Assembly: GCA_002086835.1 (NCBI GenBank)
Contig: MVIG01000012.1
Span: 124,001 to 188,000, forward strand
Origin: Mycolicibacterium porcinum
GTDB taxonomy: Bacteria > Actinomycetota > Actinomycetes > Mycobacteriales > Mycobacteriaceae
Length of the DNA: 64,000 nt
Direction: 5' to 3'
Part shown: positions 1 through 64,000 of the stretch, in pieces
Layout of the letters: each line of letters begins with the position of its first letter
Numbering within the stretch: the stretch's first letter is position 1
Notes under the pieces: generated by a model
The model's input: the letters and a program-made list of their open reading frames with translations, nothing else
What the model was told of the DNA's origin: nothing
Databases searched by the model: none
Program-made: the position numbers and the translations under genes

Positions 1-53
1 TTCGCGACCCTCAGGTGGAAAACGACGAGCCGGGGCCGCTGGTAAAGAAAAAC

Positions 54-710
54 TCAGCCGGGGTACGGCGGGTAGAACTGGGGTGCAACCGGATTCTGCT
101 TGGCCCGGATCCAGGCTGCGGTCGGCGGCACCAAGACCAATACGAGCGTGGTGACCGGGAAGATGAGGGCCACGAAATCCGATGGACCGCTGCGGTAGTG
201 GTAGTCGGCGATAGTCGCGGGCAACGCGAGGCTGATCAGCGCGCTCAGAATGGAGACGCAGCATCCGACGGCCACGAGCCAGCGGCCGGCCATCTTGCGG
301 GCGAACAGCAACACCGCTCCGATGAGGAGCAGTAGCCCGGCGATGATGTTCAGCGCCGTGACGGCGATCAGCCCGGCCCACCCGTCACTTAGCTGCTCGG
401 TCGAGTCGTTGACGACGACGGCGAGTCCGAAGGCCATGGCGAGGCCGCCGAAGACGTTGGCGACTCCGCCCAGCGTGGCAAGAACACCCGCGATGATGCC
501 CGTCACTCCGCTCGGTGACGGCATGGGAGCCGGCGCCAGGCCGTACGGGGTCGGCTGTCCGACCGGATACCCGGGTGGTTGCGGATAGCCCGGCTGCGGC
601 GGATATCCGGGCTGAGGTGGATATCCCGGCTGCTGGGGGTGACCAGGCTGCTGGGCGTGGCCGGGTTGCTCGGGAAATCCCTGACCATAGGGCCCGTTGG
701 GATAAGTCAC
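54..710 (-). CDS. proline-rich four-TM membrane protein
   Basis: The GTG start at 710 follows a GGGGGA ribosome site. The first ~65 residues are a Pro/Gly/Gln/Tyr-rich cytoplasmic segment made of repeated PQQPGYP-like units. About four hydrophobic helices follow (roughly residues 68-97, 108-136, 140-170 and 178-200). This layout is common in actinobacterial membrane proteins of the DUF4190/DUF4064 type. No catalytic motif is visible, so the function is unknown. It is transcribed divergently from rpsF and may share the 711-867 spacer for its promoter. The existence of the gene is well supported; the family name is a guess. Confidence 0.75.
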   Translation of the reverse strand: MTYPNGPYGQGFPEQPGHAQQPGHPQQPGYPPQPGYPPQPGYPQPPGYPVGQPTPYGLAPAPMPSPSGVTGIIAGVLATLGGVANVFGGLAMAFGLAVVVNDSTEQLSDGWAGLIAVTALNIIAGLLLLIGAVLLFARKMAGRWLVAVGCCVSILSALISLALPATIADYHYRSGPSDFVALIFPVTTLVLVLVPPTAAWIRAKQNPVAPQFYPPYPG

Positions 711-808
711 AGATTCCCCCGATCTCTGAAGACAACGGGCTCACCTTATACGGATTTCGCAGATCAGGGCGGTTTCGGGTAGCCTGGGCCGGTTGCCGAC
801 GCAGGCGA

Positions 809-854
809 CCCTCCTGCCACGGAATCCACCGTGGCCGTACACGACCAGAGGAGG
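809..854 (+). ncRNA. S6:S18 ribosomal-protein leader RNA
   Basis: The 5' leader of rpsF can fold into an outer stem, CCTCCT (810-815) with AGGAGG (849-854), and an inner hairpin, CCACGG (817-822) with CCGTGG (829-834). The 3' internal strand 835-848 begins with CCG. This matches the known S6:S18 autoregulatory leader, in which a CCG in a bulge mimics the S6:S18 site of 16S rRNA. Pairing of the purine-rich AGGAGG would mask a Shine-Dalgarno-like sequence. It was identified by eye from the stems and the CCG and was not scored with a covariance model. Confidence 0.6.
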
Positions 855-867
855 TGATGAGGTTCTA

Positions 868-1158
868 ATGCGTCCATACGAAATCATGGTCATTCTCGAC
901 CCCACACTTGACGAGCGCACCGTAGCTCCGTCGTTGGAGACGTTCCTGAACGTCGTCCGCAAGGATGGCGGCAGTGTCGACAAGGTCGACATCTGGGGCC
1001 GTCGCCGGCTGGCTTACGAGATCGCCAAGCACGCCGAGGGCATCTACGCCGTTGTCGACGTCAAGGCTGAACCGGCCACCGTGTCCGAGCTCGACCGTCA
1101 GCTCAACCTGAACGAGTCCGTGCTTCGGACCAAGGTGATGCGGACCGACAAGCACTAA
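868..1158 (+). CDS. rpsF: 30S ribosomal protein S6
   Basis: This 96-residue protein begins [12 protein letters not shown] and keeps the RRLAYEI and RTDKH segments typical of S6. S6 binds 16S rRNA together with S18 on the platform of the small subunit. The ATG at 868 is preceded by GAGG at 859-862 and by the AGGAGG of the leader. It is the first gene of the rpsF-ssb-rpsR-rplI operon, whose order is conserved in mycobacteria. S6 with S18 probably represses this operon through the leader RNA at 809-854. Confidence 0.98.
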
Positions 1159-1227
1159 AGGCTGTCAGTCGTCGGCGGGGCTACGTAGGCTTCGCGCAAA
1201 CGGACATGCCTATCCCAGGAGGATCTC

Positions 1228-1731
1228 GTGGCTGGTGACACCACCATCACAGTTGTCGGAAACCTGACTGCCGACCCCGAACTGCGTTTCACGCCGTCCG
1301 GTGCGGCGGTCGCCAACTTCACCGTTGCTTCGACGCCGCGCATGTTCGATCGTCAGACCAATGAATGGAAGGACGGCGAAGCGCTGTTCCTTCGGTGCAA
1401 CATCTGGCGTGAGGCGGCCGAGAACGTGGCCGAGAGCCTCACCCGGGGTTCGCGGGTGATCGTCACCGGCCGGCTCAAGCAGCGGTCCTTCGAAACCCGC
1501 GAGGGTGAGAAGCGCACCGTGGTCGAGGTCGAGGTCGACGAGATCGGTCCCTCGCTGCGCTACGCGACGGCCAAGGTCAACAAGGCCAGCCGCAGTGGCG
1601 GCGGTGGCGGCGGCTTCGGTGGTGGTGGCGGCGGAGGTTCGCGCCAGGCCGAGCAGCCCAAGGACGATCCGTGGGGCAGTGCACCGGCGTCCGGCTCCTT
1701 CAGCGGGGCCGACGACGAGCCGCCGTTCTGA
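1228..1731 (+). CDS. ssb: single-stranded DNA-binding protein
   Basis: This 167-residue SSB has an N-terminal OB fold (about residues 1-115; it starts [20 protein letters not shown]). A Gly-rich flexible linker follows, then the acidic C-terminal tip DDEPPF that recruits replication and repair partners. It coats single-stranded DNA at forks. The start is GTG at 1228 after a strong AGGAGG. It lies 69 bases after rpsF and 36 bases before rpsR in one transcription unit. The length and tail are normal for mycobacterial SSB. Confidence 0.98.
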
Positions 1732-1767
1732 TCAACAACGAAAATTTTTGCAAGGAAGAGATAACCA

Positions 1768-2028
1768 ATGGCCAAGTCCACAAAGCGACGGCCGGCACCG
1801 GAAAAGCCGGTCAAGACTCGTAAGTGCGTGTTCTGCTCCAAGAAGGGTAAGGGGCAGGTCATCGACTACAAGGACACTGCGCTGCTGCGCACCTACATCA
1901 GCGAGCGCGGCAAGATCCGTGCCCGCCGGGTGACCGGCAACTGCGTCCAGCACCAGCGCGACGTCGCCGTCGCGGTGAAGAATGCCCGCGAGGTGGCTCT
2001 GCTGCCGTTCGGCTCGTCGACGCGGTAG
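1768..2028 (+). CDS. rpsR: 30S ribosomal protein S18, zinc-binding (C+) form
   Basis: This 86-residue S18 contains the CVFCSKK cysteine pair and a further Cys in GNCVQ, so it is the zinc-containing C+ paralogue. Mycobacteria usually also carry a zinc-free S18 elsewhere under Zur control; that copy is not in this window. S18 partners S6 on the 30S platform. The ATG at 1768 follows AAGGAAGAG. It ends 11 bases before rplI. Confidence 0.97.
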
Positions 2029-2039
2029 GGGGTAGACCA

Positions 2040-2495
2040 ATGAAGCTGATTCTCACTGCTGAGGTGGAACACCTGGGTGTCGCGGGCGACGCTGTCGAGG
2101 TCAAGGACGGCTACGGCCGTAACTACCTGCTGCCCCGCGGGCTGGCCATCGTGGCCTCCCGTGGCGCCGAGCGCCAGGCCGACGAGATCCGTCGGGCGCG
2201 CGAGGCCAAGTCCATCCGCGGCGTCGAGCACGCCAACGAGCTGAAGACCGCTCTGGAGAACCTGGGCGAGGTGTCGCTGCCGGTTCAGGCCGCTGCCGAC
2301 ACCGGCAAGCTGTTCGGCTCGGTCACCGCATCGGATGTCGTGGCCGTGATCAAGAAGGCCGGCGGCCCGAACTTGGACAAGCGCACCGTGCAGCTGCCCA
2401 AGGCGCACATCAAGTCGGTCGGTACGCATCCGGTCGTCGTCAAGCTGCACACCGGGGTGGAAGCCAAGGTGTCGCTCAACGTAGTCGCGGAGTAA
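2040..2495 (+). CDS. rplI: 50S ribosomal protein L9
   Basis: This 151-residue protein starts [21 protein letters not shown] and has the L9 signature [15 protein letters not shown] long helix links the N-terminal rRNA-binding domain to the C-terminal domain. L9 binds domain V of 23S rRNA near the L1 stalk. It is the last gene of the rpsF operon and is followed by a hairpin at 2545-2582. Confidence 0.98.
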
Positions 2496-2544
2496 TCCGG
2501 TCGCGGACTAATCCCGTAGCGGAGTAGATCCGCCAGCACTCGAT

Positions 2545-2582
2545 CGCCCGGGTGGGAGCCTGCAGAGGTTTCCACCCGGGCG
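2545..2582 (+). terminator. hairpin downstream of rplI
   Basis: There is a perfect 11-bp inverted repeat, CGCCCGGGTGG (2545-2555) and CCACCCGGGCG (2572-2582), around a 16-base loop. Only a weak T run follows, which is usual for mycobacterial intrinsic terminators. It lies 50 bases after the rplI stop and probably ends the ribosomal operon. Confidence 0.7.
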
Positions 2583-3010
2583 TTGCTGTATCTCTGGCGA
2601 ACCTGATGCGCGAAACCCTGGACAGCGAAGCTCACCCGGTGTTAACCGGGGTGGTTCCTGTGCGCAACACAACACGCCCGGGACGGCAACCCGGCACGAC
2701 ACGCCGAAGAACTTCCCATACACAATCACTGACACCCTCTATGGCACTCTGACCTGGGAAAACAACAGACTGTTCTGGAATGATCCACAGGTTCTCCCCA
2801 GAGCCTCAACACTGCGACCGAGACCTATCCCCATACCATCCACAGGTTGATCAACAGGGGTGGTTTCGAGCGGCGCCAGCAACGTCTACCGTGGTGCGTC
2901 GCAGCGCCGTCACAAAGCTTTGTCGGAGCCCTGCTTTACAGTCGCAGTACCGATTCGAATAGACGTTCGAGCCTGTCGTCAGGCGGGTCTCGGAAGGGGG
3001 TGGGGAGTCC
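2583..3010 (+). other. dnaB upstream region with two DnaA-box-like repeats
   Basis: No gene is visible in this 428-base spacer. The 11-base sequence ATCCACAGGTT occurs twice, at 2783-2793 and 2838-2848, 55 bases apart. In context the copies are TGATCCACA and CCATCCACA, each matching seven of the nine bases of the mycobacterial DnaA box TTGTCCACA. They may bind DnaA and couple dnaB expression to initiation. The dnaB promoter itself is not obvious to the eye. Confidence 0.4.
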
Positions 3011-4396
3011 GTGGCGGTGGTGGACGACCTGGGTTATCCGGATTCGGACACGGATGGCCCTCCGCCTGGGGAGGACTTCGGCCGGCAGCCGCCGCAGGAC
3101 ATGGCGGCCGAACAGGCCGTCCTCGGCGGCATGTTGTTGAGCAAGGATGCGATCGCCGACGTCCTCGAACGGCTGCGTCCCGGCGATTTCTACCGTCCGG
3201 CACACCAGAACGTCTATGACGCGATCCTCGATCTCTACGGCCGGGGTGAGCCCGCGGACGCCGTCACGGTCGCCGCAGAGCTCGATCGCCGCGGACTGTT
3301 GCGCCGGATCGGTGGGGCGCCCTATCTGCACACACTGATCTCCACCGTGCCCACTGCGGCCAATGCCGGTTTCTATGCCGGCATCGTGGCCGAGAAGGCG
3401 CTGTTGCGCCGGTTGGTGGAGGCCGGCACCCGGGTGGTCCAGTACGGCTATGCCGGGGCCGACGGCGCCGATGTCACCGACGTGGTGGACCGGGCGCAGG
3501 CCGAGATCTACGACGTCACCGAGCGGCGTGCCTCAGAGGACTTCGTCGCGCTCGAAGATCTGCTGCAGCCCACCATGGACGAGATCGACGCGATCGCCTC
3601 GCAGGGCGGCATCTCGCGCGGTGTGCCGACCGGTTTCACCGAGTTCGACGAGATCACCAACGGCCTGCACCCCGGTCAGATGATCATCATCGCGGCCCGG
3701 CCCGGTGTCGGGAAGTCAACGCTGGGACTGGATTTCATGCGGTCGTGCTCGATCAAGCATCGGATGGCCAGCGTCATCTTCTCGCTGGAAATGAGCAAGT
3801 CCGAGATCGTCATGCGTCTGCTCTCGGCCGAGGCGAAAATCAAACTGGCCGATATGCGTTCGGGCCGGATGAGCGATGACGATTGGACCAAGCTGGCGCG
3901 CCGGATGAGCGAGATCAGCGAGGCCCCGCTCTACATCGATGACTCGCCGAACCTGACCATGATGGAGATCCGGGCCAAGGGCCGGCGGCTGGCCCAGAAG
4001 GCCGATCTGAAGCTGGTGGTCGTCGACTACATGCAGCTGATGAGCTCGGGTAAGAAGTACGAGTCACGCCAGCAGGAGGTTTCGGACTTCTCTCGAAGCC
4101 TCAAGCTGATGGCCAAGGAACTCGAAGTGCCGGTGATCGCGATCAGCCAGCTGAACCGTGGTCCCGAGCAACGTACCGACAAGCGTCCCCAAGTCTCTGA
4201 CCTGCGCGAATCTGGATCGCTGGAACAGGATGCGGATATGGTCCTGTTGCTGCACCGTCCCGACGCGATCGACCGGGAAGACCCGCGCGGCGGCGAGGCT
4301 GACATCATCCTGGGCAAGCACCGTAACGGACCGACGGCGAATATCACTGTGGCGCACCAGCTTCACTTCTCGCGGTTCACGAATATGGCGCGCTGA
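3011..4396 (+). CDS. dnaB: replicative DNA helicase DnaB, intein-free
   Basis: This 461-residue hexameric 5'-3' helicase unwinds the fork and recruits primase. The N-terminal domain (about 25-140; QDMAAEQAVLGGMLLS) precedes the RecA-like ATPase with Walker A ARPGVGKST around residues 228-237 and Walker B LKLVVVDYMQL. The Arg-finger region and the KHRNGPT segment near the end are present. The start is GTG at 3011. Several mycobacteria, including M. tuberculosis, carry an intein in DnaB; here the ATPase domain is continuous, so none is present. Two DnaA-box-like repeats lie upstream. Confidence 0.97.
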   Translation: MAVVDDLGYPDSDTDGPPPGEDFGRQPPQDMAAEQAVLGGMLLSKDAIADVLERLRPGDFYRPAHQNVYDAILDLYGRGEPADAVTVAAELDRRGLLRRIGGAPYLHTLISTVPTAANAGFYAGIVAEKALLRRLVEAGTRVVQYGYAGADGADVTDVVDRAQAEIYDVTERRASEDFVALEDLLQPTMDEIDAIASQGGISRGVPTGFTEFDEITNGLHPGQMIIIAARPGVGKSTLGLDFMRSCSIKHRMASVIFSLEMSKSEIVMRLLSAEAKIKLADMRSGRMSDDDWTKLARRMSEISEAPLYIDDSPNLTMMEIRAKGRRLAQKADLKLVVVDYMQLMSSGKKYESRQQEVSDFSRSLKLMAKELEVPVIAISQLNRGPEQRTDKRPQVSDLRESGSLEQDADMVLLLHRPDAIDREDPRGGEADIILGKHRNGPTANITVAHQLHFSRFTNMAR

Positions 4397-4609
4397 CCGC
4401 CAACAAAATATTCGATGGTGTGAGAGGAGCTCGCCAATCGGAGGCATTCACCCGCATCCCAACGATCTCCCAAGACACTCATCAGCGCCGACGCAGCTGT
4501 GCGCTGCTCGAGGCGGAACACTTCGTTGATGGTGGTCCATGCATCTTCGGGCTCGAACCGGCTGGCACTGTCAACAGAGACATAGTCGCCGTCGGCGAGC
4601 AGCCGCTAG
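4397..4609. other. no gene recognised
   Basis: This 213-base stretch follows dnaB. No ORF in it has a family resemblance. It may be the decayed 5' part of the AraC remnant that follows, since in-frame stops interrupt that reading frame here. Confidence 0.4.
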
Positions 4610-4778
4610 CTGCTGGGACTCATCTCCGACAGCGTTGAAACCATCGGCAGCCGAGTCGGTTTCGAGTCCGCCGCTAGCTTCCGTGACCAGTTCAGGCGAA
4701 TGGGGGCTGCCGTCTCAGGCCTACCGCGCGACATTCCGCAAACGAGTGACCACGCAACCTGCCGCAACGCCAGGATAA
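4610..4778 (+). pseudogene. C-terminal remnant of a GlxA/AraC-type regulator
   Basis: Two adjacent frames together read as the end of an AraC HTH domain. Frame one (4610 to about 4704) gives LLGLISDSVETIGSRVGFES followed by AASFRDQFRRM, the recognition-helix region. Frame two (4707-4778) gives LPSQAYRATFRKRV and then a stop, the usual C-terminal end after GVSP. A TAG at 4607 and a frameshift near 4705 show the gene is dead. No intact N-terminal domain is visible upstream. Confidence 0.6.
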
Positions 4779-4926
4779 GGACGTCCAATGGCCACCGCTG
4801 CTGGTGGCACCATCGACGGCAGCGTGCTGCAGGCCGCCGACACCGCAGTGAATCGCGGCGTTACCGTTGAGACCCGAGCGGCAACTGCTCACGCCGAATA
4901 CATGACTCTGACAGTTGGAGGCGAGC

Positions 4927-5349
4927 GTGGTAGCCGAACCGGCGCTGGCGGGCCGTTACTGTCACGGCTGCGGAGCCGGACGCACCGAATCCGTGCACTG
5001 TGATGCCCTGTACTGCTCGGCGTCGTGCCGGGCCCGTCATTGGCGGTGGACCAACGAACCCGGGCCCGCGTGCACACGATGCGCGGTGCTGCGCGGGCGA
5101 GGTGCCCAGTGTGTGGCGCGCGGTGGATCGTCGGCATATCGACTCCCGCTGGATCGAATCAACAAGCGTCACCATCCCACACTCGACACGTCGCGGCGTT
5201 GCTGTACCCCAACCTCAGCATTGCTCATGGTGAGCCCAGCCCGTCCGAACACGTCGATAGAGAGGGAAAGGAGTGCAAGTTTGCGATACGGCAAGTATTG
5301 GAATGCTCTTGGATGCCAAGGGGTATTCCGTGCTCGCAGCTTCCAGTAG
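4927..5349 (+). CDS. small zinc-finger-like ORF, possibly frameshifted
   Basis: From a GTG at 4927 the frame reads GRYCHGCGAGR, then HCDALYCSASCRARHWRW, a paired-Cys zinc-ribbon pattern seen in small actinobacterial and phage proteins. After about residue 42 the Cys pattern loses sense. The +1 neighbouring frame instead contains ARCPVCGARWIVGI, a plausible second zinc knuckle, which suggests a frameshift between about 5045 and 5095. The downstream part has no resemblance to known proteins. It is either a short real gene or a decayed one. Confidence 0.35.
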   Translation: MVAEPALAGRYCHGCGAGRTESVHCDALYCSASCRARHWRWTNEPGPACTRCAVLRGRGAQCVARGGSSAYRLPLDRINKRHHPTLDTSRRCCTPTSALLMVSPARPNTSIERERSASLRYGKYWNALGCQGVFRARSFQ

Positions 5350-5463
5350 CCCGTTTCTTGATGCCCTGTGAATATTCTGGAAGCAACTTGTGTATTCGCC
5401 GGGTACCGTGCACTCGGTTTGCTCGGGACCATCCCGACTTCGATCGAGTGGGAGGAAATCTCT

Positions 5464-5733
5464 GTGCTGAAGAGGATTGCTGTTGTCGGAGCGCTGGCAA
5501 TGGGCGCCGCACTGGCCAACACCACTGGCGTAGCGCAGGCCGACGACATCCTGGTGGTGGGGTACGACGGCGTAGAGGAGTACTACAACACCGAAGCGGA
5601 GTGCCGAGAAGACGGGCCGACCGTTCACCTGCAGATCAACGACCGCGCTTACCCATACTGGTACTGCCGGATCGGTGATGACCGGGGCGACACGGTGCAC
5701 TGGTACCTCTGGAATTCCGACAACCCGAACTAA
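5464..5733 (+). CDS. small secreted protein
   Basis: An 89-residue product starts at GTG 5464, seven bases after GGAGGAAA. A Sec signal peptide (KRIAVVGALAMGAALANTTG, cleavage after VAQA) precedes a mature ~60-residue protein with two Cys (ECRED, WYCRI) that could form a disulfide. The mature part is rich in Asp, Tyr and Trp. No family is recognised. The gene stands alone; the next secreted-protein gene starts 105 bases on and is similar only in having a signal peptide. Confidence 0.75.
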   Translation: MLKRIAVVGALAMGAALANTTGVAQADDILVVGYDGVEEYYNTEAECREDGPTVHLQINDRAYPYWYCRIGDDRGDTVHWYLWNSDNPN

Positions 5734-5838
5734 GTCGCCACGGCCCCGACCGGGGGCGGGGCCGTTTGCGCCGGTCATGTCGGGCCGCGCGGGCCTCTGA
5801 CACTGACCGGTAGTCGATAGTGCGAACGCGAGGAGTAC

Positions 5839-6291
5839 ATGATGGATGTCGGTGGGCGAGTATCGGTTAGCGCCATAGCAGCTGGTGTGATGCTCGCAGG
5901 ATCGCTCGCGGCACCGGGTATCGCCTCGGCAGACGAGATCTTGCCGACGGGACCGAACGGGGTCACCTACATCCGGACCGAGTCGGGACGCACGCTTTGC
6001 GGCATTGAGGGGGATGCTGTGAACTGCACCGTGCAGTTCGTGAACCCGCCAGTGGCGAGCTCGGGAGACATTGCCAACTCGGTCACACTCAACCAGAACG
6101 GCAGCCTCACATACCTGGCCGCCGACCTCGGCGTGATCGATCCACCGCACACCGTTCGATACGACCAGACCTACATCGCCAACGGCTGGGCCGTCGAAGC
6201 GTTCGAAGACGGCACGCGATTTACCAACAACCGTACCAACGAGGGCTTTTGGGTCAGCGTCACCGACGTCAACGCCCTCGGTCAGATGTGA
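5839..6291 (+). CDS. secreted protein, parent type of the 9.4 kb pseudogene
   Basis: This 150-residue protein has a signal peptide (SVSAIAAGVMLAGSLAAPG, cleavage after ASA) and a mature domain with two Cys (LCGIEG, NCTVQF). It keeps the segments VTYIRTESGR, IDPPHTVRYDQTY and NEGFWVSVTDVNALGQ. A GAGGAG lies before the ATG-ATG start. The reverse-strand pseudogene near 9.4-9.85 kb is a broken paralogue. The function is unknown; it is a cell-envelope or secreted actinobacterial protein. Confidence 0.8.
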   Translation: MMDVGGRVSVSAIAAGVMLAGSLAAPGIASADEILPTGPNGVTYIRTESGRTLCGIEGDAVNCTVQFVNPPVASSGDIANSVTLNQNGSLTYLAADLGVIDPPHTVRYDQTYIANGWAVEAFEDGTRFTNNRTNEGFWVSVTDVNALGQM

Positions 6292-6314
6292 CTCTTCACC
6301 AAACGCGCTGAGGG

Positions 6315-7184
6315 ATGTCCGTCATCGCCGTCAGAGCGCATCTAATGGGAGATATGAGCGCGAACGAAATCGGCGAACCACCCGACGAGTCCCGCCGCCG
6401 AGGATTACGGACGTGGTTTGTCGCGGCTTTGGGCGCTGCACCGGTTCTCGCACACCCCGACTGGGAGGACCACGGACCGTACCGCATGACGCTGTGCGCG
6501 AGTACCGCATCGCTGCGGTCCCCGCAGGCCGATACCTCCATGTACGCGCCCCTGAAACAGACCGATCTGTGGGTTCTGCCCGCCACGGAGCGTGCGGCGG
6601 TCGCCGAGTATGGGCCGGTGGTCGAGCATTGCGAAATCAGCCTGCCTGTAGCACTTTTCGCTCATCCCGACCTGTCTATCGTGAGACGGCGTCATCCGTT
6701 CACACTTCAGCTCATCGAGCGAATGCGACAACTTGAACCACGAACCGACGTGACAGCGCAACTACTTGTCAGCGCGCTCAAGGAGTCGATGCGGTTACAT
6801 CTCATCGACCGATTCACGCAGCGAGGCGCTCCCGGCCGCGGTGGCGCTCGGTTTTTCGACGTCAACGAGCAGGCACGGCTGCTCGACTACATCGATAAGG
6901 ACAGTATCGAATTGGGAAGCACCGTCGCGGCGCTTGCCGATCACGTCGGCATGACCATCGACACGTTCAAGAGAACATTCGTCGCGACATTTCACACCAC
7001 GCCACGCCAGTTTGTGCTCGACCGGCGCATCGCCATGGCCCGAGTACTGCTTGCCGAGTCCGAGCATTCGATCGCCGACGTGAGTGCTCGCCTGGGCTTC
7101 TCGAGTACTAGCCATTTCACGATGGTGTTCAAAAAGCGTGTCGGCGTGCCGCCGGCCGAGTTTCGGCCACAGTGGCCGAAGTAG
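6315..7184 (+). CDS. AraC-family transcriptional regulator (copy 1)
   Basis: This is a 289-residue regulator with a C-terminal double HTH (about 195-285). It includes LADHVGMTIDTFKRTF and the second-helix signature IADVSARLGFSSTSHFTMVF. The N-terminal part is a cupin-like sensor region resembling the next gene, with LWVLPATERAAV here against AWVLPAEHRAAV there. ATGs at 6345 and 6354 are alternative starts; no strong ribosome site decides. It forms a tandem pair with 7392-8186, and the effector is unknown. Confidence 0.85.
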   Translation: MSVIAVRAHLMGDMSANEIGEPPDESRRRGLRTWFVAALGAAPVLAHPDWEDHGPYRMTLCASTASLRSPQADTSMYAPLKQTDLWVLPATERAAVAEYGPVVEHCEISLPVALFAHPDLSIVRRRHPFTLQLIERMRQLEPRTDVTAQLLVSALKESMRLHLIDRFTQRGAPGRGGARFFDVNEQARLLDYIDKDSIELGSTVAALADHVGMTIDTFKRTFVATFHTTPRQFVLDRRIAMARVLLAESEHSIADVSARLGFSSTSHFTMVFKKRVGVPPAEFRPQWPK

Positions 7185-7391
7185 CGCGAAACGCACACAG
7201 TCCTATGATGCGTCTCTGCTAACGCTGAGCACTCCGAGGGCATTTGGTCGTGACCGACGAGACTATTGATACCGGTGGTGCTCGAATCGTTAGGATCTGC
7301 ACGTCACGTATCACGAGGACCAGACAATGATGGCTGAAGAACGGTGCGACGGTGGACGGTAAACGCCAAGGCCGACTGAGGGCAGAGCAAC

Positions 7392-8186
7392 GTGAGCATT
7401 GATGTCGAATTTGTAGACCTTCCGCTGCTTGGGGGTTCGGCGGATGCTGGTTTTTCGACGCCCCACCACACCATCATCGTGTATCGCGGCGGCGGTGTCG
7501 TAGCCAAGGAGTACGAGCTGGAAAAGGGGCAGTCGCTCAGGGTGGAGAAACCCACGTTGGGCAACGCCTGGGTGCTTCCGGCTGAACATCGCGCAGCTGT
7601 CCTGTGCCGCGGTGCCACCCTGGCACGTTATTGCCAGCTGACGGTGTCCACCGATGCGCTGGGCTCACAGCCACTACGTCCGTCAGTGCGCCCAGATCCC
7701 TTGTTGCACCAGTTGATCGAGCGCATGAGCAGCTTGGCCGACCGCGATGACGTACTTGCCAGGATCATGCGGGAGACCTTGACCGAAACGGTGCGCCTGC
7801 ACTTGACCGATCAGTACGCTCCGCGCCCCGACCGGCGGAGGATGGCGGCGCCCCGAGCGCTGGACGAGTCGACCCAGGCGCTGCTGGAGGAATACCTGAA
7901 CGACAGTCTCGATTCCCGGATCAGCCTGGCCGCGATGGCTGAACTGGCCGGAATGCCGGTCAGTGCATTCACCAAGGCCTTTGCCGATGCGTTCCACACC
8001 ACTCCCCACCAGCATCTGCTGAACCAGCGGATCGCTCGGGCCCAGTCACTGTTGGGCGACGCGACACTGACGATGTCCGAGATCGCGTTCGCAGTAGGTT
8101 TCTCGACTCCCGGCCATTTCTCGACCACGTTCAAAGAGCGTGTCGGGATCACACCGTCGCAATACCGTCGGCAGGCCATAAGTTGA
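7392..8186 (+). CDS. AraC-family transcriptional regulator (copy 2)
   Basis: A 264-residue protein starts at GTG 7392. The C-terminal AraC HTH contains LAAMAELAGMPVSAFTKAF and MSEIAFAVGFSTPGHFSTTF. It aligns along its whole length with the preceding gene, sharing the QLIERM, ETVRLHL and PHQHLLNQRIA-type segments, so the two arose by tandem duplication. The 207-base gap between them implies separate promoters. The DUF4436 gene downstream is the nearest candidate target. Confidence 0.87.
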   Translation: MSIDVEFVDLPLLGGSADAGFSTPHHTIIVYRGGGVVAKEYELEKGQSLRVEKPTLGNAWVLPAEHRAAVLCRGATLARYCQLTVSTDALGSQPLRPSVRPDPLLHQLIERMSSLADRDDVLARIMRETLTETVRLHLTDQYAPRPDRRRMAAPRALDESTQALLEEYLNDSLDSRISLAAMAELAGMPVSAFTKAFADAFHTTPHQHLLNQRIARAQSLLGDATLTMSEIAFAVGFSTPGHFSTTFKERVGITPSQYRRQAIS

Positions 8187-8240
8187 CCGCGTGCGATCGC
8201 CGATCACAATGAGGTGGCATTTGCCAGTAGAGGAGTGAGG

Positions 8241-9089
8241 GTGATCAGGCCAGGGATGCGCGCATCGCTCATCGGCGGAGCCGTTCTGATCGTGATGCTG
8301 GCGGCAAGCCTGGGCATGTATTACCCAACCCGCACGGCTGAGGACACTGCCCGAGTGTGGGGTGATGCGACGATTCCCGACCGCGTTGACGTGACGGCAT
8401 GGGTAACCCGCGTCGACACCACCAACGGCACGGTGTCGGTGAGCATCTCCAGCCTGGAGCCGCACGGGTCGTTGGCCGATGAGAGTGGGCTGTTTCGCGA
8501 CGATGTCCACCTGAATACATCAACCTCGCTGTCCGCTGTGTCGGTTGCGGTCAAGCGCGGCGAGGTGACGCCCGACGTTGATGAGCGTTTCGGGCTGACC
8601 GGCGTGGTTGCCGACTACCCGTTCGACCGTTATGCAGCCATTCTGGACATCCGCATTCTGGATTCGACCGGCAGCGAGATGCCCACTGTCATCACACTTT
8701 TCAGCACAGATCCGTTTTTCGAGATGAGTAGTTCGGATAACGACGCAGGGCTGATCAATCTGACCTTCACACGAAGCACTCCGACGATGGTCTACGCCCT
8801 GTTCGTCATGGTGCTGATGCTCGGGCTCGCGATTGCCGCCGCAACGGCGGCGTATTACATCTTGCGCGGACGTAGGGGCCTGCTGTTTCCCGCATGCTCC
8901 ATGATGGCGGCCATGCTGTTCGCACTGGTGCCGCTTCGCAATGCAGTGCCGGGCAATCCGCCGATCGGGTCGGTGATCGACTTCGGCTCATTCTTCATCG
9001 CCGAGATCGTCATCTCGGTGTCCCTTATCGCCAGCGTGATGATCGGCCACTATTTCGAGCGGGCGAACGAACAGTCCAGTTCGACATAG
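8241..9089 (+). CDS. DUF4436 membrane protein
   Basis: The GTG at 8241 sits 5 bases after AGGAG, so I prefer it to the longer frame from 8214. One N-terminal helix (SLIGGAVLIVMLAASLGMYY) leads to an extracytoplasmic domain of about 150 residues with GVVADYPFDRYAAILDI. Three C-terminal helices follow, with the DUF4436 segment LRNAVPGNPPIGSVIDFGSF. The family is widespread in mycobacteria and has no assigned function. A 13-bp stem terminator follows at 9286-9334. Confidence 0.85.
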   Translation: MIRPGMRASLIGGAVLIVMLAASLGMYYPTRTAEDTARVWGDATIPDRVDVTAWVTRVDTTNGTVSVSISSLEPHGSLADESGLFRDDVHLNTSTSLSAVSVAVKRGEVTPDVDERFGLTGVVADYPFDRYAAILDIRILDSTGSEMPTVITLFSTDPFFEMSSSDNDAGLINLTFTRSTPTMVYALFVMVLMLGLAIAAATAAYYILRGRRGLLFPACSMMAAMLFALVPLRNAVPGNPPIGSVIDFGSFFIAEIVISVSLIASVMIGHYFERANEQSSST

Positions 9090-9285
9090 GCCGTGCAATC
9101 AGATAGCCGTTGAGGCATGTTTAGGTTGGCCCACCCGTCGAAATGCTGGGTCGGCGCCGTGTCTCGGAGCGACAAACCCGTCGACCACTCGTTTGCTGTA
9201 AGCGGTGCCAAATTTTGGAAGCGTTCAGGTCAACGGCCTGGCTACACTCCTGGCGCACGCTACGCAATAGGCGGCGTTAACGTGT

Positions 9286-9334
9286 AGCCCGATCGCCCAA
9301 TGACCTCCTGCTCCAAAGGGCGGGCGATCGGGCT
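9286..9334 (+). terminator. terminator after DUF4436 gene
   Basis: A perfect 13-bp inverted repeat, AGCCCGATCGCCC (9286-9298) and GGGCGATCGGGCT (9322-9334), flanks a 23-base loop and is followed by TT. It could work in both directions and would separate the DUF4436 gene from the pseudogene on the other strand. Confidence 0.75.
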
Positions 9335-9434
9335 TTCAAACGCCTGGCATTCGAGACGCTACGCGCTCATGAACGCGCCGTCGACGGCGCCCGTTCAGTC
9401 CTTCACGAGAGTTGACGTAGGAGGCCGGGCGGTT

Positions 9435-9850
9435 TCACGTCTGCCCGAGAGTGTCGACATCGATGACGCTCACCCAAAAGCCGTCGTTGGAGCGGGTACT
9501 GGTGAACCGGGTTCCGTCATCGAACGTCTCAACCACTCCACCGTTGAGGAAGGAGGGTTGGTCGTAGCCAACGATATGCGGCGGGTCGGTCACCCCGGAG
9601 ATCGCCTGCCGGATAAGGCAGAGGTTCGGTTCTGGTTCAGGGGCACCGAGTTGGCACGGTGTCCCCAGACATTGGTGACCGACGGGTTCACGAACGGCAC
9701 TGTGCACTACACCACGTTCGCCTCGTTCGGTACCTGTGCTGCCCGATTGCGTTCGGATGTAAGTGAGTTGGTGCGATCCTGGTGGAGGGATCCCGTCCGC
9801 CGTTGCGACGCCCGTATGGTCGTCAGCGATCCACCCCGGATCGCACCCAC
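9435..9850 (-). pseudogene. frameshifted paralogue of the secreted protein at 5.8 kb
   Basis: Read on the minus strand, the sequence gives VATADGIPPPG...LTYIRTQSG, then in a second frame CTVPFVNPSVTNVWGHRANS, then back in the first frame TDPPHIVGYDQPSFLNGG and NDGFWVSVIDVDTLGQ. Each piece aligns in order with the intact protein encoded at 5839-6291. The two shifts (about 9700 and 9620-9650) break the middle of the protein, and no signal peptide is visible at the 5' end. It is a dead inverted duplicate. Confidence 0.75.
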
Positions 9851-9986
9851 CGGCACAACACCGAAACCGGGCCCGTCCGCCCAGCTCTCATCGGATGCTC
9901 GTGAGGTTTCTGTCGATGCCGGCTGATGTTGCTGAGCACTGTTCGGCGCGCCATCACCCGTGCGCAGCCCGGCTCCCGGGGGGAGT

Positions 9987-10397
9987 TCAGCGGGATGCGC
10001 CGTTGGCTGTCTTGTGTGCCAACGCTGCGTCCTGTTCGGGGGTGCCCCCCGACACTCCGAGCCCGCCGATCAGATCCCCGGCATCGTCGAGCAGCGGCAC
10101 ACCACCGCCGACGAGAAGCAGCCCAGGGGTGTGAATATGGTCGAAATGCAGCTGAGGGACGCCGATCTGCAGCGGTGCGCTGAGACTCTGGGTGGGGGCC
10201 CGAAACATCACGGAGGTGCGCGCTTTGGCGATCGCCAGCTCGTTGGAAGCTAGCCAGGCGCCGTCCATCCGAGAGAAGGCGACCAGATTCGCCCCCTTGT
10301 CAAGGATCGCGAACACCGCTTGCATGCCCTCGTTCTGGGCAGCCGAGCACCCACGGGTAATGAGTCGATGTGCGTGTTGGAGGGTGAGCTCAGGCAT
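9987..10397 (-). CDS. GlcG/HbpS-type (DUF336) protein
   Basis: The ATG at 10397 overlaps the stop of the upstream SDR gene by 8 bases (ATGCCTGAG), so the two are translationally coupled. The product of about 136 residues carries the family features MDGAWLASNELAIAKA and the Gly-rich LLLVGGGVPLLDDAGDLIGG plus GVSGGTPEQD. Relatives bind heme or cobalamin or sit in glycolate and diol operons. Here it is paired with an SDR, which suggests an accessory role in a small oxidoreductase pathway. Confidence 0.85.
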   Translation of the reverse strand: MPELTLQHAHRLITRGCSAAQNEGMQAVFAILDKGANLVAFSRMDGAWLASNELAIAKARTSVMFRAPTQSLSAPLQIGVPQLHFDHIHTPGLLLVGGGVPLLDDAGDLIGGLGVSGGTPEQDAALAHKTANGASR

Positions 10398-11166
10398 TCT
10401 GGGTCCACTCCGATTCCTGCCACTGCTTGGCAGTGTCAATCGTCGCCAGCGGGCGCATTGTGCGATACAGGTGGTCGCCTGCGACGGCGACTTCGACCAT
10501 CGCGTCGATCATTTCCTGCGGGTCGTACTGATCGGCGAGGCTGGTACTGAAGTCCGGCATCGGGACGACAGCGCGAGCTTGGTCATACCACTGGACATGG
10601 CTTTCGGCGCCGGTGTCGTTAAACCCGGTCCCGAACACTCCGGGATTGATGGTGGCGACCTTGACCCCGTGCGGCGCCAACTCGGCGCGCATGGCCCCGG
10701 CGATGCCTTCGATGGCGTGCTTGGTGGCGCAGTACACGCCCACGAACGGGATGACCAGGATGCCGCCCATCGACGAGGTCCACACCACTTTGCCCGCCTT
10801 ACGCGCGACCATGTTGGGCACGATCTTCTGCGCCAACGCCATGTGCCCGAAAACGTTGATTTCGAACGATTCCCGTACCCGCTGCAGCGGAATGTCGAGG
10901 ATCGATCCGCTTTCCATGACGCCGGCATTGAGCATGAGAACGTCTGGATCGAAACTGGCCGCATGTTCGATGTCGATGTCGTCGAGCAAGTTGAGCTTGA
11001 TCACTTCGATCTCAACCCCCGCACTCGCCGCGTCGGTTCTCAAACTGCGCACCAGCGGCCAGGCTTCGGCGGTGGCAACGACCCGGTGCCCGCGCCGGGC
11101 GAGCTCGATCGCTGTCCCACGGCCAAACCCCGAACTCGCTCCTGTGATCAGCACCTTCTTTGACAT
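10390..11166 (-). CDS. short-chain dehydrogenase/reductase
   Basis: The ATG at 11166 (MSKKVLITGASSGFGRG) follows AGAGGAAG; the upstream residues of the longer frame are not coding-like. The 258-residue protein has the NAD(P) site TGASSGFG, the NAG motif (LMLNAGVME), catalytic Ser in TSSMGG and YCATKHA (YxxxK). It should be an active oxidoreductase of unknown substrate. It overlaps the GlcG-like gene downstream. Confidence 0.9.
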   Translation of the reverse strand: MSKKVLITGASSGFGRGTAIELARRGHRVVATAEAWPLVRSLRTDAASAGVEIEVIKLNLLDDIDIEHAASFDPDVLMLNAGVMESGSILDIPLQRVRESFEINVFGHMALAQKIVPNMVARKAGKVVWTSSMGGILVIPFVGVYCATKHAIEGIAGAMRAELAPHGVKVATINPGVFGTGFNDTGAESHVQWYDQARAVVPMPDFSTSLADQYDPQEMIDAMVEVAVAGDHLYRTMRPLATIDTAKQWQESEWTQNA

Positions 11167-11788
11167 CGCTTCCTCTCCATCATGGTTGCGCGATAGATCC
11201 GCATAGCCAGTTGATCCAGTGCAGCCCCACGAGGCCACAGAACCGCAACGGGAACGGGCTTACCTATTCCCTTGGGTCTGCCTGCGCAATTACGCCGCAC
11301 AGGCGGCTGGTTCAGTACGGAAGTTCCAGAGGTAACACTGCTGGGGCTGTCACTCTGATCGACGCCGATCCAGCCGTATCACTACGTGTATGCAGTGTGT
11401 TGGGCTGAACCGAACACCATCCGAGGCCGTCGGCGTGGCACGTCCGGTTGCGCGGTGAAAACGGTCACCACGAGCCGGCGCGCCAGCGGCGTCAATCCCA
11501 TTCATTGCGGGAACTCCTCACCTTCGCGTCCCGGATCCGAGCGGCCTTAGCAAACACAGTTGACGCTACCCAGCGAACGCCGAGTTCGCTTTCGAAAATT
11601 CACGACTATTCCAAAAAGCGCTTGAGAACTGCCGACGGACGCATTGCGCCCCAGATTCCGTTCGTCGAGATCAAATACTCGCTGCGAACGCCCTCGATCC
11701 GGCGTCTCGACCGTCACACCCGATCATGGTCAGCTGGCGCAGTGAAATCGTCTGACGGGGTCGGGTGTGTCTCGCTCAGGCCGCCCGA
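11167..11788. other. 622-base gap, no gene recognised
   Basis: Several open frames cross this region but none resembles a protein family, has a ribosome site or shows convincing codon bias. It separates two minus-strand SDR genes and should hold the promoter of 10390-11166 at its left end and the end of the 11789 operon at its right. No repeat or strong hairpin stands out. Confidence 0.5.
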
Positions 11789-12628
11789 CTAGGCGGGGAA
11801 ATCCGCACTACGAGAGATTGTTTCGTTGGCTCGGATGTCGGCCAGGTCCTTCTCCAGGGCATCGATCACGGCGTCGTATCCGCTATTGCCCAGGATCAGC
11901 CGGCGGGGCGGCGGGTCCTGGGCCATCGCCGCGATCACCGCACGAGCTCCGCGGCGCGGATCGCCGGGCTGCACACCGTCCATCCCGACGAAAACGGCGC
12001 GGACCTGCTCCAGCATGTCGTGATACTCCGGAATCGCCTCCGCGACAGGCTCGTTGGCGAAGCCGGCGTAGGCGTTCGTGCGGAACGCCCCCGGTTCGAC
12101 CGTCAACACGGAGATGCCCTGTGCGGCGACCTCGTCGCGCAGCGCATCGGTGATGGCTTCGATGGCGAACTTCGTCGCGCTGTAGTAGCCGAATCCGACC
12201 GCCGACACGAGCCCGGCCACCGAGGACACGTTGACGATCCACCCGTTTCCGCGGGCGCGCATGCCCGGCAGCACTGCACGCGTCACGGACAGCACCGCGA
12301 AGAAGTTCAGTTCGAACATCGCCCGCAACGAGGACTCGTCCATCCCTTCGATCGATCCGTACCAACCGCGGCCGGCGTTGTTGACCAGCACGTCGATACC
12401 GTCGAAGTGCTCCTCGGCGGCGCGCACCGCGCGCTGCACCTGCGCCCCATCGGTGAGTTCCAGCGGCACGACGAGAACGGCGTCACCGTACTGTTCGGCC
12501 CAGGCCGCCAGCTCTTGTGGACGCCGGGACGTGAGCACCACGCGGTCTCCCGTCTCGAGCGCCGCCTCGGCGAAGGCCACCCCGAAGCCGCCGGGCGTGC
12601 CACCTGTGATGAACCATCTCTTGCTCAT
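11789..12628 (-). CDS. short-chain dehydrogenase/reductase
   Basis: This 279-residue SDR has the glycine motif TGGTPGGFG, NNAG (VLVNNAGRGW), SSVAG and YYSATKFA (YxxxK), with PGAFRTN after the active site. It belongs to the classical SDR type that acts on alcohols or ketones. Its start overlaps the stop of the SnoaL-like gene by 4 bases, so the pair forms an operon read away from the MerR gene. It is probably controlled by that MerR protein. Confidence 0.9.
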   Translation of the reverse strand: MSKRWFITGGTPGGFGVAFAEAALETGDRVVLTSRRPQELAAWAEQYGDAVLVVPLELTDGAQVQRAVRAAEEHFDGIDVLVNNAGRGWYGSIEGMDESSLRAMFELNFFAVLSVTRAVLPGMRARGNGWIVNVSSVAGLVSAVGFGYYSATKFAIEAITDALRDEVAAQGISVLTVEPGAFRTNAYAGFANEPVAEAIPEYHDMLEQVRAVFVGMDGVQPGDPRRGARAVIAAMAQDPPPRRLILGNSGYDAVIDALEKDLADIRANETISRSADFPA

Positions 12629-12963
12629 GGCTCGATCACCAGCCGGCTGATCGACGAACCGTCGAGTGTGAAGCGGAAGTGCAGGTCGACGACCCCGCCG
12701 GGGAAGTTGCCCTCCAGGTGCTGTCCGACGTCGATGGTCGTGTCGGTTGTGGTCGCGCCGGTGAACTCGGAGGTGTAGGTGTACTCGCCGGCCGAGGCGG
12801 TCAGCCAGGCGCCGATCTCGTCACGTCCCGTGTAGTCGCGCCCCTCGTCGGTCACGACCGCATCGGCGGTGAATGTGTCGAGCGCTCGGCCGTCCTGCGG
12901 GGTGGTGAGCGCGGTCATGAACGTCTTGATGGTGTCCGGGAGTGCATTCCATTCTGTGGTCAT
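12625..12963 (-). CDS. SnoaL/NTF2-like protein
   Basis: A 112-residue single-domain protein of the NTF2-like fold contains TFTADAVVTDEGRDYTGRDEIGAWL and a C-terminal DLHFRFTLDGSSISRLVI strand pair. Such proteins are small isomerases, hydrolases or binding proteins. It is the first gene of the two-gene operon with the SDR. The predicted promoter (12970-13000) places the transcript start at or next to the ATG, so the mRNA may be leaderless. Confidence 0.85.
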   Translation of the reverse strand: MTTEWNALPDTIKTFMTALTTPQDGRALDTFTADAVVTDEGRDYTGRDEIGAWLTASAGEYTYTSEFTGATTTDTTIDVGQHLEGNFPGGVVDLHFRFTLDGSSISRLVIEP

Positions 12964-12969
12964 GACCCC

Positions 12970-13000
12970 ACGGTGGAGCTTTCCCTAAGGGGAAGGTCAA
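12970..13000 (-). promoter_or_regulatory. MerR-type promoter/operator for SnoaL-SDR operon
   Basis: On the minus strand, -35 TTGACC (13000-12995) is followed by a 19-base spacer holding the imperfect dyad CTTCCCCTTAGGGAAAG and then a weak -10 CACCGT (12975-12970). A 19-bp spacer with a dyad between the hexamers is the hallmark of MerR-activated promoters. The matching element at 13129-13159 supports it. Confidence 0.65.
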
Positions 13001-13128
13001 GCTGGGCGCACAAATTCGTGTTCGTGCCACCCGGACCGCCGGATCGCGGTTCCCCAGGGAAGAGACTCACTAGCCAGTGGCCTGCAGATAGCGGTCTCGA
13101 ACGGATTTGTCGGACTCAGGTCGCAATG

Positions 13129-13159
13129 TTGACCTTGCCCTAGGGGGAAGCTGCACGAT
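13129..13159 (+). promoter_or_regulatory. MerR-type promoter/operator for merR-like gene
   Basis: The -35 TTGACC (13129-13134), a 19-base spacer with dyad CTTGCCCTAGGGGGAAG, and -10 CACGAT (13154-13159) repeat the pattern found on the other strand at 12970-13000. It lies 47 bases before the GTG of the regulator, so the regulator probably controls its own gene. Confidence 0.65.
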
Positions 13160-13205
13160 GGCCTTACCCGATAACGCGGGCGGCGGATCGCATGAGGAGG
13201 ACGTT

Positions 13206-14036
13206 GTGGGCGCACAGGTCTCGATCGGTGACTTCTCGGTGATGACCAGCCTGAGCAGGAAGGCGCTACGGCACTATCACGACATCGGCATTCTCGAACC
13301 AGCCCACGTCGATTCGCACACCGGCTACCGCTTCTACGACACCAGCCAGGTCGATCACGCACACATCATCCGCCGGTTCCGCACCTTAGGCATGTCCATT
13401 CCCGACATCAAGGCGCTGCTGAGCACAGACGACGCCGCGACCCGCACCGAGATCATCACGAGTCATCTCCAACAGATGGAGGAGCAGCTGCAGCAGACCC
13501 GTGACACCGTCGGCGCGCTGCGCGAGTTGCTTTCCCCTGTGCACACCCCCGCCTTCGTTCAGGTGCGCCAAGAGCCAGCACTCGCCGTGTGGTCGATCGG
13601 TGCCGCCATCGAGGTTTCCGAGATCGACCACTGGTTCGCGGCGACGTTGAGGACACTGCGAGACGCAGTTGTCACGGCAGCAGGCGCACCGTCGGCGGTC
13701 GTGCCGGGTGGCCTTTACGACCGCGCACTTTTCCTCGAATCGCGCGGCAACGCAACCCTCTTCGTCCCCGCGCCGCAAACCGCGGACCCCCCGGAGGGCA
13801 TCCGTGCCGAGGTGTTACCCAAGGCCGAATACGCGGTGCTCACCCACTCCGGTGGTCACGAGGAAGGGATCGACCGCAGTTACGCGGCCCTGGGCATATA
13901 CGCAAACGAGCATCTCATCAGCGGCCAAGGGCCGATCCGCGAACACTACATAGGTGCCACGCCCTCAGATCCGACAACGTTCACCGCCACAGAAATATGC
14001 TGGCCGATCTTCAGCACCACCTCACTGCCAGAATGA
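13206..14036 (+). CDS. MerR-family regulator with GyrI-like effector domain
   Basis: The GTG at 13206 follows GAGGAGGACGTT; upstream residues in the frame are unlikely to be translated. The N-terminal winged helix (IGDFSVMTSLSRKALRHYHDIGI, then GYRFYD) is followed by a coiled linker with LQQMEEQLQQTRD. The C-terminal part (about 115-275) resembles the BmrR/GyrI small-molecule-binding fold. It is divergent from the SnoaL-SDR operon and shares a 19-bp-spacer promoter type with it. The ligand is unknown, probably a hydrophobic compound. Confidence 0.9.
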   Translation: MGAQVSIGDFSVMTSLSRKALRHYHDIGILEPAHVDSHTGYRFYDTSQVDHAHIIRRFRTLGMSIPDIKALLSTDDAATRTEIITSHLQQMEEQLQQTRDTVGALRELLSPVHTPAFVQVRQEPALAVWSIGAAIEVSEIDHWFAATLRTLRDAVVTAAGAPSAVVPGGLYDRALFLESRGNATLFVPAPQTADPPEGIRAEVLPKAEYAVLTHSGGHEEGIDRSYAALGIYANEHLISGQGPIREHYIGATPSDPTTFTATEICWPIFSTTSLPE

Positions 14037-14431
14037 CAGCAGCCCGCGACCACACCGACCCCGGAACTGGTTGTGACGCAGTTTCATCCGTTCGACCCTC
14101 ATCAACCCCGATGACGGCACCGGCCCCGCGGTTACCTCAGCGCCCGTTGGTGCGTGACCCTGAACGAGACCGCTGACGTGCGCGAGCAGTCGGCACTTAT
14201 GGAGCATGGCTCAATCCCAGATTGGGTTGATGCTCTGCGTATCGCCCACGCACCCGAACTCGAAGACCTGGGTTACCGGACGATCCGGGGGGCATCGCGG
14301 CGCAGCTCGCATTTTCATCGAGTTCAACAGCGGAAGACGCCAGTCAGGGATGCAGCTTCCGGACCCGCGATGCAGCCCCGGAAGCGCTGTACGTCAGGGG
14401 TATTCGTCACACCGTGGAGATGGTGAGACAG
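14037..14431. other. 395-base gap, no gene recognised
   Basis: This lies between the 3' ends of the MerR gene and the SUKH gene. The open frames across it have no family resemblance, no ribosome sites and mixed codon use. It may contain decayed coding DNA. No strong hairpin terminator is apparent. Confidence 0.45.
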
Positions 14432-15019
14432 TTACTCGTCCCACCAAGAGATACCCGGGTTCAGCCTGGCCGCGACCTCGTACACGCGCCGCTGTTCGCC
14501 TTCGTAAAAGCCTGGAACTCGGCCATGTCCAACGGGTAGAGCCCCGGTGGACAGCCATTCGGTGAAGGTGTCGAACATCGCGGCCAGATTCGAGAACACC
14601 GCCTCGGGGATCTCGCCCTTGAAGTCGTTGATCACCTTGTGGTTGCCGTTCTCGTCGGCTTGGGTCTCCACCAGGTAGGCGTTGCAGTCCTCTTGAAGAA
14701 ATGGAAACGCGTCCTGCCACGGCGGGTCCGCATATTCATTCGATCGCCGGTACTCCCACTGCTCGAGCGCATCCTCGAAGCTCAGCAAAGGGTAAATGCC
14801 GTAGAACGACGGCTGGTCGAGCTCGTACTGATATCCCGGCACCAGGTTGAACACCCGGTAGAACTCGTGAACGTCCGATGGTGGCCGGGGGAGGCCGGCC
14901 TGACCGAGCAGCTCATCCATCCGTTCTGTCGAAAGGCCCGGACGAAGGTACCGGGTGAACTCGTCACCTGCTGCCGACAACTGCTCGAACAGTCGGGTCG
15001 CCGATTCAACTACTCCCAC
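14432..15019 (-). CDS. SUKH (SMI1/KNR4-like) protein, candidate immunity
   Basis: A 195-residue protein contains the SMI1/KNR4 pattern: LPRPPSDVHEFYRVFNLV, then YGIYPLLSFEDALEQWEYR, then FPFLQEDCNAYLVE, and a C-terminal helix region FDTFTEWLSTG. SUKH proteins are common immunity partners of nuclease toxins in polymorphic toxin systems. It is divergent from the toxin-like gene 15290-17302 and shares its 270-base intergenic region. It may protect against this or a related toxin. The family call is by motif order only. Confidence 0.7.
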   Translation of the reverse strand: MGVVESATRLFEQLSAAGDEFTRYLRPGLSTERMDELLGQAGLPRPPSDVHEFYRVFNLVPGYQYELDQPSFYGIYPLLSFEDALEQWEYRRSNEYADPPWQDAFPFLQEDCNAYLVETQADENGNHKVINDFKGEIPEAVFSNLAAMFDTFTEWLSTGALPVGHGRVPGFYEGEQRRVYEVAARLNPGISWWDE

Positions 15020-15198
15020 CGATTCAGATTACGGGGCGCCACTACGGCGAGCAACATCATGACTCGGGGAGTGGCAACTATGCCTGAAACGCGGGCGGTG
15101 TGGTCCGGTGGCACGCCAAGCGCAATGTGTGAAGAGTTTGCTGCCTTGGAAGGTGCTGAACGTTCGTGAGCCTGTGTGTCGATATACACCCAGTTAGT

Positions 15199-15227
15199 TT
15201 GACGTCTTGTGATAGGTCGCTTACAGT
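15199..15227 (+). promoter_or_regulatory. sigma-70-type promoter of the toxin gene
   Basis: TTGACG (15199-15204), a 17-base spacer and TACAGT (15222-15227) form a near-consensus promoter. The predicted start near 15234 gives a 56-base leader before the ATG at 15290. Confidence 0.6.
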
Positions 15228-15289
15228 CCGTGCATTGGATCGCACGTAGCTGATCAAGGTTGTGTGCGGAGCGCTGATCGGGGGATCGG

Positions 15290-17302
15290 ATGCGTGCGGA
15301 CAAAGGTCGAATGCTGGGTGCAGGAAATTTTCTGCATGAGCGTCAGCAAACTCTTTGGCTGCGGTGGCCGGCGCGGTGGCTGGCGGTGCTGTGTGCGGTG
15401 GCGGTCACCGTCGGTGGACTGCACCTGATCACACCGGCACTGGGGGAGCGGGCCGATCAGGCGGCGCCGACGGTGTCAGCCGCGCAGAGTTTCGCCGAGG
15501 CTGCGGTCGACGTGTTCACCGACTCGGCGGTGGGCTCTGACCTGACTGTCTCATCCGAGCAACGCCGCGCGGGTCTGCCCACCGATCCGGTGGCCGGCTT
15601 GACCTCACAAACCCCAGCCGGCCCAGTGCAGGTGGTGTTACCCGGCGGGTTGGGTGCAGCCCAGCACACCCCGGGTGGGCAGGTCGTGTATCCGAATGCC
15701 GGTGCGGGCTTTGACATGTTGGCCGAGAACACCGCTTCGGGTACCCGTACGGTGGCCCGGATCAGCGACCCGGCTGGGCCGCGGATGGTCACCACCTTCG
15801 TTCGGACCCCTGCCGACACCGTGATGCTGGCCCACGCCAACGGCTACCTGACCATCAACAAAGCCACCCCGGCCGCCGAAACCCTGGGGATGTTCTCCCC
15901 GGCCGAAACCCGCGACGCCACCGGCAAACTCGTCCCGAGTTCATATGTGGTCAAGCAGCTCGCCCCGCAGCTGTATGTGTTGGCCGAAGTCATCGACCCT
16001 CGCCCCGGCACCGCGTGGCCGGTCTATGTGGACCCACCCCTGCATGTCGGCGGCCCCGGTGTTCCGCTGCCTGCGGGGTTGTTCGATTCGGTCACCAGCG
16101 CGGTCAGCTCCGTCGCCAATACCGTGACCTCGGCGGCCTCCACCGCAGTCTCGGCCACCGTCTCCGGCGCCAAATCCGTCGGGACGTTCGTCAAAGAAAA
16201 CCCACTCGAATCGGCCATGCTTGTCGGCGGGGTCGCCCTGGCCGTGACCGGTGTTGGTGGACCGGCCGGCGCGGCCGCGATCGCTGCAGCCACCGTCAAC
16301 CTGAGTTCGGCGGGGCTCGATATTGCCGCCGCGGCTATGCCCGACAACAAGATGCTGGGCAACATCGCCACCGGTTTCGACATTGCCAGCGCCCTGACCC
16401 CGCAAGGCGCGGCCAAAAAGGTCGTCAAAGAGGGCGTCGAAATGGCCGGGGAACAACTGGTCAAACACGCCGATGACGTTGTAGATGTCGCCAAAGCCGC
16501 GCCCACCCCACCGGCGCAACTTGCCGACGAGGTCGCTGCCGCTGGTACCGCGAAAACACCTGCGCCCGGCGTGAGCACACCCAAAACACCGAACGCACCC
16601 CCGGGCAAGGCCCCCGTACACGTTCCCCCGGGCCACGCTCTGGATTGTGGATGCACCACCCGGCACCCCGCCGGGGTATACGACGAAACCAAAATGGGAG
16701 GCACAGCCCCCTTCATCGACCACTACGAAGCGGCGATCCTCGACCAACCCAGTCCATTTTCGATCGCCACCGACGAAGCGAGAGCCGCTAATCGCAGGGA
16801 GGCCATGAAAGGCTATCCACTGCGATCAGGGTATGCGCGCGACGAAAAACCACTCGCTATCAGCGCCGACCGCGGCAATGGACGCCCTAACGTGCGGTAC
16901 CTCAATCCCAGGGCATCCTCGGTCGAGGGCAATACCTGGTCGACCGTGATCCGCAAGTACAAGCTCAAGCCTGGCGATGAAGCCGAAGTAGTATTCCGTG
17001 ACCGCGCCGGGAAGCTGAGTTGCCGCGACTGCGCACAGCGCGACCTGCTCAAAAGGCAGCCACAGCTGCGCCCTTCCAATCCCGTCCAGCAACGCGCTAT
17101 CGACGCCAATCGGGTCAGCGCCGTCACCAACCGCCAACGCCTCAATGCCGTGCAGAAGGCCGGGGTCATCTCCGCCCGGGAAAACCGCAACAATGACAAC
17201 GGCAACCACTCCGCGTCATCGAACAAGAACCACGACCAGAAGAAGAAGCAGAAACCCAAGAAAGACAAGAAGAGCAAGCAACACCACAAAAAGCCCAACT
17301 GA
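15290..17302 (+). CDS. secreted polymorphic toxin with NucA/NucB-like nuclease end
   Basis: This is a 670-residue protein. Residues 24-46 form a signal or anchor helix (WPARWLAVLCAVAVTVGGL). Residues ~60-260 resemble the N-terminal secreted region of actinobacterial RHS/wall-type proteins, ending VIDPRPGTAWPVYVDPPL. Residues ~265-400 are Ala/Gly/Val-rich with a hydrophobic helix, and a Pro-rich linker follows. Residues ~449-590 look like NucA/NucB DNases: RREAMKG (502-508), SGYARDEKPLA with acidic pair D518/E519, VRYLNP and GNTW (547-550), compared with the family pattern of KG-P, RDE-P-A, RY-P and G-W. The last 30 residues are Lys/His-rich, as in DNA-binding tails. The start could also be ATG 15311. 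The modular build and hypervariable C-terminus fit an exported antibacterial toxin; the activity is inferred. Confidence 0.65.
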   Translation: MRADKGRMLGAGNFLHERQQTLWLRWPARWLAVLCAVAVTVGGLHLITPALGERADQAAPTVSAAQSFAEAAVDVFTDSAVGSDLTVSSEQRRAGLPTDPVAGLTSQTPAGPVQVVLPGGLGAAQHTPGGQVVYPNAGAGFDMLAENTASGTRTVARISDPAGPRMVTTFVRTPADTVMLAHANGYLTINKATPAAETLGMFSPAETRDATGKLVPSSYVVKQLAPQLYVLAEVIDPRPGTAWPVYVDPPLHVGGPGVPLPAGLFDSVTSAVSSVANTVTSAASTAVSATVSGAKSVGTFVKENPLESAMLVGGVALAVTGVGGPAGAAAIAAATVNLSSAGLDIAAAAMPDNKMLGNIATGFDIASALTPQGAAKKVVKEGVEMAGEQLVKHADDVVDVAKAAPTPPAQLADEVAAAGTAKTPAPGVSTPKTPNAPPGKAPVHVPPGHALDCGCTTRHPAGVYDETKMGGTAPFIDHYEAAILDQPSPFSIATDEARAANRREAMKGYPLRSGYARDEKPLAISADRGNGRPNVRYLNPRASSVEGNTWSTVIRKYKLKPGDEAEVVFRDRAGKLSCRDCAQRDLLKRQPQLRPSNPVQQRAIDANRVSAVTNRQRLNAVQKAGVISARENRNNDNGNHSASSNKNHDQKKKQKPKKDKKSKQHHKKPN

Positions 17303-17331
17303 CACTGAAACCAGCAGGGAGACCGACCGCA

Positions 17332-17757
17332 ATGGCAGGTAACGAACTACTCGCTCAAGCCACCATGATCCCGGACTACCACCAAATCTCCTTCGTGGCA
17401 TTGGGTTGGGACGAGGTTCCCGAACTCGGTGATGAATACCCCGTGGAGTTCATTGCCGACGAATCCAGCGTCAACATCTTCACCTTCGCCGACGATCAAG
17501 ACGAACACTCTGATCGCACTGTCGACATCTACGTCTACCGCGGCACCGAGACCACCGGCCTAGGCCGACTTGTCTTCGACACACCCCTGAACTTCCCCGA
17601 ACCCGAACTCACCTTCGGCAGCATCCTGGCAATCGCGGACTATCACCACCACGTCCCGCTCAGGCGGACAGGCTCCATACCCATCCGCGTGCTCACCCGA
17701 GAAACCCAACCCGGCAACGGAACCGATATCATCAACGTTCTCATCGACGACAGCTAA
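17332..17757 (+). CDS. unknown small acidic protein, candidate cognate immunity
   Basis: A 141-residue acidic, soluble protein starts 29 bases after the toxin stop and follows an AGGGAGA ribosome site. It has no signal peptide. It looks like a mostly beta protein (HQISFVALGWDEV, VDIYVYRGTET, IPIRVLTRET). No family is recognised. Its position, size and acidity fit an immunity protein that masks a basic nuclease domain. Toxin-then-immunity order is the rule in such loci. Confidence 0.6.
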   Translation: MAGNELLAQATMIPDYHQISFVALGWDEVPELGDEYPVEFIADESSVNIFTFADDQDEHSDRTVDIYVYRGTETTGLGRLVFDTPLNFPEPELTFGSILAIADYHHHVPLRRTGSIPIRVLTRETQPGNGTDIINVLIDDS

Positions 17758-17815
17758 ACCCGTTCGCCCCGGCGCAGATTTTCCATCGCGGTACTGTCTC
17801 ATGTCTAAATCGTCG

Positions 17816-18493
17816 TCAGGTCTTGCCGGGCGCCGGTTGGTCATCGTCGCGGGGTCCGAAGAAGCCGAAGCAGTCGATGACTTGCTGGCCCGGAGCGGGC
17901 GTCCAGTTCCACGTGGCGATCTGCCTGCGCGAGCGTCGGCTGAACATCGCTCGCAGAAGTTCGTATCCATCGGCACGCAGCGTGAGCGTGGGTTCGGCTG
18001 ACCCGCAGTGCCATTCGTTGCCGTGTTCGTCGTGGATGAGGACTGAGGTGAACGGCTGGAGCCGTTGGACCAGTAGCCACATCATCACGTTCAGGAACGG
18101 TTCATGCCAATGCACGCGATCTACCCGGGGCAGGCCGAGCGCCTCGTTCAGGTCGGCTTCGTGGCAGATGAGGTCGGCGGCGACGCTGGGTCCGGTGAAC
18201 TGTTTCCCGGCCAGGCCCGCCTCGACCACGGGGCTCACCCGCTCCCACTCGGCCAGCAGCGACTCGACCGATCGTGTTGGCGCTCGGCAACGTGGCGTGC
18301 TGTCCATCGCCGCCCGCCGGTCCCGTCCATGACCGCAGGAGCTGTCAGCGGCGCCACCGACCAGGTGCGCCAAGAGATTGTGCACGGACCCCTCGGGAGT
18401 AGCCGGGACCAGCTCCAGCAGCTGCGACTCGTCGAGCCCGGCCGCGATCGCGGAGACGCGAATGCGGGCGTTGCGATATGACGTATCAAGCAC
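17816..18493 (-). CDS. mycothiol-dependent isomerase-family (DinB-like) protein
   Basis: This 225-residue member of the maleylpyruvate isomerase/TIGR03083 family has an N-terminal helix bundle (VPATPEGSVHNLLAHLVGG) and a C-terminal domain. Residues ~49-80 read SSCGHGRDRRAAMDSTPRCR, which is atypical. The next frame over the same bases reads VMDGTGGRRWTARHVAER, the sequence expected for the family. Two compensating frameshifts therefore seem to bracket this stretch. The gene overlaps the FAD gene upstream by 8 bases. The function may be impaired, or the shifts may be sequencing errors. Confidence 0.7.
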   Translation of the reverse strand: MLDTSYRNARIRVSAIAAGLDESQLLELVPATPEGSVHNLLAHLVGGAADSSCGHGRDRRAAMDSTPRCRAPTRSVESLLAEWERVSPVVEAGLAGKQFTGPSVAADLICHEADLNEALGLPRVDRVHWHEPFLNVMMWLLVQRLQPFTSVLIHDEHGNEWHCGSAEPTLTLRADGYELLRAMFSRRSRRQIATWNWTPAPGQQVIDCFGFFGPRDDDQPAPGKT

Positions 18494-19865
18494 GGGCTTT
18501 CGTCCTCACGCGCAGGGGGCCGACGGTGGCACACGCTCGGCGGAAATGGTAGGCCGCGACGCGGCCGAGCAGGCGCGGTTCGAGGAGCCGCTGCGGCGGG
18601 TCGACCATGTTCACGATCCGGACGAGGCGTTCGGTGACGACGATATCGCCGGCGGCTTCCAGGATTTTGCGGCGACTCCAGTCCAGAGCGCGCCTGCGGA
18701 CCCTGGACTTCACGCTGCGGCCGGGTGTGTGCCCGGTGGGCTGGTTGGCGGCCCAGACCGGGGCGATGATGTGTGCGAGCGATTGGTAGAACCGTTGCGG
18801 ATCAACGCTTCCGCGGTCGCGGAGGTGGCTGCGCAACACCTGGGCATGCCGTGCAGCCATGGTGACCCCTTGCCCGTGGATGGGGTCAAGGCAGCACAGC
18901 GCGTCACCGATGACGACCAGGCCTTGGGGGTGGCGGACGCAACGGTCGTAGCGGTGCCAGGTGCCGCCGGGGTAGCGGTACACCGCGACGTCGGACACCG
19001 GCATGGCCCGGCGGAGTGCGGGTTGAATATGCGACGGTACGAATTGCTCGGCCAGGGTGAGCATTTCGGTATACGTGGTGGGTGGGGCGGGTTTGTCCGT
19101 GTGGGCCGCGATGGTCAACGTCCAGGTGTCGTTCTCACCGGCGATCAGGCCACCGCGGCCGGCGCCGCCGGACGGGATGACCAGGACAAGGCGTTCGGGA
19201 AAGGCATCTTGGTCGGGGATGGCGATCTGTTGGCTGTAGTACACGCCGCGCACGGTGAACGATCGCTGTGGCGGCCGGTCGTAGTGGAGCGTCTCGAGCA
19301 GCAGGGGCGTACGGGTTGCGCGCCCGGTGGCGTCGACGACGAGATCGGCCTCGAGCGTCTGCGTCGCGCCTGTCTGTCGGTCTGCCAACGTGACACCGGT
19401 GATGCGATCCGGCTGCCCGGCGACGAGTTCGCCGACCTCGTGACCGTCTTTGATGACGACGTTGGGCAGGGCCATGACCCGGAGCCGCAGGGCATGTTCC
19501 AGGAGCGGTCGCGTCACCAGGTAGTTGGCGAGTGCGGCCGGATCGGCGACCGGTTCGGTGCGGTTGAAGGCGTACGGGCCGTTCTGGATGTGCATGCGCG
19601 CACCGAGGTGGGCATCGTCGAGGACATGGCCGCCGGCGGTGATCAGGTCTTCGATCAGGCCCGGGACCAGTTCCTCGATCGTCTGCCAGCCGCGGGAGAG
19701 CAGGCTGTGCAGGTGCGGGCCCTGGGGAACGCAGCGGCGTTGGGAAGGGTTGTCCGGCAGGTGGTCTCGTTCGATGACCGTGACGTCGTGGCCGGCGTCG
19801 GCGAGCGCGGCGGCGGCCAGCAGGCCGGCGATCCCTGCGCCGAGGACAACAGAGTGTTCCGTCAT
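18486..19865 (-). CDS. FAD-dependent monooxygenase/halogenase-like oxidoreductase
   Basis: The ATG at 19865 (MTEHSVVLGAGIAGLLAA) follows GGGGAGG; the extra N-terminal residues of the longer frame are unlikely. The 459-residue protein has the Rossmann GxGxxG (GAGIAG), an Arg/Glu FAD-binding segment (VIERDHLP) and the second FAD motif with GDALCCLDPIHGQGV. It resembles squalene-epoxidase/geranylgeranyl-reductase-type flavoproteins. The substrate is unknown. It overlaps the mycothiol-type gene downstream and is divergent from an SDR. Confidence 0.87.
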   Translation of the reverse strand: MTEHSVVLGAGIAGLLAAAALADAGHDVTVIERDHLPDNPSQRRCVPQGPHLHSLLSRGWQTIEELVPGLIEDLITAGGHVLDDAHLGARMHIQNGPYAFNRTEPVADPAALANYLVTRPLLEHALRLRVMALPNVVIKDGHEVGELVAGQPDRITGVTLADRQTGATQTLEADLVVDATGRATRTPLLLETLHYDRPPQRSFTVRGVYYSQQIAIPDQDAFPERLVLVIPSGGAGRGGLIAGENDTWTLTIAAHTDKPAPPTTYTEMLTLAEQFVPSHIQPALRRAMPVSDVAVYRYPGGTWHRYDRCVRHPQGLVVIGDALCCLDPIHGQGVTMAARHAQVLRSHLRDRGSVDPQRFYQSLAHIIAPVWAANQPTGHTPGRSVKSRVRRRALDWSRRKILEAAGDIVVTERLVRIVNMVDPPQRLLEPRLLGRVAAYHFRRACATVGPLRVRTKARA

Positions 19866-19984
19866 GTCGTGCACGCCTCCCCTGCGTGGCGGACCGGGCG
19901 ATGGAGTTGACGCTAGCACTAGATTAAGAAAAATAAGACGAAATTAAGTGAAGTCTAAGGTTCGAGGCTGCAAGGAGGTCGTCG

Positions 19985-20773
19985 GTGATCAGACCAAACG
20001 CAGAGGGCGATGTGGTTTCGAGTGGTGGCATGTCCCTCGCGGAGGAGAAGTCGCACCGGGTGGCCCTGGTCACGGGTGCCTCCCGCGGAATCGGCGCCGA
20101 AGTGGCGCGGATCCTGGCTGCGTCCGGCCTCCATGTCCTCGTCAACTACCGCGAGAAAGGCGCCCGGGCCAACACCGTGGTCGACGGCATCCGCGCGGCA
20201 GGCGGATGGGCATCGGCCGCAGGCGCTGACGTTTGCGACGGGGCAGCGGTCGACGGGCTACTGGCGGACATCCGTGCGCGATTCGGCACACTCGATGTGT
20301 TGGTACTCAACGCTTCTGGTGGTCTCGAGCGCGGAGCCGACCCGGGCTATGCCATGCGTCTCAACCGCGATGCGCAACTGCGTCTCGCCACGCTGGCCCT
20401 TCCCCTCATGTCGCCAGGGGCGCGGATCGTTTTCGTCACCAGTCATCAAGCGCACTTCTACCCCGCCAAACCCGTACCCGACGGCTACGAACCCATCGCG
20501 CAGAGTAAACGCGCCGGCGAAGACGCCCTGCTGGCCGTGAAACCTGATCTGGCTCAGCGCGGAATCGCGCTGAAGGTGGTGTCCGGCGACATGATCGACG
20601 GCACCATCATCGTGCGGCTGCTGCAGCGGCGCGACCCCGCGGCCGTCGATGCCCGCCGCGACCGGGCGGTGCTGCCGACCGTCGAGGAGTTCGCCGCAGC
20701 GATAGCCCGGGCCGCATTGGATTCCGAGCAGAGCGACACGACCTACGTCGGCGGCGCGGACTACCTGAACTGA
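19985..20773 (+). CDS. atypical SDR oxidoreductase
   Basis: The GTG at 19985 is chosen because AAGGAGG (19972-19978) sits 6 bases before it; ATG 20030 is the alternative. The 262-residue protein has TGASRGIG and LVLNASGG, but the active-site segment reads YEPIAQSKRAGEDAL, so Tyr and Lys are six residues apart rather than the usual YxxxK. This variant is seen in a divergent mycobacterial SDR group. The AT-rich spacer 19920-19960 separates it from the divergent flavoprotein gene and may hold an operator. Confidence 0.85.
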   Translation: MIRPNAEGDVVSSGGMSLAEEKSHRVALVTGASRGIGAEVARILAASGLHVLVNYREKGARANTVVDGIRAAGGWASAAGADVCDGAAVDGLLADIRARFGTLDVLVLNASGGLERGADPGYAMRLNRDAQLRLATLALPLMSPGARIVFVTSHQAHFYPAKPVPDGYEPIAQSKRAGEDALLAVKPDLAQRGIALKVVSGDMIDGTIIVRLLQRRDPAAVDARRDRAVLPTVEEFAAAIARAALDSEQSDTTYVGGADYLN

Positions 20774-20780
20774 CCGGCGC

Positions 20781-21698
20781 TCAGATGCGGCCGCCGGGGA
20801 ACATCGTCTTCACGGCCTGGGTGACGGTGTCGCGCGCCGCGCCGGCGTCACCGGGTTCCAGCGAGCTGATCGCCATGACGTAACGGCGCTCGGGTCCGAT
20901 GGCGCCGGTCGACACGTGCAACTGGTTGGCCCCGTTCCAGCAACAGAACCAGCCTTGCTTGACCGCGACCGGCTCGGCGTAGAGCCCGTCCGGGATGCCG
21001 AAGCGTTGCGGGTACCCGTCGGTCCCCGTCGGTGTGGACTGCGCGAGGTTGGTCATGATCACGTTGACCTGCTCGGCGGGCAATCCACCGCTGCCGTCCA
21101 GCAGCATGTCGTAGTAGCGGACGAGATCGCTTGCGGTGCTTTGTGTGACATCCCAATGCCCGTTGTAGGGGGCCGTGGTGCCCTTCAGGCCATAGCGTGC
21201 CACGATGCGCGAGATGATGGCGTTCCCTCCGCTGCGGTCCCAGAAGGTCTGGGCCGCACCGTCGTCGGATGAGCGCAGCATGACATCGAGGGACTTGCGG
21301 TCGGCAGCGGTCAGTTTGGTCTCGCCGTTCGATTCCTGAAGCAGCAGGTCGTCGGCGATGAACAACTTGACCACCGAGGCGATCGGGAACGGCTGGTTGG
21401 CGCCGTTGGAGACGATCTGGCCGGTATCGCGGTCCAGGACGACGATCTCGACGTCGGCTCCGGACTTGGCGGCACCTGCGGTGGCTTGGCGGGTGCGGGC
21501 ATCGAGCCCCTCGAACGGCGCCAATGCGGCCTCGTCGGGCGGAGTTTGGGGTAGCGCGTGATTCGTGGCCTGCGGCGCGATGACCGGCGCCTGCGGGAGG
21601 TTGTCAGCCTTGACTTGCGCCTCGCAACCGTTGACGAGTGCCGCCACGCTGACGACCGTCACGCTCGTCATCGCCCACTTCGACAGCTGCCTTCGCAC
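20781..21698 (-). CDS. lppW: beta-lactamase-fold lipoprotein LppW
   Basis: The GTG at 21698 follows GGAGGATTT. The signal ends in a lipobox-like LVNGC, so the protein is probably lipidated and placed outside the membrane. The mature 305-residue product has serine-hydrolase features: SVVK (SxxK), SSDDGA, and KQGW in place of the KTG triad. The segments LVRYYDMLLDGSGGLP and GYPQRFGIPDGLYAEPVAVK match what I recall of M. tuberculosis LppW. A role in cell-wall or lactam handling is presumed, not shown. It is convergent with the SDR upstream. Confidence 0.85.
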   Translation of the reverse strand: MRRQLSKWAMTSVTVVSVAALVNGCEAQVKADNLPQAPVIAPQATNHALPQTPPDEAALAPFEGLDARTRQATAGAAKSGADVEIVVLDRDTGQIVSNGANQPFPIASVVKLFIADDLLLQESNGETKLTAADRKSLDVMLRSSDDGAAQTFWDRSGGNAIISRIVARYGLKGTTAPYNGHWDVTQSTASDLVRYYDMLLDGSGGLPAEQVNVIMTNLAQSTPTGTDGYPQRFGIPDGLYAEPVAVKQGWFCCWNGANQLHVSTGAIGPERRYVMAISSLEPGDAGAARDTVTQAVKTMFPGGRI

Positions 21699-21842
21699 AA
21701 ATCCTCCGTTCGGTCCGCGCCAGGGGAGCTGGGGATGGACACTGCGCCCGCCGGGTTGTCCCAGCTTAACGGCCGCACGGTCTGGAGGTGGATCGAGGCC
21801 GGACCCGGTAACGCGGGCCCGCGGGCGGCCGATAATCGGAAC

Positions 21843-22280
21843 ATGATCGCGCTGCGCGTTGCCGGCATCGTCGGCGTCGTGGCGGCGGCCCCATGGTGGT
21901 GGATGGCCGCGGCCCACGCCGAGGGCTCCGCGCAGCTCGGTCCGGTTCCGGTGGTCGCGTCCCCCACGTGCGCCGGGAGCGTTTCCGCCGAGGCACAGGT
22001 GACGCCCGTTCAGGTCCGGGACCGGGTCGAAGACGGTGTGCGGGTGGCGATCCACTACGACGCTGGTATCTACGACGGTTCTTGTGCCCTCACCGTGACC
22101 GCCGCTTGGTCGAATCTCGACACCGGCGCCTCGGGCCGCGGTGACATCACCGCGGTGTCGACGATCGACGGCCACTACGGCTTCATCGGCTACGCCAACA
22201 CCACGTTCGAGACGGGCAGCGGCACAGTGGTGGTCACGCTCAGCTCGCATCCCGGTGCTGAACTGCGGGTCACGCCGTGA
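21843..22280 (+). CDS. secreted protein of unknown function
   Basis: This 145-residue protein starts at ATG 21843. The signal peptide (RVAGIVGVVAAAPWWWMAAA, cleavage after AHA) precedes a ~120-residue domain with two Cys (SPTCAGS, GSCALTV) and a beta-rich pattern, including VRVAIHYDAGIYD and VVVTLSSHPGAEL. No family is recognised. The gene is divergent from lppW across a 144-base spacer. Confidence 0.75.
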   Translation: MIALRVAGIVGVVAAAPWWWMAAAHAEGSAQLGPVPVVASPTCAGSVSAEAQVTPVQVRDRVEDGVRVAIHYDAGIYDGSCALTVTAAWSNLDTGASGRGDITAVSTIDGHYGFIGYANTTFETGSGTVVVTLSSHPGAELRVTP

Positions 22281-22297
22281 GCCTCAGGTCCGCTACC

Positions 22298-23059
22298 TCA
22301 CGGATGTAGGTTCCATTGGCCCACATCGGAGGCCAAGGCATCGTTGACGTCGACGCGGAGGCCGCCGACCACTGGTCCGGGATTCGACGCGGTGTCGATC
22401 ACTCGCTGGTAGAGCACCGCGGCAGGATGGACCTGACCGCCGGACCAGGACCGGGTCTGCCAGGCCCAGGCGCGGCCCGGGGTGCCCGACCTGCCGATCA
22501 CCCCATCCTCGATCGCCCACTGGCATGGCCGTATACCCGCGTAGATACCGGTGCGCTGGACTCCGATGACCGAGTTGATTCCGCGAAACCACGGCAGTGC
22601 GACGGTGTTCCAGGTGTTGCGGTCGATGTCGTCGTCGACGCTGAAGAAGACCGGTGCGCTCTTTCCGCCACCTGCCGCGGTGTGCAGTTGCCAGGCGGTG
22701 CGTGCGTCGGCGACGCCGCCGGGGTATCCGCGGGTGAAGTCCGATGGTGCCGTCCCGCCCGGCTTGCCGTATTGGAAGTTGCTGACGATGACGAGTCCTG
22801 CGGCGGTGAGCTGGCGGGCATAGGGCAGGGTGATCGGCTTGGCGCCGAAGGACGATCCGGGACGTGACGTCGCGACGTAGTTGATCACCCCGGAGTGGCC
22901 CGCGGCCCGGATGTCCTGCGGCGGAATCTGGCGCATGGCGAAGTCGATCAGCGTGGGAGCGGCGGCCGACGCCGGAGGCGCGCCGAGGCCGGCTGCGGCC
23001 ACACCCAGCCCGGCCAGCGCCGCGGCACAGCGCAGCGCGTCACGGCGGGAAACCTCCAC
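22298..23059 (-). CDS. Tat-exported DUF1906 (Rv2525c-like) protein, copy A
   Basis: A twin-arginine signal (VSRRDALRC, hydrophobic stretch, cleavage near ASA) leads to a DUF1906 domain with a glycoside-hydrolase-like barrel. Conserved pieces are LIDFAMRQIPPQDIRAAGHSG, VSNFQYGKPG, APVFFSVDDDID and VDVNDALASDVGQW. The M. tuberculosis relative Rv2525c is a Tat substrate associated with cell-wall and drug-tolerance phenotypes. The start is GTG 23059 with no clear ribosome site, so the mRNA may be leaderless. A paralogue on the plus strand lies at 32419-33198. Confidence 0.9.
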   Translation of the reverse strand: MEVSRRDALRCAAALAGLGVAAAGLGAPPASAAAPTLIDFAMRQIPPQDIRAAGHSGVINYVATSRPGSSFGAKPITLPYARQLTAAGLVIVSNFQYGKPGGTAPSDFTRGYPGGVADARTAWQLHTAAGGGKSAPVFFSVDDDIDRNTWNTVALPWFRGINSVIGVQRTGIYAGIRPCQWAIEDGVIGRSGTPGRAWAWQTRSWSGGQVHPAAVLYQRVIDTASNPGPVVGGLRVDVNDALASDVGQWNLHP

Positions 23060-23185
23060 GACGCGATGTTAACAATGTGGCTGCTGCGACAGCTGTGGCG
23101 ACTCGCGAACCGCACTCGTTTCGATGCCGCGCCGTTATCCGGGCGGGCGTGGTGCCGGAGGACGGCCCGAAAAGCACACGCGCCG

Positions 23186-23326
23186 TTACGACAACAGCAA
23201 GGCCACCGCGGCGAGCACCACCACGACGGCGAGCAGTGCCAGCACGACGACCGCCCAGCGATTGTTCTTGGCCCAGATCCGTACCGACGGCACGGTGATG
23301 TAGATGTGCGGTTCCGCGCTGACCAT
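23186..23326 (-). CDS. 46-residue single-TM protein
   Basis: The ATG at 23326 lies 4 bases after AGGAGG. The peptide has a short polar N-terminus (SAEPHIYITVPSVRIWAKNN) and one C-terminal membrane helix of Val, Leu and Ala (about 24-45). It begins 21 bases after the TopoM A-subunit stop and is probably cotranscribed. The strong ribosome site and complete helix argue for a real gene. The function is unknown. Confidence 0.65.
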   Translation of the reverse strand: MVSAEPHIYITVPSVRIWAKNNRWAVVVLALLAVVVVLAAVALLLS

Positions 23327-23347
23327 GGAGCCTCCTCGTGCGGTTGC

Positions 23348-25510
23348 CTACTCGGTTGCGGTATCTGGTGCCGGTGTCACGTCAGCACCGCCCGTGCCCT
23401 TGACCGAAGCCTTCGCGCGGTTCTCGGCTCGGACGGCCCGCTTTCCTCGCACGAACCCGGTCGGGGATATCGACGCCGACAGCAGCGCATCCTCGCCGTT
23501 GACGAACGGATGGAAGCCGACGCCTGCGCCGCCGCGGCCCTTGACCGGGATATCGGCGACTTCGGTTACCTTCCAGCCCTTCTCGGAGATGGACAGGATG
23601 GCCTCGCCGTTGCGGCACGACACCGGAAGCGCCGCGATGACCGCGTCTTCCGGGTCGCCCGCCACCAGTTTCACCCCGGCCACGCCGTTACCCGCCACGC
23701 CCTGCGGATTGACGGCCGCCGGGTCGATGCGCAGGATCTTCCCGCGCCGCGTCACCAACGCGAGGTGGTAGCCCTCGGCGAGGACCCCGGAACGCAGCAG
23801 GCCGGTGATGTCCGGCGCCACCGGGATGTCGCGAATCTTGAACGGCAGACCGTTGCCGGCGGTGAACTTCACCCGTCCGTCGGTCCACACCGCCCAACCG
23901 AGACCCGAGGTGAGCAGGTCGCCGTGGCTGTCGGAGAACACGCCGCGGTCGTCGAGCCGCCAGGCAGCGTTGACCTTCCGCTCGCGCGGGCCGTCGTCGT
24001 CGGAGTTCGAGACTGTCGGAGTGGCATCGAAGTCCAGCACGGTGCGCCGGTCGAACTCGGGGCCCTTGAACAGCTTTGCGGTTTCCACCAGCTCCTTGTC
24101 GATCACCACCCGGCGCGCATCGGGATTGCCGACCAGTTCGGTGAGTTCGGCGAACTCGGCGTCGAGTTTCTCGGCCTCGGCCTGCAACTCGATCACATCG
24201 AGCTTGGTCAAGCGCCGAAGCTGCAGGCTCAGAACGTAATCGGCCTGCTCGGAGTCGATCGAGAACTGTGCCTGCAATCCCTGGCGGGCCTCGTCGACGG
24301 TCTCGGACGCGCGGATGATCGCGACGGCGGTATCGATATCGAGGTGGATCTTCATCAAGCCGGCGACCAGGTGGCGCCGCGCCGACACCTTGTCCAGGCG
24401 GTATTCGCTGCGGCGCAGCACCACCGAATCCCGCAGATGCAGGAAGGCGGAGATCAGTTCGCGTACCGACCACCAGCGCGGCACCCGATCCTCGTCGAGC
24501 GCGACCAGGCTGGCGGCGAAGGTCGACTCGAGCGGGGTCAGGGCCAGCAGTTGTTCGCGGATCTGCTCTGCGCTGTGGCCGCGCTTGGCGGTGACGACGA
24601 CGCGCAGCCCGTTGCGGCGGTCGGTGAGATCCGACATGTCGGCCACGCCGGACAGCTCCCCGGACTCGACCAGGGCCCGGATCCGGTCCTGCACAGTGTT
24701 ACTCGCGACGCCGGGCGGCAGCTCGGTGATGACGCAGTTCTTCCCGTCGACCGACACGGTGCCGCGGACCGTGAACTGGCCCCGGCCGGTGGTGATGTAC
24801 TCGCGCAGCCCCGCGGTGCCGACGACGGTGGCCCCGCACCCCCAGTCGGGTCCGGGGATGAGCTTGACCAACCTGTCGTCGGTCATGTTCGGGGTTTTCA
24901 ACAGCGCCCGGCAGGCCGCAAGCACCTCACGCGGGTTGTGCGCGGGCACCTTGGTGGCCCATCCCTCGGCGATGCCGACGGCGCCGTTGCACAGCAGCAC
25001 CGGCCACTGGGCCGGCAGCCAGGTCGGCTCGGTCCATTCACCGTCGAACGTCTGGACCATGGGCACCGCGTGACTGTCGAGTTCGGCGGTCAGCGCCGCA
25101 CCGGGGGCCGACAGCCGCATCTCGGTGTACCGGTCGGCGGCGGGAATGTCACCTTGGATGCGCGGGAAAGCGCCTTGTCCGTCAATGACTTTCACGCGCT
25201 GGAACTCGGCGGCCATCAGCGCCGCCGCCCCGTACATCGACGCCCCGCCATGCGGGTGCAGGTTGCCGGTGACCGCCGAGCAGATCTTCGACGACTTCTG
25301 CGGCTTGTTTCCTGGCAGCAGCTTCGAGTCGTGCATCTGATAGAGCAGCCGGCGCTGACCCGGCTTGAGCCCGTCGAAGGCGGACGGGATGGCACGGTCG
25401 CTGACGCTGTAGAGCGCAAAGGTCAGCTGGTAGTGATTCCAGTAGTCATCGGCGCTCTGGTCGAGCACCAGATCTTGGTTCTGTTCGGGAACGTCCAGGG
25501 TGGCGGTCAC
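23348..25510 (-). CDS. TopoM-like type II topoisomerase, A subunit
   Basis: A 720-residue GyrA/ParC homologue starts at GTG 25510 after AGGAAG. The breakage-reunion domain has the CAP-like KPGQRRLLY and the catalytic tyrosine in PAADRYTEM (Y128). A coiled gate follows, then a beta-pinwheel-type C-terminal region. The GyrA-box motif of true gyrase is not seen. It is distinct from gyrA and paired with a B subunit 11 bases upstream. M. smegmatis has such an extra enzyme, TopoM, described as an atypical topoisomerase with positive-supercoiling activity; this pair matches it in composition. Confidence 0.88.
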   Translation of the reverse strand: MTATLDVPEQNQDLVLDQSADDYWNHYQLTFALYSVSDRAIPSAFDGLKPGQRRLLYQMHDSKLLPGNKPQKSSKICSAVTGNLHPHGGASMYGAAALMAAEFQRVKVIDGQGAFPRIQGDIPAADRYTEMRLSAPGAALTAELDSHAVPMVQTFDGEWTEPTWLPAQWPVLLCNGAVGIAEGWATKVPAHNPREVLAACRALLKTPNMTDDRLVKLIPGPDWGCGATVVGTAGLREYITTGRGQFTVRGTVSVDGKNCVITELPPGVASNTVQDRIRALVESGELSGVADMSDLTDRRNGLRVVVTAKRGHSAEQIREQLLALTPLESTFAASLVALDEDRVPRWWSVRELISAFLHLRDSVVLRRSEYRLDKVSARRHLVAGLMKIHLDIDTAVAIIRASETVDEARQGLQAQFSIDSEQADYVLSLQLRRLTKLDVIELQAEAEKLDAEFAELTELVGNPDARRVVIDKELVETAKLFKGPEFDRRTVLDFDATPTVSNSDDDGPRERKVNAAWRLDDRGVFSDSHGDLLTSGLGWAVWTDGRVKFTAGNGLPFKIRDIPVAPDITGLLRSGVLAEGYHLALVTRRGKILRIDPAAVNPQGVAGNGVAGVKLVAGDPEDAVIAALPVSCRNGEAILSISEKGWKVTEVADIPVKGRGGAGVGFHPFVNGEDALLSASISPTGFVRGKRAVRAENRAKASVKGTGGADVTPAPDTATE

Positions 25511-25521
25511 GGTATGTCTTC

Positions 25522-27555
25522 CTAGGTCAGGTCCAGCGCGGAGGTGTCGACACGGGCGGCCACATCGGCCATCCATGTGCGCCGGCCCTCCGGCGGCCCG
25601 CCGAACAAGATGTGGTGCAGCTTCTTCTCACTGTCATCGGGATGCACCCGAATCACCGTGCGGCGCTGCGGATCCAGCACGGTGTTCCAGAAGTCGTCGG
25701 CGTCCATCTCACCGAGACCCTTGTTGCGCTGAACCTCCACCCGCCGTTTGGAGGTGGCCTTCATCTGGGCCACGGCGGCGTCGCGTTCGGACTCGTCCTG
25801 GCAGTAGACCCGCTGCTGGCCGTCTTTGACCACGAACAGCGGCGGCAGCGTCACGTACACCATCCCGGCCGCGACGAGCGGGCGGTAGAAGTCGAGGAAC
25901 ATCGAGATCAGGCTGGAGTTGATGTTGCCGCCGTCCGGGTCGGCGTCGGACGCGAACAAGATCCGGTCATACCGGCACAACTCGGGATCGCAGCTGTCAC
26001 GTATCCCGCAACCGAGGATGCGTTCGATCGAGTCGAACTCGTCCTTGGCCCGTGCCTTGCTCACGGCGAAGCCGTACACGTTGGGCGGCTTGCCTTTCAG
26101 TGGGAAGGCAGCCTGGAAGGTGGCGTCGCGCGCGGCCTTGATGGTGCCCAGCGCCGAGTCGCCCTCGCACAGGAACAGTTCGGCACCCGAGCCGCGGCCG
26201 GTCTCGCGGCTGGGCAGCAGCTTGGGCGGCAGGGACAGATTGGTGCCCAGTCCTTTGGCTTTCGATGCCGCCCGGGACCGGGCCTTGGCGCCCTCGGCGC
26301 TGCGGCGGGCCCTGGCCGATTCGAGTGCCAGCTTTGTCCACAGCGTGACGGTGTCGCCGTTGGCGGGGTTGGCCGCCCAGATCGTGACACTGCGCGCCAC
26401 GTCCGGTGCCATCGCCACGTTCAGTGACCGCGACGACACCGCGGTCTTGGCCTGGGAGTCCCAGCCCACGTCCGGCGCGCGGGTGTCCACGGCGAGCGCC
26501 GTGACGGCGGCGAAATCCTGGGGTTCCGGGCCGTCCTCACCCTTGGCCAGACCTAGGTCGCGGATCCGGGACGCGCGATCGGCCAGCGCCTCGGACAGGC
26601 CTTTCAGTGCGGCGGTCAGGTGTGATCCACCGCCTGGGGTACGCACGGTGTTACAGAAGGCGGCCACCGTGATCGGTTCGGCCGGTCCGGCGGTCAGTGA
26701 CCAGCGGAACGGGGTGGGGCCGCGCCCGGTGGTGTATTCACCGCGACCCTCCACGACCGCGCGGACAGCGGGCAGGGGAGTCCCGGCGGCCGTGCACATG
26801 AGGTCGAGGAGGGCGTCGGTGCCCCACGGGCCGCTGAACGGCTCGAGCAGTGCGGGCGGCACCTCCTCGCCCGGCCAGCCTTCGTCGACGACGGTCAGGT
26901 GCACGCCCGGACACATCCGTGCCGCGGCGTGGGCCCGCAGCAGGACCTCGCCGATATCCACACTGGCATCCGGAACCACGGCGGCGTCGAACAGGATGCG
27001 GACCGTGGTGCCGTGTGCGTCGGGTTTGCGGTTGCCGGAGCCCTTGAGTTTCTGCGTGTCGGCCCGGGTGAAGGGGGCGTCCGGGTCGAACTCTTTGCCC
27101 TCGAACGTCCCGGGGTAGCCATGGCCGAAGCTCTGCAGGTAGGTCTTGCCGGCCCGGCGCACGGTCACGTCGGTGCGCGCGGAGATGAACACCGCTGCGG
27201 CGGCGCCGATCCCGTTCAATCCGGCTCCGGTGCTGGTCGCGTCGCTGTGAGCGGAGAACTTCCCGCCGGCGCGCGCGGTACCCAGCGTCTTGACGATGCC
27301 GTTCTTCCCCGTCACCGGGTCGGAGTCGACGGGCAGGCCGCGGCCGTCGTCGGCGACGCTGACGGATCCGTCGTCGTGCAAGGTGATCGTCACGGTCGAT
27401 CCGCCGTGACTGGGGTCGGCCACCTCTTCGATCGCGTTGTCGACCAGCTCCCGCAACGCCGTGTTGAGGACGTCGAGGCCCAGGTTTACCGCCGGCCGCA
27501 GGCGCGTGTGCTGGACATCATCGAGCTCGGTGATGTCTGCGGCGTTGTAACTCAC
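25522..27555 (-). CDS. TopoM-like type II topoisomerase, B subunit
   Basis: A 677-residue GyrB/ParE homologue starts at GTG 27555 after AAAGGA. The GHKL ATPase motifs are LRELVDNAIEEV, DDGRGLPV and GLNGIGAAAA. The TOPRIM domain carries LFLCEGDSALG and SDADPDGGNI, and the final GEMDADDFWNTVLDP segment is present. Compared with GyrB it has a Lys/Arg/Ala-rich insertion near 440-470. It supplies ATP hydrolysis and joins the A subunit encoded next in the operon. A 206-base spacer separates it from the divergent ABC-F gene. Confidence 0.9.
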   Translation of the reverse strand: MSYNAADITELDDVQHTRLRPAVNLGLDVLNTALRELVDNAIEEVADPSHGGSTVTITLHDDGSVSVADDGRGLPVDSDPVTGKNGIVKTLGTARAGGKFSAHSDATSTGAGLNGIGAAAAVFISARTDVTVRRAGKTYLQSFGHGYPGTFEGKEFDPDAPFTRADTQKLKGSGNRKPDAHGTTVRILFDAAVVPDASVDIGEVLLRAHAAARMCPGVHLTVVDEGWPGEEVPPALLEPFSGPWGTDALLDLMCTAAGTPLPAVRAVVEGRGEYTTGRGPTPFRWSLTAGPAEPITVAAFCNTVRTPGGGSHLTAALKGLSEALADRASRIRDLGLAKGEDGPEPQDFAAVTALAVDTRAPDVGWDSQAKTAVSSRSLNVAMAPDVARSVTIWAANPANGDTVTLWTKLALESARARRSAEGAKARSRAASKAKGLGTNLSLPPKLLPSRETGRGSGAELFLCEGDSALGTIKAARDATFQAAFPLKGKPPNVYGFAVSKARAKDEFDSIERILGCGIRDSCDPELCRYDRILFASDADPDGGNINSSLISMFLDFYRPLVAAGMVYVTLPPLFVVKDGQQRVYCQDESERDAAVAQMKATSKRRVEVQRNKGLGEMDADDFWNTVLDPQRRTVIRVHPDDSEKKLHHILFGGPPEGRRTWMADVAARVDTSALDLT

Positions 27556-27761
27556 TACTGTCCTTTCCACCAGGGCCGATGCCGCAGCAATCGGCTCCCG
27601 TCGGAGCGTCACTGTGCTCGGCGAACCCGCCGCGCAGCCACCCCTGTGGCACGGGAGGCATACGCATTCTGCCCTGAGTTGCCGACACCGGGCCCCACTG
27701 CCACGGCCAAACCGGCCATGAACCTGGCGATACCGGGAGAGATTGCCGGGAATGCGACCAT

Positions 27762-29414
27762 ATGGCCATGACCGCAACGCTTGTCGCGAAGAACGTGGCC
27801 GGCGGATTCGCCCACCGCACCCTGTTCGAGGGGCTGGACCTGACCGTGGCGCCCGGGGACGTCGTCGGGGTCGTTGGCGCCAACGGTGCGGGTAAGAGCA
27901 CGTTGCTGCGCATCCTGGCCGGAGATCTCGAGCCGCTCGACGGTGTGATCAACCTCGCTCCGGCGGACGGTTTCGTCGGGTGGCTGCCGCAGGAGCATGA
28001 GCGGGTGCCGGGTGAGACCGTCGCCGCCTACATCGCGCGGCGTACCGGCTGCACTCAGGCGACCGTGGCGATGGACACCGCGGCGGCGGCTCTCGCCGAT
28101 CCGGCGGCAGACGCCGACGCGTACTCCGCCGCGCTCGATCATTGGCTCGCCACCGGTGCGGCGGACCTCGACGAGCGGCTGCCGGTGGTGCTGGCCGAGC
28201 TGGGGTTCGATGTCGACACGATGCGACCGGATTCGACGTTGATGACCGCGTTGTCGGGCGGGCAGGCGGCTCGGGTCGGGCTCGCCGCGCTGATGCTCTC
28301 GCGGTTCGACGTCGTCCTGCTCGACGAACCGACCAACGATCTCGACCTCGATGGCCTGGACCGGCTGGAGAACATCGTCTCCGACCTCCGTGGCGGCGTG
28401 GTGCTGGTCAGTCACGACCGGGAATTCCTGGCCCGCACCGTGACCCGGGTCCTGGAACTGGACCTGGCGCAGAACCGAACCACGGTCTACGGCGGCGGCT
28501 ACGAAAGTTACCTGGAAGAGCGGGAAGTCGCTCGCCGGCACCGCCGGGAAGAGTACGACGAGTTCGCCGAGAAGAAAGCCGATCTCGTGGCGCGAGCGCG
28601 CACCCAGCGGGAGTGGTCGAGCCAGGGGGTGCGTAACGCGATGCGCAAGGCGCCGGACAACGACAAGAACCGGCGGAGGGCGCAAACCGAGTCCAGCGAG
28701 AAGCAGGCGCAGAAGGTGCGGCAGATGGAGAGCCGGATCGCGCGGCTCGAGGAGGTCGAGGAGCCTCGCAAGGAGTGGACCCTGCAGTTCACGATCACCG
28801 CGGCCCCACGGTCCAGTTCGGTGGTCGCCACGCTGGACAATGCTGTTGTGCGGCAGGGCGATTTCGCGCTCGGCCCGGTATCGCTGCAGGTGAATGCCGG
28901 CGAGCGGATCGGGATCACCGGCCCGAACGGGGCGGGGAAGTCGACGTTGCTGCGGCTCCTGCTCGGTGGTCGCCGACCCGATGAGGGGCGCGCGAGCCTG
29001 GGTGCGAATGTCGCCATCGGTGAAATCGACCAGGCCCGGGCGGATTTCACCGGCGAAGGGCGGCTCGTCGACCGGTTCGAGCGCCATGTGCCGGAGTGGC
29101 CGACGGCCGATGTCCGGACGCTGCTGGCGAAGTTCGGGCTGAAGGCCGACCACGTGGAACGCGAAGTCGACGACCTGTCACCGGGCGAGCGGACCCGCGC
29201 GGGTCTGGCGCTGCTGCAGGCCCGCGGCACGAACGTGCTGGTTCTCGATGAACCGACGAACCATCTGGACCTTCCGGCAATCGAGCAGCTCGAGCAGGCG
29301 CTGGAGTCCTATGACGGTGCCCTGCTCCTGGTGACGCATGACCGCCGGATGTTGGAGAACGTCCGCCTCGACCGGTCGTGGCTGGTCGACAAGGGGCATG
29401 TCACGGAGTTGTAG
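27762..29414 (+). CDS. ABC-F family ATPase
   Basis: A 550-residue protein has two ABC cassettes and no membrane segments. Walker A motifs are GANGAGKST and GPNGAGKST, signatures are LSGGQAAR and LSPGERTR, and Walker B regions are LLDEPTNDLDL and VLDEPTNHLDL. A charged linker (about 240-330, RRHRREEYDEFAEKK) joins them, as in ribosome-acting ABC-F proteins. Such proteins rescue stalled or drug-bound ribosomes or tune translation. ATG 27768 is an equally good start. It is unlikely to be a transporter. Confidence 0.92.
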   Translation: MAMTATLVAKNVAGGFAHRTLFEGLDLTVAPGDVVGVVGANGAGKSTLLRILAGDLEPLDGVINLAPADGFVGWLPQEHERVPGETVAAYIARRTGCTQATVAMDTAAAALADPAADADAYSAALDHWLATGAADLDERLPVVLAELGFDVDTMRPDSTLMTALSGGQAARVGLAALMLSRFDVVLLDEPTNDLDLDGLDRLENIVSDLRGGVVLVSHDREFLARTVTRVLELDLAQNRTTVYGGGYESYLEEREVARRHRREEYDEFAEKKADLVARARTQREWSSQGVRNAMRKAPDNDKNRRRAQTESSEKQAQKVRQMESRIARLEEVEEPRKEWTLQFTITAAPRSSSVVATLDNAVVRQGDFALGPVSLQVNAGERIGITGPNGAGKSTLLRLLLGGRRPDEGRASLGANVAIGEIDQARADFTGEGRLVDRFERHVPEWPTADVRTLLAKFGLKADHVEREVDDLSPGERTRAGLALLQARGTNVLVLDEPTNHLDLPAIEQLEQALESYDGALLLVTHDRRMLENVRLDRSWLVDKGHVTEL

Positions 29415-29458
29415 CCGAACCCCTCGACTGGCCGGATGACGTTGTGGCAGAAGAGTGT

Positions 29459-30025
29459 TCAGCGCCTCGTCTCGTATCTGGTCAGCACCACGCCGCCGGG
29501 GAACGTCCGTGTCTCGACCATGTTGAGGTTCACCCAGCTGTCCAGCGCGGTGAACAGCGGGGTTCCGGCGCCCACCAGGACCGGGTAGGTGGCCAGCATG
29601 TACTCGTCGACCAGCCCGGCGCGCATGGCCGCCCCGGCCAGCGTTGCGCCGCCGATGCTCATCGGGCCGCCGTCTTCCGCTTTGAGCCGGGTGATCTCGG
29701 CAACCGCATCGCCGGTGACCAGGCGGGTGTTCCAGTCGACCTTCTCGATCGTCGAGGAGAACACCACTTTCGGGGTGTCCCGCCAGTTGCGGGCGAACTC
29801 GATCTCCGGCGGGGTTGCGTCGGGCTGCTGGTCGCCGGTGGGCCAATAGGAGCTCATGGTGTCCCAGAGCTTGCGGCCGTACAGTGCCAGGCTGCTGGCC
29901 CGATCCTGGTCAAGCCACCATTGGAAGAGTTCGTCGCTCGGCGGCCCGCCCCAGCCGATGTCGTCGCCGGGCGCGGCGATGTAGCCGTCGAGGGTCACGT
30001 TCATGCCGTAGCGCAGTTTTCGCAT
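29459..30025 (-). CDS. RibD-C/dihydrofolate-reductase-like protein
   Basis: This 188-residue protein begins MRKLRYGMNVTLDGYIA, the usual opening of the stand-alone RibD C-terminal/DHFR-like family. It contains LYGRKLWDTM, KVVFSSTIEKVDWN and GGATLAGAAMRAGLVDE. Members are NADPH-binding reductases of mostly unknown substrate and are sometimes linked to antifolate response. It converges with the ABC-F gene, 44 bases apart. Confidence 0.9.
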   Translation of the reverse strand: MRKLRYGMNVTLDGYIAAPGDDIGWGGPPSDELFQWWLDQDRASSLALYGRKLWDTMSSYWPTGDQQPDATPPEIEFARNWRDTPKVVFSSTIEKVDWNTRLVTGDAVAEITRLKAEDGGPMSIGGATLAGAAMRAGLVDEYMLATYPVLVGAGTPLFTALDSWVNLNMVETRTFPGGVVLTRYETRR

Positions 30026-30049
30026 GGGCCAGCCTCCCAGGTGTTGGTC

Positions 30050-30190
30050 TCAGGCGTAATGACCGGTGACGCGCCGGAAACTCATCGCCCGGGGCAGGCC
30101 AGCTCGGGGGACCTGACCCACACGGCCGGCCCGCACGCAGAACAGCGCGATGGCGATCGCCGCGAGTACCCAGCGGGTCAGCCCGGCCAC
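30050..30190 (-). CDS. possible 46-residue TM peptide overlapping the ligase gene
   Basis: A GTG at 30190, shortly after GGAGATGGG, opens a 47-codon frame that overlaps the end of the SRPBCC-ligase gene by 13 bases. It encodes one hydrophobic helix (TRWVLAAIAIALFCV) and a basic tail. Overlap and ribosome site suggest translational coupling, but no family supports it. Confidence 0.4.
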   Translation of the reverse strand: MAGLTRWVLAAIAIALFCVRAGRVGQVPRAGLPRAMSFRRVTGHYA

Positions 30191-32259
30191 CCCATCTCCA
30201 TCGGAAACTGGCCCTCGATCAGGTGACGCTTCAGCACCTTGCCCGTGGCGGTGCGGGGCAGCTGGTCGACGAAGGTGACGTCACGCGGAATCGAGAAGCG
30301 ACTCAGTCGGTTCCGGACATAGTTCTTGACGGTGTCCGCATCGAGCGATGAGCCGTCGGTGCGGACCACGAACGCGGCCAGCCGCTGACCGAATTCCGGA
30401 TCCGGCACGCCGACCACCGCCACGTCGGCGACCTGTGGCAGCACGGCGATCGCCTCTTCGACCGGGCGGGGAAAGACGTTCTCGCCGCCCGAGATGATCA
30501 TGTCGTCATCTCGCCCGGCGACGAACAGCCGGCCGCTGCCGTCGAGATACCCCAGATCGCCGGTGTCCATCAGCCTGTCCTCGACGGCAGGCGATTTCGC
30601 GTTGGTGTAGCCGTCGAAGAGCATGTCGTTGCCCACGAAGATGCGGCCGACGGCGCCGACCGGCGCGACGCGGCCGCGCTCGTCGAGGATGGCGATGCGG
30701 GTGCCCAGTGGTGGCCGGCCCGCGGTGGTGGGGGCGACGCGCAGGTCGGCGGGATCGGCGATGGTGGCCCAGGACACCTCGGTGGATCCGTAGAAGTTGT
30801 AGAGCACGTCGCCGAAGATCTCCATGAACTTGGTGACGGCCGCGCCCGGGATCGGCGACCCGCTGCTGGCAACCACCTTCAGCGAGGACGTGTCGTATCG
30901 GCTGAGCACATCGGCAGGCAACTCGAGAATGCGCTGCAACATCACCGGAACCAGGATCACCACGGTGCAGCGATGGCGCTCAATGGCTTTGAGGCACTCC
31001 TCGGCGTCGAAGCGTTCCATCAGTACCACGGTCGCCAGCAGCGGCGTGCTCACCTGCAGCGCGGCCAGGCCCCAGGTGTGAAACAGCGGCGCGCTGAGCA
31101 GCATGACTTCGCCGTGACGCAGTGGCATGCGGGACAACATCGCGGCGATGGCGCCGAAGCCGGGCGGTGTGGGCCTCCGGGCGCCCTTGGGTGTGCCGGT
31201 GGTGCCGGAAGTCAGTGCCACCAGCTTGCCCGGCTGTTTCGGTGGTGAGACCGGTGCGGCGCCGGTGCCGGTGGCGATGAGGTCGTCCATCGACCGCCGG
31301 TGCCGCGTAGTCGAATTGGCGTGGATCGAGATTCGCGGGATGTCCGCGGAGACGTACCGCACTTCCGGCTCGAAGTCGCCGTCGACGAAGATGGCGTCGA
31401 CGTTGTGGCGGTTGACGATCTCTTCGATCGCGCGGGCGGCCAGGCCGGTGTTCAGCAGCACCAGGTCCGCGCCCAACTTGCTGGCCGCCACCATGCACTC
31501 GACCATCGCGGAATGGTTGCGGGCCAGCACCGCGAACGTGCTGTCGCTGGTGAAACCGATGACGGCAAGGCCCGACGCCAGGCGGGTGGTGCGTTCGGCC
31601 ACGTCAGCGTAGGTCGACGTCCCGTACGCGTCGATCGCCGCGACTGTGCGGGGTGAGCGCGCGGCGGCGGCGGTGAGGCCGCCGGCCAGGGTGAATCCCC
31701 ATTTGGCGAGCGAATTGAGTTGGCGAAGACCGCGATCGGGTCGGGATGCGCGGACCACCCCGCTGGTGATCATGGTCTTCAGGACGTTGAGTTGCAGAGA
31801 GCGCCCGTCACCCATGTTGACCAGTTGCGCCGACGGCTCGCCCGCGAGGTAGTCCGAAATGCGCTGCAGCCCTTCGCGGATCCAGCTCTCGATCGCGTTG
31901 TCACTGGCTTTCGCGATGTCGGGGTGCAGCGTGCCGACGGCGAAGATCCTCAGCGCGATCCGGGCGCCACGTCCTTCGGGGGTCAGCCGGATCGAGGCGA
32001 AACAGCGACCTGTCTGCGTCGCGTCCAGCCGCAATTCCACGCCCGACAGCCGGACCGTCCGGCGCATCTCGTGGACGACGACGGCGCCGCGGGAGGTGGA
32101 CAGGCGGAGCTCGAAGAGTTGCGGGTCGCCGGCAGCCTGTTCGCACGAGCCGATACCGCGGAAGAACCGCGGGTAGAGATCGGGTGCCTCCAGGATCGGC
32201 CAGATATCGGCGCATGGGTGATCGAGCGTTGTGTCGACGGCGATCACGTCTCGTGCCAC
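30178..32259 (-). CDS. SRPBCC domain fused to acyl-CoA synthetase (FadD-like)
   Basis: A 693-residue protein. Residues ~1-145 form an SRPBCC/polyketide-cyclase-type domain (ARDVIAVDTTLDHPCADIWP, YPRFFRGIGSCEQ). From ~210 on it is an AMP-forming ligase with ALTSGTTGTPKGARRP, the YGSTEVS motif, DTGDLGYLDGSGRLFVAGR and the C-terminal catalytic Lys in RTATGKVLKRH. Such ligases activate fatty or aromatic acids as CoA thioesters. The fused SRPBCC domain could bind a hydrophobic substrate. It is divergent from a DUF1906 gene. The start is GTG 32259 with a weak ribosome site. Confidence 0.85.
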   Translation of the reverse strand: MARDVIAVDTTLDHPCADIWPILEAPDLYPRFFRGIGSCEQAAGDPQLFELRLSTSRGAVVVHEMRRTVRLSGVELRLDATQTGRCFASIRLTPEGRGARIALRIFAVGTLHPDIAKASDNAIESWIREGLQRISDYLAGEPSAQLVNMGDGRSLQLNVLKTMITSGVVRASRPDRGLRQLNSLAKWGFTLAGGLTAAAARSPRTVAAIDAYGTSTYADVAERTTRLASGLAVIGFTSDSTFAVLARNHSAMVECMVAASKLGADLVLLNTGLAARAIEEIVNRHNVDAIFVDGDFEPEVRYVSADIPRISIHANSTTRHRRSMDDLIATGTGAAPVSPPKQPGKLVALTSGTTGTPKGARRPTPPGFGAIAAMLSRMPLRHGEVMLLSAPLFHTWGLAALQVSTPLLATVVLMERFDAEECLKAIERHRCTVVILVPVMLQRILELPADVLSRYDTSSLKVVASSGSPIPGAAVTKFMEIFGDVLYNFYGSTEVSWATIADPADLRVAPTTAGRPPLGTRIAILDERGRVAPVGAVGRIFVGNDMLFDGYTNAKSPAVEDRLMDTGDLGYLDGSGRLFVAGRDDDMIISGGENVFPRPVEEAIAVLPQVADVAVVGVPDPEFGQRLAAFVVRTDGSSLDADTVKNYVRNRLSRFSIPRDVTFVDQLPRTATGKVLKRHLIEGQFPMEMGWPG

Positions 32260-32418
32260 GGTGCTTCTGCCAGGATCTCGGTAGTTAGCTGCGACTAGCC
32301 ATTGTGGTTCATGTGTCCCCGGTGCGGGCCTGTTTTCGCCGACGAACGCGATTGTGATCGTTTCCCGGGCAATGTTCGGGGGTGGAGTTGTGCCAGATCC
32401 GCGGATACGCTTCGGTCC

Positions 32419-33198
32419 GTGCCGCAGTCTGCTTCACGGCGCGACGTACTTCGGTACGCCGCGTTGTTCGGCCCGGTGTTGGCCGTGCCGGGTGCCCTGA
32501 CCGCGACGGCCGGCGCGCCTCGGGCCGTTGCCGACGGCTTACAGATCGTCGATTTCGCCGACCGGTTGGTCCAGCCTGAGCAGCTCAAGTCCGCGGGCTT
32601 CGGCGGCGCCCTGGTGTACGTCTCCGAGCTGCGGCCGGGAGCCACGTTCGATTTCAAACCCGTCACCCGTGACTACGCCGATCGCTTGCGCGCCGCAGGT
32701 CTTCAGATCGTCAGTTGCTATCAGTTCGGCAAACCGGGCTGGCCGACGCCGTCGGACTTCACCCGCGGCTACGACGGGGGAGTGGCCGACGCGCAGACTG
32801 CGTTGGGCCTTCACACGGCGGCCGGTGGTCCGGCGTCGGCGCCCATCTTCTTCAGCGTCGACGAGGACATCGATGCCTCGACGTGGAAAAGCCAGGCTGT
32901 GCAGTGGTTTCGGGGTATCAACTCGGTCCTGGGGGTTGGCCGCACCGGGATCTACGGCGGCCGCCGCCAGTGCGGGTGGGCCATCGCCGACGGGGTCGTC
33001 GGGACCTCGACCACCCGGGGCTATCGTTGGGCCTGGCAGACGAAGGCCTGGTCTCGCGGTGAGCGTGAACCGGCCGCCGTGCTGTTCCAGAGGGAAGTCG
33101 TCACCGCGTCCGACCCGGGTTTCGTGATCGACGGCATCCACGTTGACGTGAACGATGTTCTCGCAGCCGATTTCGGCCAGTGGGATCTCGCCAGATAG
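32419..33198 (+). CDS. Tat-exported DUF1906 (Rv2525c-like) protein, copy B
   Basis: The GTG at 32419 gives PQSASRRDVLRYAALFG, a clear twin-arginine signal; the longer frame upstream would bury it. The DUF1906 domain has IVDFADRLVQPEQLKSAGFGG, VSCYQFGKPGW, APIFFSVDEDIDAS and HVDVNDVLAADFGQWDL. It is a close relative of the inverted copy at 22298-23059. It is presumed to act in the cell wall. The C-terminal VDVN segment is conserved in both. Confidence 0.9.
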   Translation: MPQSASRRDVLRYAALFGPVLAVPGALTATAGAPRAVADGLQIVDFADRLVQPEQLKSAGFGGALVYVSELRPGATFDFKPVTRDYADRLRAAGLQIVSCYQFGKPGWPTPSDFTRGYDGGVADAQTALGLHTAAGGPASAPIFFSVDEDIDASTWKSQAVQWFRGINSVLGVGRTGIYGGRRQCGWAIADGVVGTSTTRGYRWAWQTKAWSRGEREPAAVLFQREVVTASDPGFVIDGIHVDVNDVLAADFGQWDLAR

Positions 33199-33311
33199 GA
33201 GTTATCGCCTTGGGCAACACCGACCTGGCCGACGCCGCGGAGCTGGCCGAGCTGAGCACCGCGGCGTTGGTATCGCTGAAGGCCGGCGTTCCGCGCTGAG
33301 CAGGCCGGGCG

Positions 33312-33965
33312 ATGCGGCTGAGCGCGGAGGAACGTGAGCGGGTGTTCGCGGCGGTGGCCGACGGGCGCCGGTCGATCGCCGACCTGGTCGACGGGCTCGA
33401 CACGGACCAGCTGGCCACACCCAGTCTGTGTGCCGGGTGGGACGTCAAAACCGTTGCGGCCCATCTGGTCAGCGATTTCACCGACGGGTTCTGGGGCTTT
33501 CTGGCCAGCGGCCTGCGTCACGGCAGCATCGACCGCGGGATCGACGCGCTGGCCCGCCGGCGGGCACAGGCCCCGGCGGCCGAGATCGCGGAGATGCTGC
33601 GCCGCCGTGCCGACTACCGACTGAGCCCGCCGGTCACCGGCCCGGTGTCGGGTTTGACCGACGTGCTGGTACACGGCGCCGATATGCGGATCCCGCTGGG
33701 ACTTCCGCACCGGCCGGATCCGCAACAGGTCGCCAGGGTGCTCGACTTCCTCACCGGCCGAACACAACTCGGGTTCTTTCCGCACCGGCGCCTGCGCGGT
33801 ATCGCGTTGCGCGACACGGATACCGGGCGGGCCTGGGGGGAGGGCCAGGCCATCACCGGCCCGGGTGTCGCGTTGATGCTGGCGGTGTGTGGACGCACGG
33901 TCGGTTTCGAGCACCTGTCGGGCGACGGTCTGAGCGTGCTGGCCTCGCGGCTGCCGGCTCAGTAG
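33312..33965 (+). CDS. mycothiol-dependent isomerase-family (TIGR03083) protein
   Basis: This 217-residue protein has the N-terminal DinB-like bundle (LSAEERERVFAAVADGRRSIADL) with the family motif PSLCAGWDVKTVAAHLV and a VHGADMRIPLGL segment carrying a likely metal-binding His. Relatives use mycothiol for isomerisation or detoxification. The substrate is unknown. It follows the DUF1906 gene by 113 bases. A 29-codon TTG frame sits between them (33210-33299), which I do not call. Confidence 0.85.
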   Translation: MRLSAEERERVFAAVADGRRSIADLVDGLDTDQLATPSLCAGWDVKTVAAHLVSDFTDGFWGFLASGLRHGSIDRGIDALARRRAQAPAAEIAEMLRRRADYRLSPPVTGPVSGLTDVLVHGADMRIPLGLPHRPDPQQVARVLDFLTGRTQLGFFPHRRLRGIALRDTDTGRAWGEGQAITGPGVALMLAVCGRTVGFEHLSGDGLSVLASRLPAQ

Positions 33966-34117
33966 CGGCCGTCGCAACGCCCGCACCCACAGCAATCTCC
34001 CAGACACGCATGGGTTGTGGAGGGCGGCCCGGTGCCATACCGTCAACCTAGTTGATTAGCCGTCCTATAGGAATTGTCCACCGTTATCGCCTGTCGCCGC
34101 TCATGAGAGGTTCACGG

Positions 34118-34564
34118 ATGCAGCGGATTTCGATCGGCCGCCGGCTGAGCCGACGCTGGATGTTTCTGGTGGCGGTGGCAGTCGTCGTGCTGGCGGGTTT
34201 CACGGTGCATCGTCTGCACGGCATCTTCGCCTCCGGCGATGTGACGTCGACACCCAGCGGCGCGGCGAACGAGATCGTGCCGTTCAACCCCAAGCACGTG
34301 GTCCTGGAGGTCTTCGGTCCGCCGGGCACGGTGGCAACCATCACCTACCTGGATGTCGATGCCCAACCACAGCGCGCCGATGCCGTCGTGCTGCCCTGGT
34401 CGTACGACACGACCACCACTCAGCCTGCGGTCGCCGTGAACGTTTCCGCGCAGGGCGACAGCAACTCGATCGGCTGCCGGATCACGATCGACGACGTTGT
34501 CAAAGACGAGCGAACAGTGAACACCTTGAACGCCTTCACCTTCTGCCTGGACAAGTCCGGATGA
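34118..34564 (+). CDS. mmpS: MmpS-family membrane protein
   Basis: The ATG at 34118 follows GAGAGG by 7 bases. A basic N-terminus and one helix ([17 protein letters not shown]) anchor a periplasmic beta domain with [35 protein letters not shown] and the Cys pair GCRITID/FCLD. MmpS proteins are accessory to MmpL exporters of lipids, siderophores and drugs. The stop overlaps the mmpL start by 4 bases (ATGA), so the pair is coupled. Confidence 0.93.
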
Positions 34565-37470
34565 GCACCCACGACGCCCCGCGACATCCCGTTCCGGATC
34601 TGATCCGGCGATTCGCGGTGCTCATCGCACTGTTCTGGCTGGGGCTGGCGGTGGTGACGAATGTGTTCGTGCCGCAGCTGGAGACCGTGGCCGAGTCGCA
34701 CAACGTGTCGCTGAGTCCCCAGGATGCTCCGTCGTTGCAAGCCGCCAAGCGCATCGGCAAGGTGTTCGACGAGTTCGATTCGGACAGCTCGGCCATGATC
34801 ATCCTCGAGGGAGATGAGCCGCTCGGTGCGGACGCGCATCGCTACTACGACGGCCTGATCGACAAGCTCACCCAGGACACTAAGCACGTCCAGCACATCC
34901 AGAACTTCTGGGGCGATCCGCTGACCGCGGCGGGGTCGCAGAGCGCCGACGGCAAGGCGGCCCTGGTGCAGGTGTACCTCGCGGGCAATCAGGGTGAGTC
35001 GCTGGCCAACGAGTCCGTCGACTCGGTGCGCGACATCGTCGAGAACACCCCGCCGCCGCCGGGGGTCAGGGCTTACGTCACCGGCGCCGCGCCCCTGGTC
35101 ACCGATCAGTTCGAGGTGGGACGCCACGGCACCCTGAAAACCACGCTGATCACCATCGGGGTGATCCTGGTGATGTTGTTGTCGCTCTATCGCCGGGTCA
35201 CCACGGCGATCCTGGTGATCTTCACCGTGATGATCGAGCTGACCGCGTCCCGCGGCGTCGTCGCGGTGCTCGCGAACGCAGGCATCATCGAGCTGTCGAC
35301 CTATTCGACCAACCTGCTGACCCTGCTGGTGATCGCCGCGGGGACCGACTACGCGATCTTCATCCTGGGTCGTTTCCACGAAGCGCGGTATGCGGGTCAG
35401 GATCGCGTCGCGGCGTTCAACACGATGTACCACGGCACCGCACACATCATCCTGGGCTCGGGCCTGACGATCGCCGGTGCAGTGCTGTGTCTGACCTTCA
35501 CCCGGCTCCCGTACTTCCAGAGCCTCGGGATCCCCGCCGGTATCGGTGTTCTCGTCGCCGTGGTGGCGGCGCTTACGCTGGCGCCGGCGCTGCTGGCCAT
35601 CGGCCGCCATTTCGGTCTGTTCGAGCCCGCCCGGCCGATGCGGACCCGGGGCTGGCGGCGGATCGGGACCGCGATCGTGCGCTGGCCCGGACCCATCCTG
35701 GTGGTGACGATCGGCATCGCCCTCATCGGCCTGCTCGCCCTGCCGAGGTACAGCACGAGCTACGACACACGGCCCTACATGCCGGCCGGCGCCCCGGCCA
35801 ATGTCGGCTATACGGCCGCGGAGCGGCACTTTTCGCAGGCCCGGCTCAATCCCGAACTGCTGATGATCGAAGCCGATCACGATCTCCGCAATTCCACCGA
35901 CATGATCCTGCTGGAGCGCGTCGCCAAGGCCGTATTCCACACCGACGGCATCGCCCAGGTGCAGTCCATCACCCGGCCGTTGGGTACCCCGCTGGACCAC
36001 ACCTCGATCCCGTTCCAGATCAGCGCAGGCAGTGCGTCGCAGATCAACAATCTGCCGTTCCAGCAGGCCCGCGGCGCCGATCTGCTCAAACAGGTGGACG
36101 TGATCAACAATTCGATCGAGATCCTGCGGCAGCAGTACGCGTTGCAGCAGCAGTCCGCCGCGGTCACCGACGAGCAGGCCAAGGCGTTCCAGCAGACGGT
36201 GGCCACGGCTCAGAGCCTGCGCGACAAGATCGCCGACTTCGATGACCAGTTCCGCCCGCTGCGCAACTATTTCTATTGGGAGCCACACTGTTTCGACATC
36301 CCGATGTGCGCGGCACTGCGGTCGGTGTTCGACGCGCTCGACGGTATCGACGAACTGACCGATCAGCTGGCCAACGTCTCGGGCAGTATCTCGAAACTGG
36401 ATGCGCTGCAGCCGAAGCTCCTTGCGCTGATCCCGCCTCAGATCGCCAGCCAGCAGACCAACCGTGACCTGACGTTGACGAATTACGCCACCACCTCGGG
36501 AATCAACGACCAGACGGAGGCGGCGCTGAAGAACGCCACCGCCCTCGGGCAGGCGTACGACGCGTCGAAAACCGATGACTCCTTCTACCTGCCGCCGGAG
36601 GCGTTCACCAACCCGGAGTTCCTGCGTGGCCTCAAGCTGTTCCTGTCGCCGGACGGCAAGGCGGCCCGCATGATCATCACCCATGACGGCGATCCCGCTA
36701 CCCCGGAAGGCATTTCGCATATCGACGCCATCCGGCACGCCGCCCAGGGCGCCGTCAAGGGCACGCCGTTGGCGGGATCCAAGATCTACCTCGCCGGTAC
36801 GGCGGCCACCTACAAGGACATCCAGGACGGCGCGAAATACGATCTGATGATCGCCGGGATCGCGGCGCTCAGCCTGATTCTCCTGGTGATGATGTTCATC
36901 ACCAGGAGCATCGTCGCCGCGGCGGTGATCGTGGGCACCGTGGCTCTGTCGCTGGGTGCCTCTTTCGGTCTCTCGGTGCTCATCTGGCAGGAGATTCTCG
37001 GCATCGAGTTGTACTGGATTGTGTTGGCACTGGCCGTGATTCTGCTGTTGGCGGTGGGCTCGGACTACAACCTGTTACTGGTGTCGCGGTTCAAGGAGGA
37101 GATCGGCGCCGGGTTGAACACCGGCATCATCCGGGCGATGGCGGGTTCCGGTGCGGTGGTCACCTCGGCCGGTCTGGTGTTCGCGGCCACCATGGCCTCG
37201 TTCGTGTTCGCCGATCTGCGGGTGCTCGGTCAGATCGGAACCACCATCGCACTCGGCCTGTTGTTCGACACGCTCATCGTGCGTTCGTTCATGACGCCGG
37301 CGATCGCGACGCTGCTCGGGCGCTGGTTCTGGTGGCCACTGCGGGTTCGTCCCCGGCCGGCCAGCCAGATGCTGCGGCCCTACGGCACGCGGGCATCGGT
37401 GCGTCAGCTGCTGCTGTGGGAGGACGGTGACCCGGTCGCCGGCTCGTCGCGGCCCTCGCGGTCGGGTTAG
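34561..37470 (+). CDS. mmpL: MmpL-family RND transporter
   Basis: A 969-residue RND transporter with 12 predicted helices in two repeats and two periplasmic loops. The TM4 segment [21 protein letters not shown] and TM10 segment [19 protein letters not shown] carry the Asp-Tyr pairs of the proton relay. The second loop (about 380-780) is long and coiled-coil-rich, as in the MmpL4/MmpL5 group, which works with an MmpS partner. The cargo may be a siderophore, glycopeptidolipid or drug; the sequence does not say which. No regulator lies next to it. Confidence 0.93.
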
Positions 37471-37916
37471 CGCGCCGGTTCGGTGACCGGTACGTCCCGC
37501 AGGTTTCCCTTGAGGCGCGCGACCCGGTGGAGCTGCGCGGCCATGTTCATCGACGTCAGCATCGGGATTCCGCCGATGAAGGTGCGGAACGAGGGATGGC
37601 CGCCGTCGAGGTGGAGCATGAACAGGCAGCCGACCACGTAGAAGAAGCCCATGGTGAAAAGGGCCGCGGGGATGGCGTAGGCCAGCGGTGAGCGCGCGTC
37701 GTCCACCAGCTCGGTCGCGTAGTCCACCTCGTCCTGTGACATCGGTTCACGCTTGCGGAGTTTGGCCAGCACCGCCTTGTGGGCGCCGACCTTCTCGCCC
37801 AGCGGATGGGACGTCCGCTGCTCCATCCGGCCGATGTAGACGAATACGCCTGTGGCGAAGACGATTTCCAGCACCGCGGCGAGGATCGTCAGGTCACCCC
37901 AGGGACCGAGACTCAT
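37467..37916 (-). CDS. hypothetical membrane protein
   Basis: This 149-residue protein has one N-terminal helix ([21 protein letters not shown]), a charged cytoplasmic stretch ([20 protein letters not shown]) and a second helix ([20 protein letters not shown]). No family is recognised. Its TAA stop overlaps the mmpL TAG stop on the other strand by two bases, so the two genes converge with no room for a terminator. Confidence 0.7.
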
Positions 37917-37988
37917 GCCTGAAACGCTACCTGATCTAAGTAATTCCGGCGGCGCCCACAGGAACCGGACAGGAACCTCGAAGCGGGA

Positions 37989-39011
37989 TCAGCTGAAGCG
38001 GACGTTCATGGTCGCCAGACCGAAGATCTTCTTGCCGTCGGACTTCGCGGCGACGATGACGACACCGGTCCGGGTCTCCGGGTCCAGCGACTTGATCTTG
38101 CCGCTGAACTCGATGTCGGCACCTTCCTTTGCCGACACGATGGCGGGCTGGGACAGCCGCACCGCGTAGCGGGTGACCGCGCCGGGATCGCCCGTCCAGG
38201 TGGAGACGAATCCGGCGCCCAGACCCATGGTCAGCATGCCGTGGGCGATCACGTCGGGCAGCCCGGCCAGCTTGGCGATGTCCTCGTCCCAGTGGATCGG
38301 GTTGGCGTCGCCGGCCACGCCGGCGTAGTTCACCAGGTCGCCCCGGGACAGCCGGGTGTGGTGCACCCCGAGTTCGTCGCCGACCTTCACGTCGTCGAAC
38401 GACGGCGTCCCTGGCGTGCGGGTGGTGCCGTCGGCAATCCGGACCTCCCCCTCGGGGCGGACCGTCTTCTGGTACTCCTCGTCCCCGACGCCGAAGATGT
38501 CGACATCGTGCATCATCGCGCGCTGCACGGCGGTCTTGATCTCCGGATTGAGATCCTCGGCGGTGACGCCGACGACGGTGGTGTGGAGGGTGTGGACCCG
38601 CTCTCCGGCGGTGTCGGTGAAGGTGTTGGTGACGGTGATCATGTCGCGCCCGGCGATCCTGCGCACCGACGTCAATTCGATGTCGATCTTCAGCTCGTCG
38701 CCGGCCACGATCGGGCGGTGCTGTTCGAAGACCTCTTCGGTCTGCAGGTAGGTGTCATACCCGACGACCACCGACTCGAACATGCGCCGGTTGCAGGCCA
38801 TGGCCGGGGTCGAGGTGAAGGTCAGCGGCGCCACCAGGCCCGAATAGCCGAGCTTCGCTGCGGCGTCGACGTCCCAGTGTGCGGGGTGATAGTCCTGCAC
38901 GGCCCGGGCGTACTCGCGCACCTTTTCGCGGCCGACCAGGTAGAGGCTGTCTGCCTCGTAGTAGTGGCCGACGCGGGCTTCGAGCGCCGTGGTTTCTGGT
39001 GCTGCGGTCAT
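37989..39011 (-). CDS. fused HadA/HadB-type (3R)-hydroxyacyl dehydratase
   Basis: A 340-residue double hot-dog protein; the ATG at 39011 (MTAAPETT) is preferred. The N-terminal half resembles HadA (EKVREYARAVQDYHPAHWD, GLVAPLTF). The C-terminal half resembles HadB with the hydratase-2 motif YAGVAGDANPIHWDEDIAK and AHGMLTMGLGAGFV. HadAB dehydrates hydroxyacyl-ACP in mycolic-acid FAS-II. Here both halves are in one chain, and the catalytic Asp and His lie in the C-terminal half. It may serve FAS-II or a separate lipid pathway. Confidence 0.88.
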   Translation of the reverse strand: MTAAPETTALEARVGHYYEADSLYLVGREKVREYARAVQDYHPAHWDVDAAAKLGYSGLVAPLTFTSTPAMACNRRMFESVVVGYDTYLQTEEVFEQHRPIVAGDELKIDIELTSVRRIAGRDMITVTNTFTDTAGERVHTLHTTVVGVTAEDLNPEIKTAVQRAMMHDVDIFGVGDEEYQKTVRPEGEVRIADGTTRTPGTPSFDDVKVGDELGVHHTRLSRGDLVNYAGVAGDANPIHWDEDIAKLAGLPDVIAHGMLTMGLGAGFVSTWTGDPGAVTRYAVRLSQPAIVSAKEGADIEFSGKIKSLDPETRTGVVIVAAKSDGKKIFGLATMNVRFS

Positions 39012-39101
39012 GAATCTGCTCAACTTTTCTATCGGCCTGTTCGCTGAAGCCGACCAAAGCACACTAACGTCTGGCCGTCGCTACGCGTAAAACCGGCGGA
39101 T

Positions 39102-40331
39102 ATGGTTCGGACCATGCCGGGCCTCAGTAACCCCGAGATCGTGTCTGCCTACGCCGCTCGCTTCAACACGTCAGCGCTCGGCGATCACGCGGTCGCGTCC
39201 CCGCTCGGGCTGTGGCTGTTGCTGGCGCTGGTCGGGCCGGCCAGTTCGGGGGCGTCCCGGTGCGATCTCGAGGTGGTGCTCGGTACCACGGTGGACGACG
39301 CCGCCGCGCGGGCCGGCGCGCTGCTGCGTGATCCGCACCCGGCGGTGTCCGCCCTCACGGCGGTATGGGACCGCGAGCTGGGGCCGGATTTCGAAAACTG
39401 GGTACGGACCCTGCCCGAGGTGGTGGAGCGGGGTCCGATCCCGGATCAGGCGCGGGCCGACGCCTGGGCGCAGGCCCGCACGAACGGGCTGATCGCCGAA
39501 TTCCCGCTGCAGCTCGACGAATTGACCCGGCTGGTCCTGGCTTCGGCGCTGGCCACCGACATCGGCTGGGCACAACCGCTGGGCACCACGACGGAGCTGG
39601 GTGGGCCGTTCGGTGACCGGATCGGCGCTGCGTTGATGTTCCGGGACGGCATCCAGCTGGTGGTCGACACCGACGCCGCGGGCCTGGTCGCGGTGGCCGC
39701 ACCGCCCTCGTCATCTGCGCTCGACGTCTTCAGCGTGATCGCGGCGCCCGAGGTGGCCGCCCACGATGTGGACACCGCAGCGCATCAGGTGGCGGCGATG
39801 CTGCGGGGCGATGGGCGCACTGCCCGCCGGGTCCCGGTCGAGGACCTGGTCGACGGGCATGCCTGGACCGTGACCGAGCGGCGCGAACGCCGGATCGGCG
39901 GCCCGGATGTACATGCCGAGTGGACCAGCGTCCTACCGGCCTGGTCGGCGAGCAGCGATCATGACCTCGCCGCCGCACCTGGGGTGGCCCCGGTGTTCGA
40001 GACGCTGCGCGGCTTCGCGAGGCCAGAGGATCTGCCGGTGGAATTCGAGGCCAGGCAGTCGGCTGTCGCGTCCTACACGCGCGAGGGGTTCAAGGCGGCG
40101 GCGGTGACGGCGGTCGGCATGCGCGCGGGCTCGGTGCCGCGGTTCCACGAGGTGGTGGTCAAGCGCATCGAGATCCGCTTCAACCGTCCGTTCGCGGTCC
40201 TGGCCTGTGCGGACCGCAACGTGGGCCCCGAAACCTGGCGTGGGGTCCCGGTATTCAGCGCGTGGGTCACCGAGCCGCAGGACACCGTCATCGAAGCGGC
40301 CGGTCCGCCGCGGCCAGTCGCTGTTCGATGA
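39102..40331 (+). CDS. serpin-like protein
   Basis: A 409-residue soluble protein with no signal peptide. It opens with ASPLGLWLLLALVGPASSGA, like the serpin SP-x-S start. Near residues 325-340 it has TREGFKAAAVTAVGM, which fits the inhibitory serpin hinge (E-G-x-x-A-A-A-x-T-A-V). It ends with IRFNRPFAVLAC and GVPVFSAWVTEP, like the serpin FxxxRPFxFxI ... GxVxxP close. A bacterial protease inhibitor is likely. The 3' end overlaps the PadR gene on the other strand by 44 bases. ATG 39114 is another possible start. Confidence 0.65.
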   Translation: MVRTMPGLSNPEIVSAYAARFNTSALGDHAVASPLGLWLLLALVGPASSGASRCDLEVVLGTTVDDAAARAGALLRDPHPAVSALTAVWDRELGPDFENWVRTLPEVVERGPIPDQARADAWAQARTNGLIAEFPLQLDELTRLVLASALATDIGWAQPLGTTTELGGPFGDRIGAALMFRDGIQLVVDTDAAGLVAVAAPPSSSALDVFSVIAAPEVAAHDVDTAAHQVAAMLRGDGRTARRVPVEDLVDGHAWTVTERRERRIGGPDVHAEWTSVLPAWSASSDHDLAAAPGVAPVFETLRGFARPEDLPVEFEARQSAVASYTREGFKAAAVTAVGMRAGSVPRFHEVVVKRIEIRFNRPFAVLACADRNVGPETWRGVPVFSAWVTEPQDTVIEAAGPPRPVAVR

Positions 40332-40863
40332 CGGCCAGTGCCCGGCCTGCCCAGTCGACGTTCTCTTCTTCGAACCGGATTCCGCGCAGCAAGGTCAGGT
40401 AGGGCCCGATGCGTTCGGCCTCGGCCAGGTAGGCATCCTCGGTGCGGCCCGCCAGGAGGTGGTCCTGCGTGCGCCGGTACCGCGCGAGTTTGGCGGTGGC
40501 CCACTGCAGACGTTCGGCCACCGCGTCGCGGACCGCCTCGATGTTGCCCGAATCCACCGCCTGGATCTGCACCAGGAGGTCCTCGCGAATCGCCCCGGGT
40601 TTCGGCGGTGTCTCGGTGAACTCGAGCAGTGCCTGCCTGCCCGCGTCGGTCAGTGAGTACAGACGCTTGTTCGGCCGTCGGTCCTGTTCGACGAGCCGCG
40701 CGGCGATGAGCCCGTCGGCGGCCATCCGGTCGAGTTCGCGGTAGAGCTGCTGTGGCGTCGCCATCCAGAAGTTGGCGACGGACGCGTCGAACCCTTTGGC
40801 CAGGTCATAGCCCGATGCCTCGCCGTCGAGGAGGGCGGCCAGGACTGCGTCGCGTAGCGCCAT
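40288..40863 (-). CDS. PadR-family transcriptional regulator
   Basis: A 191-residue protein with an N-terminal winged helix (MALRDAVLAALLDGEASGYDLAKGFD, TPQQLYRELDRMAADGLI, the wing RRPNKRLYSLTDAGR) and a C-terminal helical domain of the Vir-like type. PadR proteins repress nearby genes and release DNA on ligand binding. It is divergent from the SnoaL-like gene. The spacer holds CTAGC-N5-GCTAG at 40923-40937, a possible operator. Confidence 0.9.
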   Translation of the reverse strand: MALRDAVLAALLDGEASGYDLAKGFDASVANFWMATPQQLYRELDRMAADGLIAARLVEQDRRPNKRLYSLTDAGRQALLEFTETPPKPGAIREDLLVQIQAVDSGNIEAVRDAVAERLQWATAKLARYRRTQDHLLAGRTEDAYLAEAERIGPYLTLLRGIRFEEENVDWAGRALAVIEQRLAAADRPLR

Positions 40864-40962
40864 GGGCCGATGCTAGCAGCGAAGTGATTATTCAAAATGT
40901 TGACTATAAGAACGCACCGCGCCTAGCATCGCGCTAGTCGAGTTTGGGCGATGGAGGTTCAG

Positions 40963-41379
40963 ATGCATCCGTTCCGGGAGGCCGTGGAGGCCCGCGACGA
41001 GGCCGCGATCGAGGCACTGCTGGCCGACGATGTCGTGTTCACCAGCCCCGTGGCGTTCAAGCCGTATCCGGGCAAGCCGATCACCGCGGCGATCCTGCGC
41101 GGGGTCATGCGGGTGTTCAAGGACTTCCGGTACATCCGCGAGATCGCCGACGCCGACGGGCGCGACCATGCGTTGGTCTTCGAGGCCACGGTGGACGGCA
41201 AGAAGATCACCGGATGCGACTTCCTGCACCACGACGCCGACGGCAAGATCGACGACTTCATGGTGATGGTCCGGCCACTGTCCGGCGCGACCGCCCTGGC
41301 CGAGGCCATGGCCGCGCAGTTCGAACAGATCAAACAGGAAGCCGCAGAACAGATTCAGCGCGAGTCCGCGACTGCCTGA
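40963..41379 (+). CDS. SnoaL/NTF2-like protein
   Basis: The ATG at 40963 lies 5 bases after GGAGG, so it is preferred to ATG 40951. The 138-residue protein has the fold MHPFREAVEARDEAAIEALL, ADDVVFTSPVAFKPYPGK and FEATVDGKKITGCDFLHHD. It is a small enzyme or binding protein, probably controlled by the divergent PadR protein. Its last codons lie in the 25-bp tandem repeat at 41371. Confidence 0.85.
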   Translation: MHPFREAVEARDEAAIEALLADDVVFTSPVAFKPYPGKPITAAILRGVMRVFKDFRYIREIADADGRDHALVFEATVDGKKITGCDFLHHDADGKIDDFMVMVRPLSGATALAEAMAAQFEQIKQEAAEQIQRESATA

Positions 41380-41435
41380 TCAGCGGCCCGCCGCTACTGC
41401 CTGATCAGCGGCCCGCCGCTACCGCCTGATCAGGG
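41371..41435 (+). repeat. 25-bp tandem repeat, 2.6 copies
   Basis: The unit ACTGCCTGATCAGCGGCCCG plus CCGCT occurs perfectly twice (41371-41395 and 41396-41420), followed by a partial third (41421-41435). Each unit contains the palindrome TGATCA and the small hairpin AGCGG/CCGCT. It spans the end of the SnoaL-like gene and the end of the convergent lipase gene. It may act as a bidirectional terminator or be a replication-slippage product. Confidence 0.9.
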
Positions 41436-43241
41436 CCGGATCAGCGTCCCCGCATCCGACGCCGCCTTCTGCAGCTCCGGAATCGTCATGTCGGCGTAGT
41501 CGGCGTTCACCGGTCCCGACGCGTTGCCCAGCCATGGCACCACGCCGGGGTTGGGGTCGACGCCCAGGTGGTAGGCCTGGATACCGGGCAGGTGGTACTG
41601 CAGGAAGTTGACCAGGATGTCGACGACGAAGATGGCGCCGCCGATCGGTCCGGTGTTCAACAGTGCCGCCGAGTTCATCAGCGGAATGGCGGCGTCGGGG
41701 TTGCCGATCATCACGATCGCGCCGTAATGCGGCTTGCTGCCTCCGCCGGGCACGTATTCGGGCATGAACGGTTGCAGTCCCGGCAGGTCGGTGGAGAAGT
41801 AGGCCGCGGTGTCGCCGTAGGTCAGGACGTTGACGAATCCGGAATCCGCGCCGTTGCCCGGCACGGTGGTGTTGAGGCCGGGGCTCTCGAAACCGATGCC
41901 TCCCAGGCCCGTCTGCTGTGCCACGTATGCGGCTTCCCACCCGCCGAGTGAGTGGCCGGTGACGAAGATGTCTTCCTTGCGGTAGCCCTGCGCGATGGCA
42001 GCGGCCTCCACCTCCTGCTCGAAGTCCACCGCGTCGAAGAAGGCCTGGGGCGGGGTGTCGGTGAAGATCACCTGGGTGTCCGCGACCACCTGGGAGATCG
42101 CGATCAGCGGGTTGTGCAGCAGATTGGTTCCGCCGGTCGTGCCCTGGTAGGCGATGATGATCTGGCCTTCCGGCGTCACCCATGCCTTGCCGGTCATGCC
42201 GGTCAGCACATTGGTGGACTCCATCTGCTTGCCGTCGACCACGAACGGTTTCAGGTCGCCAGGAGTGCCGCCCCACACGTATGCGGCCGTCGCGGCGTTG
42301 AGGAACTGTGACACCGTCGGGGTCTTGCCGGTGGTGGGCCCGTTGTAGGTCATCGTCGGCGGCACCGGTTGGACGGCAGGCGTTTTGGTCAGCCCCAGCT
42401 GTCCTTCGATCTCGCGGAACGCCGCGAAGAGGGCGTCGTTGATCGGCGCGAAGCTGATGGGGCTCTTCGGCCCGTTGGCCGAGGCGGTGATGTCCAGCAC
42501 CTGCAGCACGGTGTTGACGATGCGGCCCGGCAGCTCTGCGATCTTGGCGATCGGCGACAACGGCTCCGGGGGTTTCGGCGTCGTCTCGGTGGTGCTGGAT
42601 ACCGCGGCGATCTTCGCGGCCAGGGGGACCGCGTTCACGGCGGTCTCCGGGGCGGCCTGGAAGACGGCCGTGATCCGTGGCAGTGCTTCCCTGCTCGCCG
42701 GCGGGTCGATCTTGGTCGTCGCCGCCGATGGGGCGACCGCTACCGGGCGCTTCGCTGGGGTCCGGGGCGAGAAGCCGGGGCTGTCCAGCCGGGTGTTCTC
42801 GGCCCGCAGTGGTGCGGGGGGCTTGATGGCGCGGAGTTTTCCGCGCACGATGTCGGCGATCGACTCCTGCTGTGGCGCAGCCGAATCCGGCTGGACGGCG
42901 GGGGTGTTGTCGGCGTCGCCCGCCGTGGTGTCGGGAGCGGCCTTGCCGGGTTTGTCGGCGGTGTCGGATGCCTTGGGCTTCGTGGCTGACGCGGGCCGCT
43001 TCGGCCGTGTGCTTCGCCGGTCGGCCGGCTTCTTGGGGCCATGGCCGGTTCCCGCACTCGAGTGATTCGAGGTCTGACCCGATGAGGTCGACGACGTCGA
43101 TGAACCGGTGGTGCCGGGGTCCGCCCATGCCACGGGATGCGCGCTGGCGCCCGCGATGCCGATGCCGATGGCCACGACCGAAAGGCCGTACCGCAGCGGT
43201 ATGCCTCTGGCCTTCTCCGGGCAGCCCGAACCGTTCACCAT
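41430..43241 (-). CDS. secreted class-3-type lipase
   Basis: The ATG at 43241 follows AAGGGGG. The signal peptide (YGLSVVAIGIGIAGASAHPV, cleavage near AWA) leads to a ~230-residue low-complexity Ser/Thr/Pro/Lys region. An alpha/beta hydrolase of about 270 residues follows, with the nucleophile elbow VTGHSLGGWEAAYV and the class-3 lipase segment IIIAYQGTTGGTN. Candidate acid and base residues lie in TYGDTAAY and PEYVPGGGSKPHYGA. It probably acts on host or environmental lipids outside the cell. The disordered N-terminal half resembles a cell-wall spacer. Confidence 0.8.
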   Translation of the reverse strand: MVNGSGCPEKARGIPLRYGLSVVAIGIGIAGASAHPVAWADPGTTGSSTSSTSSGQTSNHSSAGTGHGPKKPADRRSTRPKRPASATKPKASDTADKPGKAAPDTTAGDADNTPAVQPDSAAPQQESIADIVRGKLRAIKPPAPLRAENTRLDSPGFSPRTPAKRPVAVAPSAATTKIDPPASREALPRITAVFQAAPETAVNAVPLAAKIAAVSSTTETTPKPPEPLSPIAKIAELPGRIVNTVLQVLDITASANGPKSPISFAPINDALFAAFREIEGQLGLTKTPAVQPVPPTMTYNGPTTGKTPTVSQFLNAATAAYVWGGTPGDLKPFVVDGKQMESTNVLTGMTGKAWVTPEGQIIIAYQGTTGGTNLLHNPLIAISQVVADTQVIFTDTPPQAFFDAVDFEQEVEAAAIAQGYRKEDIFVTGHSLGGWEAAYVAQQTGLGGIGFESPGLNTTVPGNGADSGFVNVLTYGDTAAYFSTDLPGLQPFMPEYVPGGGSKPHYGAIVMIGNPDAAIPLMNSAALLNTGPIGGAIFVVDILVNFLQYHLPGIQAYHLGVDPNPGVVPWLGNASGPVNADYADMTIPELQKAASDAGTLIRP

Positions 43242-43397
43242 TACCGATGTCCCCCTTGACATTCCGCGATGGTGTTCGGCGCTGCCGGTGGCGGGAATGC
43301 CAGCCGAGGCGAACACACGCCGGGTCAATATATGACATCGGTTGATGTCAGCACGGCGTTTTGGCGACCATGGTGACGCCACGTCGTAGTCTCAGGT

Positions 43398-43820
43398 ATG
43401 CGTCGGCGCAGAGGATTCGACTGGGCGGGTGTCGGTGTCGTGTTGGCAGCCGCGGCGACCGCGGGGTGCACCACGACCACGGGTACACCGGTGGCGATGA
43501 CGACGAGCGCCACGGCGCCGGAGTCTCCGCCGGTGGCCGAGCCAACCGGCCCACCGGTCGGCACAGCGGTCATGAAGGTCACCGGCGGCAGTGCCCCGGT
43601 GACCATTCGTTACCGGATCAACGGCGGCGCGGAGCAGACCGAGACGAACGTGACGCTGCCGTGGGAGAAGCAGTACCCCGTCTACGACGAGCTGGAATCG
43701 GAGGTCGCCGCGGACGGCGGGAGCGCCGCACTGACCTGCACGATCATGATGGACGGCGACAAACTCGTGTCGTTCAAGACCGAGGTGAATCCGGTGTGCA
43801 ACTTCTCGTACTGGGGTTAG
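43398..43820 (+). CDS. lipoprotein with MmpS-like C-terminal domain
   Basis: This 140-residue protein has a basic start (MRRRRGFDWAG), a hydrophobic stretch and the lipobox ATAGC, then a Thr/Pro-rich spacer. The last ~80 residues (MKVTGGSAPVTIRYRINGG, VTLPWEKQYPVYDE, LTCTIMMDGDKLVSF, NPVCNFSYW) resemble the periplasmic beta domain of MmpS proteins, including the two Cys. No MmpL gene is adjacent. It ends 13 bases before the ArsR promoter. Confidence 0.75.
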   Translation: MRRRRGFDWAGVGVVLAAAATAGCTTTTGTPVAMTTSATAPESPPVAEPTGPPVGTAVMKVTGGSAPVTIRYRINGGAEQTETNVTLPWEKQYPVYDELESEVAADGGSAALTCTIMMDGDKLVSFKTEVNPVCNFSYWG

Positions 43821-43833
43821 CGCGCGAACACTC

Positions 43834-43863
43834 TTGACAACATACAACCGATTGGTTGTATGT
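43834..43863 (+). promoter_or_regulatory. ArsR-type operator over a consensus promoter
   Basis: TTGACA (43834-43839) is followed by a perfect dyad ACATACAACC (43840-43849), GATT, GGTTGTATGT (43854-43863), which covers the spacer and the -10 region (TTGTAT/TATGTT). The GTG of the ArsR gene starts at 43871. A bound dimer would block RNA polymerase, as expected for autorepression. Confidence 0.8.
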
Positions 43864-43870
43864 TGGTGGG

Positions 43871-44209
43871 GTGACCGAGAGCGATGAGGACCGGGCCGAT
43901 GCCCTGTTCCACGCGCTCGCCGATCGGACCAGGCGGGACATCATGCGCCGGGTTCTGGCCGGGGAGCACTCGGTCTCGGTACTCGCGGCGAAGTACGACA
44001 TGAGCTTCGCGGCAGTGCAGAAGCACGTCGCCGTGCTGGAGAAGGCCGGGCTGATCATCAAGCGGCGCAACGGTCGTGAGCAGCTGGCCAGCGGTGACGT
44101 GGAGGCAGTGCGGTCGGTGGCGTCCATGTTGACTGAGCTGGAACAGGTTTGGCGTGGCCGCATCGCCCGTATCGACGAACTGATCGCATCCGATCCCAAG
44201 GAGGACTGA
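43871..44209 (+). CDS. ArsR-family repressor
   Basis: A 112-residue winged-helix protein starts at GTG 43871 (TESDEDRADALFHALADRTRR). The HTH is VSVLAAKYDMSFAAVQKHVAVLEKAGLI with wing KRRNGREQLASG. It lacks metal-binding Cys motifs and belongs to the ArsR-SRPBCC pair type, in which the regulator controls a ligand-binding AHSA1 protein. It lies 3 bases before that gene and reads from the operator at 43834-43863. Confidence 0.92.
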   Translation: MTESDEDRADALFHALADRTRRDIMRRVLAGEHSVSVLAAKYDMSFAAVQKHVAVLEKAGLIIKRRNGREQLASGDVEAVRSVASMLTELEQVWRGRIARIDELIASDPKED

Positions 44210-44212
44210 CCC

Positions 44213-44698
44213 ATGCCTGTGACCGATGTCAAACACGACCTCGACAAGCTGACGCTGACGATCACCGCCGACTTCGCTGCGCCGGTGCAACGCGTTTGGC
44301 AGGTGTACGCCGACCCGCGCCAGTTGGAGAAGGTGTGGGGGCCGCCGACCTTTCCGGCGACCGTGGTCGACCACAGCCTCGCGCCCGGCGGCCGCGTCAC
44401 TTACTTCATGACCGGCCCGGAGGGCGAGAAGTACGCGGGATACTGGGAGATCACCGCGGTGGACGAGCCGACGAGCTTCTCGTTCGACGACGGATTCGCC
44501 GACGAGGACTTCAACCCGAACCCCGAGATGCCGGTGTCGAAGAACGTCTACACCTTCGCCGAACACAACGGTGGCACCCGGGCGGTCTACGTGAGCACCT
44601 ACGCCTCCGCCGAAGCGCTACAGCAGGTCTTGGACATGGGTGTGGTCGAGGGCGCTTCGTCGGCGATCAACCAGATCGACGATCTGCTCGCCGCCTGA
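44213..44698 (+). CDS. SRPBCC/AHSA1-family protein
   Basis: A 161-residue protein has the START-like fold: LTITADFAAPVQRVWQVYADPRQLEKVWGPPTFPATV, VTYFMTGPEGEKYAGYWEI, and a C-terminal helix with VVEGASSAINQID. Such proteins bind hydrophobic ligands and are often paired with ArsR repressors, as here. The ATG at 44213 follows AAGGAGG. The ligand is unknown. The gene is convergent with the MHYT gene one base away. Confidence 0.9.
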   Translation: MPVTDVKHDLDKLTLTITADFAAPVQRVWQVYADPRQLEKVWGPPTFPATVVDHSLAPGGRVTYFMTGPEGEKYAGYWEITAVDEPTSFSFDDGFADEDFNPNPEMPVSKNVYTFAEHNGGTRAVYVSTYASAEALQQVLDMGVVEGASSAINQIDDLLAA

Positions 44699-44699
44699 G

Positions 44700-45488
44700 C
44701 TAGCGGTGCCGGCCGCCGGCCGTGGCAGCCACGGGACGTGACTCGGCTTCGCTCTCCTCGGCGTTGCGATCAGGCGCCAGCATGACGGCGGTGATCGGCA
44801 CGCCGAGTGCGAGCAGGCCGATCACGAAGACCGGGAACAGGAACGAGAACACTTCGGGCCCACTGGGAACCGGCATCATGTGATCGACATTCACCCGGAC
44901 CGCGGCCATGCCGGTGTAGTGCATGCCGACCACGGCTACGCCCATCACCAGGCCGGCCACGAATCGCAGCCCGCGCGACTTGAGGACCAGGGTGAACCAC
45001 AGCGCGGCCGTGGCGGCGACGACGGCGATCACGAACGACAGCACGACGAGCGTGGTGTCGTAGGTCATGGTGCCCTGCATCTGCACCGCCCACATCCCGG
45101 TGTAGTGCATCACCGCGACCGCAAGGCCGGTGATCACGCCGCCGGCCAGCAGCCGGCGCAGGTCGAATTCGCGGCCGATGGTGATCAGCCCGACGAAGAC
45201 CGCGGCGATCGCGATCACGGCCGAGGCGATGGTCCAGCCGAGGTGGTAGCGGACCGTGCTGTTGGGGATCGCGAAGCCGAGCATCGCGATGAAGTGCATC
45301 AGCCAGATGCCAACCCCGCCAATGGCGATCGAGGCCATGAGCAACCAGCGGAGGCGATCGCGTCCGCTGGTTGCCCTGGCACCGCAGCGCGTGCAGGCCA
45401 GGCCGACGACCGAGCCGGTCACCGAGACGATGTACGCCAGGAACAGCAGCCAGAGGCCCATGTCGAAGTGATGTACTTGGTGGTTCAT
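44700..45488 (-). CDS. MHYT-domain membrane protein
   Basis: A 262-residue protein with about seven helices. Three repeats of the MHYT type are visible: WLMHFIAMLGF, VMHYTGMWAV and GMHYTGMAAV, whose Met and His residues are thought to bind copper and sense O2, CO or NO. No GGDEF, EAL or kinase domain follows. GAGGAAG precedes the ATG. It lies 41 bases after the conservon GTPase and is probably cotranscribed, which links gas or redox sensing to that system. Confidence 0.92.
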   Translation of the reverse strand: MNHQVHHFDMGLWLLFLAYIVSVTGSVVGLACTRCGARATSGRDRLRWLLMASIAIGGVGIWLMHFIAMLGFAIPNSTVRYHLGWTIASAVIAIAAVFVGLITIGREFDLRRLLAGGVITGLAVAVMHYTGMWAVQMQGTMTYDTTLVVLSFVIAVVAATAALWFTLVLKSRGLRFVAGLVMGVAVVGMHYTGMAAVRVNVDHMMPVPSGPEVFSFLFPVFVIGLLALGVPITAVMLAPDRNAEESEAESRPVAATAGGRHR

Positions 45489-45529
45489 GACGGGCTTCCT
45501 CGAGACTGTGAGACTGACGGACGGTGGAT

Positions 45530-46114
45530 CTAGAAAGCTGACGACGGAAGCCGTTCCAGCGCGAACGAGGTGATGGCGATCAGCGCGTTCTTCGCCGAAT
45601 CACGTTGCCGTGCATCGACAGTGATGATCGGAACGGTGGGGGACACCGACAGCGCCTCCCGCAACTCCTCGATGTCATATTTCGGCGAGTCGTCGAACTC
45701 GTTGATGGCGATCAGGAACGGCAGGCTGCGGGCCTCGAAGAAGTCGACGGCCGCGAAGCTGTCCTCGAGTCTGCGGGTGTCGACGAGCACCACGGCACCG
45801 ATCGCGCCATGGACCAGGTCGTCCCACATGAACCAGAACCGCCGCTGCCCAGGCGTGCCGAACAGGTACAGCACCAGGTCGTCGGCGATCGTGATCCGGC
45901 CGAAATCCATGGCGACCGTGGTGGTCTCCTTGCCGGGGATCGCCTCGAGGTCGTCGTGGCCCTGTGAGGCGTTCGTGACGAGGGCCTCGGTGCGCAGCGG
46001 CACGATCTCCGACACGGCGCCGACGAACGTGGTCTTGCCGACGCCGAAGCCGCCGGCAATCACGATCTTCGTCGAAGACACCGTGGGGCCGGAGTCAGAG
46101 TGCGCGTAAGCCAC
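45530..46114 (-). CDS. conservon GTPase (CvnD-like)
   Basis: A 194-residue Ras-like GTP-binding protein has P-loop GGFGVGKTT, TTVAMDFGRI, LFGTPGQRRFWFMW (G3) and NEFDD in place of NKxD. It is the fourth member of the conservon set and relates to M. tuberculosis Rv3362c. It probably cycles at the membrane with the roadblock protein as its regulator. Its start overlaps the DUF742 gene by 20 bases. Confidence 0.93.
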   Translation of the reverse strand: MAYAHSDSGPTVSSTKIVIAGGFGVGKTTFVGAVSEIVPLRTEALVTNASQGHDDLEAIPGKETTTVAMDFGRITIADDLVLYLFGTPGQRRFWFMWDDLVHGAIGAVVLVDTRRLEDSFAAVDFFEARSLPFLIAINEFDDSPKYDIEELREALSVSPTVPIITVDARQRDSAKNALIAITSFALERLPSSAF

Positions 46115-46472
46115 TGAGGGTCCTTTCGATCAGTAGGCGCCGTTCTGCAACGGTCGAGCGGTCGGTCAGGGTGGCATGGACGCGAAGGTGGCCGCTGTCC
46201 ACCAGGTCGCTCACGAGCACCCGGGTCACGCCGATGGGCAGACCGGCGTATGCCGAGATCTCGGCGATCGAGGGCTTGCTGTCGCACAGCCGGACGATGA
46301 CGGCGGGGATGTCGCCCGGCGCGCAGTCGAGCTCACCGGGCGGCAGCAGGGCTTCCACCGGAGCTTCGATCGGTACCTCGACCCGGGCTCGGGTCCGTCC
46401 GCCGGTCAGGGTGTACGGGCGCGCGCGACTGGCGGCCCGCTTCTGCTCGGGTCTGTCCATGCTCAGGGTCAT
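46095..46472 (-). CDS. conservon DUF742 protein (CvnC-like)
   Basis: A 125-residue protein with the DUF742 features [14 protein letters not shown], and the winged-helix part [29 protein letters not shown]. It is the third conservon member (relative of Rv3363c). It overlaps the genes on both sides, which argues for equimolar expression and complex formation. Confidence 0.93.
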
Positions 46473-46924
46473 CGAGCTCCATGCGTGCCGCGCGGCGTCG
46501 CGTCGACGGTCTTGCCGACCCGGTCGACCAGCAACGCCATCTCGTAGCCGACCTGTCCGATGTCACACGAGATCGAGGCCAGCGTGGCCAGATACGAACC
46601 GTTGCCGACGCCCATCAAAAGCAGGAAACCGTCGTCCATCTCGACGATCGACTGGCGTACGTTGCCTGCCTCGAACAACCGGGCGGCTCCGGTCGACAGG
46701 CTCGCCAGACCGGAGGTGACCGCGGCCAGTTGCTCGGCACGGTCTGACGGGAGGTGGGAGTTCGACGCCATCAGCAGACCGTCGGCCGACACCAGAATCG
46801 CGTGGGACACGCCCGGCACGTCGCGCACGAAGTTGGACACGAACCAGTCGAGGGTGCCGGAGGTCCCTGACGGTGTTGCAGCAGACCCCGCGGACCGTTC
46901 ATGTGGTTGCGTGCCGGTGTTCAT
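46469..46924 (-). CDS. conservon roadblock/LC7 protein (CvnB-like)
   Basis: A 151-residue roadblock/LC7 protein with [29 protein letters not shown] and [16 protein letters not shown]. Roadblock proteins bind small GTPases, here the CvnD-like protein. It is the second conservon member (relative of Rv3364c) and overlaps the neighbouring genes by 4 bases each. Confidence 0.93.
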
Positions 46925-49590
46925 CGATCTCCTTCGATTCGGCTGTGTGCTGCATCGGTTTCGGCTCGGCCCCTGCGTACGCCGGCCAGTTGGCGGCTCA
47001 GGATGTCTCGGATGGCGGCGGGATCGTTGGCTCCGTCGGCCCTGGCCTGGGTGTCCGATCTTGCCTCATCGGGCACCAGGCGCGCGCCGCGTTCGCGAAT
47101 CGGCAGCCCGGATGCGGTGTGCCGCTTCGGTTCCTGCTCCACGGCTTTCGCGGCGGCTTCCCAGCTGGCGTCAGTGGCGCTGGCCCAGACCCGACCCCGG
47201 GACTCCGGTGTCGTCGGATCCATCAGCCACTCCGAGGCCATCCGCTCGAAGATCGGCGCGCTCTCCAAACTGTCCGCCTCGATGCGCCGTTGTCCGGATT
47301 CGGTGCCCCGCTCAGGTTCCGGGCTCGGCGGCGTGGCGGTGGTGTCCGGGGCACTCGAGCTGGGAGCGCCCGAGGTGAAGTAGGAGAGCGGATTTCCGCG
47401 TTGCGGACGTTCGGGTTCTTCGGGGGCCGCGGCGGGTGCCGGGGCGGTCAGCCCGTTCGCCGGCGCCGGGACGCCGGTCACGCCGCTGGCACCGGGCGAT
47501 CGTTTCGGCAGCCCGCTGGCGGTCGACCGGGCTGGGGCGTCCGGCCCGCGTTCGGGCTGCTCCGGCGCCGGGTGGGAGCCGTTGGACGCCGCCGGCGCCG
47601 CCGAGCCCGCGCCGGTGTGTGCACCCCGCCCGCCGGCGATGGACCGTGGCGCGGATTCGGTGAACGAGCCGTTGCGCAGATCGTCGAGGGTCTCGCCCAC
47701 GCCGAGGGGTGTGACCAGCGTGCCTGGCAGGTGCACGCTCGCCGTCACGCCGGGCCGGTCGGTCAGTGCCGAGGTGGTCCGCAGCCGCACCGTGGCCTCG
47801 TGGCGACGCGCGAGTCGGCCGACCACGAACAGGCCCATCCGCTTGGCGGTTTCGGAGGTCACCTCGCCACCGAGCGCGAGGCGTTCGTTGGCGGCGGTCA
47901 AGTCGTCCTTGGACATGCCCAGCCCACGGTCGGCCACTTCGACCAACAGGCCGGCGTCGACCGCGCGCCCGACCGTCACCATCACCGGCGAGTCCGGCGG
48001 CGAGTAGCGCAGGGCATTGTCCAGCAGCTCGGCGATCAGGTGGCCGATATCGCTTGCGGCCGAGCCTGCGATCGAGACGTCGGCCATGTGCCCGACCTGC
48101 ACGCGGCGGTACTCCTCGACCTCGGACATGGCGGCACGCAGCATGTCGGGCAGTGGGACCGGGGCCGCGGCGCGGTGACGTTCCACCGTGTCGGCCAGGA
48201 CCAGCAGGTTGTCGCCGTTGCGCCGCATGCGGGTGGCGAGGTGATCGAGGCGGAAGAGGTGATCGAGACGGACCGGGTCCTCCTCGTCGAGCTCCAGCGT
48301 CTCGATGAGGGTCAGCTGCTCCTCGACCAGCGACCGGCTTCGGCGCGACAGGGTCTCGAACATGTCGCCGATCTGCAGGCGGACGCCGTGCTCGCTGGCG
48401 AGGCGGACGGCTTGGGAGTGGATGTCGTCGATCGCGCGCGCGAGCTGACCCACCTCTTCGTTGGTCCGGAACGGCAGCGCCTGGATTTCCGGCATGCCGC
48501 CGCCCTTGCTGAGGCGTTCGATCTCCTCGGGCAGTTCGACCTGTGCCACCTGCAGCGCTCCCTGGCGCAGCCGGCCGATCGACCGGATCAGTGAGCGGCC
48601 GACCGCCAGCGCGAAGACGAGGGCGGCCAGCACGGCGCCGAGGATGATCGCGGTGTCACGCAGGGCGTCCGAACGCAAGATGTTGGCGCGGTGGTGCAGC
48701 GTGCCGTCGAGGTCGGCGGACAGGCGCTGGGTCATCGCGCGGTACTGGTCGACGCTCGCGCGCATCGCCTCGGTGAAGGCGGGTGTGCGCACGCTGTCGG
48801 TGGACGGCTGGGTGTAGGTGCCGCGACGGACGTCGGATTCCTTGGCCAACGCCGCGGTGTCATCGGTGGGTGTCAGCCGGCCGAGCCGGTCGATGGCTGC
48901 TGCTTCTGCGCCTGCTGCGTCCGCCACCTTGGTCCGCAGCTCGTCGGATTCGGCGAAGTCCGGGGTGGCGATCAGCACCCGCTGCGTGGTCAGTGCGCGC
49001 TGCGCGGTGAGCGCGTCCACGAGTTGGTCGGCGAGCGGTCGCACGACGCGGTCGTCGACGGTTCCTGTGGTCGTCGCGATCGCGGAGACGACGCCGGATG
49101 CCACGGTGGCCGCGCGGTCGGCGATCACGCGCTGCGGGAGCGGTCCGGATTTGATGTCGTCGCGCAGCGTCTTGGCGGTCGAGGTCGCGGCCGTCAGCTG
49201 TGCCGCAGCGGTCGGGTCGAACTCGGCGGACGTGATCAGGGTGTCGAGGGCCTTGGCGCTCTCGTCGAACTGTGCGAGGGGCTCCGCGAGCGGTGCGCCC
49301 GAGGCGGCGGCGTAGGCCAGCCCGTCGAGCCGGTCGACCAGCTCCACGGCAGGAACGACGACCACCGAGTTGTCGGAGGCCACGTTCAGCCGCGATGCGG
49401 CCGACAACTCGCTATAGATACGGACGGCACCGAACGTCGCCGCGAGCAGGATCGGCAATACCAGGGTCGCCGCAACCTTCCATCGCAGCGGCCAGCTCTC
49501 GATCGATGTGCGAGAAGCCCGCGTCACGGTCGGACGCGCATGTTCTCCGACGCTCGGATCATGTGCATCCACAGCCGTACCACCCTTCAC
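46921..49590 (-). CDS. conservon sensor kinase-like protein (CvnA-like)
   Basis: An 889-residue protein. A helix near 35-55 and a second near 305-335 bracket a ~250-residue extracellular nitrate/nitrite-type sensing region. A HAMP-like segment follows, then a GHKL ATPase domain (about 440-570: [30 protein letters not shown]). The last 300 residues are Pro/Ala/Glu-rich and disordered. No conventional phosphorylated His box is evident. It heads the conservon (relative of Rv3365c). A GTG near 49572 is a possible later start. Confidence 0.9.
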
Positions 49591-50444
49591 CGAGCTAATT
49601 GACGTTCCAGCAGGGGAGCTCGGCCACGGGACAGGTTAAAGGATAGGTAACGATTGTGCATCGACGGGGCTAACGGCGGCGCGTTCGCTGGCGCACTTCC
49701 TTATTTTGTGGCCCGTCCTCACGTGCGAGTTTCTTGCGAATGTAAGAAAGTGGGCCGATTCCTGTCAGTGTTCACGACGGGCAGACATGGCGCGGAACGG
49801 AATCCGGTAGCTGGCAGCTTCGGGGGCGACCATGGAGACCCGGAAAGGCCGAACTTCATGGGTCGGTCTGAGAGTCGCGGGGGACCCGTCGCGCGATCGG
49901 TGGGGCGGGGCTCGTCGGCACTCGTCGGGTGGCTGTATATACGGCAAACCACAGGCCGGTTACCGACCGGCCGCCGCGCGGCTGCGGCGGAGCTACCCGG
50001 GGATCTTCCCGGAGTCGCCGAATTCCGGAAATGACTGGCCCGGTTCGAGTTTGCGATGTTCGCCGGTACCGGCAGTATCAGAATTGACGAATTGCGTTGT
50101 GCTGGAGCACGATCCGTGGTCGGGATGCCTGTTCTGACGTCATCGGCGCGGCGTCGGGGCGGACTCGGCCGGGCCGGGCGGGCCGGGTCGCCGTCCCGCG
50201 GCTCCGCGAGGATGCGCAGGTCATCGCGGCGATAACCCCTCCTTCGGCTTGCCGGAGCAGCCACAGCAAATAATGTCAAATTCAGGAATGTGAATTACGT
50301 CTCTGTTCAAGCTCTTTGGATGTGTAAAAGACGTTTAAGAGGGATCCTTAAGGTGTCCACGGCCAACTCGATGCACCGTCTCAGCTTGGCCGAGCACGCT
50401 TGGGACGTAGAAGTGCCGTGAAGCTCTGCTGGAGGTCATTGAAC
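49591..50444. other. 854-base gap, no gene recognised
   Basis: Open frames here do not resemble known proteins and disagree between strands. The left end must hold the conservon promoter. The segment 50265-50355 is AT-richer than its surroundings (TGTGTAAAAGACGTTTAAGA) and probably carries the promoter of 50445-50711. Short inverted repeats around 49960-50030 are too weak to name. Confidence 0.45.
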
Positions 50445-50711
50445 ATGGCGATTAAGGCTGCCGGCTCGACTGTCATCGAGCTGGCGACGCATCCGCTTTG
50501 GTGTTCGTCGCAGCGGTACGCCCGTGAGCTCGCCGCGGCCAAGCGCAGGCATCCGTCGTCCTATCGGCTCGACGACGAAGGTGAGGCACCGGATCCGGAG
50601 TCCCAGCGCCTGGCGCAGTCGGGGCTTCGAACCAACGCACTGGTCACCCCGCTGTCCTGCGCGCGCGTTCTCACCTTGAACGCCGCCCGCGCCGAGTTCG
50701 TCGGGGACTGA
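50445..50711 (+). CDS. hypothetical 88-residue protein
   Basis: The ATG at 50445 (MAIKAAGSTVIELATHPLW) lies after TGGAGG. The protein is soluble, with a basic helix (SSQRYARELAAAKRRHPSSY) and an acidic middle (DDEGEAPDPESQR). No family is recognised. It ends 23 bases before the convergent SDR gene. Confidence 0.65.
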   Translation: MAIKAAGSTVIELATHPLWCSSQRYARELAAAKRRHPSSYRLDDEGEAPDPESQRLAQSGLRTNALVTPLSCARVLTLNAARAEFVGD

Positions 50712-50734
50712 CGCCGAGCAGACCCGAACCGGGT

Positions 50735-51472
50735 CTACAGCGTTCGCAACGCTCCGCCGTCCACCGCGATCGTGCAGCCGGTGAGGTAGGACGCCGCGGG
50801 CGACGCCACGAATGCGACGGTCCGTCCGAACTCGGCCGGCTCACCGATCCGCCCGAGCGGGATGTTGCCGAGTTCGCGGGTGCCTGCACCGGCACCGCGT
50901 GCGGTGTCGAACCGGCCGGGCAGCAGACTCACCACGCGGATGCCGCGCGGTCCCAGTTCGTCGGCGATGTCCTTGGCCGCCATTGCCAGGCCCGGCCGCA
51001 GCCCGTTGGAGATTCCGAGCCCGGTCAGCGGGGATTTCACCGAGGTCGACAGGACCAGGACGATCGCGCCGCCGTCCGGCATTTCCGGGACCGCGGCGCG
51101 GATCAGCCGGAGCGCCCCGAGAAATACTGACCGGAAAGACCTTTCCCAGTCCTCGTCGGTGGCGGCCAGCGCGGTCGACGGTGGCGGGCCGCCCACGCTG
51201 ATCACCAGCCCGTCGAGCCGGCCCCACCGGGCGATGGTCGATGCGACGAGGTGTTCGGCCGCCGCGGGATCCCCGTTGTCGGCGGCCACGCCCTCGACGG
51301 CGCCGTGCCAGTCCGCATCGAGTCGGTGTACCGCGGCGGCGACCTTGCTCTCCGATCGCGAGGCGATGGTCACGACGGCGCCTTCGCGAAGGAGTTCACG
51401 CGCCGAGGCGAAACCCAGGCCCTCGCTGCCACCGGTCACCACAAATGCCTTGTCGGACAATCCGAGATCCAC
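50735..51472 (-). CDS. SDR-family protein lacking the catalytic Tyr
   Basis: A 245-residue SDR starts at GTG 51472 (DLGLSDKAFVVTGGSEGLGF). The cofactor motif TGGSEGLG is present and the protein ends GCTIAVDGGALRTL. At the active site it reads LSTSVKSPLTGLGISNGLRP, so the YxxxK Tyr is replaced by Asn and the Lys by Arg. This variant occurs in a known FabG-like subgroup. It is divergent from the flavin monooxygenase across a spacer that holds a LysR-type box at 51505-51521, so it may belong to the same regulon. Confidence 0.87.
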   Translation of the reverse strand: MDLGLSDKAFVVTGGSEGLGFASARELLREGAVVTIASRSESKVAAAVHRLDADWHGAVEGVAADNGDPAAAEHLVASTIARWGRLDGLVISVGGPPPSTALAATDEDWERSFRSVFLGALRLIRAAVPEMPDGGAIVLVLSTSVKSPLTGLGISNGLRPGLAMAAKDIADELGPRGIRVVSLLPGRFDTARGAGAGTRELGNIPLGRIGEPAEFGRTVAFVASPAASYLTGCTIAVDGGALRTL

Positions 51473-51504
51473 GAGCTCAAGCCTAGATCGGCCCCGGCCC
51501 ACTG

Positions 51505-51521
51505 CATCGTTTTGTCAGATG
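51505..51521. promoter_or_regulatory. LysR-type box 1 (CATC-N9-GATG)
   Basis: CATCGTTTTGTCAGATG is the first of four CATC-N9-GATG dyads in promoter regions of this cluster. The spacing gives the T-N11-A pattern of LysR-family sites. It lies between the divergent SDR and monooxygenase starts. Confidence 0.6.
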
Positions 51522-51608
51522 TAGTGCATCGGATATATGCGCTGTACAGATGTGAGAGCGCGCTGAATCATAGATCCCACAAGTCCGTTTGAGCATGTGG
51601 AGGTTGGG

Positions 51609-52892
51609 ATGTCGACGCAAGAGACCGAGGTTCTCGTCGTCGGCGCGGGTCAGGCCGGTATCGCGATGAGCGAGCATCTCGGTCGACATGGCGTGCCGCA
51701 CCTGGTCGTCGAGCGCGATCGTGTCGCCGAGCGCTGGCGGACCTGGCGCTGGGACTCCCTGGTGGCCAACGGACCGGCCTGGCACGACCGTTTTCCGGGG
51801 CTGGAGTTCGACGTCGACCCCGACGATTTCGCCGGGAAGGAGCAGGTCGCCGACTACCTCGCTGCCTATGCCGAGATGATCGACGCGCCGATCCGCACGG
51901 GCGTCGACGTCACCTCGGTGCGGAAGAACGACGGCCGGCCGGGATTTCACGTCGAGACCTCTGCCGGCGTGATCGAGGCGCGCTACGTCGTGGCGGCCAC
52001 CGGCGCATTCCAGAAACCCGTCATACCGCCGGTAATTCCCGAGGACGCCGGACTACACCAGATCCACTCCAGCGGCTACCACAATCCGGAGCAGCTGCCC
52101 GCCGGCGCCGTCCTGGTGATCGGTGCCGGGTCGTCGGGCGTGCAGATCGCCGACGAACTTCAGCGGTCGGGTCGGCAGGTCTACCTCGCGGTCGGCCCAC
52201 ACGATCGGCCCCCACGCAGCTACCGCGGTCGCGACTTCTGTTGGTGGCTGGGCGTTCTCGGCAAGTGGGATATGGCGGCGCCGCCGCTGGGCGCCGAGCA
52301 CGTGACCATCGCCGTCAGCGGGGCCAACGGCGGGCACACCGTGGACTTTCGGTCCCTGGCCGCCACCGGGATCACGCTGCTGGGCATGGCGGGTCCGTAC
52401 GCGGATGGCGTCATGCGCTTCGAGGCCGACCTGCGCGCCAACATCGAGGCCGGTGACGCGAACTACCTGTCCATGCTGGATGAGGCCGATGCCTATGTCG
52501 CCCGCAACGGCATCGACCTGCCCGAGGAACCGCAGGCCCGCATCCTCGGACCCGATCCGGATTGCATGACCGACCCGATCCGCGAACTGGACTTCGCCGC
52601 CGCGGGGATCACGACGGTGATCTGGGCGGTCGGCTTCGCGTTCGACTACGACTGGCTCGAGGTCGACGCTTTCGACGACAAAGGCAGGCCCCTGCACCAG
52701 CGCGGCGTGTCGACCGAACCGGGGATCTACTTCCTGGGTCTCCCGTGGCAGTCCCGCCGCGGATCGAGCTTCATCTGGGGCGTGTGGCACGACGCCAAAT
52801 ACCTCGCCGACCAGATCGCCATCCAGCGCGGCTATCTCGCCTACAAGGCTCCTGAGCAATCCGCCGACCAGAGAAGGGAATGCCGACCATGA
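51609..52892 (+). CDS. flavin monooxygenase, candidate imidazoleacetate oxygenase
   Basis: A 427-residue class B-type flavoprotein; the ATG at 51609 follows GGAGG. FAD motif VVGAGQAGIA, NADPH motif VIGAGSSGVQ and an ATG motif (VVAATGAFQKP) are present, with SLVANGPAWHDRFPG before the substrate region. It is the first gene of a five-gene operon with RidA-like, DUF1028, M20 and aspartase genes. In histamine breakdown an oxygenase of this kind attacks imidazoleacetate, which is the role I infer here from the context. Other heterocycle or amine substrates remain possible. Confidence 0.85.
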   Translation: MSTQETEVLVVGAGQAGIAMSEHLGRHGVPHLVVERDRVAERWRTWRWDSLVANGPAWHDRFPGLEFDVDPDDFAGKEQVADYLAAYAEMIDAPIRTGVDVTSVRKNDGRPGFHVETSAGVIEARYVVAATGAFQKPVIPPVIPEDAGLHQIHSSGYHNPEQLPAGAVLVIGAGSSGVQIADELQRSGRQVYLAVGPHDRPPRSYRGRDFCWWLGVLGKWDMAAPPLGAEHVTIAVSGANGGHTVDFRSLAATGITLLGMAGPYADGVMRFEADLRANIEAGDANYLSMLDEADAYVARNGIDLPEEPQARILGPDPDCMTDPIRELDFAAAGITTVIWAVGFAFDYDWLEVDAFDDKGRPLHQRGVSTEPGIYFLGLPWQSRRGSSFIWGVWHDAKYLADQIAIQRGYLAYKAPEQSADQRRECRP

Positions 52893-53320
52893 CCGATATC
52901 GCCACACCGACCCACACCAGGATCCGGCCCTTCAACACCAAGGACACCTACCCCGAGCAGAACCTGGACAACGACCTGTGCCAGGCCGTCGTCGCCGGTG
53001 GGGTGGTCTACCTGCGCGGTCAGATCGGGCAGGATCTCGACACCCGCGAGTCCGTCGGCATCGGTGACGTGGCCGCGCAGACCGAAAAGGCGATGAGCAA
53101 CATCGCGATGCTGCTCGAAGAAGCCGGAAGCTCGCTGCGCGACATCGTCAAGGTCACGGTGTACCTGACCGACATCCGCTACCGCGAAACCGTGTACCGG
53201 ATCATGGGCCGCTGGCTCAAGGGTGTCTTCCCGGTCTCGACCGGTTTGGTCGTGGAGGCGCTGGCCAGGCCCGAGTGGCTGGTCGAGATCGACGCCACCG
53301 CGGTGCTTTCGGGGAAGTGA
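52889..53320 (+). CDS. RidA-family protein without the canonical Arg
   Basis: A 143-residue YjgF/YER057c/UK114 protein (VVAGGVVYLRGQIGQDLDT, VKVTVYLTDIRYRETVYRIMG). In archetypal RidA the segment PARS supplies the Arg that holds the substrate carboxylate; here the aligned piece is FPVSTGLVVE, so that Arg is absent. The protein therefore acts on something other than simple enamino acids. Its start overlaps the monooxygenase gene by 4 bases. A deiminase role on a formimino or imidazolone intermediate is possible. Confidence 0.88.
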   Translation: MTDIATPTHTRIRPFNTKDTYPEQNLDNDLCQAVVAGGVVYLRGQIGQDLDTRESVGIGDVAAQTEKAMSNIAMLLEEAGSSLRDIVKVTVYLTDIRYRETVYRIMGRWLKGVFPVSTGLVVEALARPEWLVEIDATAVLSGK

Positions 53321-53324
53321 GCGC

Positions 53325-53999
53325 ATGACGTTCTCTTTGGTTGCCCGAGATCCCGGCAGCGGCGCGTTCGGGATCGTGATCTGTTCGTCGAGTCCGGCGG
53401 TCGCCTCCCGCTGCGCACACGCCAGGGCAGGCGTCGGGGTGGTCGCTTCGCAGAACGTGACGAATCCCGCGCTCGGCGGCCTGGTCCTCGATGCGCTCGC
53501 CGCGGGCTCTGACGCCGACGCCGCGCTGGAAGCCGCACTGGCGCAGGAACAGTTCCCCGGCTACCGGCAGGTGACCGTCGTCGACGCCGCCGGCAACACC
53601 GCGGTGCACTCCGGGGCCAACAGCCTGGGGATCCACACCCATCTGGAGGGCGATCAGGCGGTGGCCGCAGGCAATCTGCTCGCTGACGAGTCGGTGATCA
53701 CCCAATTGCTGGCCGGTTATGCCGGCAGTGGCGCGGCCGCCTTCGAGGAGCGGCTGCTCGACGGTCTGCGGGCCGCGCTGCTCGCCGGTGGCGAGGCGGG
53801 TCCGGTGCATTCGGCGGGAATGCTTGTCGTAGAGGACGTCCCGTGGCCGGTGACCGACCTGCGGGTGGACCACGCCGACGATCCCATCGGAGATCTGGCC
53901 GCACTGTGGCAGCTCTGGCAGCCGCAGAAGAACGACTACCGGATCCGGGGCATCGACCCCACGCAGGCACCGTCGTACGGCGTTCCGGGGGACCGGTGA
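53325..53999 (+). CDS. DUF1028 family protein
   Basis: A 224-residue protein beginning MTFSLVARDPGSGAFGIVICSS, the standard opening of DUF1028, with VVASQNVTNPALGGLVLDAL, AVHSGANS and VHSAGMLVVE. The family has an Ntn-hydrolase-like fold and often neighbours RidA and M20 genes in degradative operons, but no reaction is established. It lies 4 bases after the RidA-like gene and overlaps the next start (GTGA). Confidence 0.9.
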   Translation: MTFSLVARDPGSGAFGIVICSSSPAVASRCAHARAGVGVVASQNVTNPALGGLVLDALAAGSDADAALEAALAQEQFPGYRQVTVVDAAGNTAVHSGANSLGIHTHLEGDQAVAAGNLLADESVITQLLAGYAGSGAAAFEERLLDGLRAALLAGGEAGPVHSAGMLVVEDVPWPVTDLRVDHADDPIGDLAALWQLWQPQKNDYRIRGIDPTQAPSYGVPGDR

Positions 54000-55153
54000 G
54001 CACCATGGACGCGGCTGTCGCCGACGGGGTCCGCACGTCCCACCCCCGGCTGACCCGGTTGTCCCGCGACCTCTTCGACCATCCCGAGATCGCCTGGGAG
54101 GAGGTGCGTTCCGCCCGGCGGGTCGCCCAAGAGTTGTCCGAGGGCGGGTTCGATGTCACCGAACGCTACTGCGGGCTGGACACCGCGTTCGCCGCGCGGA
54201 TCGGCACGGGGGATCTGCACTTCGCGTTGTGTGCCGAGTACGACGCGCTGCCCGGCCTCGGGCACGCGTGCGGCCACAACCTCATCTCCGCGATCACGGT
54301 CGGCGCCGCCCTCGCCCTGGCCCCGTTCGTCGACGATCTCGGCCTGACCCTTTCGGTGATCGGCACTCCCGCCGAAGAAGGCGGCGGGGGCAAGATCGAA
54401 CTGCTCGAGCGCGACGGGTTCGCCGGGCAGCACGCCGCCGCGATGGTGCATCCCGGTCCGGTCGACGTGGCGCGGGCCCGGCCGTTCGCGGTGTCGCACA
54501 GTCACATCGGGTATCACGGCAAGTCCGCCCACGCCGCGGCCTACCCGGAGCGCGGTGTCAATGCCGCCGATGCGTTCACCATCGCCCAGGTCGCCATCGG
54601 ATTGCTGCGCCAGCAGCTGCCGTCGTCGGTACGGGTACACGGCATGATGACCCGCGGCGGTGAGGCGCCCAACGCGATCGCCGAACACACAGAGGGGCGC
54701 TGGTACGTGCGCGCCGAGACGCTGGCCCAACTGGCAGAGGTCGAGCCGAAGGTGATGCGCTGCTTCGAGGCCGGTGCCCTGGCCACCGGTGCGACGCTCA
54801 CCGTGACGCCGGAGTCCAAGCCGTACGCCGAGTTCCGCACCGATGACGAGCTTCTCGCGTGTTATGAGCGACGGGCGGTGGCTGCGGGCAGGCAGTTCGC
54901 GACCGGGCCGGACACCATGATGGCGCGGGCTTCGACCGACATGGGCAATGTCTCGCAGACCCTGCCCGCGATCCACCCGTACATCGGGATCGACTCGCTG
55001 CCCGCGGTCAACCACCAGCCGGAGTTCGCCGCGGCCACCGTCACGCCCGCGGCCGAGACGGCCATCGCGCAGGGCGCCATCGCCCTGGCGGGCACCGTCG
55101 TCGATGCCGCCGGACAGGCCCAGATCCGTCACCGACTGTTGCACCGGGAGTGA
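53996..55153 (+). CDS. M20-family amidohydrolase
   Basis: The GTG at 53996 overlaps the previous stop by 4 bases. The 385-residue metal-dependent hydrolase has ALCAEYDALPGLGHACGHN (metal His), the catalytic Glu in GTPAEEGGGGK, and the dimerisation domain with SHIGYHGKSAHAAAYPERGVN. It resembles AbgB/aminobenzoyl-glutamate-type amidohydrolases that split N-acyl amino acids. Placed directly before aspartase, it could release aspartate from N-formyl- or N-formimino-aspartate, which is an inference. Confidence 0.88.
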   Translation: MSTMDAAVADGVRTSHPRLTRLSRDLFDHPEIAWEEVRSARRVAQELSEGGFDVTERYCGLDTAFAARIGTGDLHFALCAEYDALPGLGHACGHNLISAITVGAALALAPFVDDLGLTLSVIGTPAEEGGGGKIELLERDGFAGQHAAAMVHPGPVDVARARPFAVSHSHIGYHGKSAHAAAYPERGVNAADAFTIAQVAIGLLRQQLPSSVRVHGMMTRGGEAPNAIAEHTEGRWYVRAETLAQLAEVEPKVMRCFEAGALATGATLTVTPESKPYAEFRTDDELLACYERRAVAAGRQFATGPDTMMARASTDMGNVSQTLPAIHPYIGIDSLPAVNHQPEFAAATVTPAAETAIAQGAIALAGTVVDAAGQAQIRHRLLHRE

Positions 55154-55158
55154 AATCC

Positions 55159-56562
<1,404 letters not shown>

Positions 56563-56571
56563 CGCAGCGTC

Positions 56572-57486
56572 TCAGGCCGGGTCCGTGAAGATCGCGCGGG
56601 CGGTGTCGGCGACGGCCCGCGCCCGCGCGGTGGTGCGCACCGATTGCAGCCGGGCCAGCACGATCGGTAGTCCCGGCAGGTCGTCGCGAATGGGCACGGC
56701 GCTGACGGCACCGCCGTCGTAGGTGCCCGGATGAGCGGGCAGCTGGTTCAGGATCGAGAAGCCGTGCCCGCGGGCGACCAGGCCGCGAACCGCCTCGTAG
56801 CTGGCCGACCGGTACCGGATCCGCGGGGTCACACCGGCTTTGGCGAGTATCGATTCGAAGTAGTCCCGGCTGTCGGGCAGGTCGAGCAGGACCATCGGCT
56901 CGTCGGCCAACTCGGTCAGCTCGATGGACTTGCGCTTGGCAAGCCGGTGATCGAGCGGCAATGCGACGTAGGGTGCGGCGACACCGAGTTGCTCGGCGTC
57001 CACCCCCGAGTTCAGTCCCAGGTCGTAGGTCAACGCCAGTTCGGCGGTGCCGTTGCGCAGCACGTTGGGGATCGCGTCCGCGGACGTCTCGATGACCTCG
57101 ACCTCAAGGTCGGGATGGCGGGCCGCGAGGTCGGACAGCAAGCGCGGCAGGATGAATGGCGTCAGGGTGACGAAGCAGGCCAACCGGACCGTGCCGTGTA
57201 CCTGGTCGACGCTGCCGCTGGCACTGTCGAGCACCTCGTCCAGGTGCGCGAGCAGCGCCCGGGTGTCGCGCAGCATGTCCTCGCCGGCGGCGGTCAGCGC
57301 CAGCCCGCGGGCGCGGTGCCGGATGAACAGCTGTGTGCCGATCTGCTGCTCGAGTTGACTGATGGCGGCCGAGACCGCCGACTGTGCGATGTGCAACTCG
57401 TCGGCGGCCTTGGTCATGGACAGCTGGGTGGCGGCTTTCACGAAGTACCGCAGCTGCGTGAGCGTGACGTCGGGACGTCTGCGCAT
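56572..57486 (-). CDS. LysR-family regulator of the amine cluster
   Basis: The ATG at 57486 (MRRRPDVTLTQLRYFVKAAT) follows AGGGAG. The HTH QLSMTKAADELHIAQSAVSAAISQLEQ is followed by an effector domain of ~210 residues. The gene follows the permease gene in the same direction and probably shares its promoter. Four T-N11-A boxes at the cluster promoters are its likely targets. LysR proteins usually respond to a pathway intermediate, here perhaps imidazoleacetate or histamine. Confidence 0.92.
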   Translation of the reverse strand: MRRRPDVTLTQLRYFVKAATQLSMTKAADELHIAQSAVSAAISQLEQQIGTQLFIRHRARGLALTAAGEDMLRDTRALLAHLDEVLDSASGSVDQVHGTVRLACFVTLTPFILPRLLSDLAARHPDLEVEVIETSADAIPNVLRNGTAELALTYDLGLNSGVDAEQLGVAAPYVALPLDHRLAKRKSIELTELADEPMVLLDLPDSRDYFESILAKAGVTPRIRYRSASYEAVRGLVARGHGFSILNQLPAHPGTYDGGAVSAVPIRDDLPGLPIVLARLQSVRTTARARAVADTARAIFTDPA

Positions 57487-57533
57487 TCCGGTACTCCCTA
57501 CTTGCTCCTCTTCTGGGGCGCGGGCTACCAGCA

Positions 57534-59108
57534 TTACAGCTGTGCGGCTTCCTTACCAGGAACTCGGGTGTCCACATCGTCCACTGGTGCGGTGACCGGG
57601 CGTTCGGCTCGCACCGGCCGGGCTCGCAGGTAACCCAGGGCACCGAGGAGGCCCAGCACCGCCAGCGTGCCCAGCGTGAACACCTCGAAGGTCAGCTGGC
57701 TGACGCCCCAGGTTTCCTGGAAGTCGTAGTCGAGGCCGAACAGGCGCTCCAGGGTGCCGGGGAACACCGCGACCCATGAGCCCAGCGCCACCCAGGCGAA
57801 GCACAACCCGCCCAGAACGCGGAACCCGGTGTTGCCGGTGGGCACCCGGAACGGCCGCACCACCTCGGGGAAGCGGGTGCGCAGCCGCACCGCCGCGGGG
57901 ATCGCGATCACGTAGCTCAGCAGGAAGGTGGAGATCGAAATGCTCAGCACCACAGCGAAGATCGATGCCGACGATCCGGTGACCTGCATGGCGACCAGGC
58001 AGAACACCGTCGCCACCGTGCCGGACAACAGGTTGACGCGAACCGGGGTGCCCAGCTCGGGATGGAAGCGGCCGAAGAAGCCGCCGAAGAACGCGCCGTC
58101 GGCCGCGGCCATGGCCTGCATGCGGTCGCTGATGATCATCCAGGCGGAGCCCTGGGTCATGAGCACGACGGCGAAGATCACCGCGGTGGTGGTCAGCATC
58201 GCCGGCGCGGCCGGTCCATACACGCTGAAGACCTTGGCGACCGCCTCCATGAGTCCGCCGATGCCGGTGATGTCGTCGGCAGGCAGCACGATCAGGATCG
58301 CGAAGATGGGCAGCAGGTAGGCGGCCGCGGCGATCCCCGCCGAGCGGGCGATCGCGAAGGGAACGTCGCGGGCCGGGTTCTTCATCTCACCGGCGGCGCT
58401 GTTGCCCGACTCGAAACCGAGGTAGGAGAACAGCAGCAGCGGGGTGACGCCGAGCAGCCCGCCCAGCGTCGGGGCGAAGTCACTGGCCGACAGCCCCGCG
58501 ACCCCGTTGCGGATCGCGTAGATCACCGTGGTCACGAGAAACACCGCGAGGAAGACGATCTTGAGGACGGCGCCGATGTTTGGGATCCACTTGCCGTGCT
58601 GCAGGCTGATGATGGCGGCCAGCACCGTCAGCCAGATGAACACCAGCTTGAACGCGTAGTCGACGGGTGAGCCGTGCTCGAAGGGCGTCACGTAGGTGCT
58701 CCAGGCCTCCGAGGCGATGAAGGCCATCGATCCGCCGACCCAGACCGGTTGGGTCACCCACGTCAGCAGGGAGGCGATGGCCGCGGCGGGACGGCCGAAA
58801 GCCTTTCGGCACCAGACGTATACGCCACCTTCGCCGGTGAATGCGGCGCCGGTCTCGGCGAAGATCAGACCGTAGGGCACGAGGAAGAACACCGCGAGCA
58901 CCAGGGCCCAGGTGAAGGTCTCGGCACCGAACCCGGAAACCTGTCCCAGCGCCTCGATCGAGACGACGGCCGCGACGATCAGGAAGACGATGTCGAGCCG
59001 GCCCAGGGATTTCTTGAGGTGTTTGACCTCGCGCTCGGCCTGGGCGGTCTGTGACCCCGGGGCCGGTTCGGATGCCGGATGCACTGCTGGTTCCACGACT
59101 GGTTCCAC
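57534..59108 (-). CDS. APC-superfamily amino-acid/amine permease
   Basis: A 524-residue transporter with about 12 helices; the first reads RLDIVFLIVAAVVSIEALGQVSG. It resembles glutamate:GABA-antiporter-like and putrescine-type APC proteins (GEGGVYVWCRKAFGRP, SYLGFESGNSAAGEMKNPARDVP). It likely imports the amine or amino acid used by the cluster. It is divergent from the amine dehydrogenase; the shared spacer holds LysR-type boxes at 59202 and 59308. The start is GTG 59108. Confidence 0.9.
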   Translation of the reverse strand: MEPVVEPAVHPASEPAPGSQTAQAEREVKHLKKSLGRLDIVFLIVAAVVSIEALGQVSGFGAETFTWALVLAVFFLVPYGLIFAETGAAFTGEGGVYVWCRKAFGRPAAAIASLLTWVTQPVWVGGSMAFIASEAWSTYVTPFEHGSPVDYAFKLVFIWLTVLAAIISLQHGKWIPNIGAVLKIVFLAVFLVTTVIYAIRNGVAGLSASDFAPTLGGLLGVTPLLLFSYLGFESGNSAAGEMKNPARDVPFAIARSAGIAAAAYLLPIFAILIVLPADDITGIGGLMEAVAKVFSVYGPAAPAMLTTTAVIFAVVLMTQGSAWMIISDRMQAMAAADGAFFGGFFGRFHPELGTPVRVNLLSGTVATVFCLVAMQVTGSSASIFAVVLSISISTFLLSYVIAIPAAVRLRTRFPEVVRPFRVPTGNTGFRVLGGLCFAWVALGSWVAVFPGTLERLFGLDYDFQETWGVSQLTFEVFTLGTLAVLGLLGALGYLRARPVRAERPVTAPVDDVDTRVPGKEAAQL

Positions 59109-59201
59109 GACGGATGACCTTCTGTTCTTGCTGTGGATGTGATCGCCCCCACACTGACGGGTCGTCGACGCAGCTGTAAAACATCCGTTTCCGTGTATTC
59201 A

Positions 59202-59218
59202 CATCAGAAATTCAGATG
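59202..59218. promoter_or_regulatory. LysR-type box 2 (CATC-N9-GATG)
   Basis: CATCAGAAATTCAGATG is an imperfect 17-bp dyad 93 bases upstream of the permease start. It shares CATC, the 9-base spacing and TCAGATG with boxes 1 and 3. Confidence 0.65.
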
Positions 59219-59307
59219 AAACCGTCGGCTGGTCGGGCGTGCTCGGCGCCCGCGGACGACCGGGCTCGTCGCCAGGGAACAAGGGAGAAGTCGGGTACCC
59301 CTTATCG

Positions 59308-59324
59308 CATCGATAAATCAGATG
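59308..59324. promoter_or_regulatory. LysR-type box 3 (CATC-N9-GATG)
   Basis: CATCGATAAATCAGATG ends 21 bases before the TTGACC of the amine dehydrogenase promoter, a normal activation position for a LysR protein. Confidence 0.65.
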
Positions 59325-59345
59325 CAGAACCGCTGAAACAACTAG

Positions 59346-59374
59346 TTGACCTCTGTTTGATGCGGCACCACGAT
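59346..59374 (+). promoter_or_regulatory. candidate amine dehydrogenase promoter
   Basis: TTGACC (59346-59351), a 17-base spacer and CACGAT (59369-59374) form a promoter with a weak -10, as expected if an activator bound at box 3 is needed. The start would be near 59381. Confidence 0.45.
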
Positions 59375-59456
59375 GGCTGGTAACCGCGTGAGCCAGGTCA
59401 CGCACAGCCCCGAGCGCATCGCGCCAGCCGCCCGCAAAAGTCTAGGAAGTGACCCC

Positions 59457-61592
59457 ATGCGAGATCCCCGCTACGACATTCTCTTCGAGCCCGTACAGAT
59501 CGGCCCGGTCACCGCACGCAACCGCTTCTACCAGGTACCGCACTGCAACGGCATGGGCTACCGCGACCCGTCCGGTGAGGCCTACATGCGCCGGATCAAG
59601 GCCGAGGGCGGGTGGGCCGTGGTGTGCACCGAGCAGGTCGAGATCCACCCCACCTCCGACATCGGCCCGTTCATCGAACTGCGGCTGTGGGACGACCAGG
59701 ACCTGCCCGCCGTGGCCCGGATCGCGGAGAAGATCCACGAGGGCGGCGCGCTCGCCGGCATCGAGCTCGCGCACAACGGCCTGAACTCCCCGAACCTGAT
59801 CAGCCGGGAAACACCGCTCGGTCCGCAGAACCTGCCCGTCGTGTCCTGGAACTACGACCCGGTCCAGGCCCGCGAGATGACCAAGGCCGACATCGCCGAC
59901 ATGCGGTACTGGCATCGCGAGGCCGTCCGCCGGTCCCTGCAAGCCGAATACGACATCATCTACGTCTACGCCGGCCACGCCATCGGCGGGCTGCACCACT
60001 TCCTGTCCCGGCGCTACAACAACCGCACCGACGAATACGGCGGCAGCATCGAGAACCGGGCCCGTCTGCTGCGCGAGATCCTCGAGGACACCCGCGAGAT
60101 GTGCGCCGGCAAGGCCGCCGTCGCCTGCCGTATCTCGGTCGACGAGTTGCTCGGCGACGAGGGCATCACGCGCGCCGAGATCGAAGACGTCATCGGCATG
60201 CTCGGCGAGCACCCCGATCTCTGGGACTTCGTGCTGGGCAGCTGGGAGGACGATTCGGTGACCTCCCGCTTCGGCCCCGAGGCCGAGCAGGAGCCCTATG
60301 TCCGCGGACTCAAGGCGCTGACCACCAAACCGGTTGTGGGCGTAGGTCGTTTCACCTCGCCGGACATGATGGTGCACCAGGTGAAGAGCGGCGTGCTCGA
60401 CCTGATCGGCGCGGCCAGGCCCTCGATCGCCGATCCGTTCCTGCCCAGCAAGATCGAGACCGGCCACCTCGAAGACATCCGCGAGTGCATCGGCTGCAAC
60501 ATCTGCGTGTCCGGCGACTTCACGATGTCGCCGATCCGCTGCACCCAGAACCCCACCATGGGCGAGGAATTCCGCCGCGGCTGGCACCCGGAGAAGATCC
60601 GGGCCCGCTCCAGCGACTCATCGGTGCTTGTGGTCGGGGCCGGCCCGGCCGGCCTTGAGGCCGCGCGATCCCTGGGCAACCGCGGATACCGCGTGAGCCT
60701 GGCCGAAGCCACCCGCACCCTGGGCGGTCGTGTCGCACGGGAGTCCAAGCTGCCGAGCCTGTCGGCCTGGATCCGCGTCGTCGACTACCGCGAGGCACAA
60801 CTCGCCAAGCTCGACAACGTCGATGTCTTCATGCAGAGCGAGATGACTGCCGACGACATCATCGAGAACGACTTCAACCATGTCGTCGTCGCCACGGGTG
60901 CGTCGTGGCGCCACGACGGAGTCGGCCGGTTCCACACCAAGCCGCTCGAAATCGCCGAGGGCGCAGATATTTTGAGCCCCGACGACATCATGGCCGGCAC
61001 TCGTCCGCGCGGTCGGCGGGTCGTGGTGTTCGACGACGACCACTACTACCTGGGTGGGGTGATCGCCGAGCTGCTGGCCAAGGAGGGGCTCGAGGTCACG
61101 TTGGTCACCCCCGCCGCGCACGTGTCTCAGTGGACCACCAACACCCTGGAAGTGGCGCGGATCCGCAAGCGGGTGATCCGGGCCGGGGTCGACGTGCGGA
61201 CCAACACCGCCGTCACCGCGGTCACGGCCGACGGCGTGACGACCGCCTGTGTGTACACCGGCGACGAAAGCGCGCTGAGCGCCGACTCCGTCGTGATGGT
61301 GACCGCCCGCCTTCCGCACGACGGTCTCTACCAGGACCTGTTGGCGCGTCGAGGCGACTGGGCTCAAAAGGGCCGGGTCGACCTGCTCAGCGTGCGCGCC
61401 ATCGGCGACGCCTGGGCCCCGGCCACCATCGCGGCCGCCGTCTGGTCCGGGCACCGCTACGCCGAGGAACTCGACGAACCACAGCCCGTCGGCCCCGTCC
61501 CGTACCTGCGTGAAACTGCAGAGATCGCACTTGAAAGTCCCGGCACCCGTGGCTTTTTACCCATCACGCCGGTCGAACCGGCGAACGTCTGA
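59457..61592 (+). CDS. histamine dehydrogenase (TMADH-family iron-sulfur flavoprotein)
   Basis: The ATG at 59457 (MRDPRYDILFEPVQIGP) follows AGGAAG. The 711-residue protein matches trimethylamine dehydrogenase along its length. It has Cys30 in FYQVPHC for 6-S-cysteinyl FMN, Tyr171, His174 and Asp266 for the catalytic triad, and the 4Fe-4S cluster Cys344, 347, 350 and 362. An NAD/ADP-binding domain with VVGAGPAGLEAA follows. The TMADH aromatic bowl Tyr60, Trp264, Trp355 aligns with Gln60, Trp263, Asp354 here. This is the same Gln/Trp/Asp set reported for Nocardioides simplex histamine dehydrogenase. It should deaminate histamine to imidazole acetaldehyde. Confidence 0.85.
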   Translation: MRDPRYDILFEPVQIGPVTARNRFYQVPHCNGMGYRDPSGEAYMRRIKAEGGWAVVCTEQVEIHPTSDIGPFIELRLWDDQDLPAVARIAEKIHEGGALAGIELAHNGLNSPNLISRETPLGPQNLPVVSWNYDPVQAREMTKADIADMRYWHREAVRRSLQAEYDIIYVYAGHAIGGLHHFLSRRYNNRTDEYGGSIENRARLLREILEDTREMCAGKAAVACRISVDELLGDEGITRAEIEDVIGMLGEHPDLWDFVLGSWEDDSVTSRFGPEAEQEPYVRGLKALTTKPVVGVGRFTSPDMMVHQVKSGVLDLIGAARPSIADPFLPSKIETGHLEDIRECIGCNICVSGDFTMSPIRCTQNPTMGEEFRRGWHPEKIRARSSDSSVLVVGAGPAGLEAARSLGNRGYRVSLAEATRTLGGRVARESKLPSLSAWIRVVDYREAQLAKLDNVDVFMQSEMTADDIIENDFNHVVVATGASWRHDGVGRFHTKPLEIAEGADILSPDDIMAGTRPRGRRVVVFDDDHYYLGGVIAELLAKEGLEVTLVTPAAHVSQWTTNTLEVARIRKRVIRAGVDVRTNTAVTAVTADGVTTACVYTGDESALSADSVVMVTARLPHDGLYQDLLARRGDWAQKGRVDLLSVRAIGDAWAPATIAAAVWSGHRYAEELDEPQPVGPVPYLRETAEIALESPGTRGFLPITPVEPANV

Positions 61593-61604
61593 GGAGAAGC
61601 ACCT

Positions 61605-61982
61605 ATGACCAGTATTTGCAGCCCAGTAGCCCTGATCCCGTCCGGCCCGGACGCCGTCGCGACCATGACCGCCAGCAGCTACGTCACCCCCGAGTCCCTG
61701 CGTGAGGGCGACCCGGCCGAGCGGGAGGCCGTGCATCTGTCCAGCTCCGACGAGAAGTTCACCGTCGGTTCGTGGAGCGCCGAGCCCTACGCCGAGTTCA
61801 TCGAGAGCTACCCCGGTGACGAGTACACCAGGGTCCTGCAGGGGTCGATCACCCTGACCGGAGACGACGGCGTCGCCCACACCTTCGGCCCCGGCGACTC
61901 CTTCACCCTGGCCAAAGGTTGGCGCGGCGAGTACCGGGTCACCGAACCCCTGGTCAAGCAGTTCGCGATCTACGTTTCCTGA
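61605..61982 (+). CDS. cupin (DUF861/EutQ-like) protein
   Basis: A 125-residue small cupin with GSWSAEPYAEFIESYPGDEYTRVLQGSITLT and FGPGDSFTLAKGWRGEYRV. The metal-ligand positions of enzymatic cupins are only partly kept, so it may bind a ligand rather than catalyse. It starts 12 bases after the amine dehydrogenase stop and 11 bases before the aldehyde dehydrogenase gene, so it is part of the operon. Related cupins accompany amine and ureide catabolic genes. Confidence 0.85.
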   Translation: MTSICSPVALIPSGPDAVATMTASSYVTPESLREGDPAEREAVHLSSSDEKFTVGSWSAEPYAEFIESYPGDEYTRVLQGSITLTGDDGVAHTFGPGDSFTLAKGWRGEYRVTEPLVKQFAIYVS

Positions 61983-61993
61983 GAGGCAGACAG

Positions 61994-63475
61994 ATGACCA
62001 CGCTCGACGACTGGACCCGACTCGCCGCCGAGATCACCCCGCGTACCGAGGTTTTCATCGACGGCAAGTACCGGTCCGCGGCGACCGGGGCGACGTTCGA
62101 CTCGATCAATCCCGCCACCGGCGAATTGATCGCATCGGTGGCGTCGGCCGATGCCACCGATGTCGACGCCGCCGTGGCTTCGGGGCGCGAAGCCTTCGAA
62201 TCGGGCGTCTGGTCCCGGACATCGCCGGCGCATCGTAAACGGGTGCTGCGGGCGCTGTCCGACCTGGTGATGGAGCGCAGCGAGGAGCTGGCGTTGCTGG
62301 ATTCGATGGACATGGGAAAGCTCGTCTCCGAGGCCCATACCGTCGACGTGCCCTCGGCCGCAGAACTTTTCGCCTACTACGGCGAGGCGGTCGACAAACA
62401 GAGCGGCGAGATCGCCCCTACCGAGCCGGGCAACCTCGCCCTGGTGACCCGGGAACCACTCGGTGTCATCGGCGCGGTGACCCCATGGAATTTCCCGCTG
62501 GACCTCGCGGTGTGGAAGTTGGCGCCGGCGCTGGCGGCGGGCAACTCTGTCGTGCTCAAACCTGCCGAGCAGGCACCGCTTTCGTCGATCCGGCTGGCCG
62601 AGCTCGCGGTCGAGGCAGGTCTGCCCGAAGGCGTGCTCAACGTCGTACCCGGCCTCGGGCCCACGGCCGGTGAGGCGCTCGGGCGGCACCCGGATGTCGA
62701 TGTCATCGCCTTCACCGGATCCACGGATACCGGCAAGCGGTTCCTGCGCTACGCCGCGGATTCCAACGCCAAACAGGTCTGGCTGGAAATGGGCGGCAAG
62801 AGCCCGAACCTGGTGTTCGCCGACGCCGACCTGGACGCGGCGGTGGACAAGGCGATCTTCGGCGCCTTCTACAACCAGGGTGCGGTGTGCTCGTCGAACT
62901 CCCGGTTGATGCTGCACGAGTCGATCGCCGAGGAGTTCCTCGCCGAACTGGTCAAGCGCACGGCCTCCGTGCGGCCCGGGAACCCCCTCGATCCGGCGTC
63001 GACCCTGGGTGCACTGGTCGACGAGTCGCACACCGCGCGGGTGGTCGGTTTCATCGACCGGGCCCGCGCCGATGGCGACATCTTGACCGGCGGTACCCGC
63101 GAGACCGTCGACGGCCGTGGCTGTTTCGTCGCCCCGACGATCGTCGCCAACCTGCCGTCGACTGCCGAGCTGATCACCGACGAGGTGTTCGGTCCGGTGC
63201 TGGCCGTGCAGACCTTCGCCGACGAGGCGCAGGCGATCGCGATGGCCAACGACACGATCTACGGTCTGGCCGCCTCGGTGTGGACGCGTGACCTGTCGCG
63301 GGCCCATCGGGTCTCGGCGGCCTTGCGGGCCGGCACAGTCTCGGTCAACACCGTCGACGCGTTGAGCGCGCAGACCCCGTTCGGTGGATTCAAGCAATCG
63401 GGCTTCGGCCGGGACCTCTCGTTGCATGCGCTCGACAAGTACACCGGCCTCAAGACCACCTGGATCGCGTTGTGA
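61994..63475 (+). CDS. aldehyde dehydrogenase (PuuC-like)
   Basis: The ATG at 61994 follows GAGAGG. The 493-residue NAD(P)-dependent enzyme has TPWNFPLDLAVWKLAPALAAGN, the cofactor motif FTGSTDTGK, the catalytic Glu in LEMGGKSPN and the catalytic Cys in FYNQGAVCSS. It resembles E. coli PuuC, which oxidises an amine-derived aldehyde, including the end segment PFGGFKQSGFGRDLSLHALDK. Downstream of an amine dehydrogenase it would oxidise the product aldehyde, here probably imidazole acetaldehyde, to the acid. Confidence 0.92.
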   Translation: MTTLDDWTRLAAEITPRTEVFIDGKYRSAATGATFDSINPATGELIASVASADATDVDAAVASGREAFESGVWSRTSPAHRKRVLRALSDLVMERSEELALLDSMDMGKLVSEAHTVDVPSAAELFAYYGEAVDKQSGEIAPTEPGNLALVTREPLGVIGAVTPWNFPLDLAVWKLAPALAAGNSVVLKPAEQAPLSSIRLAELAVEAGLPEGVLNVVPGLGPTAGEALGRHPDVDVIAFTGSTDTGKRFLRYAADSNAKQVWLEMGGKSPNLVFADADLDAAVDKAIFGAFYNQGAVCSSNSRLMLHESIAEEFLAELVKRTASVRPGNPLDPASTLGALVDESHTARVVGFIDRARADGDILTGGTRETVDGRGCFVAPTIVANLPSTAELITDEVFGPVLAVQTFADEAQAIAMANDTIYGLAASVWTRDLSRAHRVSAALRAGTVSVNTVDALSAQTPFGGFKQSGFGRDLSLHALDKYTGLKTTWIAL

Positions 63476-63565
63476 CCTGCCGGCGCCGTATCTGAATAGG
63501 GCTGTACAACAAGAGGTTCGGCGGCTCTGTGATACATCGACGCAACGTATCGCTAACACCCCGGT

Positions 63566-63582
63566 CATCAGGAGAACTGATG
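63566..63582. promoter_or_regulatory. LysR-type box 4 (CATC-N9-GATG)
   Basis: CATCAGGAGAACTGATG has perfect 6-bp arms (CATCAG/CTGATG) and lies 117 bases before the NCS1 permease start. It lacks the TCA of the other three boxes but keeps the CATC-N9-GATG frame. Confidence 0.55.
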
Positions 63583-63699
63583 AACAACGTCTGAATTGGC
63601 TGCTTTATGGCGAGGACAACTACGCGAATACTCAGGTGCGTCGAAGTCAGCGTGCATCGGCACCACCCGTCCCATCTCTGCACCAGAAAGTGAAGTCAG

Positions 63700-64000
63700 A
63701 TGAACGAACAGGCGCCGGTGACCGCACCCGTGGAGCAGCGGACCATCGATCACGTCCCTCTCGATGAGCGCCACGGCCGGGCCCGTGATCTGTTCACCGT
63801 GTGGTTCGGATCGAACATCATGCTGTTGACCATCATCACCGGCGCGCTGGCGACCACGGTGTTCGGCCTACCGCTGTGGGCCGGCGCCCTCGCGATCGTG
63901 ATGGGCAACGTCGTCGGCGGCATCGTGATGGCGCTGCATGCCGCGCAGGGGCCGCAGATGGGCGTCCCGCAGATGCTGCAGACCCGAGCACAGTTCGGCT
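63700..64000 (+). CDS. NCS1-type permease, N-terminal part (cut by window end)
   Basis: The ATG at 63700 opens a frame that runs off the window after 100 residues: a polar N-terminus (TAPVEQRTIDHVPLDERHGR), then DLFTVWFGSNIMLLTIITGA and a second helix, GALAIVMGNVVGGIVMALHA, ending near GPQMGVPQMLQTRAQFG. This is the start typical of NCS1 cytosine/purine/hydantoin permeases. It may import the heterocyclic substrate or an intermediate of the cluster. It has its own spacer and LysR-type box. Confidence 0.88.
   Translation, partial: MNEQAPVTAPVEQRTIDHVPLDERHGRARDLFTVWFGSNIMLLTIITGALATTVFGLPLWAGALAIVMGNVVGGIVMALHAAQGPQMGVPQMLQTRAQFG

What the first reader, a model, noticed from the sequence alone, without database searches (positions are those of the whole stretch)
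50735..64000. Candidate mycobacterial histamine catabolic regulon
One region encodes an amine dehydrogenase with histamine-type substrate residues, a PuuC-like aldehyde dehydrogenase, a flavin monooxygenase, a RidA-like protein, DUF1028, an M20 amidohydrolase, aspartate ammonia-lyase, two permeases and a LysR regulator. Established knowledge: bacterial histamine breakdown runs through imidazole acetaldehyde, imidazoleacetate, formimino/formyl-aspartate, aspartate and fumarate. Each step has a fitting enzyme here. Inference: the cluster lets the organism use histamine as a C/N source, with the RidA-like, DUF1028 or M20 proteins filling the formimino-aspartate steps. I know of no such locus described in mycobacteria. 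The link to host histamine would be notable.
Basis: partly seen in the sequence, partly recalled or inferred. Interest (0 to 1): 0.92.

Follow-up and report, generated by a model that had tools for sequence, protein, structure and literature searches.

The report
Histamine-eating gene cluster in a mycobacterium
A stretch of a mycobacterial genome carries a complete, apparently co-regulated set of genes that very probably breaks histamine down to a common cell fuel; the pathway is known from other bacteria, but here it is built with a different first enzyme and carries its own control signal.

Summary
The genes are really there, and the histamine reading holds. The amine dehydrogenase matches crystallised Nocardioides simplex histamine dehydrogenase at 1054 bits and keeps 7 of 8 published histamine-site residues. 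The operon FMO-RidA-DUF1028-M20-aspA has the gene order of Pseudomonas hinFLHG, with a hinI-type gene added: its first three products are 70, 68 and 53% identical to those of P. aeruginosa PA7. The window's aldehyde dehydrogenase and LysR regulator have their best PA7 matches in the adjacent hinD and hinK. In 98 same-genus genomes all 6 with this dehydrogenase also hold the hinF orthologue, 3-18 kb away. A LysR-type box, CATC-N9-GATG, precedes the hinF operon, the dehydrogenase/permease pair and the second permease, and recurs before other hinF orthologues (20 of 101; 0-2 at spacings 3-8 and 10-15). Not new: the pathway is known in Pseudomonas and proposed in Brevibacterium, which grows on histamine. 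Apparently new: a dehydrogenase entry (some relatives have a copper oxidase or an aminotransferase instead), a non-orthologous last amidohydrolase, the shared box, a proteasome-like (Ntn) fold for DUF1028, and two peripheral enzymes just beyond the window. No evidence links it to host histamine; activity and growth are untested.

The parts
51505..51521 (+). LysR-type operator CATC-N9-GATG upstream of the FMO operon
   Evidence: CATCGTTTTGTCAGATG; class enriched upstream of FMO orthologues
51597..52892 (+). FAD monooxygenase, HinF orthologue (imidazoleacetate monooxygenase)
   Evidence: 70% identical to PA7 hinF; paralogues in the same genus only 35-42%
52880..53320 (+). RidA-family enamine/imine deaminase, HinL orthologue
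   Evidence: Pfam Ribonuc_L-PSP; 68% to PA7; overlaps FMO stop by 13 nt
53325..53999 (+). DUF1028 protein, HinH orthologue; predicted Ntn hydrolase with Thr2 nucleophile
   Evidence: Pfam; 53% to PA7; Thr2 in 93 of 94; AF2 pLDDT 95.4, HslV/proteasome fold
53996..55153 (+). M20 amidohydrolase at the HinG place (N-formylaspartate deformylase, inferred)
   Evidence: TIGR01891 177.7 bits, cut-off 153.75; PA7 HinG is of the ArgE type with no significant match
55150..56562 (+). aspartate ammonia-lyase (HinI role)
   Evidence: NF008909 717.6 bits against a cut-off of 510; the stricter equivalog TIGR00839 falls short, 637 against 681
56572..57534 (-). LysR-type regulator, HinK-like
   Evidence: best PA7 match (36%, 176.5 bits; next 124) is the LysR next to hinD
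57534..59108 (-). APC-family amine/amino-acid permease, probable histamine importer
   Evidence: AA_permease_2; no tblastn match at E 1e-5 to the PA7 hin1 region
59202..59218 (.). LysR-type box in the permease/dehydrogenase intergenic region
   Evidence: CATCAGAAATTCAGATG
59308..59324 (.). LysR-type box, same intergenic region; a perfect box lies upstream of HADH in 5 of 6 genus genomes
   Evidence: CATCGATAAATCAGATG
59373..61592 (+). histamine dehydrogenase (6-S-Cys-FMN, 4Fe-4S by homology); likely start about 59457
   Evidence: 1054 bits to 3k30, 872 to 6de6; site residues
61605..61982 (+). small cupin-domain protein, role unknown
   Evidence: Cupin_3; same position in 3 of the 5 other HADH genomes of the genus
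61994..63475 (+). aldehyde dehydrogenase, HinD orthologue (imidazole acetaldehyde dehydrogenase)
   Evidence: 60% to the PA7 ALDH beside hinK, next best 51%
63566..63582 (.). LysR-type box before the NCS1 permease
   Evidence: CATCAGGAGAACTGATG
63700..64000 (+). start of NCS1 (cytosine/purine-type) permease, cut by window end; GMC oxidoreductase and Amidohydro_3 follow outside the window

Best explanation
The locus is a histamine (imidazole-C2) catabolic regulon. Histamine enters through the APC permease. The HADH-type flavoprotein deaminates it to imidazole acetaldehyde, passing electrons out through its 4Fe-4S centre. The HinD-like ALDH makes imidazoleacetate. HinF (FMO) oxygenates the ring, HinH (DUF1028, predicted N-terminal-Thr hydrolase) opens the lactam to N-formiminoaspartate, HinL (RidA) hydrolyses the imine to N-formylaspartate, the M20 enzyme removes formate, and aspartate ammonia-lyase gives fumarate and ammonia. 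A HinK-like LysR protein, probably sensing imidazoleacetate, acts at CATC-N9-GATG boxes before both operons and the second permease. Shown here: gene content, orthology of FMO/RidA/DUF1028/ALDH to hin genes, LysR's best PA7 match being the regulator beside hinD, HADH identity and site residues, shared boxes, predicted DUF1028 fold. Taken from the literature on Pseudomonas: pathway steps and HinK ligand. Inferred: the individual chemistry of DUF1028, RidA and M20, regulator-box pairing, transport substrates, growth on histamine.
For: HADH 1054 bits to 3k30 with 7 of 8 histamine-site residues. A Nocardioides locus holds a dehydrogenase scoring 1475 bits to the same crystallised enzyme about 7.5 kb from the hinF gene (L102). 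FMO/RidA/DUF1028 collinear with PA7. LysR and ALDH pick out the hinK-hinD pair of PA7. All 6 genus genomes with this HADH orthologue hold the FMO orthologue, which only 12 of 98 do. FMO+RidA+DUF1028 lie within 4 kb in 69 of 80 named loci. LysR box. In P. putida U the hin genes are required for histamine degradation (review); Brevibacterium with homologues grows on histamine.
Against: Tyr181 of the N. simplex site is Ile here, so specificity may have shifted; N. simplex HDH also oxidises agmatine and putrescine. The APC permease has no BLAST match to PA7 HinA. The M20 protein is not HinG's orthologue. The box is perfect in only 20 of 101 FMO upstream regions, in 2 of 16 of the genus set, and absent in PA7 even with one mismatch. 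No electron acceptor for HADH was identified in the cluster. No activity or growth data.
Confidence: 0.86

Rival explanations
1. The core operon degrades imidazoleacetate, but the dehydrogenase serves another primary amine (agmatine, putrescine, 1,3-diaminopropane), so the locus is two neighbouring pathways.
For: Characterised HDHs oxidise agmatine, putrescine or 1,3-diaminopropane as side substrates (PMC10180351 passages); Tyr181 replaced by Ile; paralogues in two genus genomes have a changed site (L016, L017).
Against: Dehydrogenase and core operon share the LysR box and co-occur in 6 of 6 genus genomes; the ALDH behind the dehydrogenase is the HinD orthologue; 22 of 80 named FMO loci also carry a HADH of at least 50% identity.
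Confidence: 0.08
2. The physiological substrate is not histamine but another imidazole-C2 compound (imidazole-ethanol/histaminol, N-acylhistamine, imidazoleacetate); histamine is only one entry.
For: Choline-oxidase-like GMC and Amidohydro_3 genes follow directly; GMC recurs with the core in loci where no HADH, CuAO or this aminotransferase was matched (L048, L068, L082); an Acetobacter plasmid has core + ALDH + NCS1 permease + GMC with no amine-deaminating gene in its (incomplete) annotation of the stretch.
Against: The HADH is close to a proven histamine enzyme and has boxes in its own upstream region.
Confidence: 0.05
3. The flavoprotein is a trimethylamine/dimethylamine dehydrogenase and the neighbourhood is coincidence.
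For: Same superfamily; TMADH 539 bits.
Against: Half the score of HDH; Gln and Asp at HDH positions 65 and 358 (that TMADH has aromatic residues there is recalled); linkage to the imidazoleacetate operon.
Confidence: 0.01

Closest known systems
hin histamine pathway of Pseudomonas putida U / P. aeruginosa (hinA, C, D, K; hinFLHG; hinI)
   Same: Order FMO-RidA-DUF1028-M20; identity to PA7: HinF 70, HinL 68, HinH 53, HinD 60, HinK 36%
   Different: First step by a flavin/iron-sulfur dehydrogenase instead of HinC aminotransferase; an M20 protein of another subfamily instead of ArgE-like HinG; permease not detectably related to PA7 HinA by BLAST; LysR box not seen in PA7; one locus instead of several
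Putative histamine pathway of Brevibacterium L261/S111/S22 (Anast 2019, PMC6467879)
   Same: Actinobacterial homologues of HinD, F, H, I, L with close locus tags (L261: EB834_10860 to 10895); growth on histamine
   Different: First step assigned there to a copper histamine oxidase or a HinC homologue; HinG assigned to a gene with a distant locus tag; no dehydrogenase or regulatory box in the section read
Histamine dehydrogenase of Nocardioides simplex (3k30) and Rhizobium sp. (6de6)
   Same: 1054 and 872 bits; flavin cysteine and 7 of 8 histamine-site residues
   Different: Ile for Tyr181 (Phe in the Rhizobium enzyme); here the gene has its pathway genes beside it
Copper histamine/amine oxidases, including one of Mycobacterium sp. 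JC1 listed in a table of histamine-degrading enzymes (PMC9547800, passages)
   Same: Would do the same first reaction
   Different: Unrelated enzyme class; none matched in this locus

Membership tests
hin histamine catabolic pathway (Pseudomonas) | HinF-HinL-HinH genes adjacent, orthologous and in order | tested here: met
   70/68/53% to PA7, collinear
hin histamine catabolic pathway (Pseudomonas) | HinG: ArgE-like M20 amidohydrolase | tested here: not met
   PA7 HinG scores 583 bits to an acetylornithine-deacetylase model (cut-off 412), the window M20 only to TIGR01891; BLASTP between them E 0.12; HinG type in 31, window type in 41, both in 1, neither in 9 of 80
hin histamine catabolic pathway (Pseudomonas) | HinI aspartate ammonia-lyase | tested here: met
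   aspA in operon; NF008909 above cut-off, TIGR00839 equivalog slightly below; direct comparison with HinI not made
hin histamine catabolic pathway (Pseudomonas) | HinD aldehyde dehydrogenase and HinK LysR regulator | tested here: met
   Best PA7 matches of window ALDH (60%) and LysR (36%) are neighbours
hin histamine catabolic pathway (Pseudomonas) | HinC class III aminotransferase as first enzyme | tested here: not met
   None among this locus's genes; dehydrogenase instead. A class III aminotransferase (33% to PA7 HinC for the G009 copy) sits in the clusters of G009, G053 and, cut by the stretch, G035
hin histamine catabolic pathway (Pseudomonas) | Growth on histamine dependent on the genes | not testable with these tools
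   -
Histamine dehydrogenase (HDH) | Closest to HDH, above TMADH | tested here: met
   1054 and 872 bits against 539
Histamine dehydrogenase (HDH) | Eight proposed histamine-site residues | tested here: inconclusive
   7 of 8 kept, Tyr181 -> Ile; position is Y/F/I/L among HADHs beside hinF
Histamine dehydrogenase (HDH) | Histamine-oxidising activity | not testable with these tools
   -
MSMEG_0569-type flavoprotein (TIGR04046) | Score above the curated cut-off | tested here: not met
   362 against 498 bits
Ntn hydrolase fold (for DUF1028) | HslV/proteasome-like fold with an N-terminal Thr/Ser/Cys at the nucleophile place | tested here: met
Ntn hydrolase fold (for DUF1028) | Hydrolase activity after Met removal | not testable with these tools
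   -

The most novel reading that the evidence does not exclude
Actinobacteria carry a modular imidazole-C2 regulon: one imidazoleacetate-to-fumarate core under a HinK-like LysR protein acting at CATC-N9-GATG boxes, onto which interchangeable entry modules are plugged: flavin dehydrogenase, copper amine oxidase or aminotransferase for histamine, a choline-oxidase-like GMC enzyme for imidazole-ethanol, and an Amidohydro_3 enzyme for N-acylhistamine. In the core, DUF1028 is a single-domain N-terminal-threonine hydrolase that opens the imidazolone ring, a reaction type not known for that fold (recalled), and an M20 enzyme of another subfamily has displaced HinG.
Probability: 0.35. Interest if true: 0.66.

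Novelty: new variant of a known kind. Interest (0 to 1): 0.5.

Why it matters
It gives a concrete, testable histamine pathway in mycobacteria and links the long-known histamine dehydrogenases to the rest of their pathway. The box lets regulon members be predicted in other actinobacteria, and the DUF1028 prediction would give a mechanism to a family still named 'unknown function'. The pathway itself is not new, so the gain is in assembly, regulation and one enzyme mechanism.

Tried and rejected
Host link: no evidence found; dropped. SDR gene 50735-51502 as a cluster member: rejected, 0 of 80 named loci. FMO as an MSMEG_0569-type flavoprotein: rejected, below cut-off, and 70% identity to PA7 HinF exceeds the 35-42% to same-genus paralogues. 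LysR box in Pseudomonas PA7: looked for in the hinK-hinD and hinF upstream regions, none even with one mismatch. A strict-palindrome search for a T-N11-A site gave one site in one promoter and nothing shared; the CATC-N9-GATG box was seen by eye's output and then tested with other spacings, all 256 half-sites and control genes. It was therefore chosen after seeing part of the data; the promoters it was read from contribute 2 of the 20 FMO hits but all 5 genus HADH hits. In the window alone, matches with up to one mismatch are only slightly above chance (9 against a mean of 4.7; 7 of 100 shuffles reach 9). GMC as a plain choline oxidase: nearest solved structure is choline oxidase, not excluded. 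Identity of 6m5f/3fzv (nearest solved LysR) with HinK could not be confirmed. Literature: no paper on a mycobacterial histamine pathway locus was among the results listed (10-20 per search, of up to 11,868 matching) (open-licence PMC only); 'DUF1028' gave no paper. PMC8921697 and PMC6579920 (passages) only refer back to the Brevibacterium work.
Full report
Where it is. The window is G000:C7:124001-188000 of a 6.96 Mb genome. The genus appears to be Mycobacterium: two same-genus genomes, G008 and G066, have contigs of exactly the lengths of named Mycobacterium records (8,729 and 137,049 bases). The cluster consists of FMO-RidA-DUF1028-M20-aspA (51597-56562, stops and starts overlapping or 4 nt apart), LysR and APC permease on the minus strand, and HADH-cupin-ALDH, followed by an NCS1 permease, a GMC oxidoreductase and an Amidohydro_3 protein that lie mostly outside the window.

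First step. The flavoprotein matches N. simplex histamine dehydrogenase 3k30 with 1054 bits, Rhizobium HDH 6de6 with 872 and trimethylamine dehydrogenase with 539. Of the eight proposed histamine-site residues in PMC10180351 (passages seen) seven are kept; Tyr181 is Ile. That position is Tyr, Phe, Ile or Leu among HADHs beside hinF genes, so the change is a caution and not a disqualification. A Nocardioides sp. SLBN-35 locus (L102) has a dehydrogenase scoring 1475 bits to 3k30 about 7.5 kb from its hinF gene, so the type of enzyme proven biochemically does sit in such clusters.

Core. [quoted passage not shown] putida U and that the genes were then absent from sequenced Gram-positive bacteria; and that HinK responds to imidazoleacetate in P. 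aeruginosa. PMC6467879 (section on histamine read in full) names HinF an FAD monooxygenase, HinL an enamine deaminase, HinH and HinG amidases, HinI aspartase, and shows growth of three Brevibacterium strains on histamine. In P. aeruginosa PA7 the window FMO, RidA and DUF1028 are 70, 68 and 53% identical to three adjacent genes in that order, followed by an ArgE-like HinG. The window ALDH's best PA7 match (60%; next 51%) and the LysR's best match (36%, 176.5 bits; next 124 bits) are neighbours, followed by a permease-like ORF and a class III aminotransferase, which is the hinK-D-A-C order. The hin names in PA7 are mine, from the PAO1 order in the review.

Conservation. In 98 same-genus genomes the HADH orthologue (at least 81% identity) is in 6 and the FMO orthologue (at least 71%) in 12; all 6 have both, with gaps of 2.7 to 17.6 kb. 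Leaving the window's own genome out, that is 5 of 5 where 11 of 97 have the FMO; chance 7e-6, not corrected for relatedness. RidA and DUF1028 are neighbours in 12 of 12, in one (G055) with the FMO on the other strand. Of the 6 without HADH, G009 and G053 have a class III aminotransferase (33% identical to PA7 HinC for the G009 copy), as does G035, cut by the end of the stretch. In the other three (G008, G066, G055) neither HADH, CuAO nor this aminotransferase matched in the stretches fetched, one of which is a contig of only 8.7 kb. Among 80 named loci, the best-scoring 80 and hence not a random sample, RidA and DUF1028 are each in 73, LysR 64, ALDH 43, M20 40, HADH 22, aspA 21, CytP 13, APC 12, CuAO 10, GMC 9, Amidohydro_3 8, cupin 1 (identity thresholds of my own; some loci are cut by contig ends); HADH and CuAO never together. 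15 of the 22 HADH loci are Mesorhizobium, so that exclusion is confounded with taxonomy. The ArgE-like HinG is in 31 and the window-type M20 in 41 of 80 at E 1e-25, both in 1 (there only 34% identical to HinG), neither in 9; this too follows phylum.

Regulation. CATC-N9-GATG, a T-N11-A LysR-type box, lies at 51505, 59202, 59308 and 63566. In the whole genome the stricter CATC-N7-CAGATG occurs 15 times; 3 are in this cluster. Upstream of FMO orthologues perfect boxes occur in 20 of 101 regions against 0-2 for every other spacing from 3 to 15, and CATC is first of 256 half-sites (20; next 9). Perfect boxes by group, genus set then others: FMO 2 of 16 and 18 of 85 (shuffles 0.04 and 0.33); HADH 5 of 6 and 2 of 6; APC 3 of 6 and 2 of 2 (partly the same intergenic regions as HADH); NCS1 permease 1 of 5 and 3 of 5; comparison genes ALDH 0 of 9 and 1 of 28, aspA 0 of 9 and 0 of 18, M20 0 of 15 and 0 of 35. 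With one mismatch allowed: FMO 12 of 16 and 41 of 85 (shuffles 1.5 and 7.9), aspA 2 of 9 and 2 of 18 (0.6 and 1.2), ALDH 2 of 9 and 3 of 28 (0.7 and 2.3), M20 0 of 15 and 2 of 35 (1.1 and 1.9). None in PA7.

Peripheral genes. The GMC protein is closest to choline oxidase among solved structures (393 bits) and Amidohydro_3 to uncharacterised hydrolases. GMC or the NCS1-GMC pair recurs with the core in loci with and without a matched amine-oxidising enzyme, and the box lies before the NCS1 permease in the window, L102, L068, L060 and L057, the last two with identical boxes. Oxidation of imidazole-ethanol and hydrolysis of N-acylhistamine are inferences; that histaminol forms in wine I saw only as a cited title (PMC10706129).

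Verdict. Against the literature it is a new variant: known pathway, different first and last enzymes, one locus, a shared actinobacterial operator. The host link remains speculation.

Noticed in passing
window 23348-27777 (-): A GyrA-like and a GyrB-like protein side by side, possibly a second type II topoisomerase in addition to the genome's gyrase (not checked).
   Followed up: no
window 5000-17800: G+C 62.4% against 67.6% for 18000-50000; two AraC-type regulators, DUF4436, SDRs and a MerR gene: possibly acquired DNA.
   Followed up: partly
window 45530-49590 (-): Histidine-kinase-like ATPase, Roadblock/LC7, DUF742 and an ATP-binding family protein in a row: a conservon-like operon (name recalled; families).
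   Followed up: no
window 39102-40331 (+): Weak serpin match (29.3 bits, cut-off 27) in a bacterial protein.
   Followed up: no
L016 and L017 (second HADH copies of G041 and G033): Histamine-site positions changed (Q65E, I74V, F77Y, N115A): possibly a dehydrogenase for another amine.
   Followed up: partly
L029, M. arabiense plasmid pJCM18538: The FMO-RidA-DUF1028-M20 core (aspA by tblastn) is on a plasmid typed mobilizable, with no dehydrogenase in the 29 kb stretch.
   Followed up: partly
L030, Arthrobacter plasmid: Core operon beside a copper amine oxidase, 885 bits to a solved phenylethylamine oxidase (from A. globiformis, recalled), and an ALDH: an alternative entry enzyme.
   Followed up: yes
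plasmid collection, FMO tblastn: 769 plasmid records match the FMO at E 1e-30, 478 of them Klebsiella, most below 60% identity; probably other flavoproteins, not looked at.
   Followed up: no
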